NCBI GenBank assembly: GCA_902363805.1
Contig: CABJBF010000002.1
Span: forward strand, 186,001-250,000
Direction of reading: 5' to 3'
DNA length: 64,000 bases
From: Eubacteriaceae bacterium
GTDB lineage: Bacteria; Bacillota; Clostridia; Lachnospirales; Lachnospiraceae
Part shown: one piece after another, positions 1 to 64,000 of the stretch
How the letters are laid out: each line of letters begins with the position of its first letter
Position numbering within the stretch: position 1 is the stretch's first letter
Program-made: the position numbers and the translations under genes
Notes under the pieces: model-generated
Database searches by the model: none
What the model saw: the letters and a program-made list of their open reading frames with translations, nothing else
What the model was told of the DNA's origin: nothing

Positions 1-1
1 T

Positions 2-907
2 TTACAATGTATTTTAAGTTATGCAAATCAATATACTAAACCATTTAATGAAATTTCAGGCGTTGTTACGGAACTTCAAAATGCGATTGCCTGTGCGGGA
101 AGAGTATTTGCCCTTCTTGAAGAAGAAGCGGAAATTGAAAATAAAGATGCAATAGATATTGAAAATGTATCAGGAAGTGTTGAATTAGACCATGTTAATT
201 TCTCATATACACCTGATAAGAAATTAATTGAAGATTTAAATTTATGTGTCGAACCGGGTAAAATGATTGCCATTGTAGGACCGACAGGATGTGGAAAGAC
301 AACAATAATTAATCTTTTAATGAGATTCTACGACGTAAACAGTGGAAAAATCACGATGGATAGCCATAATATAAAAGATATAACAAGAAAAAGTCTTAGA
401 AAATCTTACGGAATGGTGTTGCAGGAAACATGGCTTAAAAATGGTACGATAAGAGATAATATATCAATGGGAAAAGAGGATGCAACATTAGAAGAGGTAA
501 TAGAAGCAGCCAAGTTATCCCATGCACATAGTTTTATTAAGAGGCTCCCAAATGGATATGATACTGTAATTGGTGATGATGGCGGAAATCTTTCACAGGG
601 ACAGAAACAGTTACTGTGTATAGCAAGAGTTATGCTTTGCCTTCCACCAATGCTTATTTTAGATGAAGCTACATCATCTATTGATACAAGAACGGAAATA
701 CGAATCCAGAAAGCATTTGCTAAGATGATGAAAGGAAGAACAACTTTTATTGTTGCACATAGACTTTCAACTATAAAAGAAGCAGATACAATACTTGTCA
801 TGAATGATGGAAAGATTATAGAGCAGGGAAATCATCATGAATTACTTGCAAACAAAGAATTTTATTATGAGCTTTACAATAATCAGTTTAGTTCAGTAAA
901 TTCTTAA
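2..907 (+). CDS. ABC exporter, ATP-binding/permease subunit (5' truncated by window)
   Basis: C-terminal part of a fused membrane-ATPase ABC transporter; the frame is open to the window edge, so the start and most of the permease domain lie upstream. The ATPase shows Walker A GPTGCGKTT (near 283-309), Q-loop VLQETW, signature LSQGQ, Walker B MLILDEATSSID and H-loop IVAHRLST, a complete catalytic set. The stretch before it (TELQNAIACAGRVFALLEE) is the usual linker from the last membrane helices to the nucleotide-binding domain. Such proteins act as homo- or heterodimers exporting lipids, drugs or peptides; the substrate cannot be told. Its last 20 bases overlap the 3' end of the convergent flippase gene, with no terminator between them. 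Confidence 0.93.
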   Translation, partial: LQCILSYANQYTKPFNEISGVVTELQNAIACAGRVFALLEEEAEIENKDAIDIENVSGSVELDHVNFSYTPDKKLIEDLNLCVEPGKMIAIVGPTGCGKTTIINLLMRFYDVNSGKITMDSHNIKDITRKSLRKSYGMVLQETWLKNGTIRDNISMGKEDATLEEVIEAAKLSHAHSFIKRLPNGYDTVIGDDGGNLSQGQKQLLCIARVMLCLPPMLILDEATSSIDTRTEIRIQKAFAKMMKGRTTFIVAHRLSTIKEADTILVMNDGKIIEQGNHHELLANKEFYYELYNNQFSSVNS

Positions 908-2408
908 ACTTTTGCCATTGTTTATAGGCAAATGAAAAAAATATAAGGCTAATAATTATAGCACACAAAAATTGCGAGCCATAATTAAAAATTAAAGAGT
1001 GGGAAGTTGACGAACCACTAAAAATATGTATGAAAATATAACCTGTTGTCAGGCTTAAGGTTAGCCAGATGACAGGTTTTATTATGTTCGCAACAGGAGA
1101 AAAATTAACAGTAACTTCTTTAGAAATGTAGCGTAAATGAAGTGAAACAGTTATCAATTCGCTTAAGAGCATTCCCCAGAAATAAGCTTTTATTCCATAA
1201 AAAGGAACAAGTAGAAGTAAAAATAATAATCTAATAATTATGGCGGCCATATTATGAATAAACGCAGCAGTAGTTTTTCCAAGACCATGCAAAATAGAGC
1301 CAAAAGATATGGACATGTACATTAAAGGACATAACCATGAAAGTGTTTTAATATAAGAACCGGCACTTGCATGACCAAATATATCTTTCCCAATAAAATC
1401 TCCGAAAAAAATAAAAAAGCCAATACAAAAAATACCTGTAACTAAAGAAAACCATATTGTGAAATTTGTTGTAATTTTTATTTTTTCTTTGTTCCCTGAA
1501 ACATTTGCGTCAGCAATTGTAGGCATAATCATCATTGCAATAGAATTGCTAATAGCTGATGGAAATGTAATTACAGGCAAAGTTATTCCTGCAAGAATTC
1601 CATATAAGGTAATAGCTGAATTAGAACTTAGGCCGTATTTAACAAGCATAAACGGAATTAGTATAGCTTCCGCACTTTGAAAGAAAGTCAGTAAAATTCT
1701 GTTAAGCGTAAGGATATACGAAACGTTAAAGAGCATTTTCATTTTTGAAAAAATATTTGAAAAATTATCTTTTGAAAAGAATGAAATTCCATAATTTGAG
1801 ACAACCAATATGCAGTAAACGGTTCCTGCAATTTCAGATAAAATAAGAGAAAAGACAGCAACTTTAGGTGTTAGGGCATACCCTTTAGATGTAAAAATAA
1901 CATAAAAAATAAACAAGGAAGCTAATTTGAATACCTGTTCTAAAACCTGAGCTATTGATGGGATAAGAGGTTTTTTTAATCCAAGATAAAAACCTACGGT
2001 ACAGGCATGGAGAACAGTCATAGGTATAGTGTAAGAAGCGTATTTTAAGAGTACGGCACAATTTGGTTCGCCTAAAAAAGAAGCCAAAACATTAGAAAAA
2101 AAATACATAATAAACGAAGCGATAACAGCAAGAAATTCAGACATGATAATACTTGCCGTAAATATTGAATAACTCTTTTTTAAATCTTTACTTTCAGCAA
2201 CAAATCTTGATACAGCAGTTTGTATTCCACCGCATGAAAAAGAAATAAAGAAAGCAAGTACGGGAAAAATCATTTGAAAAAGGCCAAGCCCTTTAGCACC
2301 AATTAAGTTAGATAAGAATATTCTATATAAGAAACCAATAACTCTGCTTGCAATCCCGGAAAATGTAAGCATAATGGTTCCTAAAATAATAGTAGTCTGT
2401 TTTGACAT
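888..2408 (-). CDS. SpoVB/MurJ-like polysaccharide (lipid II-type) flippase
   Basis: Integral membrane protein of about 506 residues with many hydrophobic helices, of the MOP/polysaccharide-transporter superfamily. The N-terminus (ASRVIGFLYRIFLSNLIGAKGLGLFQM) is typical of the Firmicute SpoVB subgroup, which flips lipid-linked cell-wall or polysaccharide precursors. I chose the ATG at 2408: it has GGAG six bases upstream, whereas the in-frame ATG at 2420 has no ribosome site and itself forms part of that GGAG. It is divergent from the nifS-like gene and convergent with the ABC exporter. SpoVB itself is linked to sporulation, but paralogues are common, so a sporulation role is only inference. 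Confidence 0.85.
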   Translation of the reverse strand: MSKQTTIILGTIMLTFSGIASRVIGFLYRIFLSNLIGAKGLGLFQMIFPVLAFFISFSCGGIQTAVSRFVAESKDLKKSYSIFTASIIMSEFLAVIASFIMYFFSNVLASFLGEPNCAVLLKYASYTIPMTVLHACTVGFYLGLKKPLIPSIAQVLEQVFKLASLFIFYVIFTSKGYALTPKVAVFSLILSEIAGTVYCILVVSNYGISFFSKDNFSNIFSKMKMLFNVSYILTLNRILLTFFQSAEAILIPFMLVKYGLSSNSAITLYGILAGITLPVITFPSAISNSIAMMIMPTIADANVSGNKEKIKITTNFTIWFSLVTGIFCIGFFIFFGDFIGKDIFGHASAGSYIKTLSWLCPLMYMSISFGSILHGLGKTTAAFIHNMAAIIIRLLFLLLLVPFYGIKAYFWGMLLSELITVSLHLRYISKEVTVNFSPVANIIKPVIWLTLSLTTGYIFIHIFSGSSTSHSLIFNYGSQFLCAIIISLIFFSFAYKQWQKFKNLLN

Positions 2409-2515
2409 AAAATTCTCCATTCTGCTTTTTACTATAAAGAAAAATAAAGCAGAAAATTTATTAGTTCATAATATGATGCAAAGTACTTAAAAATGATTAA
2501 TGAGAGGGTGAAATT

Positions 2516-3643
2516 TTGATATATTTAGATAACGCTGCAACTACGGCAGTATGTAAAGAAGCAAAAGAAGCGATGGTTCCGCTTTTAGAAGATGAGTATG
2601 GAAATCCATCTGCAAATTATCCTTTTGGAGATAGGGCAGGAAGTATCGTCGAAAGAGCAAGAATAAGGATGGCAGGAATGATTAATGCAAATCCTGAAAA
2701 TATCATATTTACATCAGGAGGAACTGAATCAGATAATAGTGCTGTGCTTAAAATAAAGGATATTGAAAATTCGCATATTATTACAACAAAAATTGAACAT
2801 CATGCAATATTAAATACCTGTGAATACGCTAGAAAAAAAGGTGCAGAAGTAACTTACCTAAATGTAAATCCGGATGGAGAAATAAATATTGATGAATTAG
2901 AAAAATCTATAAAGGAAAATACAAGGCTTATATCGGTCATGTTTGCAAATAATGAAATAGGAACAATAGAACCGATAGCAAAGATAGGGCGTTTAGCAAG
3001 AGCATATGGAATAACTTTTCATACAGATGCCGTACAGGCATTTGGGCATGTTCCGATAAATGTTGCAAGGATGAATATTGACATGATGAGCGTAAGTGCA
3101 CACAAATTTAACGGACCTAAAGGTGTTGGGTTTCTCTATGTAAGAAATATAGATGATTTTGAACCACTTATATGGGGTGGTGGACAGGAAAATGGAAAGC
3201 GTTCAGGAACTGAAAATGTAGCAGGAATTGCTGGAATGGAGCAGGCAGCAATTCAGTCGATTAAGAACATGAGTTATAGAATGCAAAAAGAACAGTATTT
3301 GCGTAATTATCTCATAAATCGTGTTATGAATGAAATTGATGATGTAAAACTTAACGGACATAAATTTAAAAGGCTTCCCGGAAACGCAAATTTTAGTTTT
3401 AAAAATATAAACGCTGCTAAATTGGTTGAAGATATGGGAAATGAAGGCATTTGTATTTCAGCAGGCTCGGCCTGTGCGGCGGCAGGAGGAAAACCGTCGC
3501 AGGTTATTATGGCTATAAATGTTCAGAAAGAGTATGCTTATGGAACAGTAAGAATAACTATATCACATGAAAATACAAGAGATGAAATTGACAGGACAGT
3601 AGAAATAATGAAAAAGTTAATAAAACTGCAAAGAGAACAGTAG
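2516..3643 (+). CDS. Cysteine desulfurase, NifS/IscS family
   Basis: PLP enzyme of aminotransferase class V that takes sulfur from L-cysteine for Fe-S clusters, thiolated tRNA or cofactors. Visible motifs: N-terminal YLDNAATT, PLP-contact His at about 95-96 (EHHAIL), the Schiff-base lysine in SAHKFNGPKG (Lys197), and the active-site cysteine loop SAGSACAAAGGKPS (Cys320). The length of 375 residues is normal for the NifS/IscS group. The start codon is TTG, supported by GAGAGGGTG just upstream and by the conserved YLDNAATT immediately after it. No iscU or thiI homologue is adjacent, so the sulfur acceptor is unknown. A strong terminator follows. Confidence 0.92.
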   Translation: MIYLDNAATTAVCKEAKEAMVPLLEDEYGNPSANYPFGDRAGSIVERARIRMAGMINANPENIIFTSGGTESDNSAVLKIKDIENSHIITTKIEHHAILNTCEYARKKGAEVTYLNVNPDGEINIDELEKSIKENTRLISVMFANNEIGTIEPIAKIGRLARAYGITFHTDAVQAFGHVPINVARMNIDMMSVSAHKFNGPKGVGFLYVRNIDDFEPLIWGGGQENGKRSGTENVAGIAGMEQAAIQSIKNMSYRMQKEQYLRNYLINRVMNEIDDVKLNGHKFKRLPGNANFSFKNINAAKLVEDMGNEGICISAGSACAAAGGKPSQVIMAINVQKEYAYGTVRITISHENTRDEIDRTVEIMKKLIKLQREQ

Positions 3644-3670
3644 AAAACTAATGAATTATATAAAAGTAAA

Positions 3671-3722
3671 AGCATCCGCATAAACATCATTGTTATAAAA
3701 TAAGTTTGTGGGGATGTTTTTA
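3671..3722 (+). terminator. Intrinsic terminator after cysteine desulfurase
   Basis: CATCCGCATAAAC (from 3673) pairs with GTTTGTGGGGATG (3704-3716) with one mismatch and one G-U pair, and a T-run follows. Confidence 0.8.
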
Positions 3723-3748
3723 TATGTATTCAATAATCTTTGAATTTC

Positions 3749-3829
3749 AACAGTAAAATTATGAAATAAAACAGTAAAATTATGAAATAAAACAGTAAAA
3801 CTATGAAATAAAACAGTAAAACTATATCA
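3749..3829. repeat. 21-bp tandem repeat, about 3.7 copies
   Basis: The motif CAGTAAAA begins at 3751, 3772, 3793 and 3814, exactly 21 bases apart. Copies 1-2 carry ATT and copies 3-4 ACT at the same place, so the array probably grew by two duplications. It lies in the 418-base gap between nifS and the SGNH gene and codes for nothing I can see. Confidence 0.9.
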
Positions 3830-3939
3830 TAAAATATCAAATAAATATAATGAAACAGAGAAAAATGTAATAACTTTGTTACCTAAATATTACATAAGTC
3901 CGAAATTTATTAAATAAAGATTAACTTTGTCAAAATCTG

Positions 3940-3967
3940 TTGTTTTTTGTTGTTTATATGATAGAAT
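3940..3967 (+). promoter_or_regulatory. Possible promoter for the SGNH-MBOAT-SGNH operon
   Basis: TTGTTT at 3940-3945 and TAGAAT at 3962-3967 with a 16-base spacer, about 95 bases before the first gene. Position and spacing are good, but the -35 is only moderate. Confidence 0.4.
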
Positions 3968-4061
3968 GGCTATGGCTATTACGAAAATTATTGGCCTTAA
4001 ATAACATTACTTAAAGAAAAGGCAGATTACAATAATGCTGGTTAGTAAGAGGAAAGATAAT

Positions 4062-4796
4062 ATGAAAATGATGAATAATAAGAAAAACAATAGGACAAGT
4101 ATAGTTTTAGGCACGATAATGATTGCTATCATAGCAGCTATTATTATTTGTGTAGAAGGAGCAGGATTTGGGCTTGAATCTAAAATGATTAAATCATTAG
4201 CAGATAATATACATGAAAATGTACCTGAGGCACAAACTTACAAAAGTAAGTATAGAAAAGCAAACAGACATGATAGTGAAAATGAAACTACAAGAACAAA
4301 AAGAGAATATGGAAAATATTTGTTTGTAGGAGATTCCAGATATAAGGGAATGGAAAAAGCAAATGCGACAGATGAAGATGTGTTTATTTGTGAAGTTGGT
4401 GAAGGATACGACTATTTGATAAACCAGATGAATAATATAAAGTATGAGATTGATGATGATACAGCATTAATTATAGGATTAGGAGTTAATGACTTAGTAA
4501 ACATCGACAAATACGTAGATAAAATAAATGAAATGTCACAGACATTTGATTGTCAGATTTATTATATGCTTGTAAATCCTGTAGATGAAGAACAGGAGAC
4601 ATATAGTGGTTATCACATTAAGAATGATGACATAGATTATTTTAATCAGGAAATCATAGACAGATTAGATGAAAATGTCATTGTAATAGACACAAACAGT
4701 TATTTGAATGCCATCGGATTTGAAACTCAGGATGGACTTCATTATACAGAAGAAACTTACGAAAATATTTATAATTATATAAAGTCACAGTTATAA
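4062..4796 (+). CDS. Membrane-anchored SGNH/GDSL-type hydrolase (acyl esterase or transferase)
   Basis: One N-terminal membrane helix (about residues 10-32) followed by an extracytoplasmic SGNH-like domain: block I LFVGDSRYKGM with the candidate nucleophile Ser, block III-like GLGVNDLV, and C-terminal DGLHYTEE with the Asp/His pair. These are the marks of the SGNH fold used by O-acetyl esterases and transferases acting on glycans. The start at 4062 has AGAGGAAAG five to six bases upstream; the in-frame ATG at 4035 has a weaker site. It is followed after about 30 bases by an MBOAT acyltransferase and then by a second SGNH gene, so the three probably act together in moving acyl groups to an envelope polymer. 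The substrate is unknown. Confidence 0.75.
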   Translation: MKMMNNKKNNRTSIVLGTIMIAIIAAIIICVEGAGFGLESKMIKSLADNIHENVPEAQTYKSKYRKANRHDSENETTRTKREYGKYLFVGDSRYKGMEKANATDEDVFICEVGEGYDYLINQMNNIKYEIDDDTALIIGLGVNDLVNIDKYVDKINEMSQTFDCQIYYMLVNPVDEEQETYSGYHIKNDDIDYFNQEIIDRLDENVIVIDTNSYLNAIGFETQDGLHYTEETYENIYNYIKSQL

Positions 4797-4828
4797 AATA
4801 ATTGTGTATGACACAGGCGGAGGAAGAG

Positions 4829-6229
4829 ATGTTATTTTGCAGTAATCAGTTTATATTTTATTTTTTACCGATAGTGATATTGATATATTTTTTAGTACCA
4901 ATGAAGTTTAAAAATATATGTTTATTTATCGCAAGCTTAATATTTTATGCAGTCGGTGAAATGAAATATGTTCCATTAATTTTATTATCGCTGACAGTAA
5001 ATTATTTTGCAGCTATTTTTATCAGAAAATTTCAATATGATAATCAGATACTTGAACATAATGGAGAAGAAAAAAATAATTATGACAAAATAACATTAAT
5101 CGTAGCTTTAGTATATAACTTCCTGTTTTTATTTGTGTTTAAATATTTTACTTTTTTTACGGGAATAGAAACAAGTCTTACATTACCACTTGGAATTAGT
5201 TTTTACACATTCCAGATAGCATCTTATGTTATTGATGTTTATACAAAGAAAACAAAAGCAGAAAAGAACTATATTAACTTAGGAGTTTATCTTTGTATGT
5301 TTCCGCAACTTATCGCAGGACCGATTGTTGTATATAAGGACATTGCTAAACAGATAAGAAAAAGAAAAGTATCATTACTTTTATTGCAGGATGGAATAAG
5401 AATTTTTATTATGGGTCTTGCATCAAAAATGCTTTTGGCAAATATAATGGGAATGTGCTGGGAGTCAATCAAGACTTACGGAATTGCAAGCATATCAACT
5501 CCAATGGCATGGATTGCGATGTTTGCATATACATTCCAGATTTACTTTGATTTTTATGGATATTCACTTATGGCAATAGGTCTTGGAAAAATGTTGGGAT
5601 TTAAAATTCCAAGAAACTTTAACAATCCATATATATCAACATCCGTTACTGAATTTTGGAGAAGATGGCATATTACTCTTGGAAGCTGGTTTAGAGATTA
5701 TGTTTATATTCCGCTTGGTGGTAATAGAAAAGGATTTGCAAGAACAATATTTAATATGTTTGTGGTATGGGGACTTACGGGATTGTGGCATGGAGCAAGC
5801 TGGAATTTCGTATGTTGGGGATTGTTGTTCTTTGTATTATTGACAATAGAAAAGCTTGGATTAAAAAATATATTAGATAAATATCCTGCACTTGGACATT
5901 TATATATAATATTTATAATTCCGATGAGCTGGATGATATTTGCACTTGATAAAATGGGAGACATAAAATTATATTTTGCAAAATTATTCCCAATGATTTC
6001 ACATGTAAGCACAGAATTTGTAAATAAATTAGATTATGTTGATGCGATAAAACATTACGGAATATTCTTTGTATTTGCAGTTATCTTTAGTTTAAGTATT
6101 CCAATGAAGATATTTGAAAAATATAGAAGAACAAAAGTAGCGTCAGTAATTTTGATTATAATATTCTGGGTATGTGTGTATAGAATGAGTACAGCGGCAA
6201 GCAATCCGTTTTTGTACTTTAGATTTTAA
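4829..6229 (+). CDS. MBOAT-family membrane O-acyltransferase (AlgI/DltB-like)
   Basis: Polytopic membrane protein of about 466 residues. Hallmarks of the AlgI/DltB branch are visible: SFYTFQIASYVIDVY, FPQLIAGPIV, FWRRWHITLGSWFRDYVYIPLGG, and the conserved active-site region GLWHGASWNF (His near residue 320). Such proteins pass acetyl or other acyl groups from a cytoplasmic donor across the membrane to an extracellular partner. I took the ATG at 4829 because GGAGG lies five bases before it; a TTG at 4802 would extend the frame by nine residues without a good ribosome site. The flanking SGNH genes on the same strand are the expected transfer partners. No dltA or dltC homologue is present, so D-alanylation is unlikely. 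Confidence 0.92.
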   Translation: MLFCSNQFIFYFLPIVILIYFLVPMKFKNICLFIASLIFYAVGEMKYVPLILLSLTVNYFAAIFIRKFQYDNQILEHNGEEKNNYDKITLIVALVYNFLFLFVFKYFTFFTGIETSLTLPLGISFYTFQIASYVIDVYTKKTKAEKNYINLGVYLCMFPQLIAGPIVVYKDIAKQIRKRKVSLLLLQDGIRIFIMGLASKMLLANIMGMCWESIKTYGIASISTPMAWIAMFAYTFQIYFDFYGYSLMAIGLGKMLGFKIPRNFNNPYISTSVTEFWRRWHITLGSWFRDYVYIPLGGNRKGFARTIFNMFVVWGLTGLWHGASWNFVCWGLLFFVLLTIEKLGLKNILDKYPALGHLYIIFIIPMSWMIFALDKMGDIKLYFAKLFPMISHVSTEFVNKLDYVDAIKHYGIFFVFAVIFSLSIPMKIFEKYRRTKVASVILIIIFWVCVYRMSTAASNPFLYFRF

Positions 6230-6296
6230 AAATGATAATAACCTCTTAGCGGATTAAGGTTTAAGTTAATATTTATATTTTAACAGGAGAAAACAG

Positions 6297-7142
6297 ATGG
6301 ATAAAAAGGCTATATTTGATAAATATGGATTCTTGATTGTGATGGTTGTATCTGTTGTGATTTTTGGAATATTTCTGGGAACAAAAGACATAATAAAATA
6401 CAACGAAACTAAAAAGATAGCGGAACAGGAAAGTAAAGAGAATAAAGGAAAAAAAGTAATCCAAAGTGATACCGGAGAAATCCAGATAGTTACGGATGAA
6501 TCGGGAGAAACTCAGACAGAAGCCGTTACAGAGGAAAAACAGCATCGTGATTTTGTAACTGTAGATGAATCATATTTGGATGGAGCCTTATTTATAGGAG
6601 ATTCAAGAACACAGACAATATCTTTGTATGCAAATTGGGATAAAACAGTATTTTACGCAGAACAGGGTGTGTCCGTATGGAAGATTTTAGATGAAAAAAT
6701 CGTTAAATCAGGAAAGAAAAAAATAACTGTAAAAAAAGCCCTTGAAAAAAATAAATTTGAAAAAATTTATATAATGCTTGGAATAAATGAAATTGGAACA
6801 GGAACAGCAGATACATTTGCTGAGCAATATGGTAAAGTAATAAATACTATTAGAGAAAAACAGCCTGATGCAATAATATTTATTCAAAGTATTATGCATG
6901 TGACAAAAAAGAAAGACAAAGAAGAAACTTATATAAAAAATAAGGAAATAGATAAAAGAAATAAGAAACTTAAGGAACTTACAAATGGATACGATATAAT
7001 ATGGCTTGATGAAAATGAAGTGTTTGATAAAAAAGATACAGGCGCTCTTGATCCTAAGTACACAAGTGATGGGGTTCATCTTATGCCTTCATGTGTGCCA
7101 AGATGGAAACAGTTTTTCCTTGAACATGGAATAGTGAAATAG
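6297..7142 (+). CDS. Membrane-anchored SGNH/GDSL-type hydrolase, second copy
   Basis: An N-terminal membrane helix (about residues 11-30) and a charged linker precede an SGNH domain: block I LFIGDSRTQT with candidate Ser, GINEIG as the block III-like Asn loop, and SDGVHLMPS with the Asp/His pair near the C-terminus. Length 281 residues; AACAGGAG stands before the ATG. It shares architecture but little sequence with the SGNH gene at 4062, so the two are probably old paralogues or separate recruits to one O-acylation pathway with the MBOAT protein between them. A bidirectional terminator closes the operon. Confidence 0.8.
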   Translation: MDKKAIFDKYGFLIVMVVSVVIFGIFLGTKDIIKYNETKKIAEQESKENKGKKVIQSDTGEIQIVTDESGETQTEAVTEEKQHRDFVTVDESYLDGALFIGDSRTQTISLYANWDKTVFYAEQGVSVWKILDEKIVKSGKKKITVKKALEKNKFEKIYIMLGINEIGTGTADTFAEQYGKVINTIREKQPDAIIFIQSIMHVTKKKDKEETYIKNKEIDKRNKKLKELTNGYDIIWLDENEVFDKKDTGALDPKYTSDGVHLMPSCVPRWKQFFLEHGIVK

Positions 7143-7173
7143 GATAAATTAATCTTTATAATAAAAATGAAAA

Positions 7174-7218
7174 AACTACAAAACTTCAGATTGTTAAATG
7201 AAGTTTTGTAGTTTTTTT
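7174..7218. terminator. Bidirectional intrinsic terminator
   Basis: A 15-base perfect stem (7174-7188 with 7199-7213, starting AACTACAAAAC) and a 10-base loop, with A-rich sequence on the left and T-run on the right. It can end both the SGNH operon and the convergent PHP gene. Confidence 0.92.
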
Positions 7219-7220
7219 AG

Positions 7221-7988
7221 TTATTCATTAATATTTTTAAAATTAAAATGTTCTATCAGTTGCGTGGCTTTATCAAAACCATATCCTATATTACCGGCAA
7301 TATGGGCATCGGAGCCTACAGCCACAAGTTTTCCGCCAAGATCTTTATAAAATGAAAGTATATCAAAGTGGGGATTTGCAAAATCCATTCCTTTTGCAAG
7401 TGCACCGGTATTAATTTCCAAAGCAATATCTTTATGAATTATTTCTTTAAATATCTGTTCTACAATGTTAAAATAATCGCTACAATTATAGTTTTTATCT
7501 TTATTTGGCGCATATCTGACTATGTAGTCTAAATGGCCTAATGTATTGAATGAATTAAACAATTTTAATGCATCAAGTAAAGTTGAAAAATAAGTCCTGA
7601 AAGCTTCAGCTTCATTGCGATTTTCCCAAAATTCAGAATAATATGGGTCCATGTTGTCTACAATATGACAGGAGCCAATGACATATTCAAATGGATATGA
7701 TTGTAAAAAATCAGCATTTTTTTTGTAGTTGTCGCATGTAATGCCAAGCTCAACTCCAATATGAAGATTGATTTTTGAAGAGTATTTATCTTTTAATATG
7801 TTTAATTCATTAAAATATGAATCAGTATCTATATCAAATGATTCACCCGGGACAGGCCAGAACCAGTCCTGATGATCAGTGATGCAAATATCTTTCATAT
7901 TTAAACTTATGGCTTTGCTAATTATATTTTCCAAATTTTCATCTGAATCAGTAGAAAATTTAGAATGTACATGAAAATCAGATAACAT
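7221..7988 (-). CDS. PHP-domain histidinol-phosphatase-like hydrolase (HisK type)
   Basis: Metal-dependent phosphoesterase of the PHP family, 255 residues. Motifs: DFHVHSKFSTDS at the N-terminus, CITDHQDW, GVELG, GSCHIVD, LGHLDYIVRY, EINTGAL and GSDAHIAGNIG, giving the His/Asp/Glu ligands of a multinuclear site. This matches HisK-type histidinol-phosphate phosphatases, though related PHP proteins act on other phosphates and no his genes are adjacent. The start at 7988 begins the conserved domain and has AAGGAG ten bases upstream; a longer in-frame extension to 8138 lacks homology-like sequence and was not used. The gene is convergent with the SGNH operon. Confidence 0.85.
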   Translation of the reverse strand: MLSDFHVHSKFSTDSDENLENIISKAISLNMKDICITDHQDWFWPVPGESFDIDTDSYFNELNILKDKYSSKINLHIGVELGITCDNYKKNADFLQSYPFEYVIGSCHIVDNMDPYYSEFWENRNEAEAFRTYFSTLLDALKLFNSFNTLGHLDYIVRYAPNKDKNYNCSDYFNIVEQIFKEIIHKDIALEINTGALAKGMDFANPHFDILSFYKDLGGKLVAVGSDAHIAGNIGYGFDKATQLIEHFNFKNINE

Positions 7989-8362
7989 AACGTATATTCT
8001 CCTTATGTGATATGTATTGCAACTTGTTAATGTTTCAGATTCAGGTATAAATATATATTCCAAACACGTTGTTTTTCTTATTTTTCTGTGCCGTTTATAA
8101 TAAATAAAAAAGTAAAACTCGCCTAAAGACTCAAACATTACTTTTTTATTTACACTATGCTCGCAAAATTGCGAAAAACTTCCTATCGTTTGTTATATAT
8201 ATTTATACTGAATCTGAAATAATTACAAATTAGCAAAGAAAAAATTTATGAGTAGAATATAACAAATTTTGCTGAAAATTACTATATTAATGAGAAGATA
8301 AAAGTAAAAACGTTTTATTTGTCAAAAAATTAACAAAATATGAGAAAAATGCAAAAAACTTC
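7989..8362. other. AT-rich divergent intergenic region
   Basis: Space between the PHP gene and gap. The minus-strand side carries AATACATA followed by AAGGAG before the PHP start, which resembles the 3' end of the leader RNA seen elsewhere, but I could not draw its helices here. The rest is A/T-rich with no gene that I can support. Confidence 0.5.
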
Positions 8363-8391
8363 TTGATATTTGGAAAGTATTTATGTAGAAT
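8363..8391 (+). promoter_or_regulatory. gap promoter
   Basis: TTGATA (8363-8368), a 17-base spacer and TAGAAT (8386-8391), about 60 bases before the gap start. It matches the vegetative sigma consensus well and suits a highly expressed gene. Confidence 0.75.
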
Positions 8392-8449
8392 AATCAATAG
8401 GTTAATATTAATTAACAAAATATATCTTATTTAATAGGAGGACAATTAA

Positions 8450-9466
8450 ATGTCAGTTAAAGTTGCAATTAACGGTTTTGGACGTATCGGACGTCTTGCA
8501 TTCAGACAGATGTTTGGAGCAGAAGGTTATGAAGTAGTAGCTATCAATGACTTAACAAGTCCTAAGATGTTAGCTCATTTATTAAAGTATGATTCATCAC
8601 AGGGTAAATATGACAAGGCTGAAACAGTTTCAGCTACAGATGATTCAATCATCGTTGATGGAAAAGAAATCAAGATTTACGCAGAAGCTGATGCTTCAAA
8701 GTGTCCTTGGGGCGAATTAAAAGTAGACGTAGTATTAGAATGTACAGGTTTCTATACATCTAAGGCTAAAGCACAGGCTCATATCGATGCTGGTGCTCGT
8801 AAGGTTGTTATTTCAGCTCCAGCTGGAAACGATCTTCCAACAATCGTTTACAATACAAACCACGAAACATTAAAGGCAGAAGATACAATCATTTCAGCTG
8901 CTTCATGTACAACAAACTGCTTAGCACCTATGGCTGATGCACTTAACAAGTACGCTCCAATCCAGAGTGGTATCATGTTAACAATTCATGCTTACACAGG
9001 TGACCAGATGACTCTTGACGGACCACAGAGAAAAGGTGATTTAAGAAGATCAAGAGCTGCAGCAGTTAATATCGTACCTAACTCAACAGGTGCTGCTAAA
9101 GCTATCGGATTAGTTATTCCTGAATTAAACGGAAAATTAATCGGTTCTGCACAGAGAGTTCCAGTTCCAACAGGTTCTACAACAGTTCTTACAGCTGTAG
9201 TTAAAGGAAAAGATATCACAGTTGAAGGTATCAATGCAGCTATGAAGGCAGCTTCAAACGAATCTTACGGATACAATGAAGACGAAATCGTATCAAGCGA
9301 TATCGTTGGAATGAGATATGGTTCATTATTTGATGCTACACAGACAATGGTATCAAAGGTTGATGATGATACTTATGAAGTACAGGTTGTTTCATGGTAT
9401 GACAATGAAAACTCATACACAAGCCAGATGGTTAGAACAATCAAATACTTCTCAGAATTAGCATAA
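8450..9466 (+). CDS. gap: Glyceraldehyde-3-phosphate dehydrogenase, phosphorylating, NAD-dependent
   Basis: Glycolytic enzyme making 1,3-bisphosphoglycerate. The sequence shows the Rossmann start [18 protein letters not shown], an acidic residue in AINDLT that favours NAD over NADP, the catalytic [10 protein letters not shown] (Cys153), and the C-terminal [14 protein letters not shown]. Length 338 residues is standard. AGGAGG precedes the ATG. Codon choice is strongly biased (AAC, TTC, ATC, GGT/GCT), as expected for a very abundant protein and unlike the enolase further on. It has its own promoter and a strong terminator, so it can be transcribed apart from pgk. Confidence 0.98.
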
Positions 9467-9495
9467 TAAATAAGAAATCTTTAAATAAGATCCAT

Positions 9496-9531
9496 AAGGG
9501 TCCGGTCTTAATTGGACCGGACCCTTTTATA
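9496..9531 (+). terminator. Intrinsic terminator after gap
   Basis: AAGGGTCCGGTC (9496-9507) pairs perfectly with GACCGGACCCTT (9515-9526), 7-base loop, then TTTTAT. One of the most GC-rich stems in the window. Confidence 0.95.
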
Positions 9532-9532
9532 T

Positions 9533-9585
9533 TGCGCTGATAAAATGAATGCCACATCTATATGGATGTACATTTCATGGGCGCA
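9533..9585 (+). promoter_or_regulatory. Long hairpin in the pgk leader
   Basis: Nested inverted repeats: TGCGC/GCGCA (9533-9537 with 9581-9585), ATGAATG/CATTTCAT and ACATC/GATGT around a small loop. No T-run follows, so it is not a terminator. It may be a 5' leader structure of pgk or an mRNA-stabilising element after processing; the function is not visible. Confidence 0.5.
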
Positions 9586-9669
9586 TATAATCTTGGAATA
9601 AAGTTTATACTGATTCCGGGATTTATGAGACTACGCGTATGACGCGCTTAAATGAAAGGAGCACATATA

Positions 9670-10866
9670 ATGCTTAATAAGAAATCAGTAGATGATATCA
9701 ATGTAAAAGGACAGAGAGTATTAGTTCGTTGTGACTTCAACGTACCATTACAGGATGGAAAAATCACAGACGAAAACCGTTTAGTAGCAGCTTTGCCAAC
9801 AATAAAGAAATTAATAGCTGATGGTGGAAAGGTAATCCTTTGCTCACATCTTGGAAAGCCAAAGGGAGAACCAAAGCCGGAATTATCATTAGCACCAGTT
9901 GCAGTAAGACTTTCAGAATTATTAGGACAGGAAGTTAAATTCGCAGCAGATCCTGAAGTAGTAGGACCAAATGCTAAGGCTGCAGTTGAAGCAATGAAAG
10001 ACGGAGAGGTTATTCTTCTTGAAAACACACGTTATCGTGCAGAAGAAACAAAGAACGGAGAAGAATTCAGCAAGGAATTAGCTTCACTTTGTGACGTATT
10101 TGTAAATGATGCATTCGGAACAGCTCACAGAGCACATTGTTCAAACGTTGGTGTAACAAAATTTGTTGACACAGCAGTTGTAGGATACTTAATGCAGAAG
10201 GAAATCGATTTCCTTGGAAACGCAGTTAACAATCCGGAAAGACCATTCGTAGCTATCCTTGGTGGAGCAAAAGTTTCATCAAAGATTTCAGTTATTGAAA
10301 ACCTTCTTGAAAAGGTTGATACATTAATCATCGGTGGTGGTATGGCATACACATTCATGGCTGGTCTTGGTGAAGAAGTAGGTAAATCACTTCTTGAAGA
10401 AGATTACAAAGAATATGCTGTAAACATGATGAAGAAAGCTGAAGAAAAGGGTGTTAAGTTATTAATCCCTGTCGATACAGTAGTTGGAGATAACTTCTCA
10501 AATGACTGCAACTTCAAGGTTGTAGGACGTGGAGAAATCCCAGCTGATATGGAAGGTTTAGATATCGGACCAAAGACAGCAGAATTATTTGCTAATGCTA
10601 TTAAAGGAGCTAAGACAGTTGTATGGAACGGACCAATGGGATGTTTCGAAATGCCTAACTTTGCTAATGGTACAATTGCAATTGCTAAAGCTATGGCAGA
10701 TCTTAAAGATGCTACAACAATCATCGGTGGTGGTGATTCAGCAGCGGCAGCTAACCAGTTAGGATTTGGTGATAAGATGTCACATATTTCAACAGGTGGT
10801 GGAGCTTCTCTTGAATTCCTCGAAGGTAAGGAATTACCAGGTGTTGCAGCAGCAAACGATAAGTAG
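9670..10866 (+). CDS. pgk: Phosphoglycerate kinase
   Basis: Makes ATP from 1,3-bisphosphoglycerate. Clear family motifs in order: [77 protein letters not shown] and the nucleotide-binding GGGDSAAA. The ATG at 9670 has AAAGGAG eight bases upstream; an in-frame ATG at 9652 would overlap that ribosome site, so the 398-residue form is preferred. Codon bias is high, like gap. It is followed by tpiA after 92 bases with a hairpin between, so the two are probably co-transcribed. Confidence 0.98.
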
Positions 10867-10896
10867 GATATACAATATTATATAAGGCATCATCAG

Positions 10897-10925
10897 CAGT
10901 TAAAGGCTTAATATGCTTTTAACTG
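10897..10925 (+). other. Intergenic hairpin between pgk and tpiA
   Basis: CAGTTAAA pairs with TTTAACTG around a short loop; no T-run. A likely mRNA-processing or stability hairpin within the pgk-tpiA transcript rather than a terminator. Confidence 0.5.
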
Positions 10926-10958
10926 ATATGTCTTAAATATAGAGGAGATTATATAATT

Positions 10959-11708
10959 ATGAGAAAGAAAATTATCGCAGGTAACTGGAAAATGAACAAA
11001 ACTCCTAGTGAGGCAGTTGCTTTAATCAATGAATTAAAGCCTTTAGTAGCTAATGAAGATGTAGATGTAGTATTTTGTGTACCAGCTATTTCAATAGTAC
11101 CAGCTATGGAAGCAGCAAAGGGTTCAAACATCAACATCGGTGCTGAAAATATGTATTTTGAAGAAAGTGGTGCATATACAGGAGAAATAGCTCCTAACAT
11201 GTTAACAGATGTTGGAGTTAAGTATGTTATCATTGGACATTCAGAAAGAAGAGAATATTTCGCAGAAACAGATGCAACAGTAAATAAGAAAGTATTAAAA
11301 GCTTTTGAACATGGTATTACACCTATTATTTGCTGTGGTGAAACTCTTGAACAGAGAGAACAGGGTGTTGCAGTTGATTTCATCCGTCAGCAGATTAAGA
11401 TTGCATTCTTAAATGTAACAGCAGACCAGGCTAAGGAAGCAGTTATCGCTTACGAACCAATCTGGGCTATTGGAACAGGTAAGACAGCTACATCTGATCA
11501 GGCAGAAGAAATTTGTGCAGCAATCAGAGAATGTATCGCAGAAGTATATGATGATGCAACAGCAGCAGCTATCAGAATTCAGTATGGTGGTTCAATGAAT
11601 GCTGGAAATGCAGCAGAATTACTTGCTAAACCTGACATTGATGGTGGTTTAGTTGGTGGTGCAAGCCTTAAAGCAGAATTTGGAAAGATTGTCAACTATA
11701 ATAAATAA
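10959..11708 (+). CDS. tpiA: Triosephosphate isomerase
   Basis: Interconverts DHAP and glyceraldehyde-3-phosphate. All catalytic parts are present: AGNWKMN (Asn9, Lys11), [11 protein letters not shown] (His94), [15 protein letters not shown] (Glu166 and the flexible loop 6) and [10 protein letters not shown] in the phosphate site. Length 249 residues is typical. AGAGGAG stands before the ATG. It is part of the highly codon-biased glycolytic block and ends in a terminator-like hairpin. Confidence 0.98.
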
Positions 11709-11716
11709 GATTTTAA

Positions 11717-11755
11717 ATAAGGGTTGTTGCAACAAAATTGCATCAGCCCTTTATT
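11717..11755 (+). terminator. Terminator-like hairpin after tpiA
   Basis: AAGGGTTGTTGCAA pairs with TTGCATCAGCCCTT with one mismatch and one G-U; the T-run (TTTATT) is short, so termination may be partial. Confidence 0.65.
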
Positions 11756-11877
11756 GAAGAACAGATTGAGTATTTAATAACAATTAACTATTATCAGATA
11801 TTAAATTTAAGGAGTAAGTTTTAAAATTAAAATTCTTTTGTTTAATATCAGACAAAAAATTCGTTAGGAATATGAAT

Positions 11878-13191
11878 ATGAAGAAAAGAAATAAAATAAT
11901 TATAAGATTAGTGTCTACATTGGCAGTTATGCTATGTGTAACAGGAGTAACCCATATACAGGCAAAGAATGTATATGCTAAGAAAACAATAACAATGACA
12001 ACAAAGTCAATTCCTTCAGAAATAAAAAAGTATTCTAATTATAACAAATATACGAAGTATACAGTGGCTTTTAATTATTATATGAAGCAATTAGAAAAAG
12101 CAGGCGGTGGTAAATTTATTATAAAAAAAGGCACATACGAAATGTCTAATTCTGTATATATTCCATCAAATGTTCAGGTTGTGTTGAAGAATGGAGTTGT
12201 ATTAAAAAATATATATCAAACTGGTGGAGCAGGATATCCACCATCAAATAATGTATTTTCATTATGTCCACCATCAAAAAGCAAGATAAAAGGGTCATGT
12301 AAAAAAGTAAGTGGTGCAAAGAACATTTCAATAACAGGTAAAGGGAATGCTACAATTGACAATAATTTTGTTGAAGGTGGAGGAACAATTGTAATATCCC
12401 ACAATAAAAATGTAAAAGTTTCAGGAATAACATTTAAAAATCAGAATGGAGGACATTTCCTTGAAATAACAGGTGTAGAGAATGTTGTTATTGAAAATTG
12501 TACATTTAAAGGTTCTAAAGCAAGTACAAGGGCTAAAAATTATATGAAAGAGGCTATTAATCTTGATACTCCGGACCCTGAAACACATGGCCTTAATGCA
12601 GTGTGGGTTGCACAGGATAGAACAGATAATAAAAATATAACAATAACAAACAATGTATTTGATGGAGTTACACGTGGTGTTGGTACACATAAGTATTCAC
12701 AGAAGAATGGTGAAAATGTTTATCACGAAAATGTAGTAATAACTAATAATACATTTAAAAATATTTTTGACAATGGTGTATTTATACTTAACTGGAAGAA
12801 TGCAACCATTGAAAATAATACTTTTAACAAAATTGGATTAAAGAGTAAGAAAACTTATAGTAGTGGAGCACATGCTATTTCAGGTGGCGGAATAGAAGGC
12901 ATACATGTAAAAAATAATATATTCTCTAATGTTAAGAGAAATCCAATATATTTTTGTGTGCAGCAGAATGTAGGCTCTGCAAGCAGCTACTCAAAAGTAA
13001 AGACTAATATTACAAAAGAACAGACTGAGGAAATGTTAACCAACACAGTTAGTAACTGTGGTTATGATATGAATGTTATTTTCAAAGGATACGATATTTT
13101 GTATTTCAGAGGAAATAGCGAAAGAACCCGTGAGAATGCAGTGGCAATTAATTTGAAGAAGCAGGAAATTTCATGGGGAATAGAAAAATAA
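11878..13191 (+). CDS. Secreted right-handed parallel beta-helix protein (pectate-lyase-like fold)
   Basis: N-terminal signal peptide (MKKRNK, hydrophobic stretch, likely cut near QAKNVYA) and then repeated Asn-rich coils such as NVKVSGITFKN, NVVIENCTFKG, NITITNNVF and ATIENNTFNK, the pattern of pectate lyases and related carbohydrate-active beta-helix proteins. About 437 residues. The ATG at 11878 is placed eight bases after AGGA; the ATG at 11872 is too close to it. No single catalytic residue set can be read with confidence, so the activity (polysaccharide lyase, hydrolase or adhesin) is open. It sits oddly inside the glycolytic block, between tpiA and gpmI, with less biased codons than its neighbours. 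Confidence 0.75.
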   Translation: MKKRNKIIIRLVSTLAVMLCVTGVTHIQAKNVYAKKTITMTTKSIPSEIKKYSNYNKYTKYTVAFNYYMKQLEKAGGGKFIIKKGTYEMSNSVYIPSNVQVVLKNGVVLKNIYQTGGAGYPPSNNVFSLCPPSKSKIKGSCKKVSGAKNISITGKGNATIDNNFVEGGGTIVISHNKNVKVSGITFKNQNGGHFLEITGVENVVIENCTFKGSKASTRAKNYMKEAINLDTPDPETHGLNAVWVAQDRTDNKNITITNNVFDGVTRGVGTHKYSQKNGENVYHENVVITNNTFKNIFDNGVFILNWKNATIENNTFNKIGLKSKKTYSSGAHAISGGGIEGIHVKNNIFSNVKRNPIYFCVQQNVGSASSYSKVKTNITKEQTEEMLTNTVSNCGYDMNVIFKGYDILYFRGNSERTRENAVAINLKKQEISWGIEK

Positions 13192-13213
13192 AGTTTAATT
13201 TAAGGAGAGAAAA

Positions 13214-14755
13214 ATGAGCAAAAAACCAACAGTTTTAATGATTTTAGACGGATATGGATTAAATGAAAATGCAAAAGCAAATGCTGTTGCAGAAGCTAAA
13301 AAGCCTGTAATGGACAAGCTTATGGCAGAATATCCTTTTGTAAAAGGTTATGCAAGTGGAATGGCAGTAGGCCTTCCTGACGGACAGATGGGAAATTCTG
13401 AAGTAGGTCATTTAAATATGGGTGCAGGAAGAATTGTATACCAGGAATTAACAAGAATCACAAAAGAAATTCAGGATGGAGATTTCTTTAAGAATGAAGA
13501 GTTAGTTAAGGCAATGGAAAATTGCAAGAAAAACAACAGTGCATTACACATCTTTGGATTATTATCAGACGGTGGTGTACACAGCCATAATACACATATT
13601 TATGGAACAATTGAAATGGCTAAGAAATTTGGTCTTGAAAAGGTATATGTACATGCATTCTTAGATGGTAGAGATACACCTCCTGCATCAGGAAAAGATT
13701 ATGTTCAGGAATTAGTAGATAAGATGGCTGAAATTGGTGTTGGAAAGATTGCTTCAATTTCAGGACGTTACTATGCAATGGATAGAGATAATAACTGGGA
13801 TAGAGTTGTTAAGGCATATGATGCTATTACAAAGGGAGAAGGAAATAAAGCTACAGACCCTGTACAGGCAGTTGCAGATTCATACGCAGTAGATAAGACA
13901 GATGAATTTGTTATTCCTACAGTAATTATGGAAAATGATGCTCCTGTAGCAACAGTAAATGACAAAGATTCTGTTATTTTCTGTAACTTCAGACCAGACA
14001 GAGCACGTCAGATTACAAGAGCATTCTGTGCAGATGATTTTGATGGATTTGATAGAGGAAAAAGATTAGATTTAGTATTTGTATGCTTTACAGAATATGA
14101 TGTTACAATTCCTAACAAATTAATCGCATTTAAGAAAGTTGAAATTAGAAATACATTTGGTGAATATTTAGCTGCACATAACATGACTCAGGCTAGAATT
14201 GCTGAAACAGAAAAATATGCTCATGTTACATTCTTCTTTAATGGTGGTGTAGAAGAACCAAATAAGGGAGAAGATAGAATTTTAGTAAATTCACCTAAAG
14301 AAGTAGCAACATATGACCTTAAGCCTGAAATGAGTGCTTATGAAGTATGTGATAAGCTTGTAGACGCAATTAAAGGACAGAAATATGATGTTATTATCAT
14401 TAACTTTGCAAATCCTGACATGGTAGGACACACAGGTGTTGAATCAGCAGCTATTAAGGCTATTGAAGCAGTAGATGAATGTGTAGGCAGAGCAGTAGAA
14501 GCTATTAAGGAAGTTGATGGACAGATGTTTATCTGTGCTGACCACGGAAATGCTGAGCAGTTAGTTGATTATGAAACAGGCGAACCATTTACAGCTCACA
14601 CAACAAATCCTGTACCATTTATCTTAGTAAATGCTGATCCTAAGTATAAATTAAGAGAAGGTGGATGCTTAGCAGACATCGTTCCTACATTAATCGAATT
14701 AATGGGAATGGAACAGCCAAAAGAAATGACAGGAAAATCATTACTTGTAAAATAA
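13214..14755 (+). CDS. gpmI: 2,3-bisphosphoglycerate-independent phosphoglycerate mutase
   Basis: Mn2+-dependent mutase converting 3- to 2-phosphoglycerate. Motifs of the alkaline-phosphatase superfamily are complete: MILDGYGLN, GNSEVGHLNMGAGR with phosphorylated Ser62, SDGGVHSHN, DGRDTPP, NFRPDRARQ, NFANPDMVGHTG, CADHGNAEQ and AHTTNPVPF. Length 513 residues is standard. AAGGAGAG precedes the ATG and the gene follows the beta-helix gene by 22 bases, so they may share a transcript. A strong terminator follows. Confidence 0.98.
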   Translation: MSKKPTVLMILDGYGLNENAKANAVAEAKKPVMDKLMAEYPFVKGYASGMAVGLPDGQMGNSEVGHLNMGAGRIVYQELTRITKEIQDGDFFKNEELVKAMENCKKNNSALHIFGLLSDGGVHSHNTHIYGTIEMAKKFGLEKVYVHAFLDGRDTPPASGKDYVQELVDKMAEIGVGKIASISGRYYAMDRDNNWDRVVKAYDAITKGEGNKATDPVQAVADSYAVDKTDEFVIPTVIMENDAPVATVNDKDSVIFCNFRPDRARQITRAFCADDFDGFDRGKRLDLVFVCFTEYDVTIPNKLIAFKKVEIRNTFGEYLAAHNMTQARIAETEKYAHVTFFFNGGVEEPNKGEDRILVNSPKEVATYDLKPEMSAYEVCDKLVDAIKGQKYDVIIINFANPDMVGHTGVESAAIKAIEAVDECVGRAVEAIKEVDGQMFICADHGNAEQLVDYETGEPFTAHTTNPVPFILVNADPKYKLREGGCLADIVPTLIELMGMEQPKEMTGKSLLVK

Positions 14756-14807
14756 TAAATAGAGAGGTCAATGTAGAACTCTTTGACTTAATTGAATAAA
14801 AATAAGT

Positions 14808-14846
14808 AACAGGGAAACACTAGTAAAATAGTGTTTCCCTGTTTAT
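14808..14846 (+). terminator. Intrinsic terminator after gpmI
   Basis: AACAGGGAAACACTA pairs perfectly with TAGTGTTTCCCTGTT around a 5-6 base loop; the T-run is short (TTTAT). Confidence 0.85.
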
Positions 14847-14850
14847 GTAT

Positions 14851-14919
14851 AAAGAATGTATATAACAGTGTTTTATACAAAGAACTTATATAAATTTGTT
14901 TTATATAAAAGACATATAT
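14851..14919. repeat. Degenerate 28-bp tandem repeat upstream of enolase
   Basis: Two and a half copies starting AAAGAA at 14851 and 14879, each containing TATATAA and GTTTTATA. Mostly A/T, so partly low complexity. Confidence 0.5.
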
Positions 14920-15021
14920 ACCGTTATCTAAATAGTAAGAACTTAGTGAAAATAGTGAGGCATAGTATATTGAAAAATCTTTATATATTAACGGAACATT
15001 AAATAATATAGGAGAAATGGG

Positions 15022-16314
15022 GTGCTAAAAATGCATCTGATAGAGAATATGGAACAATATTTAAAGATTGTAAATGTAAAAGCAAGAGAAATTTTAGATT
15101 CACGTGGAAATCCTACAGTTGAAGCAGAAGTTACGGTTAGAGGGGAAAATCCAAAAACTGATTTGATTACAGGAAGAGCAACCGTACCGTCCGGTGCATC
15201 AACAGGAAAATTTGAAGCAGCGGAGATTAGAGATGGTGAAGATAGATATTTAGGAGCTGGTGTAAAAAAAGCTGTAACAAACGTAAATACAATAATAAAT
15301 GAAATGCTTATAGGACAAAATGCACTTAATCAAAGAAGAATTGACAGAATGATGTTAAGTGAAGACGGAACAGATAATAAATCAAAATTAGGTGCAAATG
15401 CAATATTGGCTGTTTCGATGGCTAATTTAAATGCATGTGCAAAAGCATTAAATATTTTTACTTACAAATTTACAGGAGGCATAAGTGCGTGCAAAATGCC
15501 TATGCCCATGATGAATATTTTAAACGGAGGTGCTCATTCATCTAATAATATAGACGTGCAGGAATTTATGATTTTACCTGTTGGAGCGACAACATTTAAA
15601 GAAGGATTGAGATGGTGTGCAGAAGTTTACCATGCACTGAAAAAAATATTAACAGATAAAAAATTATCTGTTGCAGTTGGTGATGAAGGTGGATTTGCAC
15701 CGGATTTAAATAACGAAATGGAAGTACTTGATTTAATTATTGAAGCAGTTAAAAAGGCAGGATATATTCCTGAAAAAGACTTTAAAATATCTTTGGATGT
15801 AGCAGCTTCAGAATGGAAAGCAGAAGTTACAGGAAAATACAGATTGCCTAAAAAAGGAATCGAATTGACAACAGATGAATTAATAGATATGTGGAGTGAT
15901 ATTGTTGACAGATATCCGATATTTTCAATAGAAGACCCATTAGATGAAGAAGATTGGGATGGATGGAAAAAGATTACTGAGAAATTAGGTAGAAAAATCC
16001 GCTTAGTCGGTGATGATTTATTTGTTACAAATGTAGAGAGATTAAAAAAGGGAATAAAAGAGAAATGTGCAAATGCAATATTGATAAAACCAAATCAGAT
16101 AGGAAGTGTAACAGAAACGATTAAAGCTGTGCAAATGGCACAAAGTCATGGATATATAGCTATCATGTCACATCGTTCAGGAGAAACAGAAGATACAACT
16201 ATTGCAGATTTGGCGGTAGGGCTTAATACAGGTTTTATAAAAACAGGGGCACCATGTAGAAGTGAAAGAACAGCAAAATATAACCAATTATTGAGAATCG
16301 AAGAAAAATTATAA
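15022..16314 (+). CDS. eno: Enolase
   Basis: Dehydrates 2-phosphoglycerate to PEP. Family motifs: [87 protein letters not shown] and [18 protein letters not shown], so the active-site Glu, Lys and metal ligands are present. Length 430 residues. The start is uncertain: GTG at 15022 lies seven bases after AGGAG, while ATG at 15031 or 15049 would also keep the domain. Codon use is AT-rich (AAT, TTT, ATA) and lacks the bias of gap, pgk, tpiA and gpmI, which hints at a secondary or poorly expressed enolase. Confidence 0.93.
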
Positions 16315-16410
16315 ATAAAAGTAGAAATAAAGTTGACAAACGATGAGAAAGACAATACCTACTAAATGAATAGAAAATAATAGGAAATAAACAAAAGATA
16401 AAATAAAAAG

Positions 16411-16808
16411 GAGGAAACAACTACTGCAGTCAGTGTGGCAGTAAACAAACAGAATGAAATAAAAATACAGAGAGTAATGTAGTGACGAATGAAAAAAGTG
16501 CTTCTGTAAGTACAGGTACAGCAAAATCAAAAAGTAAAAGTATAAATTCAAGTAAAAGTAAAAAAGCAAGTGACGACTCAAAAAATAAAAAGACTGATAA
16601 AAAGAAGAAAAATGCAGATAGCAAACAAAATGAAACAGAAGATGTAACTATTCAGGAAACAACGATAGAGACTACCAAGTCTGATGAAACAGAATCCATA
16701 GAAGAACAACAAAATACAGAGATAGTACAAAGCAAAAGTGAAAATATAGAAATAGAAACTGAAATCAGTAATTTACAGGAATTAGTGAATGAAGGCAATC
16801 AGCAATAG
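16411..16808 (+). pseudogene. Broken zinc-ribbon protein with Lys/Ser/Glu-rich tail
   Basis: After a good ribosome site (AGGAGG near 16410-16414) the frame from 16422 reads YCSQCGSKQTE, the start of a zinc-ribbon, but no start codon precedes it and a TGA stops it at 16455. The same frame then runs open to 16808 as a low-complexity Ser/Lys/Thr/Glu tail (SKSKSINSSKSKK, then acidic repeats). Together they look like one zinc-ribbon plus disordered-tail protein that lost its start codon and gained a stop. A GTG at 16482 could still start the 108-residue tail alone, but it has no convincing ribosome site. Confidence 0.55.
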
Positions 16809-16852
16809 GAAGAAATTTAGATGATAAAATTAGAAAAGATTGGAATAATTAC

Positions 16853-16881
16853 TTGATAATAGCATACAAATATGATAATAT
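16853..16881 (+). promoter_or_regulatory. Probable secG promoter
   Basis: TTGATA (16853-16858), 17-base spacer, TAATAT (16876-16881). A transcript from here would begin about 20-25 bases before the leader RNA at 16912. Confidence 0.5.
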
Positions 16882-16911
16882 TTATGTATTCGCGTTTGAA
16901 TAGGTATAGAA

Positions 16912-17001
16912 GGAAACGAAATGAATGAAGTTCATTTTCAATAAATGTTTCCGACGACTAGCCGCTGACCCAAGGGAGGGGCAATACATACTAATAGGAG
17001 G
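16912..17001 (+). ncRNA. Structured leader RNA of secG (copy A of a repeated family)
   Basis: P1: GGAAAC (16912-16917) with GTTTCC (16947-16952). P2 inside it: AAATGAA (16919-16925) with TTCATTT (16931-16937). P3: starts GCC at 16961 and ends GGGGC at 16982, with tandem G-A pairs in the middle. Then CAATACATA and the Shine-Dalgarno AGGAGG (16996-17001). The same plan occurs before the amidase gene at 58592 and fprA, and its 5' half at the window end. I do not recognise a known riboswitch. Confidence 0.7.
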
Positions 17002-17007
17002 TTCGAA

Positions 17008-17256
17008 ATGATTACATTATTAAGAGTATTATCAGTGATATACATTATCATCTGTGTAGTTATAACAGTAGTAATACTACTTCAGGAAGGAAAGCAGGCT
17101 GGACTTACAGGAGCAATCAGTGGTGCAGCAGAATCATACTGGGGAAAGAATAAAGGACGTTCAATGGAAGGAAAATTAGAAAAGATTACAAAGGTTATGA
17201 TTGTTTTATTCTTTGTACTTTCAATTGTTCTTAATATGAAATTCTTAAATTTTTAG
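17008..17256 (+). CDS. secG: Protein-export membrane protein SecG
   Basis: Small accessory subunit of the SecYEG translocon, 82 residues, with two membrane helices (about residues 3-23 and 62-80) joined by the typical Gly/Ala-rich cytoplasmic loop LLQEGKQAGLTGAISGAAESYWGKNKGRS. Such length and loop are diagnostic. It is preceded by the structured leader RNA and AGGAGG, and followed by a terminator and then rnr and smpB, the usual Firmicute order. Confidence 0.95.
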   Translation: MITLLRVLSVIYIIICVVITVVILLQEGKQAGLTGAISGAAESYWGKNKGRSMEGKLEKITKVMIVLFFVLSIVLNMKFLNF

Positions 17257-17272
17257 GATAATTATGATTTTT

Positions 17273-17305
17273 AAAGTGTTCCTTTTAGGAACACTTTCTT
17301 TTTAT
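17273..17305 (+). terminator. Intrinsic terminator after secG
   Basis: AAAGTGTTCC pairs perfectly with GGAACACTTT around TTTTA; CTTTTTATT follows. Confidence 0.92.
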
Positions 17306-17429
17306 TATAAAAACAAAAAATGGCTAAAATAATCATAGAAATAAATTTGAAATGAGATTTAATTAAAAAAATAAAAAGCATAAACAGAAAGTATTTTACA
17401 AATTTATAATAATAGAGTAAGGAGGAATC

Positions 17430-19562
17430 ATGGAATTAATTAATGAAAGAAAGAAAATTATATTAGATTTAATGAATGATAAAAACTATGTTCCTATGAA
17501 AATAAAAGAATTAGCAATAATATTAAATGTAAAAAAGGAAGATAGAGGATTATTAGAAATAGTTTTAAATGAATTAATAAATGAAGGAAAGATATCTGTT
17601 TCAAAAAGAGGAAAGTATTCGATAGCAAAAGAAACATTAGTTACAGGTATATTTACTGCACATGAAAAAGGATACGGATTTGTTACTGTAGAGGGCGAAG
17701 AAGAGGATTATTTTATTCCGGCTGCGAATGTTAATAATGCTTTTCACCATGATACGGTTTTAGTTGCAGTATTACCTGAAGACAAAACTAAGAATGATGG
17801 AACAAGAAAAAGAAGAAAAGAAGGTAAAATAATTAAAATAATATCCCATGAAATAACAGAAGTTGTTGGATTATTTGAAAAAAGCAAAAACTTTGGATAT
17901 GTACTACCGGATAATCAAAAAATTGTAAAAGATATATATATTCCACTCAAAGCATCTATGGGGGCTGTTAACGGACATAAAGTAGTTGCCAAGATTACTG
18001 ATTATGGAAAGGAAGGAAGAAAGCCGGAAGGAAAAATAGTTGAAATTATAGGTCATGTAAATGACCCGGGAGTAGATATTTTATCTATCGTTAAAGCTTA
18101 TGATATACCTACAGAGTTTCCGGAAGATGTAATGGAACAGATAGAAAACATACCTGATTATGTAAGAGAAGAAGAAAAGAACGGAAGAAAAGATATTAGA
18201 AACTGGCAGACTGTAACAATAGATGGAGAAGACGCTAAAGATTTAGATGATGCTATCACAATCTCTAAGAAAAATGGAGTTTATACTTTAGGAGTTCATA
18301 TTGCGGACGTAAGTAATTATGTTACGGAAAATTCTCCGTTAGATAAAGAAGCCAGAAAAAGAGCGACAAGCGTATATTTAGTAGATAGGGTAATCCCAAT
18401 GCTTCCTCATAAATTGTCTAATGGCATTTGCTCACTAAATCAAGGAGAAGACAGACTTGCACTTAGTTGTATTATGGAAATTGATGAAAATGGGAATATT
18501 ATAAGTCATGAAATAGTGGAAACATTAATTAATGTAGACAGAAGAATGTCTTATACGCAGGTAAGAGATGTACTTATAGGTGAAAAAGAGGCATGCGAAA
18601 AACATAAAGATTTCATTTCGATGTTTAAGTTAATGAAAGAATTGTCTGATATTTTGCGAAAGAAAAGATATGGAAGAGGAGCAATTAATTTTGAATTCCC
18701 TGAATGTAAAATTAAATTAGACGATAAAGGAAGAGTTATTTCCATTGAACCCTATGAGAGAAATTCAGCAACTAAAATTATAGAAGATTTTATGCTTATG
18801 GCAAATGAAACGGTTGCAGAAGAGTATTATTGGCAGGAACTCCCATTTGTATATAGAAATCATGATAAGCCGGATGTCGAGAAAATGACACAACTTGCTA
18901 CATTTATAAATAACTTTGGATATCATATAAAGATGATGGGAGATGAAATTCATCCAAAAGAACTTCAGAAGTTATTAGAAAGTGTGGAAGGAACAAGTGA
19001 AGAAGCTTTGATAAGCAGAATTACTTTGCGTTCAATGAAGAGAGCAGAATATACTCCGGAATGTAAAGGACATTTTGGATTATCAGCAAAATATTACTGC
19101 CATTTTACATCTCCAATACGAAGATATCCTGATTTGCAGATACACAGAATTATTAAAGAAAATATTCATGGCAAGTTAAATGAAAAATATATAAGACATT
19201 ACAATACAATTTTGCCTGATATAACTAAGAATTGCAGTATAAACGAAAGACGTGCTGATGATGCAGAAAGGGATACTGAGAAATTAAAGAAAGTTGAATA
19301 TATGAGAAGTTATATCGGAGAAGAATTTGAAGGTGTAATTTCAAGTGTTACCGGCTGGGGAATGTATGTTGAGTTGCCTAATACAATAGAGGGAATGGTT
19401 CACGTAAGCAATATGGAAGATGACCATTATATATATGATGAACCAACATATTCTCTTGTAGGTGAACATACAAAAAAGACATACAAATTAGGACAATCTG
19501 TAAAGGTAAGAGTTGTTCATACAGATAAGATGACAAAAACAATAGATTTTGTACTGGCATAA
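17430..19562 (+). CDS. rnr: Ribonuclease R
   Basis: Processive 3'-5' exoribonuclease, 710 residues. Order of domains: N-terminal winged-helix part (about 1-70), two cold-shock domains (GYGFVTVEGEEEDYFIP and NFGYVLPD), the RNB catalytic domain with DAKDLDDAITI near residue 270 carrying the metal-binding Asp cluster, HFTSPIRRYPDLQIHR near the end of RNB, and a C-terminal S1 domain (GVISSVTGWGMYVELPNTIEGMVHVSNM). The usual basic tail after S1 is very short. AAGGAGG stands before the ATG. With SmpB it takes part in trans-translation-linked mRNA decay, which fits the adjacency. Confidence 0.96.
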   Translation: MELINERKKIILDLMNDKNYVPMKIKELAIILNVKKEDRGLLEIVLNELINEGKISVSKRGKYSIAKETLVTGIFTAHEKGYGFVTVEGEEEDYFIPAANVNNAFHHDTVLVAVLPEDKTKNDGTRKRRKEGKIIKIISHEITEVVGLFEKSKNFGYVLPDNQKIVKDIYIPLKASMGAVNGHKVVAKITDYGKEGRKPEGKIVEIIGHVNDPGVDILSIVKAYDIPTEFPEDVMEQIENIPDYVREEEKNGRKDIRNWQTVTIDGEDAKDLDDAITISKKNGVYTLGVHIADVSNYVTENSPLDKEARKRATSVYLVDRVIPMLPHKLSNGICSLNQGEDRLALSCIMEIDENGNIISHEIVETLINVDRRMSYTQVRDVLIGEKEACEKHKDFISMFKLMKELSDILRKKRYGRGAINFEFPECKIKLDDKGRVISIEPYERNSATKIIEDFMLMANETVAEEYYWQELPFVYRNHDKPDVEKMTQLATFINNFGYHIKMMGDEIHPKELQKLLESVEGTSEEALISRITLRSMKRAEYTPECKGHFGLSAKYYCHFTSPIRRYPDLQIHRIIKENIHGKLNEKYIRHYNTILPDITKNCSINERRADDAERDTEKLKKVEYMRSYIGEEFEGVISSVTGWGMYVELPNTIEGMVHVSNMEDDHYIYDEPTYSLVGEHTKKTYKLGQSVKVRVVHTDKMTKTIDFVLA

Positions 19563-19655
19563 TCAAAATATATACAAATTTATAGTGAAATTAGTAATAA
19601 AATGATGTAAAATTGTATGGAAAAAGTTGTAAAGTTAATATGGAAAGGTGAAGAT

Positions 19656-20120
19656 ATGGCAAAGGCAGCGAATAGATTAATTGCAAATAATAAAAAGGCC
19701 CGCCATGACTATTTTATTGAAGATACTTATGAGACCGGAATTGTACTTCATGGTACTGAAGTTAAGTCTTTAAGACAGGGAAAATGTAGCATTAAAGAGT
19801 CTTTTATCCGTATTGAAGACGGAGAAGTGATTATTTATGGAATGCACATAAGCCCATATGAAAAGGGAAATATCTTCAATAAAGATCCGCTTAGACCAAA
19901 GAAATTAATGATGCATAAATATGAAATAAATAAACTTGTTGGTAAAATTAAAGAAAAAGGTTTGACATTAGTACCTTTGCAGGTTTATTTTAAAGGAAGT
20001 CTGGTAAAAGTGGAAATTGGTTTGGCAAGAGGTAAAAAATTATACGATAAGAGAGACGACATTGCAAAACGAGACCAGAAACGTGAGCATGAGCGTGAAT
20101 TTAAAATACAGAATTTGTAA
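19656..20120 (+). CDS. smpB: SsrA-binding protein SmpB
   Basis: Binds tmRNA for rescue of stalled ribosomes. Motifs: [50 protein letters not shown], and the basic C-terminal tail [18 protein letters not shown]. The ATG at 19656 follows AAAGGTG by five bases and gives 154 residues, the family norm; an in-frame ATG at 19617 would add 13 atypical residues. No tmRNA gene lies in the 88 bases downstream. Confidence 0.96.
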
Positions 20121-20208
20121 ATGATGCATGACTATAAAAATAATCTGTAAGATATATTTTGGTACTGACAGCATAAAAATACAAAATTAATTTTAAAGGA
20201 GAAGAGAT

Positions 20209-21393
20209 ATGTTTGTAGAAGATATGGTACATTTAGGAAAAGTTCGTTCAGAAATAAGAGAAATATTTGAATATGGAAATAAACGTAAACAGGAGATTGG
20301 TGCAGAAAATGTATTTGATTTCAGTATTGGTAATCCAAGTGTTCCTGCTCCGGAAAGTGTAAAGAAAGCAATTATTGATATTGTTGAAAATGGCGATCCG
20401 GTAGCTACACATGGTTACACATCAGCACAGGGGGATGCCCATGTAAGAGATACAATTGCTAATTATATAAATAAAAAATTTGGAACAGATATAACAAAAG
20501 ATAATATCTATATGACTTGTGGTGCAGCAGCATCTCTTACAATCGTATTGAATGCAATAATGGAAAAGGATGAAGAATGTATCGTATTTACGCCGTTCTT
20601 CCCTGAATATACTATTTTTATTAAGGAGTCAGGTGCTAAGGTTGTACAGGTTCCGGGAGAAGAAGGAACATTTCAGATTGACATGGAAAAATTTGAAGCA
20701 GCAGTAAATGAAAAGACTAAAGCAGTTATTGTTAATTCACCTAACAACCCGTCAGGTGTTGTGTATTCAGAAGAAACAATAGTTAAAATGTGTGATATCC
20801 TTAGAAAAAAAGAAAAAGAATATGGACATCCTATTTTCTTAATTACTGATGAACCATATCGTGAATTAGTATATGATGATATTGATGTACCATATATGAT
20901 TAATTATTATGATAATACATTTGTATGTTATTCATACAGTAAAGCATTATCATTACCTGGAGAAAGAATTGGTTACATAGTTGTGTCAAACAAAATGGTT
21001 GACAGCAAGGATGCATATGCAGCTGTATGTGGAGCAGGAAGAGTATTAGGATATGTATGTGCACCAAGTTTATTCCAGAAGGTTATTGAAAGATGTATTG
21101 ATGACACAGCAGATATTTCGATATATAAAACTAACAGAGATTTATTATATAACAGTCTTACGGAAATGGGATTTGAATGCGTATATCCCGATGGAGCTTT
21201 CTATTTATTTGTAAAAGCCATGGAAGATGATGCAAAGGCATTCTGTGAAAAGGCAAAAGAGCAGGAATTGTTACTTGTGCCTGCAGATAGTTTTGGAACG
21301 CCGGGATATGTAAGAGTATCATATTGTGTTCAGACTGAGCAGATTGAAAGAGCATTACCTGCATTTAAAAAGTTAGCAGATAGTTATAAGTAA
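20209..21393 (+). CDS. Class I/II PLP-dependent aminotransferase
   Basis: Fold-type I aminotransferase of 394 residues, of the aspartate/alanine aminotransferase-like group. Visible: FDFSIGNPSVPAPESV at the N-terminus, the PLP-phosphate loop CGAAASLT, NSPNNPSGVVYSEE, TDEPYRELVYDD (PLP-ring Asp and Tyr), the Schiff-base lysine in SYSKALSLPGERIGY, and a C-terminal YVRVSYC with the substrate Arg. The amino-acid specificity cannot be read. Good ribosome site (AAAGGAG) before ATG. It stands alone between smpB and a small Cys protein. Confidence 0.9.
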   Translation: MFVEDMVHLGKVRSEIREIFEYGNKRKQEIGAENVFDFSIGNPSVPAPESVKKAIIDIVENGDPVATHGYTSAQGDAHVRDTIANYINKKFGTDITKDNIYMTCGAAASLTIVLNAIMEKDEECIVFTPFFPEYTIFIKESGAKVVQVPGEEGTFQIDMEKFEAAVNEKTKAVIVNSPNNPSGVVYSEETIVKMCDILRKKEKEYGHPIFLITDEPYRELVYDDIDVPYMINYYDNTFVCYSYSKALSLPGERIGYIVVSNKMVDSKDAYAAVCGAGRVLGYVCAPSLFQKVIERCIDDTADISIYKTNRDLLYNSLTEMGFECVYPDGAFYLFVKAMEDDAKAFCEKAKEQELLLVPADSFGTPGYVRVSYCVQTEQIERALPAFKKLADSYK

Positions 21394-21412
21394 AAATAAA
21401 TCAATTAGTTAT

Positions 21413-21447
21413 TATAGGAGTTGCAAATTTAATTGGCAACTCCTATA
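21413..21447 (+). terminator. Hairpin after aminotransferase, weak T-run
   Basis: TATAGGAGTTGC (21413-21424) pairs perfectly with GCAACTCCTATA (21436-21447), 11-base loop. No T-run follows, so it may be a processing or partial termination signal. Confidence 0.55.
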
Positions 21448-21573
21448 GTATGTAAGTAAAAGATAGTGATATATGATGTTGATGAAGAGTAGTATTACAA
21501 GAAATCATGTTATGTGACAAAGAATGCAACATTGCATACTTACATCATAATATTAAAAATTAGGAGGAAAAAA

Positions 21574-21750
21574 ATGGGTCAGTATAGTTGCGAATTTTGT
21601 AGCAATTATGTATATGATGAAGAATATGAAGAATATGGATGCGTTGTAAGCATGGATGAAGATGATTATGCAAGACAGTTGCAGAATCCTACGGCAAGCT
21701 GTCCGTATTTTTCTTATGGTGATGAATACAGAATTGCAAGAAAGCAATAA
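21574..21750 (+). CDS. Small Cys-rich protein, DUF6472-like
   Basis: 58 residues, very acidic and Tyr-rich, with CEFC near the N-terminus, a single Cys in the middle and CPYF near the end, followed by DEYRIARKQ. This pattern is one I associate with the clostridial DUF6472 family, whose role is unknown; four cysteines could bind zinc or a cluster. The ATG at 21574 follows AGGAGG. The gene is eight bases before the PAP2 gene, so they probably share an mRNA. The family name is from memory and should be checked. Confidence 0.7.
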   Translation: MGQYSCEFCSNYVYDEEYEEYGCVVSMDEDDYARQLQNPTASCPYFSYGDEYRIARKQ

Positions 21751-21758
21751 GGTGATTT

Positions 21759-22265
21759 ATGACAGAAAATGATTACAGAAAAATAAGTAATAAAATAAGA
21801 AAATATAAATATGGAGAGCAGATAGTAAGAAAACTTAATTTATTTTCAACATCTGTTGTTTATATTATTTATATTTTAGTTGTTGTGTTTATGATTATAA
21901 CTAAGGAATGTGATGTTATAAGGATTGTTGCTGTCACGGCAGTTTCATTTATAGGTGTATCTTATTTTAGAAAAAAATTTGATGCACCGCGTCCTTATAC
22001 GGTATATAATTATGAACCAATAATAAAAAAGGAAAAAGAAGGGAATTCATTTCCAAGCAGACACGTATTTTCAGCTTTTGTTATAGCAACTACATTCATA
22101 TATGCTAACTTAGAATTAGGCATATGTTTATTTGCTATAAGTTGTTTGATAGCTGTGCTGCGTGTTATCGGAGGTGTTCATTTTCCAAAGGATGTAATCG
22201 TAGGAGCGATTACAGGAAGTATATGTGGGGCTTTAGGAAGTCTGTTATTTATAACTATTAGATAA
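21759..22265 (+). CDS. PAP2-family membrane phosphatase
   Basis: 168 residues with four or five membrane helices and the three phosphatase motifs: KKFDAPRP, PSRH and RVIGGVHFPKDV (catalytic His residues in the second and third). Such proteins remove phosphate from phosphatidate, undecaprenyl pyrophosphate or related lipids on the outer face of the membrane. It begins eight bases after the DUF6472-like gene. In the absence of other lipid genes the exact substrate is unknown. Confidence 0.88.
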   Translation: MTENDYRKISNKIRKYKYGEQIVRKLNLFSTSVVYIIYILVVVFMIITKECDVIRIVAVTAVSFIGVSYFRKKFDAPRPYTVYNYEPIIKKEKEGNSFPSRHVFSAFVIATTFIYANLELGICLFAISCLIAVLRVIGGVHFPKDVIVGAITGSICGALGSLLFITIR

Positions 22266-22342
22266 AAGCAGATTATAATTATTGAAGGTTAAAAAATAAA
22301 ATATACAGAATGAAAAGGTTAAAAACCTAATAAGGAGTAACT

Positions 22343-23707
22343 ATGGAAAATAAAAGAGTTAAGGATATGACAAAGGGAAACCCTGCAAAATTACTTCTTC
22401 AGTTTACAATTCCTTTGTTGATAGGTAATGTATTTCAGCAACTTTACAATATGGTAGATTCTATTGTTGTAGGAAACTTTGTTGGTGAAAATGCTTTAGG
22501 AGCTATTGGTACAACTAATTCATTACAGTTCTTTTTCTTTTCGCTTGTTTTAGGATTATCAGTAGGAATTGGGATTGTAGTTTCACAATACTTTGGTTCG
22601 TCAGATGAAGAAAACGTAAAGAATACAATAGGTAACGCAATATGGGCAATTTCGATTTGCTCAGTATTAATGTCGTTAGTAGGATTCTTCCTTGCAAGAC
22701 CGGCACTTGTATTAATGAATACTGATCCGGCAATATTAGAAGATGCAGTTATATATTTAAAAGTTACTGCAATTGGTTTTATTTGTGTAGGAATGTATAA
22801 TGGCGTATCAAGTATTTTAAGAGCACTTGGAGATACTAAGACACCACTTACATTTTTAATTGTAGCCAGTTTGATAAATGTAGCATTAGATTTGCTTTTT
22901 GTACTCCAATTTAAATGGGGTGTTGTTGGCGTTGCAGTAGCTACGGCATTTGCACAATTGATATCAGCAGTGGCATGTATTATATATGCCGTTAAATGTA
23001 CAACATTTTTCAGACTTACAAAAGAAAACTTAAAGATAAAAAAAGCAATATTATATAAATGCTTACAGTTAGGAATTCCGGTTGCATTGCAAAATGCATT
23101 GATAGCTGTTTCACTTATTGTTTTACAGGGAGTAGTAAATGGATTTGGTGCAACATTTACAACGGCATTTACAGTTGTTGCAAGAATTGAACAGTTAGTT
23201 CAGCAGCCATTTATGTCATTAGGTTCAGCCATTTCTACATTTACAGGACAGAATATGGGAGCAGGAAATGTAAAGCGTGTAAAACAGGGATTTTTCTCAG
23301 GTACAATTATAAGTACAGTATTTGCATTGGCTGTATTACCAATATTCTGGGGATTTGCACCACAGATAATATCTATATTTGGAAAGAGCCCGGATGTAAT
23401 TGCAATAGGTACTGTAGGTCTTAGAATAGATAGTTGCTTTTTAGCATTTTTAGGATTAATTTATACTACTAGAAATGTCTTGAATGGAGCAGGAGATGCA
23501 ATGTTCTCATTAATGACAGGAATAGTAGAAATGTGCGGAAGAATATTCCTTGCAAGGCCACTTACGATGGTGCCTATGTTTGGAAGATATGGTGTATTTT
23601 TTGCAACAGGCCTTACATGGTTCTTAAACGGAACAATAAGCTTAGTAAGATATAAACGTGGCAAATGGAAAAAATTAAATGTAATTTCAAAAATAAGTGA
23701 GAATTAA
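22343..23707 (+). CDS. MATE-family multidrug/toxin efflux transporter
   Basis: 454 residues, about 12 membrane helices. The N-terminus (KDMTKGNPAKLLLQFTIPLLIGNVFQQLYNMVDSIVVGNFVGENALGAIG) is typical of the DinF/NorM-like MATE group common in Clostridia, with the repeat half starting near ILYKCLQLGIPVALQNALIA. It exchanges Na+ or H+ for cationic compounds; the substrate is unknown. AAGGAG before ATG. hflX follows within about 20 bases, probably in the same transcript. Confidence 0.92.
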   Translation: MENKRVKDMTKGNPAKLLLQFTIPLLIGNVFQQLYNMVDSIVVGNFVGENALGAIGTTNSLQFFFFSLVLGLSVGIGIVVSQYFGSSDEENVKNTIGNAIWAISICSVLMSLVGFFLARPALVLMNTDPAILEDAVIYLKVTAIGFICVGMYNGVSSILRALGDTKTPLTFLIVASLINVALDLLFVLQFKWGVVGVAVATAFAQLISAVACIIYAVKCTTFFRLTKENLKIKKAILYKCLQLGIPVALQNALIAVSLIVLQGVVNGFGATFTTAFTVVARIEQLVQQPFMSLGSAISTFTGQNMGAGNVKRVKQGFFSGTIISTVFALAVLPIFWGFAPQIISIFGKSPDVIAIGTVGLRIDSCFLAFLGLIYTTRNVLNGAGDAMFSLMTGIVEMCGRIFLARPLTMVPMFGRYGVFFATGLTWFLNGTISLVRYKRGKWKKLNVISKISEN

Positions 23708-23728
23708 CAGTAAAACGAGGTGATGTAT

Positions 23729-24970
23729 TTGGCAAAATTAATTGAAAATAAAGAAGAAATTGAAAAAGTTATTCTTGTGGCTGTATCATTAGATGACAGC
23801 AATGATGCGGATGAATCATTAGATGAGTTAGAAGAACTTGTAAACACTGCAGGTGCACAGGTAGTTGGAAGAACAATTCAAAACAGGGAGGCAGTTCATC
23901 CGGGAACTTATGTAGGTAAGGGAAAAGTCGAAGAATTAAAAGATTTGATATGGGAGACACAGGCAACAGCTATTGTGTGTGACGATGAGTTAACACCTGC
24001 TCAATACAAAAATTTAGAAGACGAACTTAACGTAAAAGTTATGGACAGAACATTGATTATATTAGACATTTTTGCAGGCAGGGCAAAGACTGCAGAAGGA
24101 AAAATACAGGTAGAACTTGCTCAGCTTAGATACAGATCCTCAAGACTTATAGGTATGAAAAATCTGTCAAGACAGGGTGGTGGAATCGGAACAAGAGGTC
24201 CCGGAGAAAAGAAACTTGAAGTTGACAGAAGATTGATAAGGGACAGAATTTCTCAGTTAAAAGCAGAAGTAAAGGATATGGAAGCTCACAGAAATGTTAC
24301 AAGAGCTAAGAGATCTCAGAATCCTGTACCGGTAGCAGCAATCGTTGGTTATACAAACGCAGGTAAATCTACACTCTTAAATACTCTTACGGATGCAAAA
24401 GTTTTAGAGGAAGATAAGTTATTTGCCACACTTGATCCGACAACAAGAAATTATAAGCTCCCTGACGGACAGGAAATTTTGCTTACAGACACAGTTGGAT
24501 TTATCCGAAAACTTCCACATCATTTAATAGATGCGTTTAGAAGTACATTAGAGGAAGCAAAATATTCAGATATTATTATTCATGTAATAGACAGTTCTAA
24601 TCCACAGATGGATAAGCATATACATGCTGTATATGAAACATTAGAACAGTTAGATGTAAAAGATAAAATTATAATTACAGTATTTAACAAGCAGGACAGA
24701 CTTGAAAATAAGCCGATTTTAAGAGATTTTAAGGCTGATTATATTGTTAATGCTGCAATAAAAAATAAAGTCGGTATTGAGAAATTAAACGATGCCATAA
24801 GTAAAGCTCTTAAATCAATGAGAGTTCATATTGAAAAGGTATTTTCTTATGCTGATGCCGGAAAGTCCGGTCTTATAAGAAAATATGGACAATTATTGAA
24901 AGAAGAATATAGAGATGATGGAATTTATGTTGAAGCATATGTTCCGTCAGAAATGATGGACAGACTATAA
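23729..24970 (+). CDS. hflX: Ribosome-associated GTPase HflX
   Basis: GTPase that splits stalled 70S ribosomes. The N-terminal HflX domain (VGRTIQNREAVHPGTYVGKGKVEEL, FAGRAKTAEGKIQVELAQLRYRSSRLIG and the Gly-rich SRQGGGIGTRGPGEKKLE) precedes the G domain: G1 GYTNAGKST near residue 207, G3 DTVGFIRKLPHHLI and G4 FNKQD. I favour the TTG at 23729, five bases after AGGTGA; GTG at 23720 or ATG at 23723 in the same frame overlap that site. About 413 residues, normal. Confidence 0.94.
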   Translation: MAKLIENKEEIEKVILVAVSLDDSNDADESLDELEELVNTAGAQVVGRTIQNREAVHPGTYVGKGKVEELKDLIWETQATAIVCDDELTPAQYKNLEDELNVKVMDRTLIILDIFAGRAKTAEGKIQVELAQLRYRSSRLIGMKNLSRQGGGIGTRGPGEKKLEVDRRLIRDRISQLKAEVKDMEAHRNVTRAKRSQNPVPVAAIVGYTNAGKSTLLNTLTDAKVLEEDKLFATLDPTTRNYKLPDGQEILLTDTVGFIRKLPHHLIDAFRSTLEEAKYSDIIIHVIDSSNPQMDKHIHAVYETLEQLDVKDKIIITVFNKQDRLENKPILRDFKADYIVNAAIKNKVGIEKLNDAISKALKSMRVHIEKVFSYADAGKSGLIRKYGQLLKEEYRDDGIYVEAYVPSEMMDRL

Positions 24971-24991
24971 ATTTACAAAGGAGACAATAAA

Positions 24992-25303
24992 ATGGTAAAG
25001 AAAATTAAAAACAATGATTTTAGCAAAGTAGAAGCAAGTAAAATAGCGATAGTTAATTTTTCAGTTACAGGAAATGAATCATGCCAGATAATGGAACAGA
25101 TAATTAACGAAACAGCAGATGAATATGCAGGAAAAGTTGATTTTTATAGAGCTAATATTGCAATAAATCAGGAATCACCTAAAAAATATGATGTTGAAAA
25201 TATTCCGGCCGTAACAATGTTTATTAATGGTGAAAAAATTGCTACAAGAACAGGATTCCAGCCTAAAGAAATAATAGAAGCATGGATTGAAAGCAAATTA
25301 TAA
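24992..25303 (+). CDS. Thioredoxin-like protein with altered active site
   Basis: 103 residues with the thioredoxin fold: IAIVNFSVTGNESCQIMEQII, the middle strand VDFYRANI, and cis-Pro region IPAVTMFINGEK followed by GFQPKEIIEAWIE. The expected WCGPC is replaced by GNESC, so only the second cysteine is left; a dithiol reaction is not possible in the usual way. It could work as a monothiol oxidoreductase, a peroxidase-like or binding protein, or be degenerate, though the frame is intact and has a good AAAGGAG. Located directly after hflX. Confidence 0.8.
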   Translation: MVKKIKNNDFSKVEASKIAIVNFSVTGNESCQIMEQIINETADEYAGKVDFYRANIAINQESPKKYDVENIPAVTMFINGEKIATRTGFQPKEIIEAWIESKL

Positions 25304-25435
25304 TATTAAAAAATTAAATTCATTTGTGAAATATTAAAAAAGTTTATTTAATAGTGAAAGATAAAAATATGAGTTTATTTTAATAGTTAAAGGTTAAGTT
25401 GCTCATTATTAAAATAATAAAAAGATTAAAATAAT

Positions 25436-25530
25436 AAAAAGATAGATTTTTGAATTAACGTATCGCTTATTAATCGTTTAATTAAATATGAAACGAAGCG
25501 ATATGAAATTTCTAAATCTATCTTTTTTAT
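25436..25530. terminator. Large bidirectional terminator
   Basis: AAAAAGATAGATTT (25436-25449) pairs with AAATCTATCTTTTT (25514-25527); nested TATCGCTT/AAGCGATA extends the stem. It can end both the thioredoxin-like gene and the convergent degV gene. The rest of 25304-25561 is A/T-rich spacer. Confidence 0.85.
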
Positions 25531-25561
25531 TATTTATTAAATTAATTACAATAGTGTTGAT

Positions 25562-26422
25562 TTAAAAACTGATTCCAATTCCAACAGCTCCGGGACCGGT
25601 ATGACATGCAATACTTGCAGATAAAGGTCCATAGAAAACTTTTGCATTTGGAAAAGCTTCTTTTACCATTCCAAGCCAGTTTTCAATTTCTTCTTCTGAT
25701 AATCCGGCACCTGCGGCGCCAACTTTTAATTGAGACATATCATTATGTGAAAAACGACCGGCAATTTCGCTCTTTAAAGCTTCAAGCATCTTATCCTGAC
25801 ACTTTTTCATACTTCTTGCTTTTGCAAATGAATCAAGCTTTTCACCCTGTATTGTTAAGATAGGCTTAATATTAAGCATTGTTCCAATCATTGCAGCAGC
25901 AGGAGTGATACGGCCACCTTTCTTTAAAAATTCCAACGTATTAACTGAAATATATATACTTGAGTTATAAGCATCATCTTCTAAAGCCTTTTTAATTTCA
26001 GCACCTGATTTGCCTTCGTCAGCAAGTTCTTTTGCTGATAAAACAGATTCTCTCATTGTAACGGAAATTCTGTGGTTATCTGCTACAAATACTTTATCTT
26101 CATATTCAAGAGCAAGTCCCATAGCGGCAGAACATGAATTGCTTAATCCGCTTGACATAGGAATATATACAACCTGATCATAATCTCCACTTTCAAGGAT
26201 AGAGTCCCACATATCCATTACTTCTCCGGGAGAAGGCTGAGATGTGGAAAGATTTTTACCACCGGTTAAAGCTTCATAGAATTCCTTCTCAGTTATATTT
26301 ATACCTTCATAATAAACTTTATCATCAATAATTATCGGCATAGGAATGACAAAAATTCCTAAAGATTTTCCTTCTTCAGTTGTAATACCACTATTGGTAT
26401 CAGTCATAATAGCTGTGCGCAT
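25562..26422 (-). CDS. DegV-family fatty-acid-binding protein
   Basis: 286 residues, EDD fold. N-terminus TAIMTDTNSGIT, the conserved TSQPSPGEVMDMW (fatty-acid carboxylate site), YIPMSSGLSNSC, and HTGPGAVGIG at the C-terminus mark the DegV family, which presents acyl chains to fatty acid kinase FakA or other enzymes. No fakA is adjacent, so this may be one of several paralogues. AAGGAG lies six bases before the ATG on the minus strand. Confidence 0.92.
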   Translation of the reverse strand: MRTAIMTDTNSGITTEEGKSLGIFVIPMPIIIDDKVYYEGINITEKEFYEALTGGKNLSTSQPSPGEVMDMWDSILESGDYDQVVYIPMSSGLSNSCSAAMGLALEYEDKVFVADNHRISVTMRESVLSAKELADEGKSGAEIKKALEDDAYNSSIYISVNTLEFLKKGGRITPAAAMIGTMLNIKPILTIQGEKLDSFAKARSMKKCQDKMLEALKSEIAGRFSHNDMSQLKVGAAGAGLSEEEIENWLGMVKEAFPNAKVFYGPLSASIACHTGPGAVGIGISF

Positions 26423-26604
26423 ATGATTCTCCTTGTAAAAATTAATTTATAACTACGAATTGAAAAACAATTTCTTACTTAGTACATTTAGGCACTAGTC
26501 AAATAATTTTAACATTAAATGTGCGATTTTTCAATATTTATAAATTATAAATCACAATTAATTAAAGCCACATCTGATACAATAACAAATGAAAATAGTT
26601 ATTT

Positions 26605-28353
26605 TTAATAAATATCAAGGTCAGATGTATAGTCAGAAATATAGGAATCTGACGAATCAAAATCTGAAGAGTCGTAGTCCGATATATCAAAGTCAGAAGT
26701 ATTATAATCAGATGCATCAAAATTTGAAAAATCATAATCAGATGCATTATAGTTATTCTTTAAAGATGAATTATAACCTAAAATGCCAGATACAATATCT
26801 GAGTATGAAATATCAAGATTTGCTCTTGAAGCAAAATCATTAATAAATGATTCAATGTTAAAATTAGAGATATAGTTATCTAGCGCATTTGAGTTAGAAA
26901 CATCGATAAATGATGAATTAGTATCAGGAAAATCGATATTAGCTTTGTCTGTAGATTCCTGTTTAAGTGTTAATATACCACAACTGTTTTCTTTATCTAG
27001 GGCTTCAACTTTAACCAAACTGCTTAAAAGAGATGTTTTTACTGATAAATTCAATTTATAGTCTTCTAAATCTTTGTAAGTAGTAGTAAGAGTTATATCA
27101 CCATTAAATGTTCCATCTAACAATTTAGAAACATCACCATTAGATACTGTTGCGTTTATTGTTACCTCTTCAGTTGGGAAAGTAATTACAAAATCTCCAC
27201 TAAATTCAGTTAATGTAGATGACCCTTTTCCTTTAACTAAAAATACTACCTTATCACCTTCTTTAATAGTTGACTCAATTCCTAAAGAAGTTGCTTTTAT
27301 AGCACGTTTATATTCCATAGTGTATGTTTTATCAGCTGTAATAGTTATTGTACGTCCAATAATATTTCCTTTGTTATCAACATAAACAAACATATCTAAT
27401 AAGTCTTCATATTTTGTAAATTCTTCTTTTGATTCTTCAAGTTCCTGTATAAGTGAATCAATATCTTCATAATATGATTTAGAAGTGACATCATTTAAGT
27501 CTGAAGAAGAATCAATTGATTTAATGTAATTAATTATATCATCAATGACAGATTGTATATCTTTATCATCTTTAGCAGTTTCTAATATAGTATGAATAGA
27601 ATCATAAAGTTCCTGACCACTCATTTTAACTGTAAGTCCTATACAATCCTGAGTTATACTATTTGCAGTTATAGTTGTTTTAGTTTTTTCTACATTACTA
27701 ACTGAGTTGACAAAAAGATTTGAATATTTTTTTAATATAGATTCGAGTTTTTCGGGTTCAGGGTATAAATCAGAAAAAGAACCAAGTGATTTTAATGAAT
27801 CAATATTAACATCATATTCCTCAGAGTTAAGATATGAAGAAAAATCTAAATAAGAGTCAGAAATTTCAGGAATCTGACCATATATTTTTGCATTGTCAAA
27901 ATCAATAAAACCATTACCTGAAACAAGGTTAGCATCATTGATTTTTGCAGCTAAGGTAACAGCTTCTTTTGAATTGTCAAATGAAGATTTGTAAGTCAAT
28001 TCTGCTGAATTAATCTGATTTAATTTAGAATTTATTTTTACTAATTGATCTTTTAATTCGTCACTAAAATCTAAATGTATAGATGCAGTTGATGAGTATT
28101 TTTTTGAAGTTATTAATTTATAAGCAGTAGAGTAGGATTTAATACTGTTATCAATGTCATTGTTAATATTATTGTTTTCAACTCTGTGATAATAATCTTC
28201 AGGTTTAGCAAATTTTTCCTGAAAGATATTAGAAATAACGCTTCTTGAAGCGTAAACAGAACCACCAATTATGGCGACAAGTATAACTGCAATAATAATT
28301 ACAGGTATAAATTTCTTTTTCTTTGGTTGTGTAGATGTTTCAAATTGGTTCAT
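26605..28353 (-). CDS. Large membrane-anchored extracellular protein with Asp/Ser/Tyr repeat tail
   Basis: 582 residues: short basic cytoplasmic N-terminus (QPKKKKF), one membrane helix (about 16-38), then a long extracytoplasmic part rich in Lys, Ser, Thr and Asp with beta-like segments. I do not recognise the middle; it resembles lipoprotein-like surface proteins of Lachnospiraceae (a DUF6583-type assignment is a guess). The last about 50 residues form a five-residue repeat in which Ser-Asp is followed alternately by Tyr or Phe (ASDYD, SSDFD and similar). Has its own good promoter at 28421-28449. Possibly a metal-binding or adhesive surface protein. Confidence 0.75.
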   Translation of the reverse strand: MNQFETSTQPKKKKFIPVIIIAVILVAIIGGSVYASRSVISNIFQEKFAKPEDYYHRVENNNINNDIDNSIKSYSTAYKLITSKKYSSTASIHLDFSDELKDQLVKINSKLNQINSAELTYKSSFDNSKEAVTLAAKINDANLVSGNGFIDFDNAKIYGQIPEISDSYLDFSSYLNSEEYDVNIDSLKSLGSFSDLYPEPEKLESILKKYSNLFVNSVSNVEKTKTTITANSITQDCIGLTVKMSGQELYDSIHTILETAKDDKDIQSVIDDIINYIKSIDSSSDLNDVTSKSYYEDIDSLIQELEESKEEFTKYEDLLDMFVYVDNKGNIIGRTITITADKTYTMEYKRAIKATSLGIESTIKEGDKVVFLVKGKGSSTLTEFSGDFVITFPTEEVTINATVSNGDVSKLLDGTFNGDITLTTTYKDLEDYKLNLSVKTSLLSSLVKVEALDKENSCGILTLKQESTDKANIDFPDTNSSFIDVSNSNALDNYISNFNIESFINDFASRANLDISYSDIVSGILGYNSSLKNNYNASDYDFSNFDASDYNTSDFDISDYDSSDFDSSDSYISDYTSDLDIY

Positions 28354-28420
28354 AAGCCCTCCATTTTTTTGTTAATGTATTAATATAATATACATCATAT
28401 AGATAATTTGTTACATCTAA

Positions 28421-28449
28421 ACTATAAAAGATATTAAGAGTTATGTCAA
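28421..28449 (-). promoter_or_regulatory. Promoter of the anchored surface protein
   Basis: On the minus strand TTGACA (28449-28444), a 17-base spacer and TATAGT (28426-28421), about 70 bases upstream of the start. Near-consensus. The rest of 28354-28607 holds a small palindrome, GGGG/CCCC near 28533-28549, of unknown use. Confidence 0.8.
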
Positions 28450-28607
28450 TATATGTTGAAAAATGAGAATATAGAAGTTAAAATTTGAAATGAATTAAGT
28501 ATAGCACGGAACAATCCGTATGCATCAAAGTTGGGGAATTTTGACCCCAGAATCATTATACTTAAATAGAATTGATAGAGAATTAATTAAAAAAGTGGAA
28601 TGAAAAA

Positions 28608-29144
28608 ATGAACGGTTACAAAATATTAGAAAATAATCTTATAGATATAATAAAAGAAGAACAGGCAAAACTTGGATATCGAAAGGAAAAAATCAGGTTG
28701 TATTATCCTTTAAGTTCACTTAATAATATCTTTTCAAGTCAAGATAATGTTTATGAAATGGATGAAAGATTAAAAAAGCTGTCAGAATATACGAATGAAA
28801 CATTAGGAGAAGTAATTGTATCAAATAAGGACGATAGATTTTGTTTCTATATAAATGAACAGGGTGCAGAATATGTACATGAAAATACTAAGGAAGATGA
28901 GTTCATTAAAAGATTAATTGAATTGGTTGGAAAGCATGAAACAAAGATGCAGGATATAGAAAATTTATTCCTTTCTAAATCATCAAAAGTCCATATAGAA
29001 AAGATGGAAGATAATGAGTTTGATACACTTATATATTTTGAGGAGGATAGTGAAGATACATATTATTATTGCTTTAAAGATGAAGGCTTCCATATAATAT
29101 ATCATAGATTTTTACCAGATGATTATAAGGATATGTACCAATAA
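28608..29144 (+). CDS. DUF3877-like protein
   Basis: 178 residues, soluble and acidic, no signal peptide. The N-terminal part (NNLIDIIKEEQAKLGYRKEKIRLYYPLSSLNNIF) fits what I recall of the clostridial DUF3877 family, of unknown function; the C-terminal half (EEDSEDTYYYCFKDEGFHIIYHRFLPDDY) is aromatic and acidic. Starts are clear, although the ribosome site (AAAGTGGAATGA) is weak. It is divergent from the anchored surface protein. The family name is moderately certain and no function is inferred. Confidence 0.65.
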   Translation: MNGYKILENNLIDIIKEEQAKLGYRKEKIRLYYPLSSLNNIFSSQDNVYEMDERLKKLSEYTNETLGEVIVSNKDDRFCFYINEQGAEYVHENTKEDEFIKRLIELVGKHETKMQDIENLFLSKSSKVHIEKMEDNEFDTLIYFEEDSEDTYYYCFKDEGFHIIYHRFLPDDYKDMYQ

Positions 29145-29164
29145 AAACGAATTAAAAGTGGTAT

Positions 29165-29248
29165 AAAAAACTTCCCATAAAATCTGATATTCTTTCAATA
29201 TTGATATTTAATGAAGAAAAATATAGCAAATTTTACGGGAAGTTTTTG
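29165..29248. terminator. Bidirectional terminator with long loop
   Basis: AAAACTTCCC..TAAAAT (29167-29183) pairs with ATTTTA..GGGAAGTTTT (29230-29246) with one mismatch; T-rich on both ends. Serves the convergent DUF3877-like and fprA genes. Confidence 0.75.
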
Positions 29249-29311
29249 TATTTAAGCATATTATATAGCGTAGAGTACAGATTATTATAAATAACACGAC
29301 AACATAAATTG

Positions 29312-30475
29312 TTATATGAGTTCGTTAGCTAAAGCTTCGAGAGAAGCGATGTCTGTATCTTTTAAAGTTGATTTGATTGTTACCATATTTTCACAATAGG
29401 TTAAATCTTTCATTCCGTCTAGAATAGATTTCATAGACTTTCCAGCCATTGGAGCCCATGAACCGTTTTCAATGATTCCAATTTTACGCTTTTGATAATT
29501 CTTGTGAGCAAGTCTGTTAAGAAAATCTTCCATAGGTGGGAATACACCACCATCATATGTAGCAGCAGCTAAAACCAACTTATCATATCGAAAAGCATCT
29601 TCAATTGCTTCAGCCATATCATCTCTTGCTAAGTCAGTAAATGCAACTTTTTTGCAACCCTTTTCTTTTAAAATATCTGCGAGTTTTTCAGCAACCATTT
29701 TTGTATTACCATGAATTGATGCACATGCGATAAGAACACCTTCATCTTCAGGTTCATAACTGCTCCATGTGAGATATTTTCCAATATAGTAATCTAAATT
29801 CGCATTAAGTATTGGACCATGCAATGGGCAAATGGTTTTAATGTCAAGAGGAGAAGCTTTTTTTAGTAATGTCTGAACGGGTGCACCGTATTTGCCGACA
29901 ATATTAAAATAGTATCTTCTTGCTTCACAAGCCCAGTCTTCATCAGCAGATAAAGCACCAAATTTGCCGAATCCATCAGCAGAGAAAAGAATCTTTTCGC
30001 TTACTTCGTATTCAACCATAACCTCAGGCCAGTGAACCATTGGAGCCATAATAAATTTTAATTTATGAGAACCTAAATCAAGTTCATCTCCGTCTTTAAC
30101 AACTAAACAACGGTCAGAGAGATTTTCAATGTCAAAAAACTGAGGCAACATAGCAAATGCTTTAGCACTAAGAACTAATTTGACATTAGGATATTTGTCT
30201 ATAAGATTTTTTATATTAGAAGAATGGTCGGGTTCTAAATGTGAAATAATAAGATAATCGACGTTTCTTCCATCTAATTGAGAGTTAAGATTAGAAAACC
30301 ATTCATCAGTTTTTCTCGCATCGACAGTGTCCATAACAGCAGTTTTTTCATCAAGAATTAAATAAGAATTGTAAGAAACACCGTTAGGTACAATGTATTG
30401 ACTTTCAAATAAATCAATATCAATATCATCAACTCCGATATATTTTATTGAATCTGAAATATAAGTGTTGTTCAT
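29312..30475 (-). CDS. fprA: FprA-type flavodiiron protein (A-type flavoprotein)
   Basis: 388 residues. N-terminal metallo-beta-lactamase-like diiron domain with SHLEPDHSS (His79, Glu81, Asp83, His84), HWPEVM, FSADGFGKFG and CPLHGPIL as further iron ligands, then a flavodoxin domain starting near residue 250 (VLIACASIHGNTKMVAEKLA, FMN phosphate loop). Such proteins reduce O2 or NO in anaerobes, accepting electrons from rubredoxin or F420-like carriers. The ATG at 30475 follows AGGAGG; the open frame upstream is leader, not protein. The leader carries copy D of the repeated RNA. No rubredoxin gene is next to it. Confidence 0.94.
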   Translation of the reverse strand: MNNTYISDSIKYIGVDDIDIDLFESQYIVPNGVSYNSYLILDEKTAVMDTVDARKTDEWFSNLNSQLDGRNVDYLIISHLEPDHSSNIKNLIDKYPNVKLVLSAKAFAMLPQFFDIENLSDRCLVVKDGDELDLGSHKLKFIMAPMVHWPEVMVEYEVSEKILFSADGFGKFGALSADEDWACEARRYYFNIVGKYGAPVQTLLKKASPLDIKTICPLHGPILNANLDYYIGKYLTWSSYEPEDEGVLIACASIHGNTKMVAEKLADILKEKGCKKVAFTDLARDDMAEAIEDAFRYDKLVLAAATYDGGVFPPMEDFLNRLAHKNYQKRKIGIIENGSWAPMAGKSMKSILDGMKDLTYCENMVTIKSTLKDTDIASLEALANELI

Positions 30476-30483
30476 TATAAATT

Positions 30484-30569
30484 CCTCCTGTATTGTATTG
30501 CTCCGTTTTTTTACGGTGGCTGTTAGTAGGAAACATTGGTAAAATATGAATTTTATAAATATTGTTTCC
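30484..30569 (-). ncRNA. Structured leader RNA of fprA (copy D)
   Basis: Read on the minus strand: P1 GGAAAC (30569-30564) with GTTTCC (30534-30529), enclosing an A/T-rich hairpin; then AACAGCC; P3 with CCGT/ACGG closed by outer GC/GC (30520-30500); then CAATACA and AGGAGG (30489-30484) before the ATG at 30475. The plan is the same as copy A before secG, with a different helix sequence in P3. Confidence 0.65.
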
Positions 30570-30628
30570 AAATATAAATATAGACATATTATAACACTTA
30601 TAATATAGAATGAGAATACAAACACGCC

Positions 30629-30906
30629 TCAAAAAAGCGTCGTGTTTGTAATGGAATTATAACTTGTGTAATCAGTAATGCCGTGACCAATATTTGGATG
30701 AAAATTTGAATAAATGACATCACTTAAACAAATGACAAATAAAATTCCAAATATGATAGAAATATAACGTAGTCGTATTTTGGCAAGCATGTTGTCTAAA
30801 ATAGGGGCAATAAAATATACGATTGCAAGCCCACCAATTCCAAACATAAGTAATCCTTCTGCACTAATTCTGCCTTGCAGATTTAAAAAGTAGCAGTGTT
30901 GTGTAG
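30629..30906 (-). pseudogene. C-terminal remnant of a CmpB-type putative ABC-transporter permease
   Basis: On the minus strand the frame reads FLNLQGRISAEGLLMFGIGGLAIVYFIAPILD and ends HPNIGHGITDY plus a short tail. This is the end of the multi-helix membrane family annotated as putative ABC-transporter type IV (PF06541, assignment from memory). The first two thirds of the protein are missing: upstream sequence is A/T-rich and non-homologous. An ATG at 30847 exists, but lies inside a helix of the family, so it is not a true start. An inverted repeat ACAAACACG/CGTGTTTGT overlaps its stop. Confidence 0.6.
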
Positions 30907-30968
30907 AATTAGAATTAAGTAAAAAAAATAAAATGTTTAGAAATTAGCGCAAAAAATAATATCAATGG

Positions 30969-30997
30969 TTGTTCATTTTCAAAATAAATAGTAAAAT
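30969..30997 (+). promoter_or_regulatory. Promoter of the Lon-like AAA+ gene
   Basis: TTGTTC (30969-30974), 17-base spacer, TAAAAT (30992-30997), about 75 bases before the start. Confidence 0.55.
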
Positions 30998-31074
30998 ACG
31001 TTGTGGAATAAAGAAAGAGTAACAATTTTTAAGAAGTAAGTTACTTTATTTTAATAAGTTAGAGGAGATAACAA

Positions 31075-32559
31075 ATGCCGGTATTTGATTTTAGTAGCGC
31101 ACCAGTAGATAAGGAAGAAGCAGTATGTACATACACAACATTTAAATCAAACAATTCAGTCCCATCGGGTGATAAACCTATAATGGTGCTTGATAATAGT
31201 AAGAAGAAATGGAACCATCATTCAAGTGGAATTTTTACAAATCCATGTAAAAGAACTTCATTTGAATTTAACGAAGATGATGGTATTGTAAGTGCTGATA
31301 TTTTAAAGATAGATTCAAGATTTGTAAGTTTACTTAAATGGTTAGGTGAAAATCATATTAATGTTCGTCTTTCAGGAGAAAATAACGAAGAAGGTTATGC
31401 AGTATATAAGATTAGAGAAACTTTATCAGGTGGTGGTACAAAACTATCAGCAGAAGACGGATTCCTTCAGTTTATGATTGACAGATTGTTAGCAAGTAAT
31501 GCACCTTCAGAAGAAGTCATTGATGATGATATGGATGAAGAAGGAGACAGCATGAAGCTTACAAGTATTCAAAGCATTACTGATTTTATGAATTGCGCCG
31601 GAAGAACATTACCTGATAATATCAGATTATGGGCAAGAAGAAATCTTGCAGTTGCACGCTCAAGCGAGGTATCTCAGGAGGAAAGACATCATGCACAAAG
31701 AGCACTTTCAATAATGATGAATATTCAATGGAAGAATAATTATTTTGAAGCAATTGATCCTGATGAAGCACGTAGAATATTAGATGAAGAATTATATGGT
31801 ATGGAACGTGTAAAACAGAGAATTATGGAAACAATAATTCAGATTAACCGTACACATACGCTTCCTGCATATGGACTTTTATTAGTAGGACCTGCCGGAA
31901 CAGGAAAATCGCAGATAGCATATGCAGTTGCAAGAATATTAAGACTTCCATGGACAACGCTTGATATGAGTTCGATTAATGACCCTGAACAACTTACAGG
32001 AAGTTCACGTATATATTCAAATGCGAAACCGGGAATTATTATGGATGCATTTTCAATGGCAGGTGAGTCAAATCTAGTATTTATTATTAATGAGTTAGAT
32101 AAGGCATCATCAGGAAAAGGAAATGGAAATCCTGCAGATGTATTGCTTACGCTTCTTGACAATTTAGGCTTCACAGACAATTACATGGAATGTATGATTC
32201 CTACAGTAGGTGTTTATCCTATTGCTACAGCAAATGAAAAGGATCAGATTAGCGCACCATTAATGTCAAGATTTGCAGTTATAGATATTCCTGATTATAC
32301 ATCAGAAGAAAAGAAGATAATCTTTTCTAAGTTTGCACTTCCAAAAGTATTGAAACGTATGAGTCTTAAGGAAAATGAATGCATTATGACGGATGAAGCA
32401 TTAGACGAAGTTATTGAAATTTATAAGAATACAAGTGGTATAAGAGATTTAGAGCAGGCAGCAGAACATATAGCTGCAAACGCTTTATATCAGATAGAAG
32501 TAAATGATGTAAATTCAGTTGAATTTAATGCAAAGATGATAAGAGAATTGCTTGTATAA
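31075..32559 (+). CDS. Lon-like AAA+ ATPase without protease domain
   Basis: 494 residues. An N-terminal region of about 230 residues that I do not recognise (no Lon substrate-binding domain evident) is followed by an AAA+ module similar to Lon: Walker A GPAGTGKS at about 272, Walker B-like VFIINELDKA at about 336, sensor-1 PIATANEKD, SAPLMSRFAVIDI with the Arg finger, and a helical lid ending ASGIRDLEQAAEHIA-like sequence (here SGIRDLEQ). The usual Asp-Glu of Walker B reads Asn-Glu. The Ser-Lys protease domain is absent; the gene ends right after the lid. AGAGGAG before ATG and own promoter. Probably a chaperone-like unfoldase or regulator. Confidence 0.8.
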   Translation: MPVFDFSSAPVDKEEAVCTYTTFKSNNSVPSGDKPIMVLDNSKKKWNHHSSGIFTNPCKRTSFEFNEDDGIVSADILKIDSRFVSLLKWLGENHINVRLSGENNEEGYAVYKIRETLSGGGTKLSAEDGFLQFMIDRLLASNAPSEEVIDDDMDEEGDSMKLTSIQSITDFMNCAGRTLPDNIRLWARRNLAVARSSEVSQEERHHAQRALSIMMNIQWKNNYFEAIDPDEARRILDEELYGMERVKQRIMETIIQINRTHTLPAYGLLLVGPAGTGKSQIAYAVARILRLPWTTLDMSSINDPEQLTGSSRIYSNAKPGIIMDAFSMAGESNLVFIINELDKASSGKGNGNPADVLLTLLDNLGFTDNYMECMIPTVGVYPIATANEKDQISAPLMSRFAVIDIPDYTSEEKKIIFSKFALPKVLKRMSLKENECIMTDEALDEVIEIYKNTSGIRDLEQAAEHIAANALYQIEVNDVNSVEFNAKMIRELLV

Positions 32560-32636
32560 ATTTAAGTGGGCATTCTATGAATGCCGCGAGCTTAAGGATT
32601 GCAGAGCAATCATTAAGAAATGTATGCATGAATGAA

Positions 32637-32671
32637 TGGCATTCCCGGAGTTGTTTGGGGATGCCTTTTTT
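32637..32671 (+). terminator. Terminator of the AAA+ gene, preceded by two small hairpins
   Basis: GGCATTCCC (32638-32646) pairs with GGGGATGCC (32657-32665) with one bulge and is followed by six T. Upstream in the 3' UTR are GGCATTC/GAATGCC (32569-32585) and GATTGC/GCAATC, so the whole stretch 32569-32671 is strongly structured and could be kept as a 3'-end RNA. Confidence 0.85.
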
Positions 32672-32815
32672 CTGACAATTAGGAAGAAGGTCTATGAAGA
32701 GGCAAGGAAAAGTCATCCGAAGCGATGGCAAAAAAAAGAGAATGAATTTTTCAGAAGAAGAATGGTTAAATCAAAAACAAAAAAAGAAACAAAAAATGAG
32801 GTAAAAGCCTCATAA
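32672..32815 (+). pseudogene. Possible C-terminal remnant of an IS transposase
   Basis: Open frame without start reading LTIRKKVYEEARKSHPKRW then a Lys/Arg-rich end. It resembles the last residues of IS3-family transposases (EARKxHPxRW pattern, from memory). It marks the left edge of the accessory island, right after the AAA+ terminator. Short and uncertain. Confidence 0.3.
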
Positions 32816-33275
32816 ATTAAAAAGAAAGGAAAACGGGGTGAGTGACAACTACCCAAAAAAATTCCGTGACGAAAAACAATAGAATTGGTAAGTAATTGCT
32901 CATAGGAAAATGAAGATAAAATAAGAAATGAAAGCAGTCAAAGGTGAAATTTTGGCTGTTTCTTTTTATGTAGTGCATTTCAGATTTCTGTATAGAAACC
33001 ATCCAGAAATCCAATAGCGGAAAATCCATTGTTGTATGGTTTGACCGTATGGTTGTTAAAGTTTATTAGTAGTGGAAATTGGAAAATCATATGGAATCCG
33101 TGCGGAAAATTTATAGTGGAAAATTTATTCCTATATGGATATCACTATATTTCCGTATGGAGCAGGGGTATTAGGGGCTGTTCTCCTAGCAAGAGGCACT
33201 TTTCTTTACAAAGTGCGTATCTTGCCAAGGACAGTAAGGGGAAAATGGGTAATTTTTGAAAAATTTTATTAAAGC
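32816..33275. other. Non-coding, repeat-like segment at island edge
   Basis: No gene that I can support. The part 33000-33175 repeats short words (GGAAAAT, CCGTATGG, TATGGA) irregularly and looks like worn repeats; a 76-codon open frame through it (33029-33259) has no ribosome site or recognisable content. Confidence 0.5.
33178..33234. repeat. Compound inverted repeat
   Basis: CTGT..GCAAGA.GCACTTT loop AAAGTGC..TCTTGC..ACAG: three nested arms in order. No T-run. It could be an RNA hairpin, or the palindromic end of a small mobile element. Confidence 0.6.
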
Positions 33276-33392
33276 GAAAAACTGGGAAATGAAGATGCAA
33301 GATTGGTAAATTTAGGGTGTGAATGTATTGATGCGTATGGTAGAATTGAAGCAGTGGATATGGAATGGTTTGAATTACCTATCATTTCTTGA
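33276..33392 (+). pseudogene. C-terminal fragment of an unidentified protein
   Basis: A short open frame reads EKLGNEDARLVNLGCECID and continues AYGRIEAVDMEWFELPIIS to a stop at 33390. The residue content is that of a real soluble protein, but no start or upstream part remains. I do not recognise it. Confidence 0.4.
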
Positions 33393-33445
33393 GAATGGAA
33401 AGAATTAGTTTGTTACATGAATATCCAAGCAAGGAGGTATTTTTT

Positions 33446-34042
33446 ATGAATTTCAAAGTGTGCAAACTCACAAAAGATATGTCAGATGATTACATTGACT
33501 ATTTTGAGCATAGAGCATTTTATGATGGAAACATTCAAAAAGGCTGTTATTGCGTCTGGCATCATTGGACGGATAAGCACGAGCAGGAGCGGAGTCTAAT
33601 GCCGGAGAATGAAAGACCATATCGTAAAAGAGATTATGCAAAAGAATTGATAGAAAATGGTATCTTGAATGGCTTTGTAGCCGTCTATGATAATCAAATC
33701 GTAGGATTTTGTAATGCAGATACGAAAGACAATTATTTTCGGTTAAGCAAGGAGAAGGCTCCATATAGTTGGAATGGTGTTGATGAAAGGGATAAAATAC
33801 TTTCTATTGTATGCTTTACCGTTGAGCCGGATATGAGGAGGAGAGGAATTGCAAAAGCACTATTAAAATATGCTTGTCAGTATGCAAAAGAAAATGGATA
33901 TGATTATGTGGAAGGGTATCCATCTCTTGGTGAGTTTGCCATAAACGAATGCGGTGGCTCGACTTCAATGTATGTAAATCAAGGATTTGATATTATTGAT
34001 ATTCCTAATGGTTTGATTGCAAGAAAGAAAATACAAAAATAA
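33446..34042 (+). CDS. GNAT-family N-acetyltransferase
   Basis: 198 residues. Acetyl-CoA-binding core: ILSIVCFTVEPDMRRRGIAKALLKYACQYAKENG, with the R-R-R-G-I-A pyrophosphate loop after the beta-4 strand, and the C-terminal SMYVNQGFDII. The N-terminal part has an unusual CYCVWHHW motif. Acceptor unknown. The ATG at 33446 follows AAGGAGG by seven bases; a longer frame from 33389 is not needed. First intact gene of the accessory island, with its own ribosome site and no clear promoter. Confidence 0.82.
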   Translation: MNFKVCKLTKDMSDDYIDYFEHRAFYDGNIQKGCYCVWHHWTDKHEQERSLMPENERPYRKRDYAKELIENGILNGFVAVYDNQIVGFCNADTKDNYFRLSKEKAPYSWNGVDERDKILSIVCFTVEPDMRRRGIAKALLKYACQYAKENGYDYVEGYPSLGEFAINECGGSTSMYVNQGFDIIDIPNGLIARKKIQK

Positions 34043-34072
34043 AAGATTTTTATTATCGGGAGGATATTTATT

Positions 34073-34669
34073 ATGGAATGGGGTAAAAAAGTTATTGAGA
34101 AAGCATTAGAATATGCTAACTATGAATGGACTGCAAAAGAAAAAAATATAAAGCATGGGACAGATTCTAATGGTGTAGAAGTGGATACACCGGATACTAC
34201 CTGGCAAGGTGAAGTTCTTGATTGTGGTTGGTGGAAGCCGAATCAAAAAAATGTAGGGATGGCATACGGATGGGGATTAGCTTCTACCATAGAGGAGTTT
34301 GAAAAAGGAATTTCCGAAGGGAAATATGCCGGAAATGTACCGGAAGATAAATCAAGAGACGTAAGCTACGATTGTGTAGGAGTAGATTGCTCTGGCTTGT
34401 TGACTGTGTGTTGGGAGTTGCCTAAAAAAATATCTACAAGAACTATTCCTAATTACGCAAATGTAATTGAAAGCATTGATGAAATTCAGCAGGGAGATGT
34501 GCTTGTTAAAGTAGGAAGTCATGTTATGTTTTTCAAAGAGTTTGTAGATGATGAGAAAAAAGAAATAATTATTATAGATGCTACAAGAAGTACAGGGAAG
34601 GTATCTGTGAGAAAAGAAAATGTAGTCGAATTATTTTGCAAGGGGTATAAGATATATCGGAAGAAATAG
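34073..34669 (+). CDS. NlpC/P60-like cysteine hydrolase without signal peptide
   Basis: 198 residues. Cysteine motif VDCSGLLTVCW (about residues 101-111), GDVLVKVGSHVMFF with the expected His, and a late acidic/IIDATRST strand, matching the papain-like NlpC/P60 core. No signal peptide or membrane helix, so it is probably cytoplasmic, unlike cell-wall NlpC enzymes. That suggests an amidase on a small molecule or peptide, or an effector-type toxin; neither can be proven. GGGAGGAT stands before the ATG. Neighbours are small single-domain enzymes on the same strand. Confidence 0.65.
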   Translation: MEWGKKVIEKALEYANYEWTAKEKNIKHGTDSNGVEVDTPDTTWQGEVLDCGWWKPNQKNVGMAYGWGLASTIEEFEKGISEGKYAGNVPEDKSRDVSYDCVGVDCSGLLTVCWELPKKISTRTIPNYANVIESIDEIQQGDVLVKVGSHVMFFKEFVDDEKKEIIIIDATRSTGKVSVRKENVVELFCKGYKIYRKK

Positions 34670-34732
34670 ATTAAACAATAAATGATGTTGAAAAACAAAA
34701 AATATCACTTTGAAAATTGCAGGAGATGAATG

Positions 34733-35518
34733 ATGGAAAATAGTTTTTTGGAGCAATATTATAATTTATATGATGAAGATGGAAGATTGGCATCAAAGTA
34801 TGGTAAGGTTGAATTCATTACTACGATGAAATACATACATGATTATGTAAAGCCGGGAGCAAAAGTTCTTGAGGTTGGAGCGGGAACCGGAAGATATTCT
34901 ATTGCATTGTCACGTGAAGGCTATCAGGTGCAGGCAATGGAATTAATAGAACATAATATTGAAGTTTTCAAATCTAAGTTGACGGATAATGAACATATAG
35001 ATATCAAACAGGGAAATGCCTTGGACTTATCAGTCTATGACAATAATTCCTTTGATGCGGTACTTATTTTGGGCCCAATGTATCATTTATACAACGAAGA
35101 AGATAAAGTACAAGTATTGAACGAAGCAAAAAGGATTTTAAAGAAGGATGGATATATTTTCGTGGCTTACTGTATGAATGAACCAACGATAATCCAATGG
35201 GCATTTGCTGACGATGGCAATAATATGCTGGAGAGTTTGTCAAATAATATGTTGACGGACGATTTTGCTTGTATTTCCAAACCAGCTGATTTATTTGAAT
35301 TAGTTAGAGTAGAAGATATTGAAAGACTAAGTGAAAAATGCGAATTAACTAGAATTAAGTTTATTGGAACAGATATGTTTTCGAACTATATCAAAGAGCG
35401 GATTGAGGAATGGTCCGATGAAGTATATGAGATTTATTTAAAATACCATTTTTCTATATGCGAAAGAAGTGATGTGATAGGGTTAAGCAATCATACGTTA
35501 GATATTTTAGTGAAGTAA
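34733..35518 (+). CDS. Class I SAM-dependent methyltransferase
   Basis: 261 residues. Motif I VLEVGAGTGRYSIALSREG, motif II acidic AMELIEHN, motif III IKQGNALDLSVYDNNSFDAVLILGPMYHLY and motif IV LKKDGYIFVAYCM give a complete SAM fold. Substrate unknown; the group includes Firmicute methyltransferases in antibiotic or small-molecule resistance contexts. Two ATGs are adjacent (34730, 34733); the second is seven bases from AGGAG. A broken relative of the same subfamily lies at 51289-51726. Confidence 0.85.
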   Translation: MENSFLEQYYNLYDEDGRLASKYGKVEFITTMKYIHDYVKPGAKVLEVGAGTGRYSIALSREGYQVQAMELIEHNIEVFKSKLTDNEHIDIKQGNALDLSVYDNNSFDAVLILGPMYHLYNEEDKVQVLNEAKRILKKDGYIFVAYCMNEPTIIQWAFADDGNNMLESLSNNMLTDDFACISKPADLFELVRVEDIERLSEKCELTRIKFIGTDMFSNYIKERIEEWSDEVYEIYLKYHFSICERSDVIGLSNHTLDILVK

Positions 35519-35540
35519 ATGCGAAATTGAAAGGAAAATC

Positions 35541-36050
35541 ATGAAGAAATTAATAGTGCTAAGTTCTGCATGTGGTGTTGGAAAATCTACAATAAAAGAG
35601 GAACTCAATAAGAAAAAATTATTAGAAAATTATGCCTGTATTGACACCGATGAAGTTGGCATTAATTGGTGGGATTATGCAGGAACGGAAAATGAAGCAA
35701 AGTTCAGTGATGACTGTATTGCCGAGGCAGTAAGAATGTCAGGCGAGAAAAATCTGCTTTTTGTAACTTGTATGAATCCCTATGATTTCTATGGAAAGGT
35801 TCATATTCCATCGGAAATAGCATCTACGTTCTTTATTGGGATGACCTGTTCTGATGATGAAATTACGAGACGGTTAAAAGCCAGACCGGCAGAGAGAATG
35901 TGCGGAAGTGATGAGTTTATCACAGGGCAGATTCAGTATAATAATTGGTTTAAAGAGAATGCGGGAAAATTTCAGCTTTGCATAGACAATACAGATTTGA
36001 CAATTGATGAAACTGTGGAAGAGATTGCAAGATTTGCCAGAAGGATTTGA
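35541..36050 (+). CDS. P-loop nucleotide/small-molecule kinase-like protein
   Basis: 169 residues, with Walker A SSACGVGKSTIKEEL at the N-terminus, CIDTDEVG as an acidic substrate loop and a lid-like RRLKARPAERMCG with several arginines. It resembles adenylate/gluconate/shikimate-type kinases of the AAA_33 group. Substrate unknown. Follows the methyltransferase by about 20 bases and ends in TGA. Related in kind to the broken gene at 37495. Confidence 0.75.
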   Translation: MKKLIVLSSACGVGKSTIKEELNKKKLLENYACIDTDEVGINWWDYAGTENEAKFSDDCIAEAVRMSGEKNLLFVTCMNPYDFYGKVHIPSEIASTFFIGMTCSDDEITRRLKARPAERMCGSDEFITGQIQYNNWFKENAGKFQLCIDNTDLTIDETVEEIARFARRI

Positions 36051-36115
36051 ATTCTTACCGTTTACATGTGGATATTTGAAAAGGACAATTTAACATATAA
36101 TGGGAGAAATAACAA

Positions 36116-36592
36116 ATGAATGAAATAAAGATTGAAGATTATATATGTGAAAAATTGTCTTTAGATGAACAAAAAATCGCCCTAGACTTTGTTGATTATT
36201 TGGAAAAAGAAAAATTTATATTTGTTAAGGACAATGGCTATTGGAAAGATAAAATTTATTATCTGATAAAATATAAGAATGAAGCTATCTGTTTTATTGT
36301 AATAAAAGATCCAGAAGAACCGGAAAATCATTGGACTGCATGGTCAGATGATATGGATTCAAAATGGTTGAAAGAAATTTCTGAGGATGAAGAAATTAAG
36401 GAACTTGCCTGGAAACATGTAGATTTATGTGGAAATTGCGGTTCGTGTAGTGGTGGTACACGGAAAGTGATTTTTGGAAAAGAGTTTGAAAAAGTTTGTG
36501 GATGTACTTTTAGAATTGACAATCCTAATTCAGAGGATTTGAAGTTTATGAAAATTATGGTACAAATAAGGAAAAAGGAAATTGCGAAATGA
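36116..36592 (+). CDS. Unknown soluble protein with CGNCGSC cluster
   Basis: 158 residues, no membrane segment. The C-terminal half has CGNCGSCSGGTRKVIFGKEF followed by VCGCTFRI: a Cys-rich site that could bind zinc or an Fe-S centre. The N-terminal half is a mixed alpha/beta domain (VDYLEKEKFIFVKDNGYWKDKIYYLIKYKNEAICFIVI). I do not recognise the family. GGGAGAAAT before the ATG is an acceptable ribosome site. Its TGA stop overlaps the ATG of the next (broken) GNAT gene, so translation was once coupled. Confidence 0.6.
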   Translation: MNEIKIEDYICEKLSLDEQKIALDFVDYLEKEKFIFVKDNGYWKDKIYYLIKYKNEAICFIVIKDPEEPENHWTAWSDDMDSKWLKEISEDEEIKELAWKHVDLCGNCGSCSGGTRKVIFGKEFEKVCGCTFRIDNPNSEDLKFMKIMVQIRKKEIAK

Positions 36593-37032
36593 AATATATC
36601 ATTCGGGAGGCGACGAACAAAGATACGGAATTTATTTGCAGAATCAATAAATATACAATGGGATATGACTATCCAGAAGAAAAGACACAATATTAATTAG
36701 AGAAAGTTTTGTGTGATGGTAACCCAAAAATTTTTGTGGCTGAAATAGAACATTTAGTGGTTGGTTATGTTCATGCGACAAAGTATGACTTATTGTACGC
36801 AAATTCAATGGTAAACATTATGGGATTGGCAGTGTTAGAGGAATATAGACACAATGGAATTGCAACAAAACTGATGGATTCGGTTGAAGAATGGGCGAAG
36901 AATATTGGTGCAGATACTATCAGACTCACATCTGGAAAAGAACGAGAAGAAGCACACAAATTCTATGATATTGTTGGATTTGAAAGGAAGAAAGAGCAGA
37001 TAAATTTTGCAAAAAAGTTGAGATTGGAGTAG
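36589..37032 (+). pseudogene. GNAT acetyltransferase interrupted by TAA
   Basis: From the ATG at 36589 (ATGA overlap with the previous gene) the frame reads MKYIIREATNKDTEFICRIN, meets TAA at 36694, and continues in the same frame to 37032 with LEKVLCDGNPKIFVAEIEH and a full GNAT core MGLAVLEEYRHNGIATKLMDS. Apart from the one stop, this is a normal acetyltransferase of about 147 residues. A part protein from an internal GTG at 36709 would lack beta-1 and helix 1. Confidence 0.8.
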
Positions 37033-37037
37033 GTTAT

Positions 37038-37487
37038 TTGAAAACGTTATATGTAGGATTTAAAGGTATTCATAATTCTTCCAACAAATTAGTTCAGAAT
37101 CTTCAAGGAGAAAAATATTTTCTGACAAACTCCTTTGAGGGATTAAAAAGGGATATTGAAAATCTGGTGGGAGAATATGAACAGGTTTATATGTTTGGAT
37201 TGGATAAAGCATTAAAGGATTCGGTTCGTATAGAAAAATGTGCAGAGAAAGATGGAGAACGAATTTATACGCAAATGCAGTTATCTGGAATAGAAGAATG
37301 TTTGAAAAATAATGCAATCCCATACAGTGTATCGCACAATTCGACGCATTATTTATGTAATGAAGCCTACTTTTATATGTTGAAAAAGATGAATGGACAT
37401 GTAGTCTTTGTCCATATTCCATCAACAAAAAATCTGACAGAAGAGATGTTACAAAAGTTAGTTTTAGTTTTTGAACAAAAAGGATGA
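37038..37487 (+). CDS. Pyroglutamyl-peptidase (C15)-like protein
   Basis: 149 residues, TTG start after GGAGTAGG. YVGFKGIHNSSNKLV at the start, VYMFGLDKALKDSVRIE in the middle and STHYLCNEAYFYMLKK with a cysteine in the place of the C15 nucleophile, then HVVFVHIPS (His) resemble a shortened pyrrolidone-carboxyl peptidase. C15 enzymes are usually about 210 residues, so this is a small or divergent member. It might cut an N-terminal pyroglutamate or be an inactive relative. It is intact although its neighbours on both sides carry stops. Confidence 0.5.
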   Translation: MKTLYVGFKGIHNSSNKLVQNLQGEKYFLTNSFEGLKRDIENLVGEYEQVYMFGLDKALKDSVRIEKCAEKDGERIYTQMQLSGIEECLKNNAIPYSVSHNSTHYLCNEAYFYMLKKMNGHVVFVHIPSTKNLTEEMLQKLVLVFEQKG

Positions 37488-37494
37488 TTTTACT

Positions 37495-38073
37495 ATGAGA
37501 GATTTTATATTTATTATATGAGCCAGTGGTATTGGAAAAACGACACTAGCAAAGAAATTATATGAACATTACAAGGGAGCGTATGTTGAAATGAGTATGA
37601 TTCCAGAGTTCGGAGTGCCTGAAGGTGTTGATGAGGGTTTGTTTGAAGAGCGGGTTTGCTGGGAGTCCAGTGTGACTCAAGTGAAAAAGTTCTGGGAACT
37701 TGGCATAAGAAATATTGTTGCTCTAGACTTTGACGATTTAAGAACAAGAGATATTCCAGAGGTGTTCAAAGGATTTAATTATATTACGATAAAACTTGTT
37801 TGCAGTGATTATAGACAAAATTATGAACAGATGAAAAATAGAGGAAATGGACTTATAGATTTTGAATTGTTAGAGAAAATGAGTCAAAAAATTAATGCAA
37901 GAAAATGCTTGGTGAATGAGTTTGAACTGGATATTGCAGGAAAAACAGTTGAGCAGGTTTTCATAGAAGCGTTAGAGATAATTGAACATAAGGAAATAAA
38001 AATGGAGTATGACTATGTAAAACCTAAAAAAGAATTGTTTTATTCTTGGGTTTTCAGTAATGGTTTACGGTAA
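37495..38073 (+). pseudogene. P-loop kinase-like gene interrupted by TGA in the Walker A loop
   Basis: The ATG at 37495 starts MRDFIFII, then TGA at 37519, then ASGIGKTTLAKKLYEHY in frame. The stop stands where the first Gly of GxSGxGKTT is expected, so a GGA to TGA change is the simplest explanation. The rest (192 residues) is intact: ALDFDDLRTRDIPEVFKGF, IKLVCSDYRQNYEQMK. Without readthrough the ATPase cannot be made, since an internal start would lose the P-loop. Confidence 0.8.
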
Positions 38074-38082
38074 AAGGATTAG

Positions 38083-38862
38083 ATGATGAAAATAATTAAG
38101 TAAGAAGAAAAATATCGTGACGATATGATTTTTATGATATTAGAAGCGAAAAATGCATTAGGACGAGTTCCGGGATTGAATGAGGATTTGTTGGATAGTG
38201 AGCAGCATAATGACCGCAAAGATATTGTGGAGGAGTACAAAGCAAATCGAATTGATTATACAGATGTTCCAGAGGAAGAAAATCCCTTCTCTCAACTACC
38301 ATATGTGTATAAGGCTTTGGACTTTATGAAAATCAAACACACAGAGGTCATTGGGTATGAAACGGATGATGTGATTGCTAGTTATGTGATAAGATATAGT
38401 AGAAAAATTTCCTGTCTGATTTCATCTTGAGACAGTGATTATTTTCAGTTAATCAATGAGTCAGTGAATGTTCTGCGTTACAGAGGAAAGAAAACAATGT
38501 TGTGTGATGTAGATTTTATTCAAAATAAATTTGGAATTGCACCAGAAGTCTATGAAGATTTTAAATCGTTAACAGGTGACAAGGCAGATAATATTAAAGG
38601 TGCAGATAAGGTAGGATTGAAAACAGCAGCGAAATTGTTAAATCAGTTTGGAAATTTGGAAAATATTTTAGGGAATGTAGAACAGATTGAGAAGCCGAGT
38701 ATTCGAAAATCTATTATGGAAAGTAAGGATAGACTTCAGAAAAATTATCAGATAATCAAATTGACTGATCGAGCGGAAATACCATTTATGCTAGAGGAAT
38801 TAAAGTGTAATGGGGAGAGGTTAAAAACAAATGATGTGTTGGTAAACATTGGATTAAAATAG
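38083..38862 (+). pseudogene. 5'-3' exonuclease (FEN/PolI exo-domain type), two nonsense codons
   Basis: Frame from 38083: MMKIIK, TAA at 38101, EEKYRDDMIF onward, TGA at 38428, then DSDYFQLINESVNVLRYRGKKT and FKSLTGDKADNIKGADKVGLKTAAKLL. The last is the helix-hairpin-helix of FEN-type exonucleases, and DSDYFQL contains metal-binding Asp residues. The N-terminal third (usually IDGxNLxxR) is missing or scrambled, so the gene is degraded beyond the stops. A second worn copy of its C-terminal part lies at 49855-50142. Confidence 0.75.
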
Positions 38863-38878
38863 GACAAGGAGTTTATTT

Positions 38879-39745
38879 ATGAAATTGAAAGTGGCAATCG
38901 TTCAGTAGGATGCAAATGAACCGGATATTGCTTTTAATACGGATGTGGCAGTTGGATATATCAAAGAAGCAAAAAGTAACGGAGCGGATATAGTCTTGTT
39001 TCCAGAGTGTTTTTTGTCGGCATATTGCATACCGGATATCTGTGAAGAATTATATCCGATAGAAGAAATCAAGGATAATCCGGAGTTTATCGACTGGTGC
39101 AATCGTGCTGTGACAGAAAATGAAGAACATGTACTTAAAATCAGAGAATTGGCGAAAGAATTAAACGTCGGTGTTGTTATTACAGCCTTTACAAAAGGAG
39201 AAAAATATCCTCAAAATTCTGCATTTGTTATTGATAGAAATGGAGAGATTATTTTGAAATATTCCAAAGTCCATACTTGTGATTTTGATTGGGAAAGATA
39301 TCTGGAAAGCGGGCAGGAATTTAAAGTATGTGAGTTTGATGGAGTTAAAATCGGAGTTATGATTTGCTATGATCGGGAATATCCGGAAAGTGCCAGAGAA
39401 TTGATGTTGCAGGGAGCAGAGATTATATTCAATCCAAATTCTTGCGGCGGAATGGAACCACGATTGAAGGAATTATCCGTGCGGGCAATGGAGAATATGG
39501 TTGGTGTGGCAATGGCAAATCCACCGGCAGAGGGGATGGGACGATCTTGTGCATTTAGTCCTATGGTCTGGGGAGAAAACGGAGAAGTTTTAGATAATAC
39601 AATGATCGTAGCGGAAGAATACTACGAAGGCATTGTCTATGCTGAATTTGATATGGACAAGATTAGAGATTATCGTGAAAGAGAAGATTTGGGAAAATTT
39701 CGGAAGCCAAAGGCTTATAAGAATTGGGGAAGCAATAGAAATTGA
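38879..39745 (+). pseudogene. Carbon-nitrogen hydrolase (nitrilase family) interrupted by TAG
   Basis: The ATG at 38879 follows CAAGGAG; the frame reads MKLKVAIVQ, TAG at 38906, then DANEPDIAFNTDVAVGYIKEA onward without break to 39745 (289 residues in all). The catalytic triad is present: Glu in VLFPECF, Lys in KYSKVHTCDF, Cys in GVMICYDREYPESAREL. A GTG at 38945 could start a version lacking the first strand, but it has no ribosome site. One stop at codon 10 is the only defect that can be seen. Confidence 0.8.
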
Positions 39746-39807
39746 TTCAGAATAAAAGTTTTTAATTATGATAGTTGTTGCAAAAATACAGTTAGTAAGG
39801 ACGACAT

Positions 39808-39870
39808 ATGTGTATTGAATTTAGAAAAATAAGTGATTTTGACAGAGGGATTTTATTGATTATCAAATGA
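39808..39870 (+). pseudogene. N-terminal fragment of a GNAT acetyltransferase
   Basis: ATG at 39808 reads MCIEFRKISDFDRGILLIIK and stops at TGA (39868). The opening is that of GNAT proteins (IEFRKISDFDRG), but no core follows; the next gene starts 46 bases on in the same frame. Confidence 0.5.
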
Positions 39871-39915
39871 AGTTATATGCAAGATAAAGAGTACTATGTA
39901 GAAGGTGGTGAGAAC

Positions 39916-40929
39916 ATGGATAAATATAGAATAAACATAGATGAGTTACATAAAAAAAGACTTGGAAAGAATACGTTGGAAAACAGAATTGTTCATCCTA
40001 GTAAAATAACTGAGGCATATGCCACAGATGTATATCATTATACATCACCTGAAGGGGTTATTGGCATTCTAAAGAATCGAGAAATATTTTTTACAGATTC
40101 TGAATATTTAAATGATTATGAAGAACGTCTGGGTATTAATAGTGAATTAGAAAAGTTTTGGAAAGAACATTGTAGTGAATATGATAAAGACTTCTATAAT
40201 CTTATCAGAGGATTTAGAATTAATGAATATGAAGATAATGATTATATGTATATTGATGATGAATTTGCTAATGAATCATGTAGGTATTTTATTTTATCAG
40301 CGTCAGTGAATAGTGATAGTCTCAGTATGTGGAAATATTATTCAAAAAATGGTAGTTATGATGGTTATAATATCAATCTTTTTATTCCAGCATTGGATGA
40401 TGAGTGGATAGATAGAGAAACAAAAGTAGCTGTTGAGACAGGATTAGTGGTGTACAATACAAATGAAAAACAGGAAAAAATACATAACATAGTCGAGCTC
40501 CTATACGATGTTTGGTGTACATATAAGAAATCTGATGCGTTAAACAATAAGATAATTAAGGAATATAGACAAGGAATATCCTATGCATCTGTATTTTTTA
40601 AAAATGAATGTTTTTCCACAGAAAAAGAAATGAGATTTGTTGCCATTGTGCCAAAAAGTATACTGAAAGATATTTATTATGAAAGGGTAGATGGCACAAG
40701 AGTTAAAATGTATGATTTTAGAAGCGTAAATGGTGTGATTACTCCATATATTAAAATGCCATTATTTGGTTGGAACACCGAAGAAAATTGGATAACTAGT
40801 CAAATAGTAGTGGGACCATGTGTAAACTACGAATTAAGGGAAAAGGGAATTAGGCAATTTATTGAATCATTAGATTACAGGCTTCATGAATTGAAAATTG
40901 TAAAATCAAAGGTTCCGGTTAGATATTGA
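39916..40929 (+). CDS. DUF2971-family protein, possible defence effector
   Basis: 337 residues, soluble. The N-terminal motif VYHYTSPEGVIGILKNREIFFTDSEYLNDYEE is characteristic of DUF2971, and SLSMWKYYSKNGSYDGYNINL and KEMRFVAIVPK fit its later conserved blocks. The family is of unknown activity but is often found next to anti-phage genes, and the Y-H-Y-T / R-type opening recalls ADP-ribosyltransferase folds (inference only). ATG at 39916 after GGTGGTGAG. It opens the defence part of the island, followed by an AlbA_2 protein and a Gabija-like pair. Confidence 0.75.
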   Translation: MDKYRINIDELHKKRLGKNTLENRIVHPSKITEAYATDVYHYTSPEGVIGILKNREIFFTDSEYLNDYEERLGINSELEKFWKEHCSEYDKDFYNLIRGFRINEYEDNDYMYIDDEFANESCRYFILSASVNSDSLSMWKYYSKNGSYDGYNINLFIPALDDEWIDRETKVAVETGLVVYNTNEKQEKIHNIVELLYDVWCTYKKSDALNNKIIKEYRQGISYASVFFKNECFSTEKEMRFVAIVPKSILKDIYYERVDGTRVKMYDFRSVNGVITPYIKMPLFGWNTEENWITSQIVVGPCVNYELREKGIRQFIESLDYRLHELKIVKSKVPVRY

Positions 40930-40954
40930 AAGAATAAAAATTATATATTAAGGA

Positions 40955-41056
40955 ATGCTTAAGGAAAAACTTGCAAAATGTAAAACTTTAATTGCGAATT
41001 TAGACAGTTGGAAAGATACGTTGGATAGATTTTCACATAAAATAGGCAAGAAATAA
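40955..41056 (+). CDS. Small open frame, 33 residues, probably a gene remnant
   Basis: MLKEKLAKCKTLIANLDSWK and then DTLDRFSHKIGKK: amphipathic, Lys-rich helix with normal amino-acid content. Preceded by AAGGAAT, a weak ribosome site. It could be a tiny protein or the end of a lost gene. The rest of 40930-41215 is A/T-rich with nothing clear. Confidence 0.3.
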   Translation: MLKEKLAKCKTLIANLDSWKDTLDRFSHKIGKK

Positions 41057-41215
41057 TGAACTTGGTTTGAATTTTTAAGGAACATTATTTTTAGCGGAAA
41101 AATTAAAAAGCAATTTGTTTTTATCTGGCAGTTAGGATATACTAAAACAAGATTAAAAGAAATAATTTTAAAACATTTTAATGATATTTTTTGAAATATT
41201 AAGAAAGGAAGCGTA

Positions 41216-42685
41216 ATGTCAACCAGAACAACGGAATATTTGCAGAGTCTAGTAAGAGAATTATCAAAAATGAACAGTGAAACAGAATGGGTTGAGTTCA
41301 AATGTAATAATAAAGATCCGGAAAGGATTGCTAAATATATTTCCGGGTTGAGTAATTCTGCAACGTTATGGGAAAAACCAAAGGGCTATTTAGTATGGGG
41401 AATTGATAATGATACACATGAAATTGTTGGAACAGACTTTGATTATAGAAATATGAAAAAAGGAAATGAAGAATTAGAAGCTTGGCTATCCAGAATGATG
41501 AACCCAAGGATTAATTTTAAATTCTACGAAGTTTCAATGGATGATAACTTTAAGGTAATATTGGCAGAAATTCCGTGTGCTGAAAACGAACCGACAAAAT
41601 ACCAATCAAATGCTTATATTCGCGTTGGTACAAACTTAAAACCTTTAATGGAGTATCAGGAAAAGGAAGCAGAATTATGGCGGATGTTTGATAACACGCT
41701 TTATGAATTGCGCATTGCATCAAGCAACAAAACAGAAGATGAAACTGTTATGCTGTTAAATTATTCTGAATACTATGATAAATTAGAACTTCCTATACCA
41801 CGAAGCAGAGATAAGGTGTTGGAAGATTTGCAGAATGAAAAATTTATCAAAAAGAATGATGCCGGAAACTGGGATATTACAAATTTGGGAGCACTGATGA
41901 TTGGAAAGGATTTGAAGAAATTTGAAAATCTGTCAAGAAGAAGTGTTCGTGTGATTTGGTATAAAAATAATACTCGCTTAGAAGCGGTGCGGGAAAAGGA
42001 ATTTGTTAGTGGATATGCAATAGCATATGAAGATATTATACAGTATATTATGACTATTATCCCACAGGAAGAAGTGATAGTTGAATCTACAAGAAAGTCT
42101 GTTCTGAGTTTCCCAGAAATTGCGATTCGTGAATTGTTGGCAAATACGATGATACACCAGTCACTGGAACAGAGGGGAACCAATCCTATGGTTGAGATTT
42201 TTAGTGACAGAATTGAATTCTCTAATGCAGGTTCGCCATTGGTGTCTATTGAGCGTATTGTTGATACTGTTCCGGTATCGAGAAATGAGAATATGGCAGG
42301 GTTTATGCATAAATGTGGTATTTGCGAAGAACGTGGAAGTGGATTTGACAAAATCGTTGCGGCTACAAGTCATAACGAGATGCTGGCACCGAGAATAGAA
42401 AATCAAAATAATCAATTTACAAAAGTTGTCCTATTTGCAAAGGTTCCGTTTAATATTACTACAAAAGAAGATAGAATTAGGACATGCTATATGCAGGCAT
42501 GCTTAGCATATGTCAATTTTTCAGCAATTAGTAATGCAGATATAAGGGAAATTTTTGGACTTTCTGATAAAGATAAAGTGAAAATATCAAGAGTTATTAA
42601 GGATACTATTGAAAAAGGTCTGATTAAGCCATTAGATCCTAATACGGCACCGAGATATATGAAATATATACCTCATTGGGCGTAA
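41216..42685 (+). CDS. AlbA_2 (Schlafen-type) domain and GHKL-like ATP-binding protein
   Basis: 489 residues. N-terminal AlbA_2 domain (about 1-150): ETEWVEFKCNNKDPERIAKYISGLSNSA, GYLVWGIDNDTHEIVGTD and NAYIRVGTNLKPL. Then a helicase-RecG-C-like/HATPase_c_4 part: FPEIAIRELLANTMIHQSLEQRG, MVEIFSDRIEFSNAGSPL, and EERGSGFDKIV, ending in a winged-helix tail (NADIREIFGLSDKDKVKISRVI). Such proteins are known as regulators and as parts of phage defence. Good AAAGGAAG before ATG. A second, broken copy of this architecture follows at 42811. Confidence 0.85.
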   Translation: MSTRTTEYLQSLVRELSKMNSETEWVEFKCNNKDPERIAKYISGLSNSATLWEKPKGYLVWGIDNDTHEIVGTDFDYRNMKKGNEELEAWLSRMMNPRINFKFYEVSMDDNFKVILAEIPCAENEPTKYQSNAYIRVGTNLKPLMEYQEKEAELWRMFDNTLYELRIASSNKTEDETVMLLNYSEYYDKLELPIPRSRDKVLEDLQNEKFIKKNDAGNWDITNLGALMIGKDLKKFENLSRRSVRVIWYKNNTRLEAVREKEFVSGYAIAYEDIIQYIMTIIPQEEVIVESTRKSVLSFPEIAIRELLANTMIHQSLEQRGTNPMVEIFSDRIEFSNAGSPLVSIERIVDTVPVSRNENMAGFMHKCGICEERGSGFDKIVAATSHNEMLAPRIENQNNQFTKVVLFAKVPFNITTKEDRIRTCYMQACLAYVNFSAISNADIREIFGLSDKDKVKISRVIKDTIEKGLIKPLDPNTAPRYMKYIPHWA

Positions 42686-42810
42686 TTTAAGTTTCATTAA
42701 GTTTCGCTAAGTTGCAAAAAATACTTAAATCGTGAAATGGGAACGTGAAAAGGGCTTAAAATAGGGGGAAATATAAAATATTGAAAAGAATTTAAGTTTC
42801 TGTAAGTTTC

Positions 42811-43119
42811 AGAAAAGCAAATGTCCTCACCACTTATTTTTCAAGAGATACGAAAATTGCAGAGTTTTGTAAGGCATATAAGTATATCAAGGAGTTTGGA
42901 GAAGGTGTTGATCGTATGTATCGGAAATTGGAAAAAGAAGGATTGCTAGTATCAGAATTTTAGCAGAAGGATTTTATGTTTTACATGACGGTAAAAAATA
43001 AGAGTGCTGTTTTAAATGACAAAAAAGTGCCTGTTGGAATAGAAAAAGTGTTAAACGATACTATAAAAGTGTCAAATACTCAGCAAAAAGTGTTATTTGG
43101 TAAACTAATTCCGTATTAG
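42811..43119 (+). pseudogene. C-terminal remnant of a second AlbA_2/RecG-like protein with TAG
   Basis: The frame from about 42811 reads KAYKYIKEFGEGVDRMYRKL and EKEGLLVSEF, TAG at 42961, then QKDFMFYMTVKNKSAV and on to 43117. The GEGVDRMYRKLEKEG block is the usual C-terminal part of the family. The N-terminal domains are gone. Just before it (42687-42810) AAGTTTC repeats at 10-base steps twice over. Confidence 0.7.
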
Positions 43120-43375
43120 AAAATTCTGCAACAACACGAATTATGAAAAATAATATTGTGAAGTTGTTTGAAGTATTAGATGAAAATCAAGTCTTTGGAC
43201 GGAGGAAGTTATGGAGATTCTAGATTATGAAATCAGTAATGCAGGAAAAGTGATGATGAAAGAATTTCAAATAATCTAGCTAGTTAAAGGAAAGGGATAT
43301 ATATTTTTACATTTTGTAAAAAGAAAATGTAATCTGAACTTATCAAAAATAAGTTGAAAAATTATATCACATAGG
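43120..43375. other. Worn winged-helix remnant and spacer
   Basis: The frame RIMKNNIVKLFEVLDENQVF (from about 43138) looks like the end of the winged helix that follows AlbA_2 proteins, then breaks up. Nothing else that I can support up to the promoter at 43376. Confidence 0.35.
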
Positions 43376-43404
43376 TAGACACTTTTAGCTAAATATTGTA
43401 AAAT
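43376..43404 (+). promoter_or_regulatory. Promoter of the Gabija-like operon leader
   Basis: TAGACA (43376-43381), 17-base spacer, TAAAAT (43399-43404). A transcript would have a leader of about 220 bases with a terminator hairpin before the first gene. Confidence 0.6.
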
Positions 43405-43494
43405 GAAGTCAATTGATGAAAGAAAAATTTGCGGGGGAGTAGTGTAATGATGCTGTTTATTAGGTAGTGGTTAATTAATAAAGTTTCTATTTAA

Positions 43495-43566
43495 GAGCAA
43501 TAGACAGTATCTGAATCTAACGAGAAATAGTCTCTCGTAGATTTGGGTGCTGTCTATTGCTTTTTT
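43495..43566 (+). terminator. Leader terminator/attenuator before the OLD nuclease gene
   Basis: AGCAATAGACAG (43496-43507) pairs with CTGTCTATTGC (43550-43560), with an inner arm AATCTA.CGAGA against TCTCTCG.TAGATT, then TTTTTT. It lies between the promoter at 43376 and the ATG at 43632, with no gene before it, so it must act as an attenuator or end a small RNA. Confidence 0.8.
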
Positions 43567-43631
43567 ATGTTAGAGCATAGGCAATAAACTAAAAAATCTT
43601 TCGAGTGCGTAGAAATATTGGAGGTATACAA

Positions 43632-45731
43632 ATGAAACTAGAAAAAATGATTATAAAAAATTACAGGCAATTCGAGCATGCTGAACTTGAATTTGATAAT
43701 GATGTAACTATTGTGGCGGGTGCTAATAATAGTGGAAAAACATCATTGATTACATTGATAAAAAATGTGCTTTCCAGTGAAAAAACAATATATAAAGAGA
43801 CAGATATTCCAGCAAAAAATATAAAAAAATGGATTGATAAAGTATATCCTTTGTTTGAAAAATTTTTTTGTGATGAGAAAAATGTAGAAGAGATAGAAAC
43901 AGATTTACTTGATAAAATATTACCTGAATCTGAAGAAGAGGAAAAGTTAGTATTGGAAAACACGGAAATATATATTCAGGTGGACTATGATATAAATACA
44001 GATGACATTAAGCTGTTTGCAGATTATATTATGGATTTAGATGAAAATGAGCATTCGTTCTATTTTATTTATTGTTATGAAATAAGCAGGAACATATTCG
44101 GAAAGAATATTGCGGAAAATTTTGAAAAAATAAAAAAGCGTTTTAAGGAATTGACAGATCCAAATATTGATTTAAAAAAACGTTACTTGAAAGAATTATT
44201 GGTAAAGCTATATATAAACTCTATTAAGCCTACTTGTTATTTTTGCGATAGCTCATATGCCAATAAGTGTAAAATGGATGACGCAAAGGAATTAAAGAAT
44301 TTATTTAATATTAAATCTATTATGGCTAGCAGACCATTAGATGATGAAGACTATGATCACTCACATATGCTAAGTAAACAAATGATTAAGATGGTCAAAA
44401 TGGATGATAAATGGAATGATTTGATAGGAAATTTGCCAGATGAATTACTCCAGCCAATACAGGAGAAAGAAATACAGGAACGAGTGAGGGAAACTTCGTT
44501 AAACTCTTTACAAGATACTATTACAGCATTGGAACAAACAAATGGGGGACAGACAGGAGAACTGATGCTTGATATGAATGTTTCAGAGGAGGATATAAGT
44601 GATTTATTACAACGTATTACGAAAACAACTTATAATGTTGACGGTTATTTTTTAGGGGAAGCTTCTCAGGGATTGGGATATAGTAATATGATTTATATGC
44701 ATCTCCAATTACAAGAATACGAAAAAAGTATGGATCCTCTGAAAGTAAACATATTTTTTATTGAAGAACCAGAATCTCACATGCATCCTCAAATGCAACA
44801 AGTATTTATAAAATACCTATTAGAGTATTATCAAAAAAAGATATTGCAAGGAGTTATAACAACTCATTCTAATGAAATGGTAAGAGTAGCTGGAATATCC
44901 CATTTGAGAGTAATACGAAAAATTGGAACGTTTACAAGTAATTTATACAATCCAGCGCTTTTGGTTGAAACATTAAAACAGTCAGACGATGCAGAAGATA
45001 AAGAACTTGCAAACTTTTTTGACTGGTTCTTTGAAATTGGATATTCGGAAATTGTATTTGCAGATAAGGCAATTCTGTATGAAGGAGACACGGAAAGATT
45101 ATTAATAAAAAAATTAATGACACTGCCAAAGTATAAAAAATTAAGTCAACAATACATTGCCTATATTCAGGTGGGAGGTGCGTATGCATACAATTATCGT
45201 AAGTTAATTAATTTGTTGAATATAAAAACGCTTATTATAACCGATTTAGACTATAATAAAAAGTTAATAAATCCAGATGAAATCAAAAAATCAGATATTA
45301 CTAATTCCACAATAAAGAATTTTTATCAAGAGTTTAATTCGGACGATCCAAATGTTGAAAAACTATATAAATGGTATGAGAAAAAGCAGAATATTCTAGA
45401 TGATGGATTAATATATGTTGCATATCAAGCTGCTATTGATGGATATTCCAGAACCCTTGAAGAAGCCATGTTGGGAAAGTTCTTTGATTTTGATGTTTCA
45501 ATGAAATTGAGACGAAGTGAATGGGGAAAAAAGAAAAAGGAATCAAAATTAAAATATTCTGTTCCTAATAATTTGAATGGCGAAAAAGATTCAGAATTTT
45601 CATTACGAAATATATTGAATTCAACATCGGGAAATAAAACAGATTTTATGTATTCAGTAATATTAAATGGTTTCGTTGAAAAAATGGAACCTAATTATAT
45701 AAGTGAGGGATTGAAATGGCTGATGGAATAA
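43632..45731 (+). CDS. OLD-family ATPase-TOPRIM nuclease (GajA-like)
   Basis: 699 residues. AAA/ABC-type ATPase: NYRQFEHAELEFDNDVTIVAGANNSGKTS (Walker A at 30-38), signature-like GEASQGLGYSNM, Walker B and D-loop FFIEEPESHMHPQMQ near 376, and TTHSNEM. Then the TOPRIM domain: ILYEGDTERLLIKKLM (Glu at about 483) and TLIITDLDYNKK (Asp pair at about 537). This is the two-domain plan of OLD nucleases. The next gene is a UvrD-like helicase overlapping by 16 bases, as in Gabija GajA-GajB, so a DNA-degrading anti-phage role is likely. Longer than classical GajA (about 580). ATG at 43632 after GGAGG. Confidence 0.88.
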   Translation: MKLEKMIIKNYRQFEHAELEFDNDVTIVAGANNSGKTSLITLIKNVLSSEKTIYKETDIPAKNIKKWIDKVYPLFEKFFCDEKNVEEIETDLLDKILPESEEEEKLVLENTEIYIQVDYDINTDDIKLFADYIMDLDENEHSFYFIYCYEISRNIFGKNIAENFEKIKKRFKELTDPNIDLKKRYLKELLVKLYINSIKPTCYFCDSSYANKCKMDDAKELKNLFNIKSIMASRPLDDEDYDHSHMLSKQMIKMVKMDDKWNDLIGNLPDELLQPIQEKEIQERVRETSLNSLQDTITALEQTNGGQTGELMLDMNVSEEDISDLLQRITKTTYNVDGYFLGEASQGLGYSNMIYMHLQLQEYEKSMDPLKVNIFFIEEPESHMHPQMQQVFIKYLLEYYQKKILQGVITTHSNEMVRVAGISHLRVIRKIGTFTSNLYNPALLVETLKQSDDAEDKELANFFDWFFEIGYSEIVFADKAILYEGDTERLLIKKLMTLPKYKKLSQQYIAYIQVGGAYAYNYRKLINLLNIKTLIITDLDYNKKLINPDEIKKSDITNSTIKNFYQEFNSDDPNVEKLYKWYEKKQNILDDGLIYVAYQAAIDGYSRTLEEAMLGKFFDFDVSMKLRRSEWGKKKKESKLKYSVPNNLNGEKDSEFSLRNILNSTSGNKTDFMYSVILNGFVEKMEPNYISEGLKWLME

Positions 45732-47662
45732 AGAATAATATTTTTTTAGTAAATGCTCCGGCTGGTAGCGGAAAGACCACAACAATAAGAAGAATGGTGG
45801 AAAGACATTTACGAGAAAATCCAAATGATAATATTTTATGTGTGACATATACCAACCGAGCAGCAGAAGAATTGGGGAAGGATATAGATAGCAAGAATGT
45901 TTTTTTTGGCACAATACATTCATTTATTAATTATTTTGTAAGTAGTTTCTTTTCTCATAAGGAGGTTATTGAACTTTATTGGGAAATTTATAAAAATGAA
46001 ATTCAAGAAAGAATTGAAAATATAGAGAGAAAAGAAAATATACAAGAAGGTAATCAGAGATATATAGAAAAATATGGGAAACTTGATGCTGAGACTGTGT
46101 ATAGAAATATTCAAGAAATCTCTTATACTGAGGCTCCCTATAATTCATTATATAGAGGGGCTTTATCTCATGATGATTTAATAACATTTACCAGAGCAGT
46201 TGTTGAAAAATTTCCTATCGTAAAAAGAAAAATAAGAGATAAATATCAACTTGTTTTTATTGACGAATATCAAGATACATCAGCAGATGTTTTGCATATT
46301 TTCTACGAAGCTATGAAAGGTGGAAAGGGAAAACTATATTTGCTTGGCGACAAAATGCAACAGATATATAAGACATATGATGGAAGTTTTGAACAAGAAT
46401 TTTTGATCTTAAATCGGGAGATGAATTTGCAAACAAATTATAGAACAACACCATATATAGTATCCATCTTAAATTATATTTATAATGACGAATCATATGA
46501 GCAAATTCCTTATGGAAAGAACAAAGATGAGAATATGAGTTTTTTACCAAAGGTTATTATTTCGTCTTCGCCAGAAGAAATATGTATGAAGATAAAGCAA
46601 GAATATCCAAAAGCATTAGTCTTGTATTTGCTTAATAGGGAACGGTTTTACAGTATTGGTGCAGGAAAGCTATATGAAGCAGTTCAAAGTATGGAGAAGT
46701 ATGGTTTTGGTAGAAAATATGGAGCAGTAGATATATTATCAAATTATGATGAGGAAAATCCAGATAATCTTTTTTCTTTGCTGTTCTTATGTGAGCGAAT
46801 AGATGTGGCTTATAGATGCGGTCTATATGGAAATGTCATAAGACTCATTAAGAATAATAAAAAGATTTTAAACGTCTCAAAATACACAGTAAAACAACAT
46901 GGTGATAAAAAGAAAGTAAAAGAATTATTGGAAAATGTAATGATGCAATATGAAGATGGAGAAAAGAGCATTGCCGAATTTCTAATAGATATCAAAGAAA
47001 TGGATTTTGTTGACGATGAATACTTAGATGAAATTATTGGAGAAGAAGACTATTCTGATGTAATAGGAGTATCAATGGAAGAATTTCATAATTTAGTGAA
47101 ATATCTTGAAGAACCTCATATATCTACACAGCATGGGGTAAAAGGAGAGAGTCATGATACGGTTATATTTCTGGCAGCAAATAGTAGCCGTAATCCCGTT
47201 GTAAATATGACTAAGTTTTTTGAACTATGGAGTTCAACAGAAGTTAATTTGTCCGAATTTGAAAAGTTTTATTATGAGTATAAAAATTTAATACAAGAAA
47301 TAAGTGAAGTGGTTGGAATGAAATGTACAGATATGAAAAGCAATGAATATAATATTTATATGAACGATATATACGCAAAGTTAAAACAATTTGAAGATAA
47401 GTATTCTGATAATGGATATTTTAATGTCTTATTACAACCTAATTTTACAACATATTTTAGTAAAAAAGGTGTGACTAAAGCAAGGGAATGCCTTAGGGAA
47501 AATCTAGTATATGGTCCATTAAGTGCGTATAGATTGTTTTATGTAGGATGTTCTAGAGCAAGGAAAAATTTATGTGTCATTATTAATAGGAAGGATGTAG
47601 TTGGTTTTGAAAGAAGACTTAGAGCTAAATTTGAAGAATGTGGCTTTGAGGTAACTATGTAG
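45716..47662 (+). CDS. UvrD/PcrA-like superfamily 1 helicase (GajB-like)
   Basis: 648 residues. Motif I VNAPAGSGKTTTIRRM, motif Ia CVTYTNRAAEEL, motif II VFIDEYQDTSADV near 180, motif III GDKMQQIYKTYDG, motif IV LQTNYRTTPYI, motif V THGVKGESHDTVIF (here STQHGVKGE), and motif VI YVGCSRARKNL near 608. Complete SF1A set. The start overlaps the end of the OLD gene, showing translational coupling. GajB proteins are near 500 residues, so this is a large form. Together they are best read as a Gabija-type defence pair. Confidence 0.88.
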   Translation: MADGIKNNIFLVNAPAGSGKTTTIRRMVERHLRENPNDNILCVTYTNRAAEELGKDIDSKNVFFGTIHSFINYFVSSFFSHKEVIELYWEIYKNEIQERIENIERKENIQEGNQRYIEKYGKLDAETVYRNIQEISYTEAPYNSLYRGALSHDDLITFTRAVVEKFPIVKRKIRDKYQLVFIDEYQDTSADVLHIFYEAMKGGKGKLYLLGDKMQQIYKTYDGSFEQEFLILNREMNLQTNYRTTPYIVSILNYIYNDESYEQIPYGKNKDENMSFLPKVIISSSPEEICMKIKQEYPKALVLYLLNRERFYSIGAGKLYEAVQSMEKYGFGRKYGAVDILSNYDEENPDNLFSLLFLCERIDVAYRCGLYGNVIRLIKNNKKILNVSKYTVKQHGDKKKVKELLENVMMQYEDGEKSIAEFLIDIKEMDFVDDEYLDEIIGEEDYSDVIGVSMEEFHNLVKYLEEPHISTQHGVKGESHDTVIFLAANSSRNPVVNMTKFFELWSSTEVNLSEFEKFYYEYKNLIQEISEVVGMKCTDMKSNEYNIYMNDIYAKLKQFEDKYSDNGYFNVLLQPNFTTYFSKKGVTKARECLRENLVYGPLSAYRLFYVGCSRARKNLCVIINRKDVVGFERRLRAKFEECGFEVTM

Positions 47663-47680
47663 GAAAGAAAGTGGAGATTA

Positions 47681-48015
47681 GTGCATTGGGTAGTTATTTC
47701 GGATTTACATTTCGGTTATAAGAATTGTGATACGATGAACTTAAGAGAAAATTTGCTTAAATGTTTACAAACGACGGAGAAAAATATGCACGAGAAAAAT
47801 TTGAAGAATGAATATTGTTGTTTTCATCATCGAAAGAGAAAGAAAATTTTACGAAGTATGCGGTTTCAAAATGGGCAAATGGGAAGGGGTATTTGAAAGA
47901 TGTATATTTACTATATATGGAACTACCTGATAATTATCGGGAGAATGCTTTTAAAGAGGAATATGAAAATGCAATGGTATTAAAAAAGATGTTAGATGAA
48001 TATAGAACATATTGA
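47681..48015 (+). pseudogene. Fused remnants: metallophosphoesterase start and an unknown gene end
   Basis: GTG at 47681, 18 bases after the helicase gene, reads MHWVVISDLHFGYKNCDTMN, the first metal-binding strand of a calcineurin-like phosphoesterase, and is lost after about 27 residues. In another frame MFTNDGEKYAREKFEE runs into TGA (near 47808) and then ILLFSSSKEKENFTKYAVSK and onward to a stop at 48013. So one gene is cut at its 5' part and another carries a nonsense codon. A phosphoesterase may once have been the third gene of the operon. Confidence 0.5.
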
Positions 48016-48091
48016 CAAGAGATTTTCATTGAAGAGAAATGTATTATAGTAATGATTGTGAAGAAGAGTTTACAAAAGGAGATGACTATTT

Positions 48092-49042
48092 TTGAAAACA
48101 AGAGCAGATCTGCTAATAGACGGAAAATATAAAAGAATTACTATCTGGGATGCTTTAGATATGAAACAAAATCGTCCAGTACTTTGGGAAAAATATAAAG
48201 ATAAAATATTTAGTATAAGTAAGAAATCCGAAAACAAGGTAAGGTTGATTTTTCAAACAGGAAAGCATGGGATAGTTGAGAATAGTTACTTTCGATATTA
48301 TAATGCGGATTTTGAACATAGAGGAGAGGGAAGTGAAGAGTCCTATAGACATGAATTTTTTAAAGAATGTATTTCTAGAATCAAGCATCTTGAAATTAGA
48401 TGGAAAGGTGAAGCATTGACAATATATCCTGACGAAATACTGCAAGAGGAAACTGTCATTATGGATAATGGAAGTAGGCGTATTGTAGATTTACTTGTAC
48501 ATTTTAAACACGCAGAACCATCCATTTATGTACAAAAATGGGAAGGGCAGCTAGCGATTGAAATTAATGATACTCATCCAGTAGATAATAAAAAGATAAA
48601 TCAAATGAAACAGAAGGGACTTGCATGTTTTGAATTTACTGTCAATAAGTGGCGGATTAGAGAAAACTTTAGTGATGCTGAAGATGAAGAAAAACAGATT
48701 ATTGATATAAAAAATAAATTAGAAGGTGACAATGCGGGATATATCTATGGTGAACTATTGGTAGATCCTATTTCCGGAAAATATTTTAGAACTAAGTTGT
48801 ATGAAGAAGAAAAGAAAGAAAAGGAACAAACGATAACAGAACTGCATCATGTTAAGAAATTGTATGAGCTAGTTATCGACGAAAATAAAGAACTTAAAGA
48901 ACAGATAAGACTGCTTAATAAAGATATTAATTTGTATAAGGGGGATATCCTAAATCTTGATACAAAATTAAAAAATGTTGAACAAGAAAATACAAAAATC
49001 AAATCAAGTTTTTGGTATAAGATATTCGGTAAAAAGAAATAG
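48092..49042 (+). CDS. CoiA-like PD-(D/E)xK nuclease-fold protein with C-terminal coiled coil
   Basis: 316 residues, TTG start after AAAGGAGATGAC. The middle shows SEESYRHEFFKECISRI, then RRIVDLLVHF (Asp133) and QLAIEINDTHPVDNKKINQM (Glu157), which match the D...ExN/K pattern of competence CoiA-like restriction-fold nucleases. An N-terminal beta domain comes first, and residues 240-310 form a Lys/Glu coiled coil (KEQIRLLNKDINLYKGDIL) before a basic end. It follows the Gabija-like pair on the same strand and may be part of the same defence unit. Function is inferred from fold only. Confidence 0.6.
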   Translation: MKTRADLLIDGKYKRITIWDALDMKQNRPVLWEKYKDKIFSISKKSENKVRLIFQTGKHGIVENSYFRYYNADFEHRGEGSEESYRHEFFKECISRIKHLEIRWKGEALTIYPDEILQEETVIMDNGSRRIVDLLVHFKHAEPSIYVQKWEGQLAIEINDTHPVDNKKINQMKQKGLACFEFTVNKWRIRENFSDAEDEEKQIIDIKNKLEGDNAGYIYGELLVDPISGKYFRTKLYEEEKKEKEQTITELHHVKKLYELVIDENKELKEQIRLLNKDINLYKGDILNLDTKLKNVEQENTKIKSSFWYKIFGKKK

Positions 49043-49057
49043 GCTGATTAAAAGTAG

Positions 49058-49277
49058 TAATAAAGGGCGACAATTAATTTTCTTTAAATTTTTTACAGTT
49101 CCATTTACAAATCCTACACCACATTCTATAATATTCTCAGGTGAACAATCAAACGAATCACACTGATACACATTTGATACACTTTCGTCAAAGAAAAAAG
49201 ATTAATACAGAATACTTTGTAAAATAAGTGGATTAAAGAATATAAAACAGAAACAAAAATGTTACTGCTTCTTTCCG
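49058..49277. other. Spacer without assigned gene
   Basis: Low-complexity A/T sequence. On the minus strand an open frame reads SNVYQCDSFDCSPENIIECG and onward through about 49190-49058 with ordinary amino-acid content but no start; it could be a gene remnant. Confidence 0.3.
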
Positions 49278-49343
49278 ATAGGACCGTGAAGGTGGTAGAA
49301 CAGTAGGTTCAGGTAAAGTAGCAACTATCATCGAGTAGTAAAT
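49278..49343 (+). repeat. 3' end of tuf (EF-Tu), direct repeat copy 1
   Basis: Encodes REGGRTVGSGKVATIIE and a TAG stop, the exact end of EF-Tu. Upstream of CCGTGAA (49284) similarity to tuf stops at once. Positions 49284-49316 are identical (33 bases) to 55065-55097. No other part of tuf is present in the window. Confidence 0.85.
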
Positions 49344-49359
49344 ATTATCTAAAAACTTT

Positions 49360-49397
49360 GGCTCTGCCCTTTATTTATAAGGGGTTGAGCTTCTTTA
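49360..49397 (+). terminator. Terminator-like hairpin after the tuf fragment
   Basis: GCTC..CCCTTTA pairs with TAAGGGG..GAGC, then TTCTTT. It may be the original tuf terminator carried along. Confidence 0.6.
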
Positions 49398-49552
49398 GAT
49401 TTTAGAGGAAAATTTCCGTGCACTTATTTTGCACTTAATAATCCATTCAGAAGTTGCAGTGCACTTGACAAAGGACATTGTATCAGGCTGTCTTTGATAT
49501 TTTTCTCTGTTCCTTGTCGTGTGCTGTGGTTATTGACTTCGCAATTATATTC

Positions 49553-49825
49553 ATGGACAAAAAAGTGAAAAAAATATTGTGCAATGATATTGCTGTGATG
49601 TTTGAAATAGATAGTGAGTATCGACAAATGTTTGAAAAGGAAAATAATCTGATAGTATTTGACAGCGAAGGGATGTTAACAGAAGGAGCATATGTTGCTT
49701 ATATTTCATTAATGATAGTACAGACGGAACATGCTTATTGCGATATATTTGTCGGAAATAATTATCCGATTGTGTTTGAATGGGATACGAAGGCAATAGA
49801 CTGGTTTTTACACTTATATAAATAA
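49553..49825 (+). CDS. Unknown 90-residue protein
   Basis: Frame MDKKVKKILCNDIAVMFEID then EYRQMFEKENNLIVFDSEGM, AYVAYISLMIVQTEHAYCDI and a C-terminal YPIVFEWDTKAIDWFLHLYK. Normal composition with alpha/beta character, no membrane helix. The frame is open upstream to 49478, but that part looks non-coding, and no good ribosome site is present at either start. May be a small gene or the tail of a lost one. Not recognised. Confidence 0.4.
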   Translation: MDKKVKKILCNDIAVMFEIDSEYRQMFEKENNLIVFDSEGMLTEGAYVAYISLMIVQTEHAYCDIFVGNNYPIVFEWDTKAIDWFLHLYK

Positions 49826-49854
49826 AAAGAAAGTTTCCTGTGAAGAATGTCAAA

Positions 49855-50142
49855 GCGATTATGGCAGATAATATCAAAGGGGCAGATAAGGTGGGGATGA
49901 TAACAGCAACGAAATTGTTAAAGCAATTTGAAAGTCTGGAGAATGTTTTGGATAATGCGGAACAGATTGACAAATCGAGTATCTGAAAATCCGTTATAGA
50001 AAGTAGGGATAGGCTGAGGAAAAATTATCAGATAATTAAATTGACTGACAGAGCAGAGATTACATTTATGTTAGAGCAATTGAAGTATAGTGGAGAGAGA
50101 TTTAAAACGAATGATGTGTTATAAGGCATCAGGTTAAAGTAG
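49855..50142 (+). pseudogene. Second, more worn copy of the 5'-3' exonuclease C-terminus
   Basis: Reads MADNIKGADKVGMITATKLL, LENVLDNAEQIDKSSI, TGA at 49984, KSVIESRDRLRKNYQIIKLT, then a further stop near 50122 and ends at 50142. It corresponds residue by residue to 38570-38862 (DNIKGADKVGLKTAAKLL and so on) with many substitutions, so it is a diverged duplicate, not a recent copy. Confidence 0.8.
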
Positions 50143-50277
50143 AGGCAAACATAATTGTGCTTCAAGCTTATAATTGTAATTAAAAATCAAAGACGGTTGT
50201 ATGTAAGGAAGAAACATAATTAAGCTCAATTTAGTGTTGGATGATTCGGTTTAAAAGAAAGGAACAGAATAGAACTA

Positions 50278-50679
50278 GTGAAAGGTTATAATCTAATTGC
50301 AGTATTTAACAAAACAGAAGATAAATTACTAATGTGTAGAAGAAAGAAAAATCCGTATAGGAACTTAGTGAATCTTGTGGGTGGGAAAATTGAGAAAAAC
50401 GAAAATGGAATGCAGGCAGCATATAGAGAACTTGAAGAAGAAACATCAATAACCAGTGATGATATTAAACTTACACATCTGATGGATTTTACATATTATA
50501 GAGAAGATTGTTTCATAGAGGTTTATTTTGGAAAGCTGAATAAAGAAGTAGAAGTTATTGGCGACGAAAATGAATTGTTTTGGTCAGATTTAGATAAGGA
50601 TTTTTCAGATGAATCAAAGTATGCAGGAAATGGTAATATTGACCATATTTTGAAAGTGGTAAAAATTACTGAAAGATAA
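50278..50679 (+). CDS. Nudix hydrolase
   Basis: 133 residues. Nudix box GGKIEKNENGMQAAYRELEEETSI fits GX5EX7REUXEEXGU apart from the last Gly (Ser-Ile here), with a preceding LLMCRRKKNPYRNLVNLVGG typical of 8-oxo-dGTP or pyrophosphate-sugar hydrolases. GTG start; the nearest ribosome-like site (AAAGGAAC) is about 14 bases away. The 3' end overlaps the minus-strand open frame of the transposase remnant. Substrate unknown. Confidence 0.82.
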   Translation: MKGYNLIAVFNKTEDKLLMCRRKKNPYRNLVNLVGGKIEKNENGMQAAYRELEEETSITSDDIKLTHLMDFTYYREDCFIEVYFGKLNKEVEVIGDENELFWSDLDKDFSDESKYAGNGNIDHILKVVKITER

Positions 50680-50784
50680 AATCAAGTAGCTTGTTTTGAT
50701 ACTGGAATGATATTTAGAGCAACTCATGGTTGCAAAAATTCCAATCAAACTTGGTAGACGAAAATGGATTGATTTATTACAATT

Positions 50785-51180
50785 AGGAAAAACATCTGGA
50801 GAAAAAATGTATTTAGCCTCAAGGATAAACATAACTGCTGAAGAAGAAATATGAATGTTCTCATATTTTCCTAATAACTCAGTAAAATATTCAAAATTGG
50901 CACCATGGTATTTTGTGAGGTACAAATCAACAACAAGATTGCGTGTTTTGGTTGGAATGGTGTTAGAAGGCTTTCTGCCTCTGTTACCATGAATAAAGTA
51001 CGATTTGCCATGTTCCCTGTAGCCTTTAAGTAAGCGATTGACATGCCTCACAGTACAGCCAAGAGTAATGGTCACTCTTTGTTTGTTTGGGGCTGGGTGA
51101 TCAGCCAATGCCTTGATTATTTCATATTTCTTTTGCTCATCCATTGATAATGTTACCTTTCTGATAATAGTCACCTCCAT
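50785..51180 (-). pseudogene. Truncated ISNCY/IS1202-like transposase
   Basis: Minus-strand frame MEVTIIRKVTLSMDEQKKYE, helix-turn-helix LGCTVRHVNRLLKGYREHGK, SYFIHGNRGRKPSN and YLTKYHGANFEYFTELLGKYE match the N-terminal part of ISNCY (IS1202 group) transposases. After about residue 130 it runs into unrelated sequence, and the DDE catalytic part is missing. Flanking 51195-51290 has the words ACATTGGGACATT and TTAGGACATT, which look like the element's terminal repeats. Confidence 0.7.
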
Positions 51181-51288
51181 CTGTTGATGGAAGAATTATA
51201 CTACATTGGGACATTTCCCCTTGTGGTATATTAGGACATTATCAAAAATGGTTCATAAAAATGAGTTTAATATTACATTGGTACTTGA

Positions 51289-51726
51289 CCACTATACCAT
51301 CTTTATGATAAAACTGGCATACATAAGGCTATAGATGAAGCAATCAGAGTTACAAAGAAAGATGGAATTGTTATTATTGCATTTCTTTCTGTATATGCGA
51401 TTATTTTTGATGTTTATTTGAATGGAAATATAAGTGCTGGATTAGAAGAAAATTTTGAACAAGATTATAAGGTAAAGCATTTTGAAGGACAACTTTTTAC
51501 AGGGTATGATATTGCCGAATTTGAATAACTTTTTGAAGAAAAAAACGTGAAGCATATAATAACTGTTGCTACAGATAGTTTACTTGAACTAGCTGAAGGG
51601 AAAAATGATTTTAGTATGTTGGATGATGAGTTTGGACAATTTGTAAAATATCATATGGCTATTTGTGAGAAGAGAGAGTTGCTTGGAAGCTCAAGTTATT
51701 TGCTTTATGTTTGTAAGAAGATTTAA
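51289..51726 (+). pseudogene. Methyltransferase C-terminal part, cut by the IS and carrying TAA
   Basis: From 51289 the frame reads PLYHLYDKTGIHKAIDEAIR, VTKKDGIVIIAFLSVYAII, meets TAA at 51526 (after DIAEFE), and goes on LFEEKNVKHIITVATDSLLE to 51726. It is the second half of a class I SAM methyltransferase like that at 34733 (GPMYHLY there). The SAM-binding half is missing where the transposase remnant begins, so the IS probably removed it. Confidence 0.75.
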
Positions 51727-51758
51727 TGAAAAATATTAATTGATGAAGGAGTTTAGGT

Positions 51759-52277
51759 ATGAGACTTAAGTTAGTTAAAGCATCGAATGAATATTGTAAT
51801 CAAATTAAAGATATGTTGGACGAATGGAATGCCTTTGGCGAAAAAATTATACCGTCTGCAATTTGTTGTTTAGATTATAATGATTTTGAGTATTATTGTA
51901 ATAATCTTGAAGTAAAAGATACTAGTGATGGGTTAGTGCCTGATTCAACATTCTTTTGTCTAGATGAAGAACGAAATATTATTGTCGGAGCTATAAACAT
52001 AAGACATTATCTGAATGAGGCATTGCTGTTTAATGGTGGGCATATAGGTGACGGTGTACGACCATCAGAAAGACGAAAAGGTATAGCTACAAAGATGATT
52101 TCCTTGGCATTGGAGGAGTGTAGGAAACTTGGAATACCGAAAGTCCTTATGGTATGCGATAAAGACAATATAGGTTCAGCAAAAAGTATTATCAACAATG
52201 GTGGAGTTCTTGAGAATGAGATTATGTGTGATGGAGTCATAGTGCAAAGATATTGGATTGACTTTGATTATAATTAA
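51759..52277 (+). CDS. GNAT-family N-acetyltransferase
   Basis: 172 residues, intact. Core HIGDGVRPSERRKGIATKMISLALEECRKLG with the R-R-K-G-I-A loop, VLMVCDKDNIGSAKSIINNGG typical of the CoA-side helix, and an N-terminal VKASNEYCNQIKDMLDEW. Closely related to Firmicute acetyltransferases that take small-molecule amines. Ribosome site GAAGGAG before ATG. It is one of the few undamaged genes between the two tuf fragments. Confidence 0.88.
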   Translation: MRLKLVKASNEYCNQIKDMLDEWNAFGEKIIPSAICCLDYNDFEYYCNNLEVKDTSDGLVPDSTFFCLDEERNIIVGAINIRHYLNEALLFNGGHIGDGVRPSERRKGIATKMISLALEECRKLGIPKVLMVCDKDNIGSAKSIINNGGVLENEIMCDGVIVQRYWIDFDYN

Positions 52278-52312
52278 AGTTATGGTTGCATCCTATTTCG
52301 TGATAGAGAAAT

Positions 52313-52531
52313 ATGGTTCTTGCAGGTTTGGAAAATATTAAAGAAGGTAAGACAAAAGATTTTAATGAAGTGTTGCGACAGATTGGAGAAAAAATATAGA
52401 AATGTAGCAGTACAAAATCAGAATTAGGAGTATATAAAACATACTATAAAGAATATAAGATATTTTACACTATTGATGATAATGTGAAGGAAATTTTTAT
52501 AGTCAGAATATTACATATCCGAATTACATAG
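52313..52531 (+). pseudogene. Decayed type II toxin-antitoxin pair (RelB/RelE or ParD/ParE type)
   Basis: Two fragments in order: 52313-52399 reads MVLAGLENIKEGKTKDFNEV and ends as LRQIGEKI, similar to the end of RelB/ParD-like antitoxins; 52427-52531 reads VYKTYYKEYKIFYTIDDNVK and EIFIVRILHIRIT, the last strands of a RelE/ParE toxin. Starts and first halves are missing. Confidence 0.5.
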
Positions 52532-53172
52532 CAGGTGCATATTATGTAAGTAAGGTAATTAAAACAAAGGATTGTAATACTAATAATGTATCATATTTGA
52601 ATAATGGTATGAGTCAGGGACAACAGAATTATATGAAAAATGATATTATGAATATGAATTGGGCAAATATTCAATCAGAGTATAATTTTACATATAAAGA
52701 GACAGATACTAATAAACGTTTCTTATTATGGGGAGCATTAATGCACATAACTTCTGATACTTATGCACATAGGTCATGGACAAAAAATAGTTCAGGAAAT
52801 TGGGTACATATTGGAAGCTCAGATACAGATGATACAGGAAAAATTCCATTAAGATATGATGCAGCAAAGAAAGTTATAGAAAATATAATGAAAAAATGTA
52901 TTAAAAAAATGTATTAAAAAAATGTATTAAAAAAATGTATTAAAACATCAGCACCATATTCTTCAAATTACTTTATGAGTGAACAAATGGCACTTGATTC
53001 AAACTATTATAACGGAACATTTAAGTTGAAAAGATTGATGTTTTATGCAAGTGATAATAGTAAAAATGAACCTAACTATAATTCATATTATTTAAATTTA
53101 GGGTTAGGAACACAACCAGAAACAAGTGAAGAAATGGGAACGTTGATGGCATTAGGTGTCTATTTACATTGA
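52502..53172 (+). pseudogene. Zinc phospholipase C-like protein, split by a repeat expansion
   Basis: The frame opens upstream of the TTG at 52597 (about 52502: YIAGAYYVSKVIKTKD) and contains LLWGALMHITSDTYAHRSW, the HxxxDxxAH zinc motif of phospholipase C/nuclease-like proteins. It stops at a TAA inside a 13-bp tandem repeat (52891-52945). After the repeat the original frame resumes (TSAPYSSNYFMSEQMALDSN) to 53170. With one repeat unit the frame would be continuous. The N-terminus and any signal peptide are lost at the toxin junction. Confidence 0.6.
52891..52945. repeat. 13-bp tandem repeat, four copies, inside a coding frame
   Basis: TGTATT begins at 52897, 52910, 52923 and 52936, each followed by A7. 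Unit length 13 is not a multiple of three; the second unit brings TAA into frame. Confidence 0.92.
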
Positions 53173-53188
53173 TGGTGGAGGAAGGACT

Positions 53189-54049
53189 ATGAAAAGAACA
53201 ATTGCAATTGCAGCACTTTGTGCAGGTATAATGTTAACTACATTTCCATGCCAGGCAAAGGAAAGCGGAAATGTAAAAATTAACGCAAAGAATTTTCCAG
53301 ATACAATAGTAAGAGAATATGTGTCAGAAAAAATCGACAAAAATAATGACGGTTACCTTAGCAAAAAAGAAATATTAGCAGTGAAAACAATCATTATTGA
53401 TAAGAATAATTTGTATTGGGAGAATAAAGAGAAGCCAAAAGAAGATTATGAAATAATAGACTGCAAAGGCTTAGAAATTTTTACAAATGTTGAAAAAGTA
53501 AAACTTACAACATATTGTGATACTTATGTAAGTGAGTATGGCAACATAAAAAATATCAAAGTTTTAACAAAATTGACGAAGATAAAGAACTTGGAAATTA
53601 GTGGTGTTAATAACAGTAATTATGATTTCACAAAATTAAATAATTTAGAGAGGTTATGTATAAAAAGTACAAAACTTAAAAAACTGAATTTATCTAAGAA
53701 CGTCAAATTGAAAAATCTGAAGCTTGCATATAATCCTTTGTTGAAAAAAATTAATCTTACGAAAAACAAAAATTTAGAAAAGATTAATTTATACGGAAGC
53801 GGAGTTAAAAAAATTACACTGGGAAAAAATAACAAAATAAAAAATGCTAACCTAAATTGTACATTTATTAGCAATTATGAAAAATGTAATTTTAATCCAA
53901 AAACATTAAAAACTCTAAAAATATGCAATACACAGATTAAAAAAGTTAATTTGAAAAAGTACAAGAATCTAAAGAAATTGTCAGTTACAAAAGAGGTAAA
54001 AGTAATTGGCTATAAAGGTAAAAAAACAATTTACGATGAGACACTATAA
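53189..54049 (+). CDS. Secreted leucine-rich-repeat-like protein with EF-hand-like motif
   Basis: 286 residues. Signal peptide MKRTIAIAALCAGIMLTTFP (cut near CQAKES), then IDKNNDGYLSKKEI, an EF-hand/dockerin-like calcium loop, then about 7-8 Leu/Asn/Lys repeats (LKNLKLAYNPLLKKINLTKN and similar) that form a bacterial leucine-rich solenoid, and a basic end. Very high Lys and Asn. No sortase or membrane anchor. ATG at 53189 after GGAGGAAGG. Probably a surface-interacting or secreted protein; the partner is unknown. Terminator follows. Confidence 0.8.
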   Translation: MKRTIAIAALCAGIMLTTFPCQAKESGNVKINAKNFPDTIVREYVSEKIDKNNDGYLSKKEILAVKTIIIDKNNLYWENKEKPKEDYEIIDCKGLEIFTNVEKVKLTTYCDTYVSEYGNIKNIKVLTKLTKIKNLEISGVNNSNYDFTKLNNLERLCIKSTKLKKLNLSKNVKLKNLKLAYNPLLKKINLTKNKNLEKINLYGSGVKKITLGKNNKIKNANLNCTFISNYEKCNFNPKTLKTLKICNTQIKKVNLKKYKNLKKLSVTKEVKVIGYKGKKTIYDETL

Positions 54050-54054
54050 TTAAA

Positions 54055-54110
54055 AAAGGGAGCATACTACATTAGCGATTTACAAGCAGCTGTAGTATGC
54101 TCCCTTAAAT
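54055..54110. terminator. Bidirectional terminator
   Basis: GGGAGCATACTACA (54058-54071) pairs perfectly with TGTAGTATGCTCCC (54091-54104); A-run on the left, TTAAATTTATTT on the right. Serves the LRR gene and the convergent small membrane gene. Confidence 0.92.
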
Positions 54111-54326
54111 TTATTTATCTTCAATGTGCATTAGCCCATGTACAATCAATCCGATTCCCACAATTAACAGTAATATAAATAAATAGTGCAATAATATGGA
54201 GTTACCGGAAGAACTAACAACACTGTCGGCTAATAAAACGGCTTCACTTAAGTTATCAAGGGCAAGTCCTATGCAACCTGAAAGTAAACAGGTGCAACCT
54301 ATAATTATTATTGATAAGTATTTCAT
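54111..54326 (-). CDS. Small membrane protein, possible lipoprotein
   Basis: 71 residues: N-terminal hydrophobic segment ending in LSGC (lipobox-like), a short polar stretch, then a second membrane helix (LHYLFILLLIVGIGLIVHGL) and HIEDK. AAGGAG lies six bases before the ATG on the minus strand. Either a two-helix membrane protein or a tiny lipoprotein with one more anchor. Function unknown. Confidence 0.65.
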   Translation of the reverse strand: MKYLSIIIIGCTCLLSGCIGLALDNLSEAVLLADSVVSSSGNSILLHYLFILLLIVGIGLIVHGLMHIEDK

Positions 54327-54481
54327 TAAAAATCTCCTTCTAAAACAATAATTAAATACTATAGTTTCTTTAGTAAAAAGTCAACGCAAATATAAAATGC
54401 AAAAACCAAAATAATTTAAAAATTATATTTAAAATATGTTATTGTAAAAGTAAGAATAAAATTGTTGCGGAGTGAATGTAT

Positions 54482-54817
54482 ATGCAAGATATAAAAATAA
54501 AAAATTACAAAAGGCTTATTTTATCTGTTTTTATTGGAGCTAGTTTAATTTCGATTATGCAAGTGACAATATTACAGGTTTTATTAACGTGCTTTATTTG
54601 CTTTGTTGTATTCGATTTTTTGAAAAAAAGAAAGCAGAATGAATTAGGAAAATGTAATCATTTTGTTATTGAATGTGTTATTGTTACTTCTTTTGCATTA
54701 AGTGAAATATTGGGGAATTTTATTGGTATATATAATGTACATACGTGTAATTTCTTTGGGTTAGGTATCGCATTATTATGTGTAATATTGGAAGGAGTTT
54801 TCTTATTTAAGGAATAA
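54482..54817 (+). CDS. Small polytopic membrane protein
   Basis: 111 residues with about four membrane helices (starting YKRLILSVFIGASLISIMQV, LQVLLTCFICFVVFDFL, ECVIVTSFALSEILGNFIG, LGIALLCVILEGVFLF) and a basic inside loop KKRKQNE. ATG at 54482 is nine bases from GGAG; ATG at 54476 is too close. Not recognised. It may be an island gene or a normal chromosomal gene near the right edge. Confidence 0.6.
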   Translation: MQDIKIKNYKRLILSVFIGASLISIMQVTILQVLLTCFICFVVFDFLKKRKQNELGKCNHFVIECVIVTSFALSEILGNFIGIYNVHTCNFFGLGIALLCVILEGVFLFKE

Positions 54818-55064
54818 AGAGTGTAATTCGTTTAACGCCTTTTATGAAGCCAGCCTTTTTTGCATATGCTTGTTGATAGTAGAGCATAGTTATATCGTAC
54901 ATTTGGTATCCCAAGTTGACAATTGGAAATAAGTAGTAAGAAAGTGTCGTCAAACTGTCGTCATTTTCTCACGCAAGTAGAAATAATGACAACATAAACA
55001 GCAACAATACACAATGGAAACAATGAAAATAAAACAAGATATACCAAACAATGATGAAATAATT
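54818..55064. other. Spacer left of tuf fragment 2
   Basis: No supported gene. A minus-strand stretch (about 54910-54830) is open for about 35 codons (YDITMLYYQQAYAKKAGFIK) and could be the end of a recombinase-like or other gene; too short to name. AGTGTCGTC/ACTGTCGTC are short direct repeats at 54945-54963. Confidence 0.3.
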
Positions 55065-55122
55065 CCGTGAAGGTGGTAGAACAGTAGGTTCAGGTAAGGT
55101 TGCTACTATTGTTATGGAATAG
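55065..55122 (+). repeat. 3' end of tuf (EF-Tu), direct repeat copy 2
   Basis: Encodes REGGRTVGSGKVATIVME plus TAG. The first 33 bases equal those of copy 1 (49284-49316). As there, similarity to tuf begins sharply at CCGTGAA. It probably marks a recombination or attachment site 5.78 kb from copy 1. Confidence 0.85.
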
Positions 55123-55451
55123 TTGTCTATGAAGGTTATGAGGGGGTAAATAGCTTTTTGATGCTTAACATGCAGGAGAGTCTGAATCTTTCGCCAGAAT
55201 ATGTTTTGATAGGTTTTATTTTTCGATTTGGAGCACCAAAAGAAATAAGGGTGTCAAATATAATTGTGGAAGCAGGAATTGAGCAGATATGCGATGTATG
55301 TGGAATTAAACTTCGCAGAATAAAAAGATTAAAATGATTGGAAGAGTACAAAGATAGTTATACAATAGAAAAATATTATTTTGAAAACAGAGAGCAAAAA
55401 TTAGGCGAAATATGGGGATATTTTCTGATTGACACATATACTAAATTATGA
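55123..55451 (+). pseudogene. C-terminal part of an unidentified protein, interrupted by TGA
   Basis: Open from the tuf fragment: VVYEGYEGVNSFLMLNMQES, VLIGFIFRFGAPKEIRVSNI, VEAGIEQICDVCGIKLRRIK, TGA at 55335, then LEEYKDSYTIEKYYFENREQ to a TGA at 55449. Good protein composition. The GAPKEIRVSN and CGIKLxRIKRLK blocks recall a Lachnospiraceae protein family whose name I cannot give with confidence. The start was replaced by the tuf fragment. Confidence 0.5.
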
Positions 55452-55457
55452 TAAATT
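55429..55457 (+). promoter_or_regulatory. Possible promoter of the riboswitch-ATPase unit
   Basis: TTGACA (55429-55434), 17-base spacer, TAAATT (55452-55457). The -35 is perfect, the -10 weak. It lies within the end of the broken frame. Confidence 0.5.
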
Positions 55458-55464
55458 TTTTATA

Positions 55465-55599
55465 ACAGAGAGGGAGTAGTTGCATGCAATGCATGTTCTG
55501 ATTTTCGTCAGTACGTTCTATAAGAACCGGAGGTCAGAGAACTATTTTTGATTTAAAAGATTATCATTTGATAATTAATTAAATTTAAGTAAGTTAAAC
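55465..55599 (+). promoter_or_regulatory. Candidate Mn2+-sensing (yybP-ykoY-type) riboswitch aptamer
   Basis: GGGAGTAG (55472-55479), the hallmark loop of this class, is followed by a stem region and CGTCAGTACG and hairpins (CGTTCT/AGAAC and an outer GTTCT/AGAAC). A full terminator comes next and then a P-type ATPase, the most typical target. I could not draw the whole consensus, so the class is inferred from the hallmark and context. Confidence 0.55.
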
Positions 55600-55642
55600 G
55601 AGACTTTTTGTGCAATGTTTATGCACAAAAGGTCTCTTTTTT
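55600..55642 (+). terminator. Riboswitch expression-platform terminator
   Basis: GAGACTTTTTGTGCA (55600-55614) pairs with TGCACAAAAGGTCTC (55622-55636), one mismatch or wobble, then TTTTTT. It ends 18 bases before the ATPase start, so it must be bypassed for expression. Confidence 0.92.
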
Positions 55643-55659
55643 ATTATCAGGAGGTTGCT

Positions 55660-58272
55660 ATGAAAGAAGTGTATCAAAAAACAAAAGAAGAATTATTTAA
55701 TGAGTATGGAAATTCGCAGGGACTAAATGATGAAAAAGCAAGTGAATATCTTGAAAAGTATGGTGAAAACACATTAATTTCAAAAAAGAAAAAAAGTGTT
55801 GCAAGAGTGTTTTTAGAACAATTTGCGGATTTGCTTGTAATTATTCTTATTATAGCCGCCGTAGTGTCTATGATGACAGGAAATTCAGAAAGTACAGTTG
55901 TAATAATAGTAGTTATAGTTATGAATGCAATATTAGGGACTGTTCAGTATGTAAAAGCTGAGAAATCATTAGATTCTTTGAAAGAATTATCAGCACCTAA
56001 AACAAAAGTCCTTAGAAATGGAATAAAACAGGAATTAGAATCTAAGTATGTTGTTCCCGGGGATATTTTAATTTTAGAAACTGGAGATATGATTGTAGCC
56101 GATGGAAGAATAATTGAAAATTATTCATTGCAGGTAAATGAAAGCTCGCTTACGGGAGAGTCAACGAATGTTGATAAATTTGATAAAAATATTCAAAGTG
56201 AAGTATCATTAGCTGACAGATGCAATATGGTTTATTCAGGAAGTCTTGTTACTTATGGAAGGGCAAATGTTTTAGTAACTGCTACAGGAATGAATACTGA
56301 AATGGGAAAAATTGCTGATTTAATGAATATGACTCAGGATAAAAAGACTCCTTTGCAGATAAGCCTTGATAATTTTAGTAAAAAACTTGCATTAATAATT
56401 ATGGGAATAAGTGTTGTTGTGTTTGGCCTTTCATTGTGGCAGGGAAATAAAATACTCGATTCACTTATGTTTGCAGTTGCATTAGCTGTAGCAGCAATTC
56501 CTGAGGCGTTAAGTTCAATAGTAACAATTGTTCAGGCTATGGGAACAAGAAAAATGGCAAAGGATAATGCAATTATAAAGGAATTAAAGGCAGTGGAAAG
56601 TTTAGGCTGTGTTTCTGTAATATGTTCAGATAAAACAGGAACACTAACACAGAATAAAATGACCGTACAGCAGATTTATATAGATGGCCAATGCATTATT
56701 CCCGAAGAATTGGATGTTAATAATCAGTTACACAGGTATTTGCTATATGATGCAATTTTAAATAATGATTCATCAATCCAGGGCGGAAATAATATTGGAG
56801 ATCCTACAGAGACTTGTTTGCTTGAAATGGTTAAGAAAACAGATTTGCATAAAATGGGAATTTCAGATGAAGATATACGAATATTGATGCCAAGATTAGA
56901 AGAAATCCCATTTGACTCAGAAAGAAAACTTATGAGTAGCAAATATGAAATTCATAAGGTACCAACGATTCTTACAAAAGGGGCAGTAGATGTTTTAATT
57001 GATAGAATCGAAAATATTTCGACAAGCAATGGAGTCAGAAAAATAACGAAAGAAGACAAAGAAAAGATTATAAAACAAAATCAAATTTTTTCGGAGAATG
57101 GACTTAGGGTTCTTGCATTTGTATATAAGGAATGTGAAGAGTGCCATTGCTTATCAACAAAAAGCGAGCATGGTTATACTTTTATAGGTTTAGTTTCAAT
57201 GATAGACCCGCCGAGAGAAGAATCAATGGAGGCAGTAAAGAAAGCAAAAGAGGCAGGAATTAAGCCTATAATGATTACAGGTGACCATAAAGTAACAGCC
57301 ACAGCCATAGCAAAATCTATAGGAATATATAAAGAAGGAGATGTGGCACTTACAGGTAAAGAAGTTGATGAAATGACGGATGATGAGCTTGAAAATGTAT
57401 TAGATAAGGTGTCTGTATATGCGAGAGTATCACCTGAAAACAAAATAAGAATAGTCGATGCATGGCAACACAAAGGAAATATAGTTGCAATGACAGGAGA
57501 TGGTGTAAATGATGCGCCGGCTTTAAAGAAAGCGGATATAGGAATAGCTATGGGAATAACAGGAACAGAGGTTTCAAAAGACGCTGCTGATATGATTTTA
57601 GCAGATGATAATTTTGCAACTATTATTAAGGCAGTTTTAAATGGAAGGAATGTATATAGAAATATTTTGAATGCAATATTGTTTTTATTATCCGGAAATT
57701 TGGCAGCTATTTTAGTAGTACTTTATTGTTCGTTAATGGCATTAGACGTTCCATTTAAACCGGTTCATTTGCTATTTATTAATTTGCTTACTGATTCTTT
57801 GCCGGCACTTGCAATTGGGATGGAGCCATCTGATAACTTATTATTAAAGAAGAAACCAAGAAATCCTAAGAAAGGCATTTTTACAAGAAATATATCTATA
57901 AAGTTAATAGTTTACGGTATATTAATAGGAACTGTAACATTAAGTGCTTTTTATATAGGGGATAAGATTAATCCGCTTACTGCAAGTACAATGGCATTTG
58001 CAACATTAACACTTGCCAGATTATTTCATGGATTTAATTGTAGAAGTGAAAGTTCTATTTTTAAAATTGGAATTAAAAGTAATTTATGGAGTGTAGCAGC
58101 ATTTGTTATCGGAACTTTAATGCTTGGATTTGTAATTTTTGTAAAATTTATGCATTCAATGTTTATGATTGCTCCGTTAACGGGTATTCAAATTATTGAA
58201 ATAATTGCATTAGCATTTGTGCCAACCGTTATAATTCAGGTAGTCAAAGTAGTAGTTGAAAAAATAAAATAA
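55660..58272 (+). CDS. P-type cation-transporting ATPase (Ca2+/Mn2+ type, SERCA/PMCA-like)
   Basis: 870 residues. N-terminal cation-ATPase domain, LTGES actuator, PEALSS in TM4 (ion site), phosphorylation motif SDKTGTLTQNK, KGAVD nucleotide-binding, TGDGVNDAPALKKADIGIAMG hinge and C-terminal helices with NLLTDSLPALAIGMEPSD. This fits the type II calcium pump group, some members of which export manganese. The start at 55660 follows AGGAGG; frames beginning at 55615 would fall inside the terminator. Together with the candidate Mn riboswitch, Mn2+ (or Ca2+) export is the likeliest role. Confidence 0.93.
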   Translation: MKEVYQKTKEELFNEYGNSQGLNDEKASEYLEKYGENTLISKKKKSVARVFLEQFADLLVIILIIAAVVSMMTGNSESTVVIIVVIVMNAILGTVQYVKAEKSLDSLKELSAPKTKVLRNGIKQELESKYVVPGDILILETGDMIVADGRIIENYSLQVNESSLTGESTNVDKFDKNIQSEVSLADRCNMVYSGSLVTYGRANVLVTATGMNTEMGKIADLMNMTQDKKTPLQISLDNFSKKLALIIMGISVVVFGLSLWQGNKILDSLMFAVALAVAAIPEALSSIVTIVQAMGTRKMAKDNAIIKELKAVESLGCVSVICSDKTGTLTQNKMTVQQIYIDGQCIIPEELDVNNQLHRYLLYDAILNNDSSIQGGNNIGDPTETCLLEMVKKTDLHKMGISDEDIRILMPRLEEIPFDSERKLMSSKYEIHKVPTILTKGAVDVLIDRIENISTSNGVRKITKEDKEKIIKQNQIFSENGLRVLAFVYKECEECHCLSTKSEHGYTFIGLVSMIDPPREESMEAVKKAKEAGIKPIMITGDHKVTATAIAKSIGIYKEGDVALTGKEVDEMTDDELENVLDKVSVYARVSPENKIRIVDAWQHKGNIVAMTGDGVNDAPALKKADIGIAMGITGTEVSKDAADMILADDNFATIIKAVLNGRNVYRNILNAILFLLSGNLAAILVVLYCSLMALDVPFKPVHLLFINLLTDSLPALAIGMEPSDNLLLKKKPRNPKKGIFTRNISIKLIVYGILIGTVTLSAFYIGDKINPLTASTMAFATLTLARLFHGFNCRSESSIFKIGIKSNLWSVAAFVIGTLMLGFVIFVKFMHSMFMIAPLTGIQIIEIIALAFVPTVIIQVVKVVVEKIK

Positions 58273-58369
58273 AACAGTTATTTAATTTTTTGATATTTTT
58301 AATTTTGAAAGGGGATAGTTTATTTAGTAATGTGAAAAGTAAATTTAGTAAAAAAAGTATGAAAAATTA

Positions 58370-58398
58370 GTGACAATTAAAAAATATGATGTTATAGT
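58370..58398 (+). promoter_or_regulatory. Promoter upstream of the amidase leader
   Basis: GTGACA (58370-58375), 17-base spacer, TATAGT (58393-58398): five of six matches in each box. Confidence 0.7.
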
Positions 58399-58404
58399 AC
58401 CGCC

Positions 58405-58479
58405 TAACGAAATAAATGACAAACAAGGACGTTTGGATTTGCACATTGTGTAATGAAAAACGTCTTATTTTTTTCGTTA
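58405..58479 (+). terminator. Leader hairpin with T-run (possible attenuator)
   Basis: GACGTTT (58428-58434) pairs with AAACGTC (58458-58464), followed by TTATTTTTTT; outer TAACGAAA (58405-58412) can pair with TTTCGTTA (58472-58479). It stands between the promoter and the leader RNA, so it may attenuate transcription of the amidase, or end a short RNA. Confidence 0.6.
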
Positions 58480-58492
58480 TTAAATCATGAAA

Positions 58493-58581
58493 GAAACAAA
58501 TGTAAATTAAGTTTACTTTCAAATGTTTCCCATGATTAGTCGCTGACCAAAGTGATGCGACAATACATATTATACAAGGAG
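58493..58581 (+). ncRNA. Structured leader RNA of the amidase gene (copy B)
   Basis: P1 GAAAC (58493-58497) with GTTTC (58525-58529); P2 GTAAA (58502-58506) with TTTAC (58512-58516); TTAGTC; P3 GTCGC (58539-58543) with GCGAC (58557-58561), loop with CTGACC as in copy A; then CAATACATA and AAGGAG (58576-58581). Compared with copy A, P3 pair C-G has become T-A, and P2 has wholly changed while staying paired. Confidence 0.7.
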
Positions 58582-58591
58582 AAAAAAGCCT

Positions 58592-60916
58592 ATGAGAAAA
58601 GAAATGTTAAAGAAAAGTATTGGAACAATTGTGATGACAATTGCTTTAGTAGGAACATCAATACCCGGCGTTACTGTTAGTCCTGTTAAAGTAAATGCAG
58701 ATGTTGCAACTACAGTAAGTGCATCATCAAATGAAGTAGGAAAACTTGAAAGTATTTTCACTACAATTGATTTAATGGATGCTTCCATTAGTGAATTGGA
58801 AACGGCAATGGAAAAAGGAGAACTTACTGCAGAGCAGTTAGTACAGATGTATATAGACAGAATAAATGCATACGATAAATCGCTTGATTTAAATTCTATT
58901 ATTACAATTAATTCAAAAGCTTTGGATGAAGCAAAAGAATTAGATAAGGAAAGAGCAGCAGGAAAAATAAAAGGAAAACTTCATGGTATTCCAATTATTG
59001 TAAAAGATAATTACGATGTTGAAGGTATGCCGACAAGTGCAGGATGTAAGGCATTGAAAGATTCAATTGCACCTGATGACTCTTATGCGGTAAAAAAATT
59101 AAAAGAAGAAGGCGCAATTATATTAGCAAAGGCAAATATGTCTGAGTTTGCATCAAGTGGTTCAAATTCCCGTTCAACATTAGGAGGAGCTGTTCATAAT
59201 GCATACGATACAGAAAGAACAGCAGCAGGTTCTTCAGGAGGTACAGCAGTTGCCATAACATCAAATTTTGCAACAGCAGGTTTAGGAACAGATACAGGTT
59301 CATCAATTAGACGTCCGTCATCATTCTCTAATTTGTATGGCTTAAGACCTTCAAAAGGATTAACATCAATTGATGGCGTTGTTCCGCTTAATGGAGATAG
59401 AGATGTAACAGGACCTATTTGTAGAAGTGCAGAAGATTTGGCAACAATTATGACAGCAATTGCGGGAACAGATGCTAATGACAGTTATACAGTTGATGCA
59501 AATGCAGATTCATTAAAACCTGCAAACGGATATGAATCAGGACTTAAAGCAGATGGCTTAAAAGGAAAGAAAATAGGTTATTTGTCAAATTCATTTGGAT
59601 ATTATGTGGCAAATGATGATTCTGATGCGGGTGAAAGAACTACAGAATTAGACAGTAAAATTAGTGACATGGTTGAGAAAGCAAAGGGAAATTTGGAAGC
59701 AGGAGGCGCTGAATTAGTAGATATTTCACAGTATATTCCTGAATCACTTATTACTTCTCTTAGACAGGCAGCACCTTATGCAAATGTATTTGAATGGGAT
59801 TTAGATACATACTTTGCATCGCTTGGACCTGCAGCACCTATTAAAACTGCATATGAATTAATCAATAATTATAAATATGGAGAAGATTATACTAATGTAA
59901 GTATTAGAAATCCAATTGAAGATTTTTCGACAATGACAAATCCAAGAACTACAGAAAACTGGCAGTCATGCTGGAATGGAATGGTTAATTTCAGAACAAC
60001 AATTTCTAATATTTTGAAAGAACATGATATTGATGCAGTTGCATATGTATCACAGACAGATGTGGCAGATATTGAAACAACTTCTAACAACAAAAATAAT
60101 GCAGCTTCATATATAAATTACTTTGGACCTGTAGCAGGATTACCTGATATGATGATTCCAATGGGATTTGCTAAAGCTGACCCTGATAATGGATATGAAA
60201 CAGAAATGCCACTTGGTATGTCATTATTTACAAGTTATGGAAATGAAGAAAAGCTTATTGAAATTGCATATTCTTATGAACAGACAGCAGGAGAGAACAT
60301 AAGAAAACAGCCATCTACAGTTCCTGCATTAGAGGATAAGAACGTTGATAAATTCTTAGATAAATTAATTGATAAAACTGATAGCATTGATTTTAGCGAG
60401 TACACAGTTTATCCAAATGGTAAGGTAAATGTATTGTTAAATAAATATGCAGAGGCTACAGAAGTTGACAGAAGCGATGTATATGAAACATATGAAGCTA
60501 CATATGATTTGGCAAAGGCTTACGATTCATTAATGAATAAATTACTTGCAAATAAAAAAGTAACAACACCTGCAAAAGACAAAACACCTACAGCAAATAC
60601 ATCTACTGTAACAACACCTACAACAGAAACTGTAAGTGCACCGGCAAAAGCAAAGATTTCAAAGATTACAAAAGCAAAGAAGTCTATGAAGATTGCCATT
60701 AGAAAACAGGCTGGTGTCAAAGGATATCAGATTAAATATTCAACATCAAAGAAATTTGTGGCTAAGAAAACAAAGACAGTAACTACATCAAAAGCTAAAG
60801 TGACAGTTAAGAAAATAAATGTTAAAAAGACATACTATGTTAAAGTAAGAGCTTATAAACTTATTGATGGCAAAGTAACATACGGTGCTTATTCAAAAGT
60901 AAAGAAAGTAAGTTAA
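58592..60916 (+). CDS. Secreted amidase-signature-family hydrolase with Fn3-like tail
   Basis: 774 residues. Signal peptide (MRKEMLKKSIGTIVMTIALV.., cut near VNADVA). Amidase signature domain: KGKLHGIPIIVKDNYD (Lys138), RTAAGSSGGTAVAI (Ser214/215) and TDTGSSIRRPS (nucleophile Ser238) give a Ser-cisSer-Lys triad; the usual GGSIR reads GSSIR. After about residue 650 a Thr/Pro linker (PAKDKTPTANTSTVTTPTT) leads to a Lys-rich Fn3-like domain (GYQIKYSTSKKF...YYVKVRAYKLIDGKVTYGAYSKVKKV). Such tails may bind cell wall or substrate. Extracellular amide substrate unknown. Leader RNA copy B and AAGGAG precede it. Confidence 0.9.
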   Translation: MRKEMLKKSIGTIVMTIALVGTSIPGVTVSPVKVNADVATTVSASSNEVGKLESIFTTIDLMDASISELETAMEKGELTAEQLVQMYIDRINAYDKSLDLNSIITINSKALDEAKELDKERAAGKIKGKLHGIPIIVKDNYDVEGMPTSAGCKALKDSIAPDDSYAVKKLKEEGAIILAKANMSEFASSGSNSRSTLGGAVHNAYDTERTAAGSSGGTAVAITSNFATAGLGTDTGSSIRRPSSFSNLYGLRPSKGLTSIDGVVPLNGDRDVTGPICRSAEDLATIMTAIAGTDANDSYTVDANADSLKPANGYESGLKADGLKGKKIGYLSNSFGYYVANDDSDAGERTTELDSKISDMVEKAKGNLEAGGAELVDISQYIPESLITSLRQAAPYANVFEWDLDTYFASLGPAAPIKTAYELINNYKYGEDYTNVSIRNPIEDFSTMTNPRTTENWQSCWNGMVNFRTTISNILKEHDIDAVAYVSQTDVADIETTSNNKNNAASYINYFGPVAGLPDMMIPMGFAKADPDNGYETEMPLGMSLFTSYGNEEKLIEIAYSYEQTAGENIRKQPSTVPALEDKNVDKFLDKLIDKTDSIDFSEYTVYPNGKVNVLLNKYAEATEVDRSDVYETYEATYDLAKAYDSLMNKLLANKKVTTPAKDKTPTANTSTVTTPTTETVSAPAKAKISKITKAKKSMKIAIRKQAGVKGYQIKYSTSKKFVAKKTKTVTTSKAKVTVKKINVKKTYYVKVRAYKLIDGKVTYGAYSKVKKVS

Positions 60917-61002
60917 TAAATGATTACAAATAAATAGTTTTAATAAAATGTAATTAGTTATTAAAAATAAAATATTATGTAAAAGATATAATTACAAATT
61001 AA

Positions 61003-61086
61003 TAAAAATACGGATATTCAGGTTTCAATTGATATGTGTAAAAATTTAGAACACATATCATAAACTTAGACTATCCGTATTTTTAT
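61003..61086 (+). terminator. Terminator after the amidase gene
   Basis: AAAATACGGATA pairs with TATCCGTATTTTT; inner GATATGTGT (61031-61039) with ACACATATC (61051-61059). T-run at the end. The remaining spacer to 61203 has nothing clear. Confidence 0.85.
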
Positions 61087-61203
61087 ATATGCCTATATTG
61101 TGAAAATGTAGGATTTACAATTATAAACTTAGAATATTTTTTGCCAACATAGAACATTGTATAAGTGTTTTGCCAAAAGAAAACTTTGATGTGTAAAAAA
61201 TAT

Positions 61204-62535
61204 TTAAATATAATGGTAAACTTTTCTTTTTCTAATTAAACATGTAACAGTTACGCACAATGTTAATAATTCTGCAATTGCTACTGAAATCCATATACCA
61301 TTTATTCCCAAAATCATAGGAAGAATAAGTACTACAGATAATTGGAATACAAGCGTTCTTAAAAACGAAATTGCAGCAGATATTAAACCGTTATTTAAAG
61401 CAGTAAAGAATGATGAACCAAATATATTAAAGCCATTAATTAAAAAAGCAAAGCAAAATATTTGGAAACCATGTTTAGTCATGAGAAATAGGTCAGCGTT
61501 ATAACCGACAAACAATTTGGCAAGAGGTCCTGCAATTAATTGTGCGATTACAAATAACATAATACCCCATGAGCCAATAAGACTAATGCTTTTCTTAAAT
61601 AAATTCTTTAGTTCATTATCATTTTTAGCTCCATAGTGAAAACTTATTATAGGAGCACTTCCAATAGAATAGCCTAGGAATATTGCAATAAATATAAAGT
61701 TAACATACATAATGGTTCCATATGCTGCAACACCGTTTTCCCCGGCAAATTTCATCAACTGAAAATTGTAGATAGAATTAACGATTGAGCTTGATAAATT
61801 TGTCATTAATTCAGAAGAACCATTTGTGCAGGTCTTAATCAATATTTTAAAATTGAAATGTGTTTTTCCTAATTTTAATTTACTGCTGTTTTTTCTTGAG
61901 AAATAAAAAATAGGGATAAGTCCACCGATGCATTCACCACAAACAGTAGCAAGAGCTGCACCTGCGAGACCAAAATTAAGAACAGCAATAAATAAAAAGT
62001 CAAGAATCATATTTGTTACACCCGCAGCTATAATAACAAATAAACCTAACTTTGGTTTCTCAGCAGTAACGAAAAAACTTTGAAAAACATTTTGCAACAT
62101 AAAAAACGTTAATGATGCAAAACTGATTCTTGCATATAAAACACAATTATTAAGTAATTCACCTTCGGCACCAAGGGCGGTTACAAGAGGTTTAACGAAA
62201 AAGAAACCTGAAAGTGAGAATAGTAAACCACCAATTAATGTAGCGTAAACGAGAAATGAAAAGTATTCATTTGCCTTTTCAGGTTCATTTTCACCAAGAG
62301 TTTTTGCAACAATGGCGCTGCCTCCGGTACCTATCATAAAACCAATGGCACTAAGTCCCATTAAAAGAGGCATAACAAGATTAATTGCTGCAAAAGCAGT
62401 TCGCCCAACAAAATTTGAAACAAATAAACCATCTACAACACCATAAATGGATGTAAAAATCATCATTATTATTGATGGTAGAACAAATTTTAATAATTTA
62501 TTTAATGTAAAATGATCTGATAATTGTATTTGCAT
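61204..62535 (-). CDS. MATE-family efflux transporter
   Basis: 443 residues, about 12 helices. N-terminus FTLNKLLKFVLPSIIMMIFTSIYGVVDGLFVSNFVGRTAFAAIN is typical of the MepA-like MATE group; a repeat half begins near CTNGSSELMTNLSSSIV. Ten bases after the MarR gene, with its own AAGGAG, it forms a two-gene operon with the regulator, a usual arrangement for an inducible drug exporter. It is distinct from the MATE protein at 22343. Substrate unknown. Confidence 0.92.
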   Translation of the reverse strand: MQIQLSDHFTLNKLLKFVLPSIIMMIFTSIYGVVDGLFVSNFVGRTAFAAINLVMPLLMGLSAIGFMIGTGGSAIVAKTLGENEPEKANEYFSFLVYATLIGGLLFSLSGFFFVKPLVTALGAEGELLNNCVLYARISFASLTFFMLQNVFQSFFVTAEKPKLGLFVIIAAGVTNMILDFLFIAVLNFGLAGAALATVCGECIGGLIPIFYFSRKNSSKLKLGKTHFNFKILIKTCTNGSSELMTNLSSSIVNSIYNFQLMKFAGENGVAAYGTIMYVNFIFIAIFLGYSIGSAPIISFHYGAKNDNELKNLFKKSISLIGSWGIMLFVIAQLIAGPLAKLFVGYNADLFLMTKHGFQIFCFAFLINGFNIFGSSFFTALNNGLISAAISFLRTLVFQLSVVLILPMILGINGIWISVAIAELLTLCVTVTCLIRKRKVYHYI

Positions 62536-62545
62536 TATAATCTCC

Positions 62546-62995
62546 TTATAGTTTTGACAATTCTTCTCTTAAAGCAGAATTGTATTTTCGGTATAATTTA
62601 AGCATTAATTCACATTCCTCATTTTTAAGAGAAGAAAAAGCGTTATTTTCCATTTCTATGACGGGATATATTTTTTCAGAAACAAATTGCTTCCCGGTTT
62701 CAGTTAAATAAATATACATTCCACGACCTTTTCCGGGTGTTAATGTAAGATAGCCCTGTTGTTCAAGTTTTCTGATTGATGAATTAACAGTTTGCTTAGG
62801 AAGACATGAAGAACGGCAAATATCGCGCTGCATACAACCGTCGCCGGCTTCGCAAAGATAATAAAATATATCAAAAATGCTGTCTGACATATTAAGCTTA
62901 ATTGCTAAATCATGATAAATATCATTAAAATCTTTGTAGATATGATTAAATTCGATGAGTGCAGGACTCATATTTGGATAATTATCTGTTTTCAT
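62546..62995 (-). CDS. MarR-family transcriptional regulator
   Basis: 149 residues. Winged helix-turn-helix DICRSSCLPKQTVNSSIRKL (recognition helix) and wing TLTPGKGRGMYIYLTETGK, with long N- and C-terminal helices for dimerisation. First gene of the operon with the MATE exporter. Its promoter carries a palindrome between -35 and -10, so autorepression relieved by a ligand is likely. Two Cys (CRSSC) in the DNA-binding region might also sense redox state. Confidence 0.92.
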   Translation of the reverse strand: MKTDNYPNMSPALIEFNHIYKDFNDIYHDLAIKLNMSDSIFDIFYYLCEAGDGCMQRDICRSSCLPKQTVNSSIRKLEQQGYLTLTPGKGRGMYIYLTETGKQFVSEKIYPVIEMENNAFSSLKNEECELMLKLYRKYNSALREELSKL

Positions 62996-63044
62996 TATTT
63001 ACCATCCTCTTCTTTAAATTTAAGTCTGATTTCGTACTCGTAGA

Positions 63045-63073
63045 AGTATAGTCCGATTACGGACTCGTGTCAA
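63045..63073 (-). promoter_or_regulatory. marR-MATE promoter with embedded operator
   Basis: On the minus strand TTGACA (63073-63068), 17-base spacer, TATACT (63050-63045). The spacer contains the perfect palindrome GTCCGATTACGGAC arms (63051-63064), an obvious MarR site. Confidence 0.88.
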
Positions 63074-63258
63074 GAGGAAAATTTAAGAAGGAGTTTAGCA
63101 ATTGAAATTAATGAAAGTGTGTTATAATGAGCATAAAAATGTATAAGTATTGGATAATTGTTAGAACTTTGTTGATTGAAGAGATGACGAATAAAAACAA
63201 GTAGTTTATTACAAATAAAAGTAATGTTTGTAATTATGAATATATGGTGGAGGATAAA

Positions 63259-63939
63259 ATGGTAATAGAATATTTACCTATCTTAGAACAAAAAGACAAT
63301 AAAATATTAACAATAGGAAAAATAGATAGAACAAAGGCACACACAAATCCGCCTGTTTTACATGCTACTTCAATTATTGTAGCTGTACTTCCTGATGGGA
63401 AAATAATTTTAACTGATAAAACAGAAAAACAAATAAAAAAAGGAAGGAATGTCAAAAAGAATAGTCATATATATGATACTTTCGGAGGACATATGACATA
63501 TGAAAGTGTTCCAAAAGATGAATTTGACACAGGATTAAGTATAGATACTTATAGAAAATGTGCCTATAAAGAATTATCAGAAGAACTTTTAAGATTAGAT
63601 AAAGATGGTAAAAGAAAAAAGTTTATACCTAAAATAGAGAGGTTTAAATTTGTAGGATTATATGGAATTGAAAATGACCATAACAAAGAAATTTCAGGAG
63701 TATTTGCATATTTTTTAGATGACTATGGTCCGTATGCATCTGAAGATACATTAATAACAAATGGAGAAGAAGAAAATATCATACAACCGATATGTGTAGT
63801 TGATTGGGAGAAACTAAACGCAATGTATACTAAAGGAAAAGAAAGAAATATATTCATTTCTGATGGAATAGGAAGAGTATTAGAAAAAGATAATGGAGAG
63901 ATTTTGAAAAAATGTATTTATGATAATTTGAAAATTTAA
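63259..63939 (+). CDS. Nudix-like hydrolase, large form
   Basis: 226 residues. Central Nudix-like segment: SIIVAVLPDGKIILTDKTEKQ, IYDTFGGHMTYES and AYKELSEELLRLD, i.e. GG...(insert)..ELSEEL in place of the classical GX5EX7REUXEE, so with an insertion of about 20 residues between the Gly and Glu parts. C-terminal VGLYGIENDHNKEISGVFAYF fits a Nudix sheet. The ATG at 63259 is five bases from GGAGG; ATG at 63244 overlaps that site. Substrate unknown, catalytic competence not certain. Confidence 0.65.
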   Translation: MVIEYLPILEQKDNKILTIGKIDRTKAHTNPPVLHATSIIVAVLPDGKIILTDKTEKQIKKGRNVKKNSHIYDTFGGHMTYESVPKDEFDTGLSIDTYRKCAYKELSEELLRLDKDGKRKKFIPKIERFKFVGLYGIENDHNKEISGVFAYFLDDYGPYASEDTLITNGEEENIIQPICVVDWEKLNAMYTKGKERNIFISDGIGRVLEKDNGEILKKCIYDNLKI

Positions 63940-63972
63940 TTATAAGTAAAATAAATATAGTTAGTAATTTTA

Positions 63973-64000
63973 GGAGAAAACAAAATGAACGAAGTTCATT
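63973..64000 (+). ncRNA. Probable 5' half of another leader RNA (copy C, cut by window end)
   Basis: GGAGAAAAC then AATGAAC (63984-63990), GAA loop, GTTCATT (63994-64000). It matches P1-5' and P2 of copy A at 17 of 18 positions in the P2 region. The rest is outside the window. Confidence 0.5.

Follow-up and report, generated by a model that had tools for sequence, protein, structure and literature searches.

GA-cis elements of the Lachnospirales are probably small mobile cassettes aimed at Shine-Dalgarno sequences

GA-cis, a catalogued RNA family (Rfam RF02987), is present at some genes and absent from their homologues in related genomes, lies at Shine-Dalgarno (SD) sequences, is dispersed as identical copies and in tandem arrays, has covarying stems and, in a subset of copies, is accompanied by locus-specific repeats. 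We conclude that GA-cis is probably a small mobile palindromic DNA cassette, similar in kind to REP and BOX elements, that is aimed at SD sequences; this looks like a new behaviour of a known family. The DNA under study (the window) is a stretch of 64,000 nucleotides from contig CABJBF010000002.1 of a Eubacteriaceae bacterium, in which a sequence-only reading had noted a recurring leader RNA before unrelated genes and explained it by a global signal or a shared RNA-binding protein. Presence and absence at orthologous genes, identical copies, tandem arrays and the repeats of the subset point to a mobile cassette rather than to a global signal, and have displaced that earlier proposal as the best explanation.

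Results

Window copies and their family

The copies in the window, A to D, are listed here with their parts and host genes. R1 is a covariance model that we built from 54 copies of other genomes and none of the window (53 of 59 thinned copies and one from genome G425; there were 101 distinct copies before thinning).

16905..16992, plus strand: copy A, GA-cis, before secG; RF02987 71.2 bits; R1 49.4 bits, E 1.9e-11
16912-16917 / 16947-16952, plus strand: P1 of copy A
16961-16982, plus strand: P3 of copy A
16982-16988, plus strand: CAATACA of copy A
16996..17001, plus strand: AGGAGG, SD of secG from the sequence, directly 3' of copy A
17008..17256, plus strand: secG, host of copy A; PF03840 E 4.3e-23
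29312..30475, minus strand: flavodiiron (FprA-like) gene, host of copy C; PF19583 E 2.7e-20 and Flavodoxin_5
30490..30576, minus strand: copy C, divergent and A/T-rich, probable GA-cis; R1 16.3 bits, E 0.027 (filters off)
58485..58571, plus strand: copy B, GA-cis; RF02987 39.1 bits; R1 30.6 bits, E 3.1e-6
58493-58497 / 58525-58529, plus strand: P1 of copy B
58539-58541 / 58559-58561, plus strand: outer P3 of copy B
58592..60916, plus strand: amidase gene, host of copy B; PF01425 E 9.5e-78
63969..64000, plus strand: copy D, 5' half ending at the window end; RF02987 positions 1-32, 21.7 bits, E 4.5, below cut-off

Copies A and B exceed the gathering score of RF02987 (34.7 bits), and C and D fall below it; the Rfam type of the family is 'Gene; sRNA'. 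An Rfam search had been set beforehand as the test of novelty, and since A and B match RF02987 the claim of an undescribed class of RNA falls. The copies themselves fared better. Those reported at 16912-17001 and 58493-58581 on the plus strand are borne out both by the Rfam model, above its gathering score, and by R1, which ranked A, B and C as the three best matches in the window (the fourth had an E-value of 0.62). For the copy reported at 30569-30484 on the minus strand, the Rfam model gave no match up to E 5; as R1 placed it third with an E-value of 0.027, copy C is a probable, not a certain, GA-cis element. The 5' half reported at 63973-64000 on the plus strand does match the first 32 positions of the family, yet it stays below the cut-off, and its host gene lies beyond the window. 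It can also be seen that the P1, P2 and P3 layout agrees with the earlier description, P1 being apparently longer than stated, and that the CAATACA motif, which had been called strict, is present in A, B and C, whereas relatives show variants of it.

GA-cis reportedly originates from a 2017 paper on 224 candidate structured RNAs, and we take it to have been regarded as cis-regulatory. In the portions of the literature searched, the name was met in this sense only as a table row of the Rfam 15 paper (PMC11701678), no description of mobility or SD targeting of GA-cis was met, and a search on repeats at SD sequences led nowhere.

Conserved structure

The covariation that had been proposed from the window copies was recovered in the 54 copies of relatives, where double changes occur at 14 of 17 pairs compared with a mean of 10.0 in shuffled alignments (reached by none of 500). 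Paired cells amounted to 91.6% against 73.2% after shuffling, and none of the 500 shuffles reached any of five measures, although these figures flatter the structure, as it was drawn from the alignment on which it is scored. When the partners were displaced by 1-3 columns, the paired cells fell to 38-51%. By eye, P1 extends further, AGGAGG standing opposite CCGAC via a tandem G-A motif, and in copies C46 and C68 of genome G009 the corresponding strands are GGTCGGAAC with GTTCCGACC, so that ordinary pairs take the place of the G-A motif. An exact AGGAG starts 35 of the 54 model copies, and 40 of the 54 have GACG in the linker (CGTC on the other strand). At an oxidoreductase-like locus the insertion is common to the two species G028 and G039, and there P1 is altered on both sides and still paired; these compensatory changes indicate that, once inserted, the element had its structure maintained, either through selection or through hairpin-templated repair.

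A coding function was considered and rejected. Although there is often an ATG after the first AGGAGG, and some copies are open throughout, different copies read the conserved core in different frames, and in A and B of the window the frame ends early (by eye).

Many GA-cis copies have a further palindrome, GTCATAAGG ... CCTTATGAC or a variant of it, inside or beside P3 (loci L181, L183, L185, L206, L267, L269 and L271). In other copies P3 is replaced by a similar palindrome – small repeats within small repeats.

Position at SD sequences of unrelated genes

The existence of further copies had been made a test of the RNA, and 132 were collected with their flanks from 11 other genomes. An SD-like stretch of at least 4 nt, together with an ORF of 40 codons or more, followed within 70 nt at 99 of the 132 (a raw count, without a chance control). 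By eye, the other 33 comprise eight first copies of tandem arrays, six members of a dispersed family in G008, and 19 with a more distant start, a short ORF, a weak SD or no visible gene.

All ten hosts tested with Pfam could be named (adk, rplN, rpsH, gyrB, metK, NifU-like, ATP synthase epsilon, secG, amidase and flavodiiron), and by eye, from their first residues, we further named trmL, flgL, trpC, thrS, malQ, DHFR, a moeB-like and an esterase-like gene. The ten have no common pathway, in keeping with the earlier statement that the element directly precedes the ribosome site of unrelated genes; they are not tied by one ligand or pathway as riboswitch hosts are. At the rplN locus the TAG stop of the preceding ORF (S17 by eye) overlaps the first AGGAG of the element.

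Some loci are unusual. At L235, L258 and L248 the SD overlaps the upstream gene and insertion seems, by eye, to alter the last codons or stop of that gene. The dispersed GA-cis-like repeat of G008 (L282, L283, L284, L285 and L286) has conserved flanks, CAGGAAGTACC before and GAGGCTCTCAGAAA after, and no following ORF by the criterion used here (SD-like stretch and ORF). Two genomes of the window's genus (loci L443 and L452) have a GA-cis 3' half before an rplQ-like gene, again by eye; at the rplQ-like locus of G382 another palindrome stands in place of the 5' half.

Distribution across genomes

A noisy pattern scan of genome contigs gave at least 118 stretches, of which 17 Bacillota-like ones were taken further; RF02987 was found above cut-off in 11 of these 17 genomes among the matches listed, and the richest had up to 29 matches at E 0.1. 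Within the genus of G006, 24 of 37 genomes had a match at E 0.001, with 1 to 22 copies each, and 13 had none among the candidates scored (G006 itself has 18 copies and its relative G049 has five). On RNase R, the nearest neighbours of the window among 392 genomes drawn from the order were G382 (72%) and G402 (71%). Twenty genomes were searched after this comparison, and three had a match at E 0.01, one of them above cut-off; R1 matched in six of 23 genomes of the G382 genus. An Rfam search of 20 loci around RNase R in relatives recovered no GA-cis. In a phylum-wide draw with stricter filters, three of 398 genomes had a match, the query genome being one of the three. Phage carriage was considered and rejected: a strict pattern, which would miss divergent copies, had two matches in viral contigs, both of them by eye GC-rich and without the rest of the element.

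Empty sites at homologous genes

For several hosts the flanks were joined at the SD and run as empty-site queries against the 37 genomes of the G006 genus. Matches across the junction were found in close pairs for flgL (95%), a membrane protein gene (91%), the esterase-like gene (89%), the moeB-like gene (88%), malQ (87%), trpC (85%) and thrS (84%). It can be seen in the aligned junctions that the upstream flank continues to AGGAGG or a variant of it, followed by the cassette and then by the gene's own SD; at trpC, for example, the filled site reads ACAGACT[AGGAGGAACC...TATACG]AGGAGGAAGCATG and the empty site ACAGACTAAGGAGGAAGCATG. The junction at the membrane protein gene (G028:C57:34565) is not clean, since about 9 nt of the relative's sequence are absent too.

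We then examined 79 homologous gene-start loci, of which 54 were from the G006 genus, selected because their matches covered the region around the junction or gene start, and 25 were from the G382 genus. By R1, 77 of the 79 were empty and both filled loci were already known (some loci may be paralogues, and the default filters miss divergence like that of copy C). All 19 secG starts found in the 23 genomes of the G382 genus were empty, by R1 and by eye. G049, which is 85-95% identical to G006 over three loci compared, is empty at flgL and at two of the loci where G006 carries the identical copies described below.

Dispersal, tandem copies and direct repeats

Five copies in G006 are identical over 82 nt (AGGAGG to ACATATT) and precede five unrelated host genes with unlike upstream flanks. 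Adjacent copies in direct tandem were seen, for example, in G021, G026, G006, G010 and G001, and G425 has two full copies, then a partial third, then a native-looking SD. Copies also resemble each other more within a genome than between genomes: for the hairpin half, likeness was 0.757 within and 0.684 between (reached by none of 1000 label shuffles), and for the rest of the element 0.702 and 0.651, both in 103 copies with kinship ignored. The 103-copy set, and the 98-copy set used for the duplex test below, exclude copies of unusual length and tandem neighbours.

A direct repeat is shared between the 5' arm of the element and the downstream flank. In a strict set of 116 copies (16 of the 132 dropped: tandem copies and the non-genic G008 family) the longest shared stretches summed to 843, compared with 714 (sd 15) and none of 1000 within-genome shuffles as high; in a looser set of 117 (15 dropped, two tandem copies kept) the sum was 857 against 731 (sd 18; 0 of 151). 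Taken by genome in the looser set, the effect was strong in G010, G006 and G004 (0 of 200 shuffles each) and G003 (1), weaker in G028 (8), G039 (10) and G001 (15), and not seen in G009 (96 of 200); G008 and G012, with few copies, gave 25 and 31. A subset drives the effect, in that 20 of the 116 copies share at least 10 nt and 96 share less. The repeat at flgL is 19 nt long and identical to the sequence at the empty site of G049, and in G003:C292, G003:C233 and G006:C198 the repeat lies upstream of the real ribosome binding site (RBS). In several copies (flgL, G004:C93, G003:C292 and the partial third copy in G425) it runs from the SD into P2, up to or into the loop. Window copies A and C have 8-nt repeats (CGAAATGA and ATTTATAA, respectively), noted by eye without a chance comparison. 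Terminal inverted repeats are missing from the ends of GA-cis, and the direct repeat varies in length. At trpC, malQ and the esterase-like gene the left arm belongs to the element and the right side appears native, from which the minimal duplication would be AGGAG(G). Judged from sequence alone, the long repeats may be duplicated targets, targets matched by a guide or relics of tandem copies.

Discussion

Mobile cassette, regulatory leader or loss

We propose that GA-cis cassettes, mostly 80-95 nt long and found in the Lachnospirales and near kin, consist of AGGAGG or a variant, the P1/P2 hairpin, a linker (often CGACGA), the P3 hairpin and an A/T-rich tail beside another SD. Such a cassette would enter at an SD in the sense direction, the upstream region then running into the first AGGAGG, and the gene would retain a complete SD and spacer, so that insertion before essential genes is tolerated. 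Most differences between genomes would have arisen by transposition rather than loss. The enzyme might be a single-strand (Y1/HUH, RAYT-like) transposase that reads the hairpins, whose 3' arm may contribute to target choice through pairing with the target. Any influence on how the host gene is translated, or on the stability of its mRNA, would be a side effect or later domestication, and GA-cis may also regulate its host gene. Points against the cassette are that an exact AGGAG opens no more than 35 of the 54 model copies, that some insertions are retained between species, that the ends lack inverted repeats and the direct repeat varies in length, that one junction is not clean, and that the search for a mobiliser described below yielded no more than a lead. 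We think it rather doubtful that GA-cis is the first mobile element to target the SD itself and that its 3' arm acts as a guide pairing with the target RBS, changes in the arm retargeting it to differently spelled sites.

The same elements could instead be true cis-regulatory leaders (riboswitches or protein targets) that switch translation as the 3' arm of P1 alternates between two partners, the 5' arm and the host RBS, and that spread by ordinary duplication. Their position at the RBS and strong covariation would be expected of such leaders, and the predicted duplex of the 3' arm with its own RBS (-12.0 kcal/mol) is stronger than that with shuffled RBSs of the same genome (-10.7 kcal/mol; 0 of 300 shuffles, 98 copies), a result repeated in the strict set (-11.9 against -10.6; 0 of 300, 95 copies). 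However, when the copies with long repeats were removed, 31 of 300 shuffles were as good (72 copies), or 13 of 300 in the strict set (71 copies), and because the difference that remains is weak, a general SD-sequestering switch is not well supported. The repeat lying upstream of the real RBS in the three copies named above, the tested hosts without a common pathway and the absence of the element from most homologous starts examined all argue in the same direction, and we regard a regulatory leader as unlikely. A history of loss, in which old cis elements had many ancestral copies that were removed from relatives by recombination between the flanking SD repeats, seems to us very improbable. The flanking AGGAGG repeats would permit precise loss, recombination at the flgL repeat would produce the very empty site of G049, and at any one locus a gain looks the same as a loss through AGGAGG repeats; nevertheless, the five identical G006 copies at unrelated loci, and the emptiness of most relatives examined at most loci, are easier to explain as recent gain, and the phylum-wide draw, with its stricter filters and three positive genomes including the query, also argues against loss.

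If GA-cis is a mobile cassette, a catalogued leader RNA is in fact a mobile element, which would change how orphan leader RNAs with scattered hosts are read; conservation and position before genes are usually read as regulation. A cassette that targets the RBS and leaves an RBS behind would have a non-lethal entry to essential operons and would rewire 5' leaders genome-wide. If, in addition, a hairpin arm guides insertion, target choice would be open to direct study.

A candidate mobiliser

Of the 37 genomes of the G006 genus, 15 have long Y1 frames (218-305 aa), and at least three GA-cis copies were found in ten of these 15 as against two of the 22 genomes without a long Y1 (Fisher p 4e-4, Mann-Whitney p 0.001, with kinship ignored and several Y1 types mixed). 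Two of the Y1 proteins were scanned; both are Y1_Tnp, with a helix-turn-helix above the Pfam cut-off in one and just below it in the other. The link of long Y1 to copy number is a lead, and it may be, though we hold this tentatively, that a long Y1 transposase, RAYT-like in its length, specifically drives the cassette. Y1 chemistry fits hairpins and a short target without inverted ends, and the co-occurrence would be expected if the two were connected, as would contig G004:C242, the only one with both among the matches listed for the 37 genomes, on which the Y1 ORF is 744 nt from the copy with two ORFs between. Against this, the statistics ignore kinship and mix Y1 types, and no long Y1 was found in copy-rich G006, which has short Y1 frames only, or in G049. 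In addition, loose patterns run over 20 Y1 loci revealed no recognisable GA-cis beside them, the lone loose P3 match, in L397, being without other parts of the element. G004:C242 aside, a Y1 transposase adjoining GA-cis was not found among those loci or the matches listed for the 37 genomes.

Comparison with known systems

IS200/IS605-type elements and REP/RAYT pairs have hairpins, no inverted ends and a short target motif on one side, and GA-cis is like them in all three respects; by contrast with them, no GA-cis-ended element with a transposase was found at the 20 Y1 loci. Of the Y1 enzyme that would recognise the end hairpins of an IS200/IS605-derived element, what we observed is the co-occurrence with GA-cis. 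GTAG REPs with a RAYT do not correspond, as the foot of GA-cis is AGGAGG-like, no GA-cis was recognised beside the 20 Y1 loci and the one contig with both has them 744 nt apart. A DDE-type MITE was likewise set aside, the ends of GA-cis being direct AGGAGG-like repeats, not inverted ones, with a repeat of variable length. RF02987 itself shares with our copies the P1-P2-P3 plan and the G-A motifs.

CGTC-tagged REPs, as described in PMC3733652, have stems of 8-9 bp, mostly 4-5 nt loops and a CCA-type tail, occur mostly as inverted pairs and come from five other phyla. According to the same paper they are dispersed small palindromes, patchy and mostly intergenic, with no dedicated transposase found, in all of which GA-cis is alike; it also carries their CGTC motif, on the other strand of the linker in 40 of the 54 model copies. 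GA-cis differs in having two hairpins, direct tandem copies and a location at the SD. We did not assign it to these REPs, because its P1/P2 hairpin is bulged, the tail on that strand is TCCT and the adjacent copies seen are direct, not inverted (HH), pairs. BOX, RUP and SPRITE of pneumococcus are similar in being small interspersed repeats that form RNA stem-loops, are thought to be parasitic and may affect neighbouring genes, but their modular build differs, GA-cis is without terminal inverted repeats, and SD targeting was not met for them in the parts of PMC3049150 seen.

Other features of the window

Long ORFs are scarce at 49042-55615 of the window, and a number of the short ORFs there begin with GTG or TTG. 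On the minus strand of this region an ORF of 188 aa (50614-51180) had no match in Pfam or PADLOC. At 43605-47662, on the plus strand, there is a complete-looking Gabija pair, with scores of 876 bits for GajA and 853 bits for GajB (PADLOC models).
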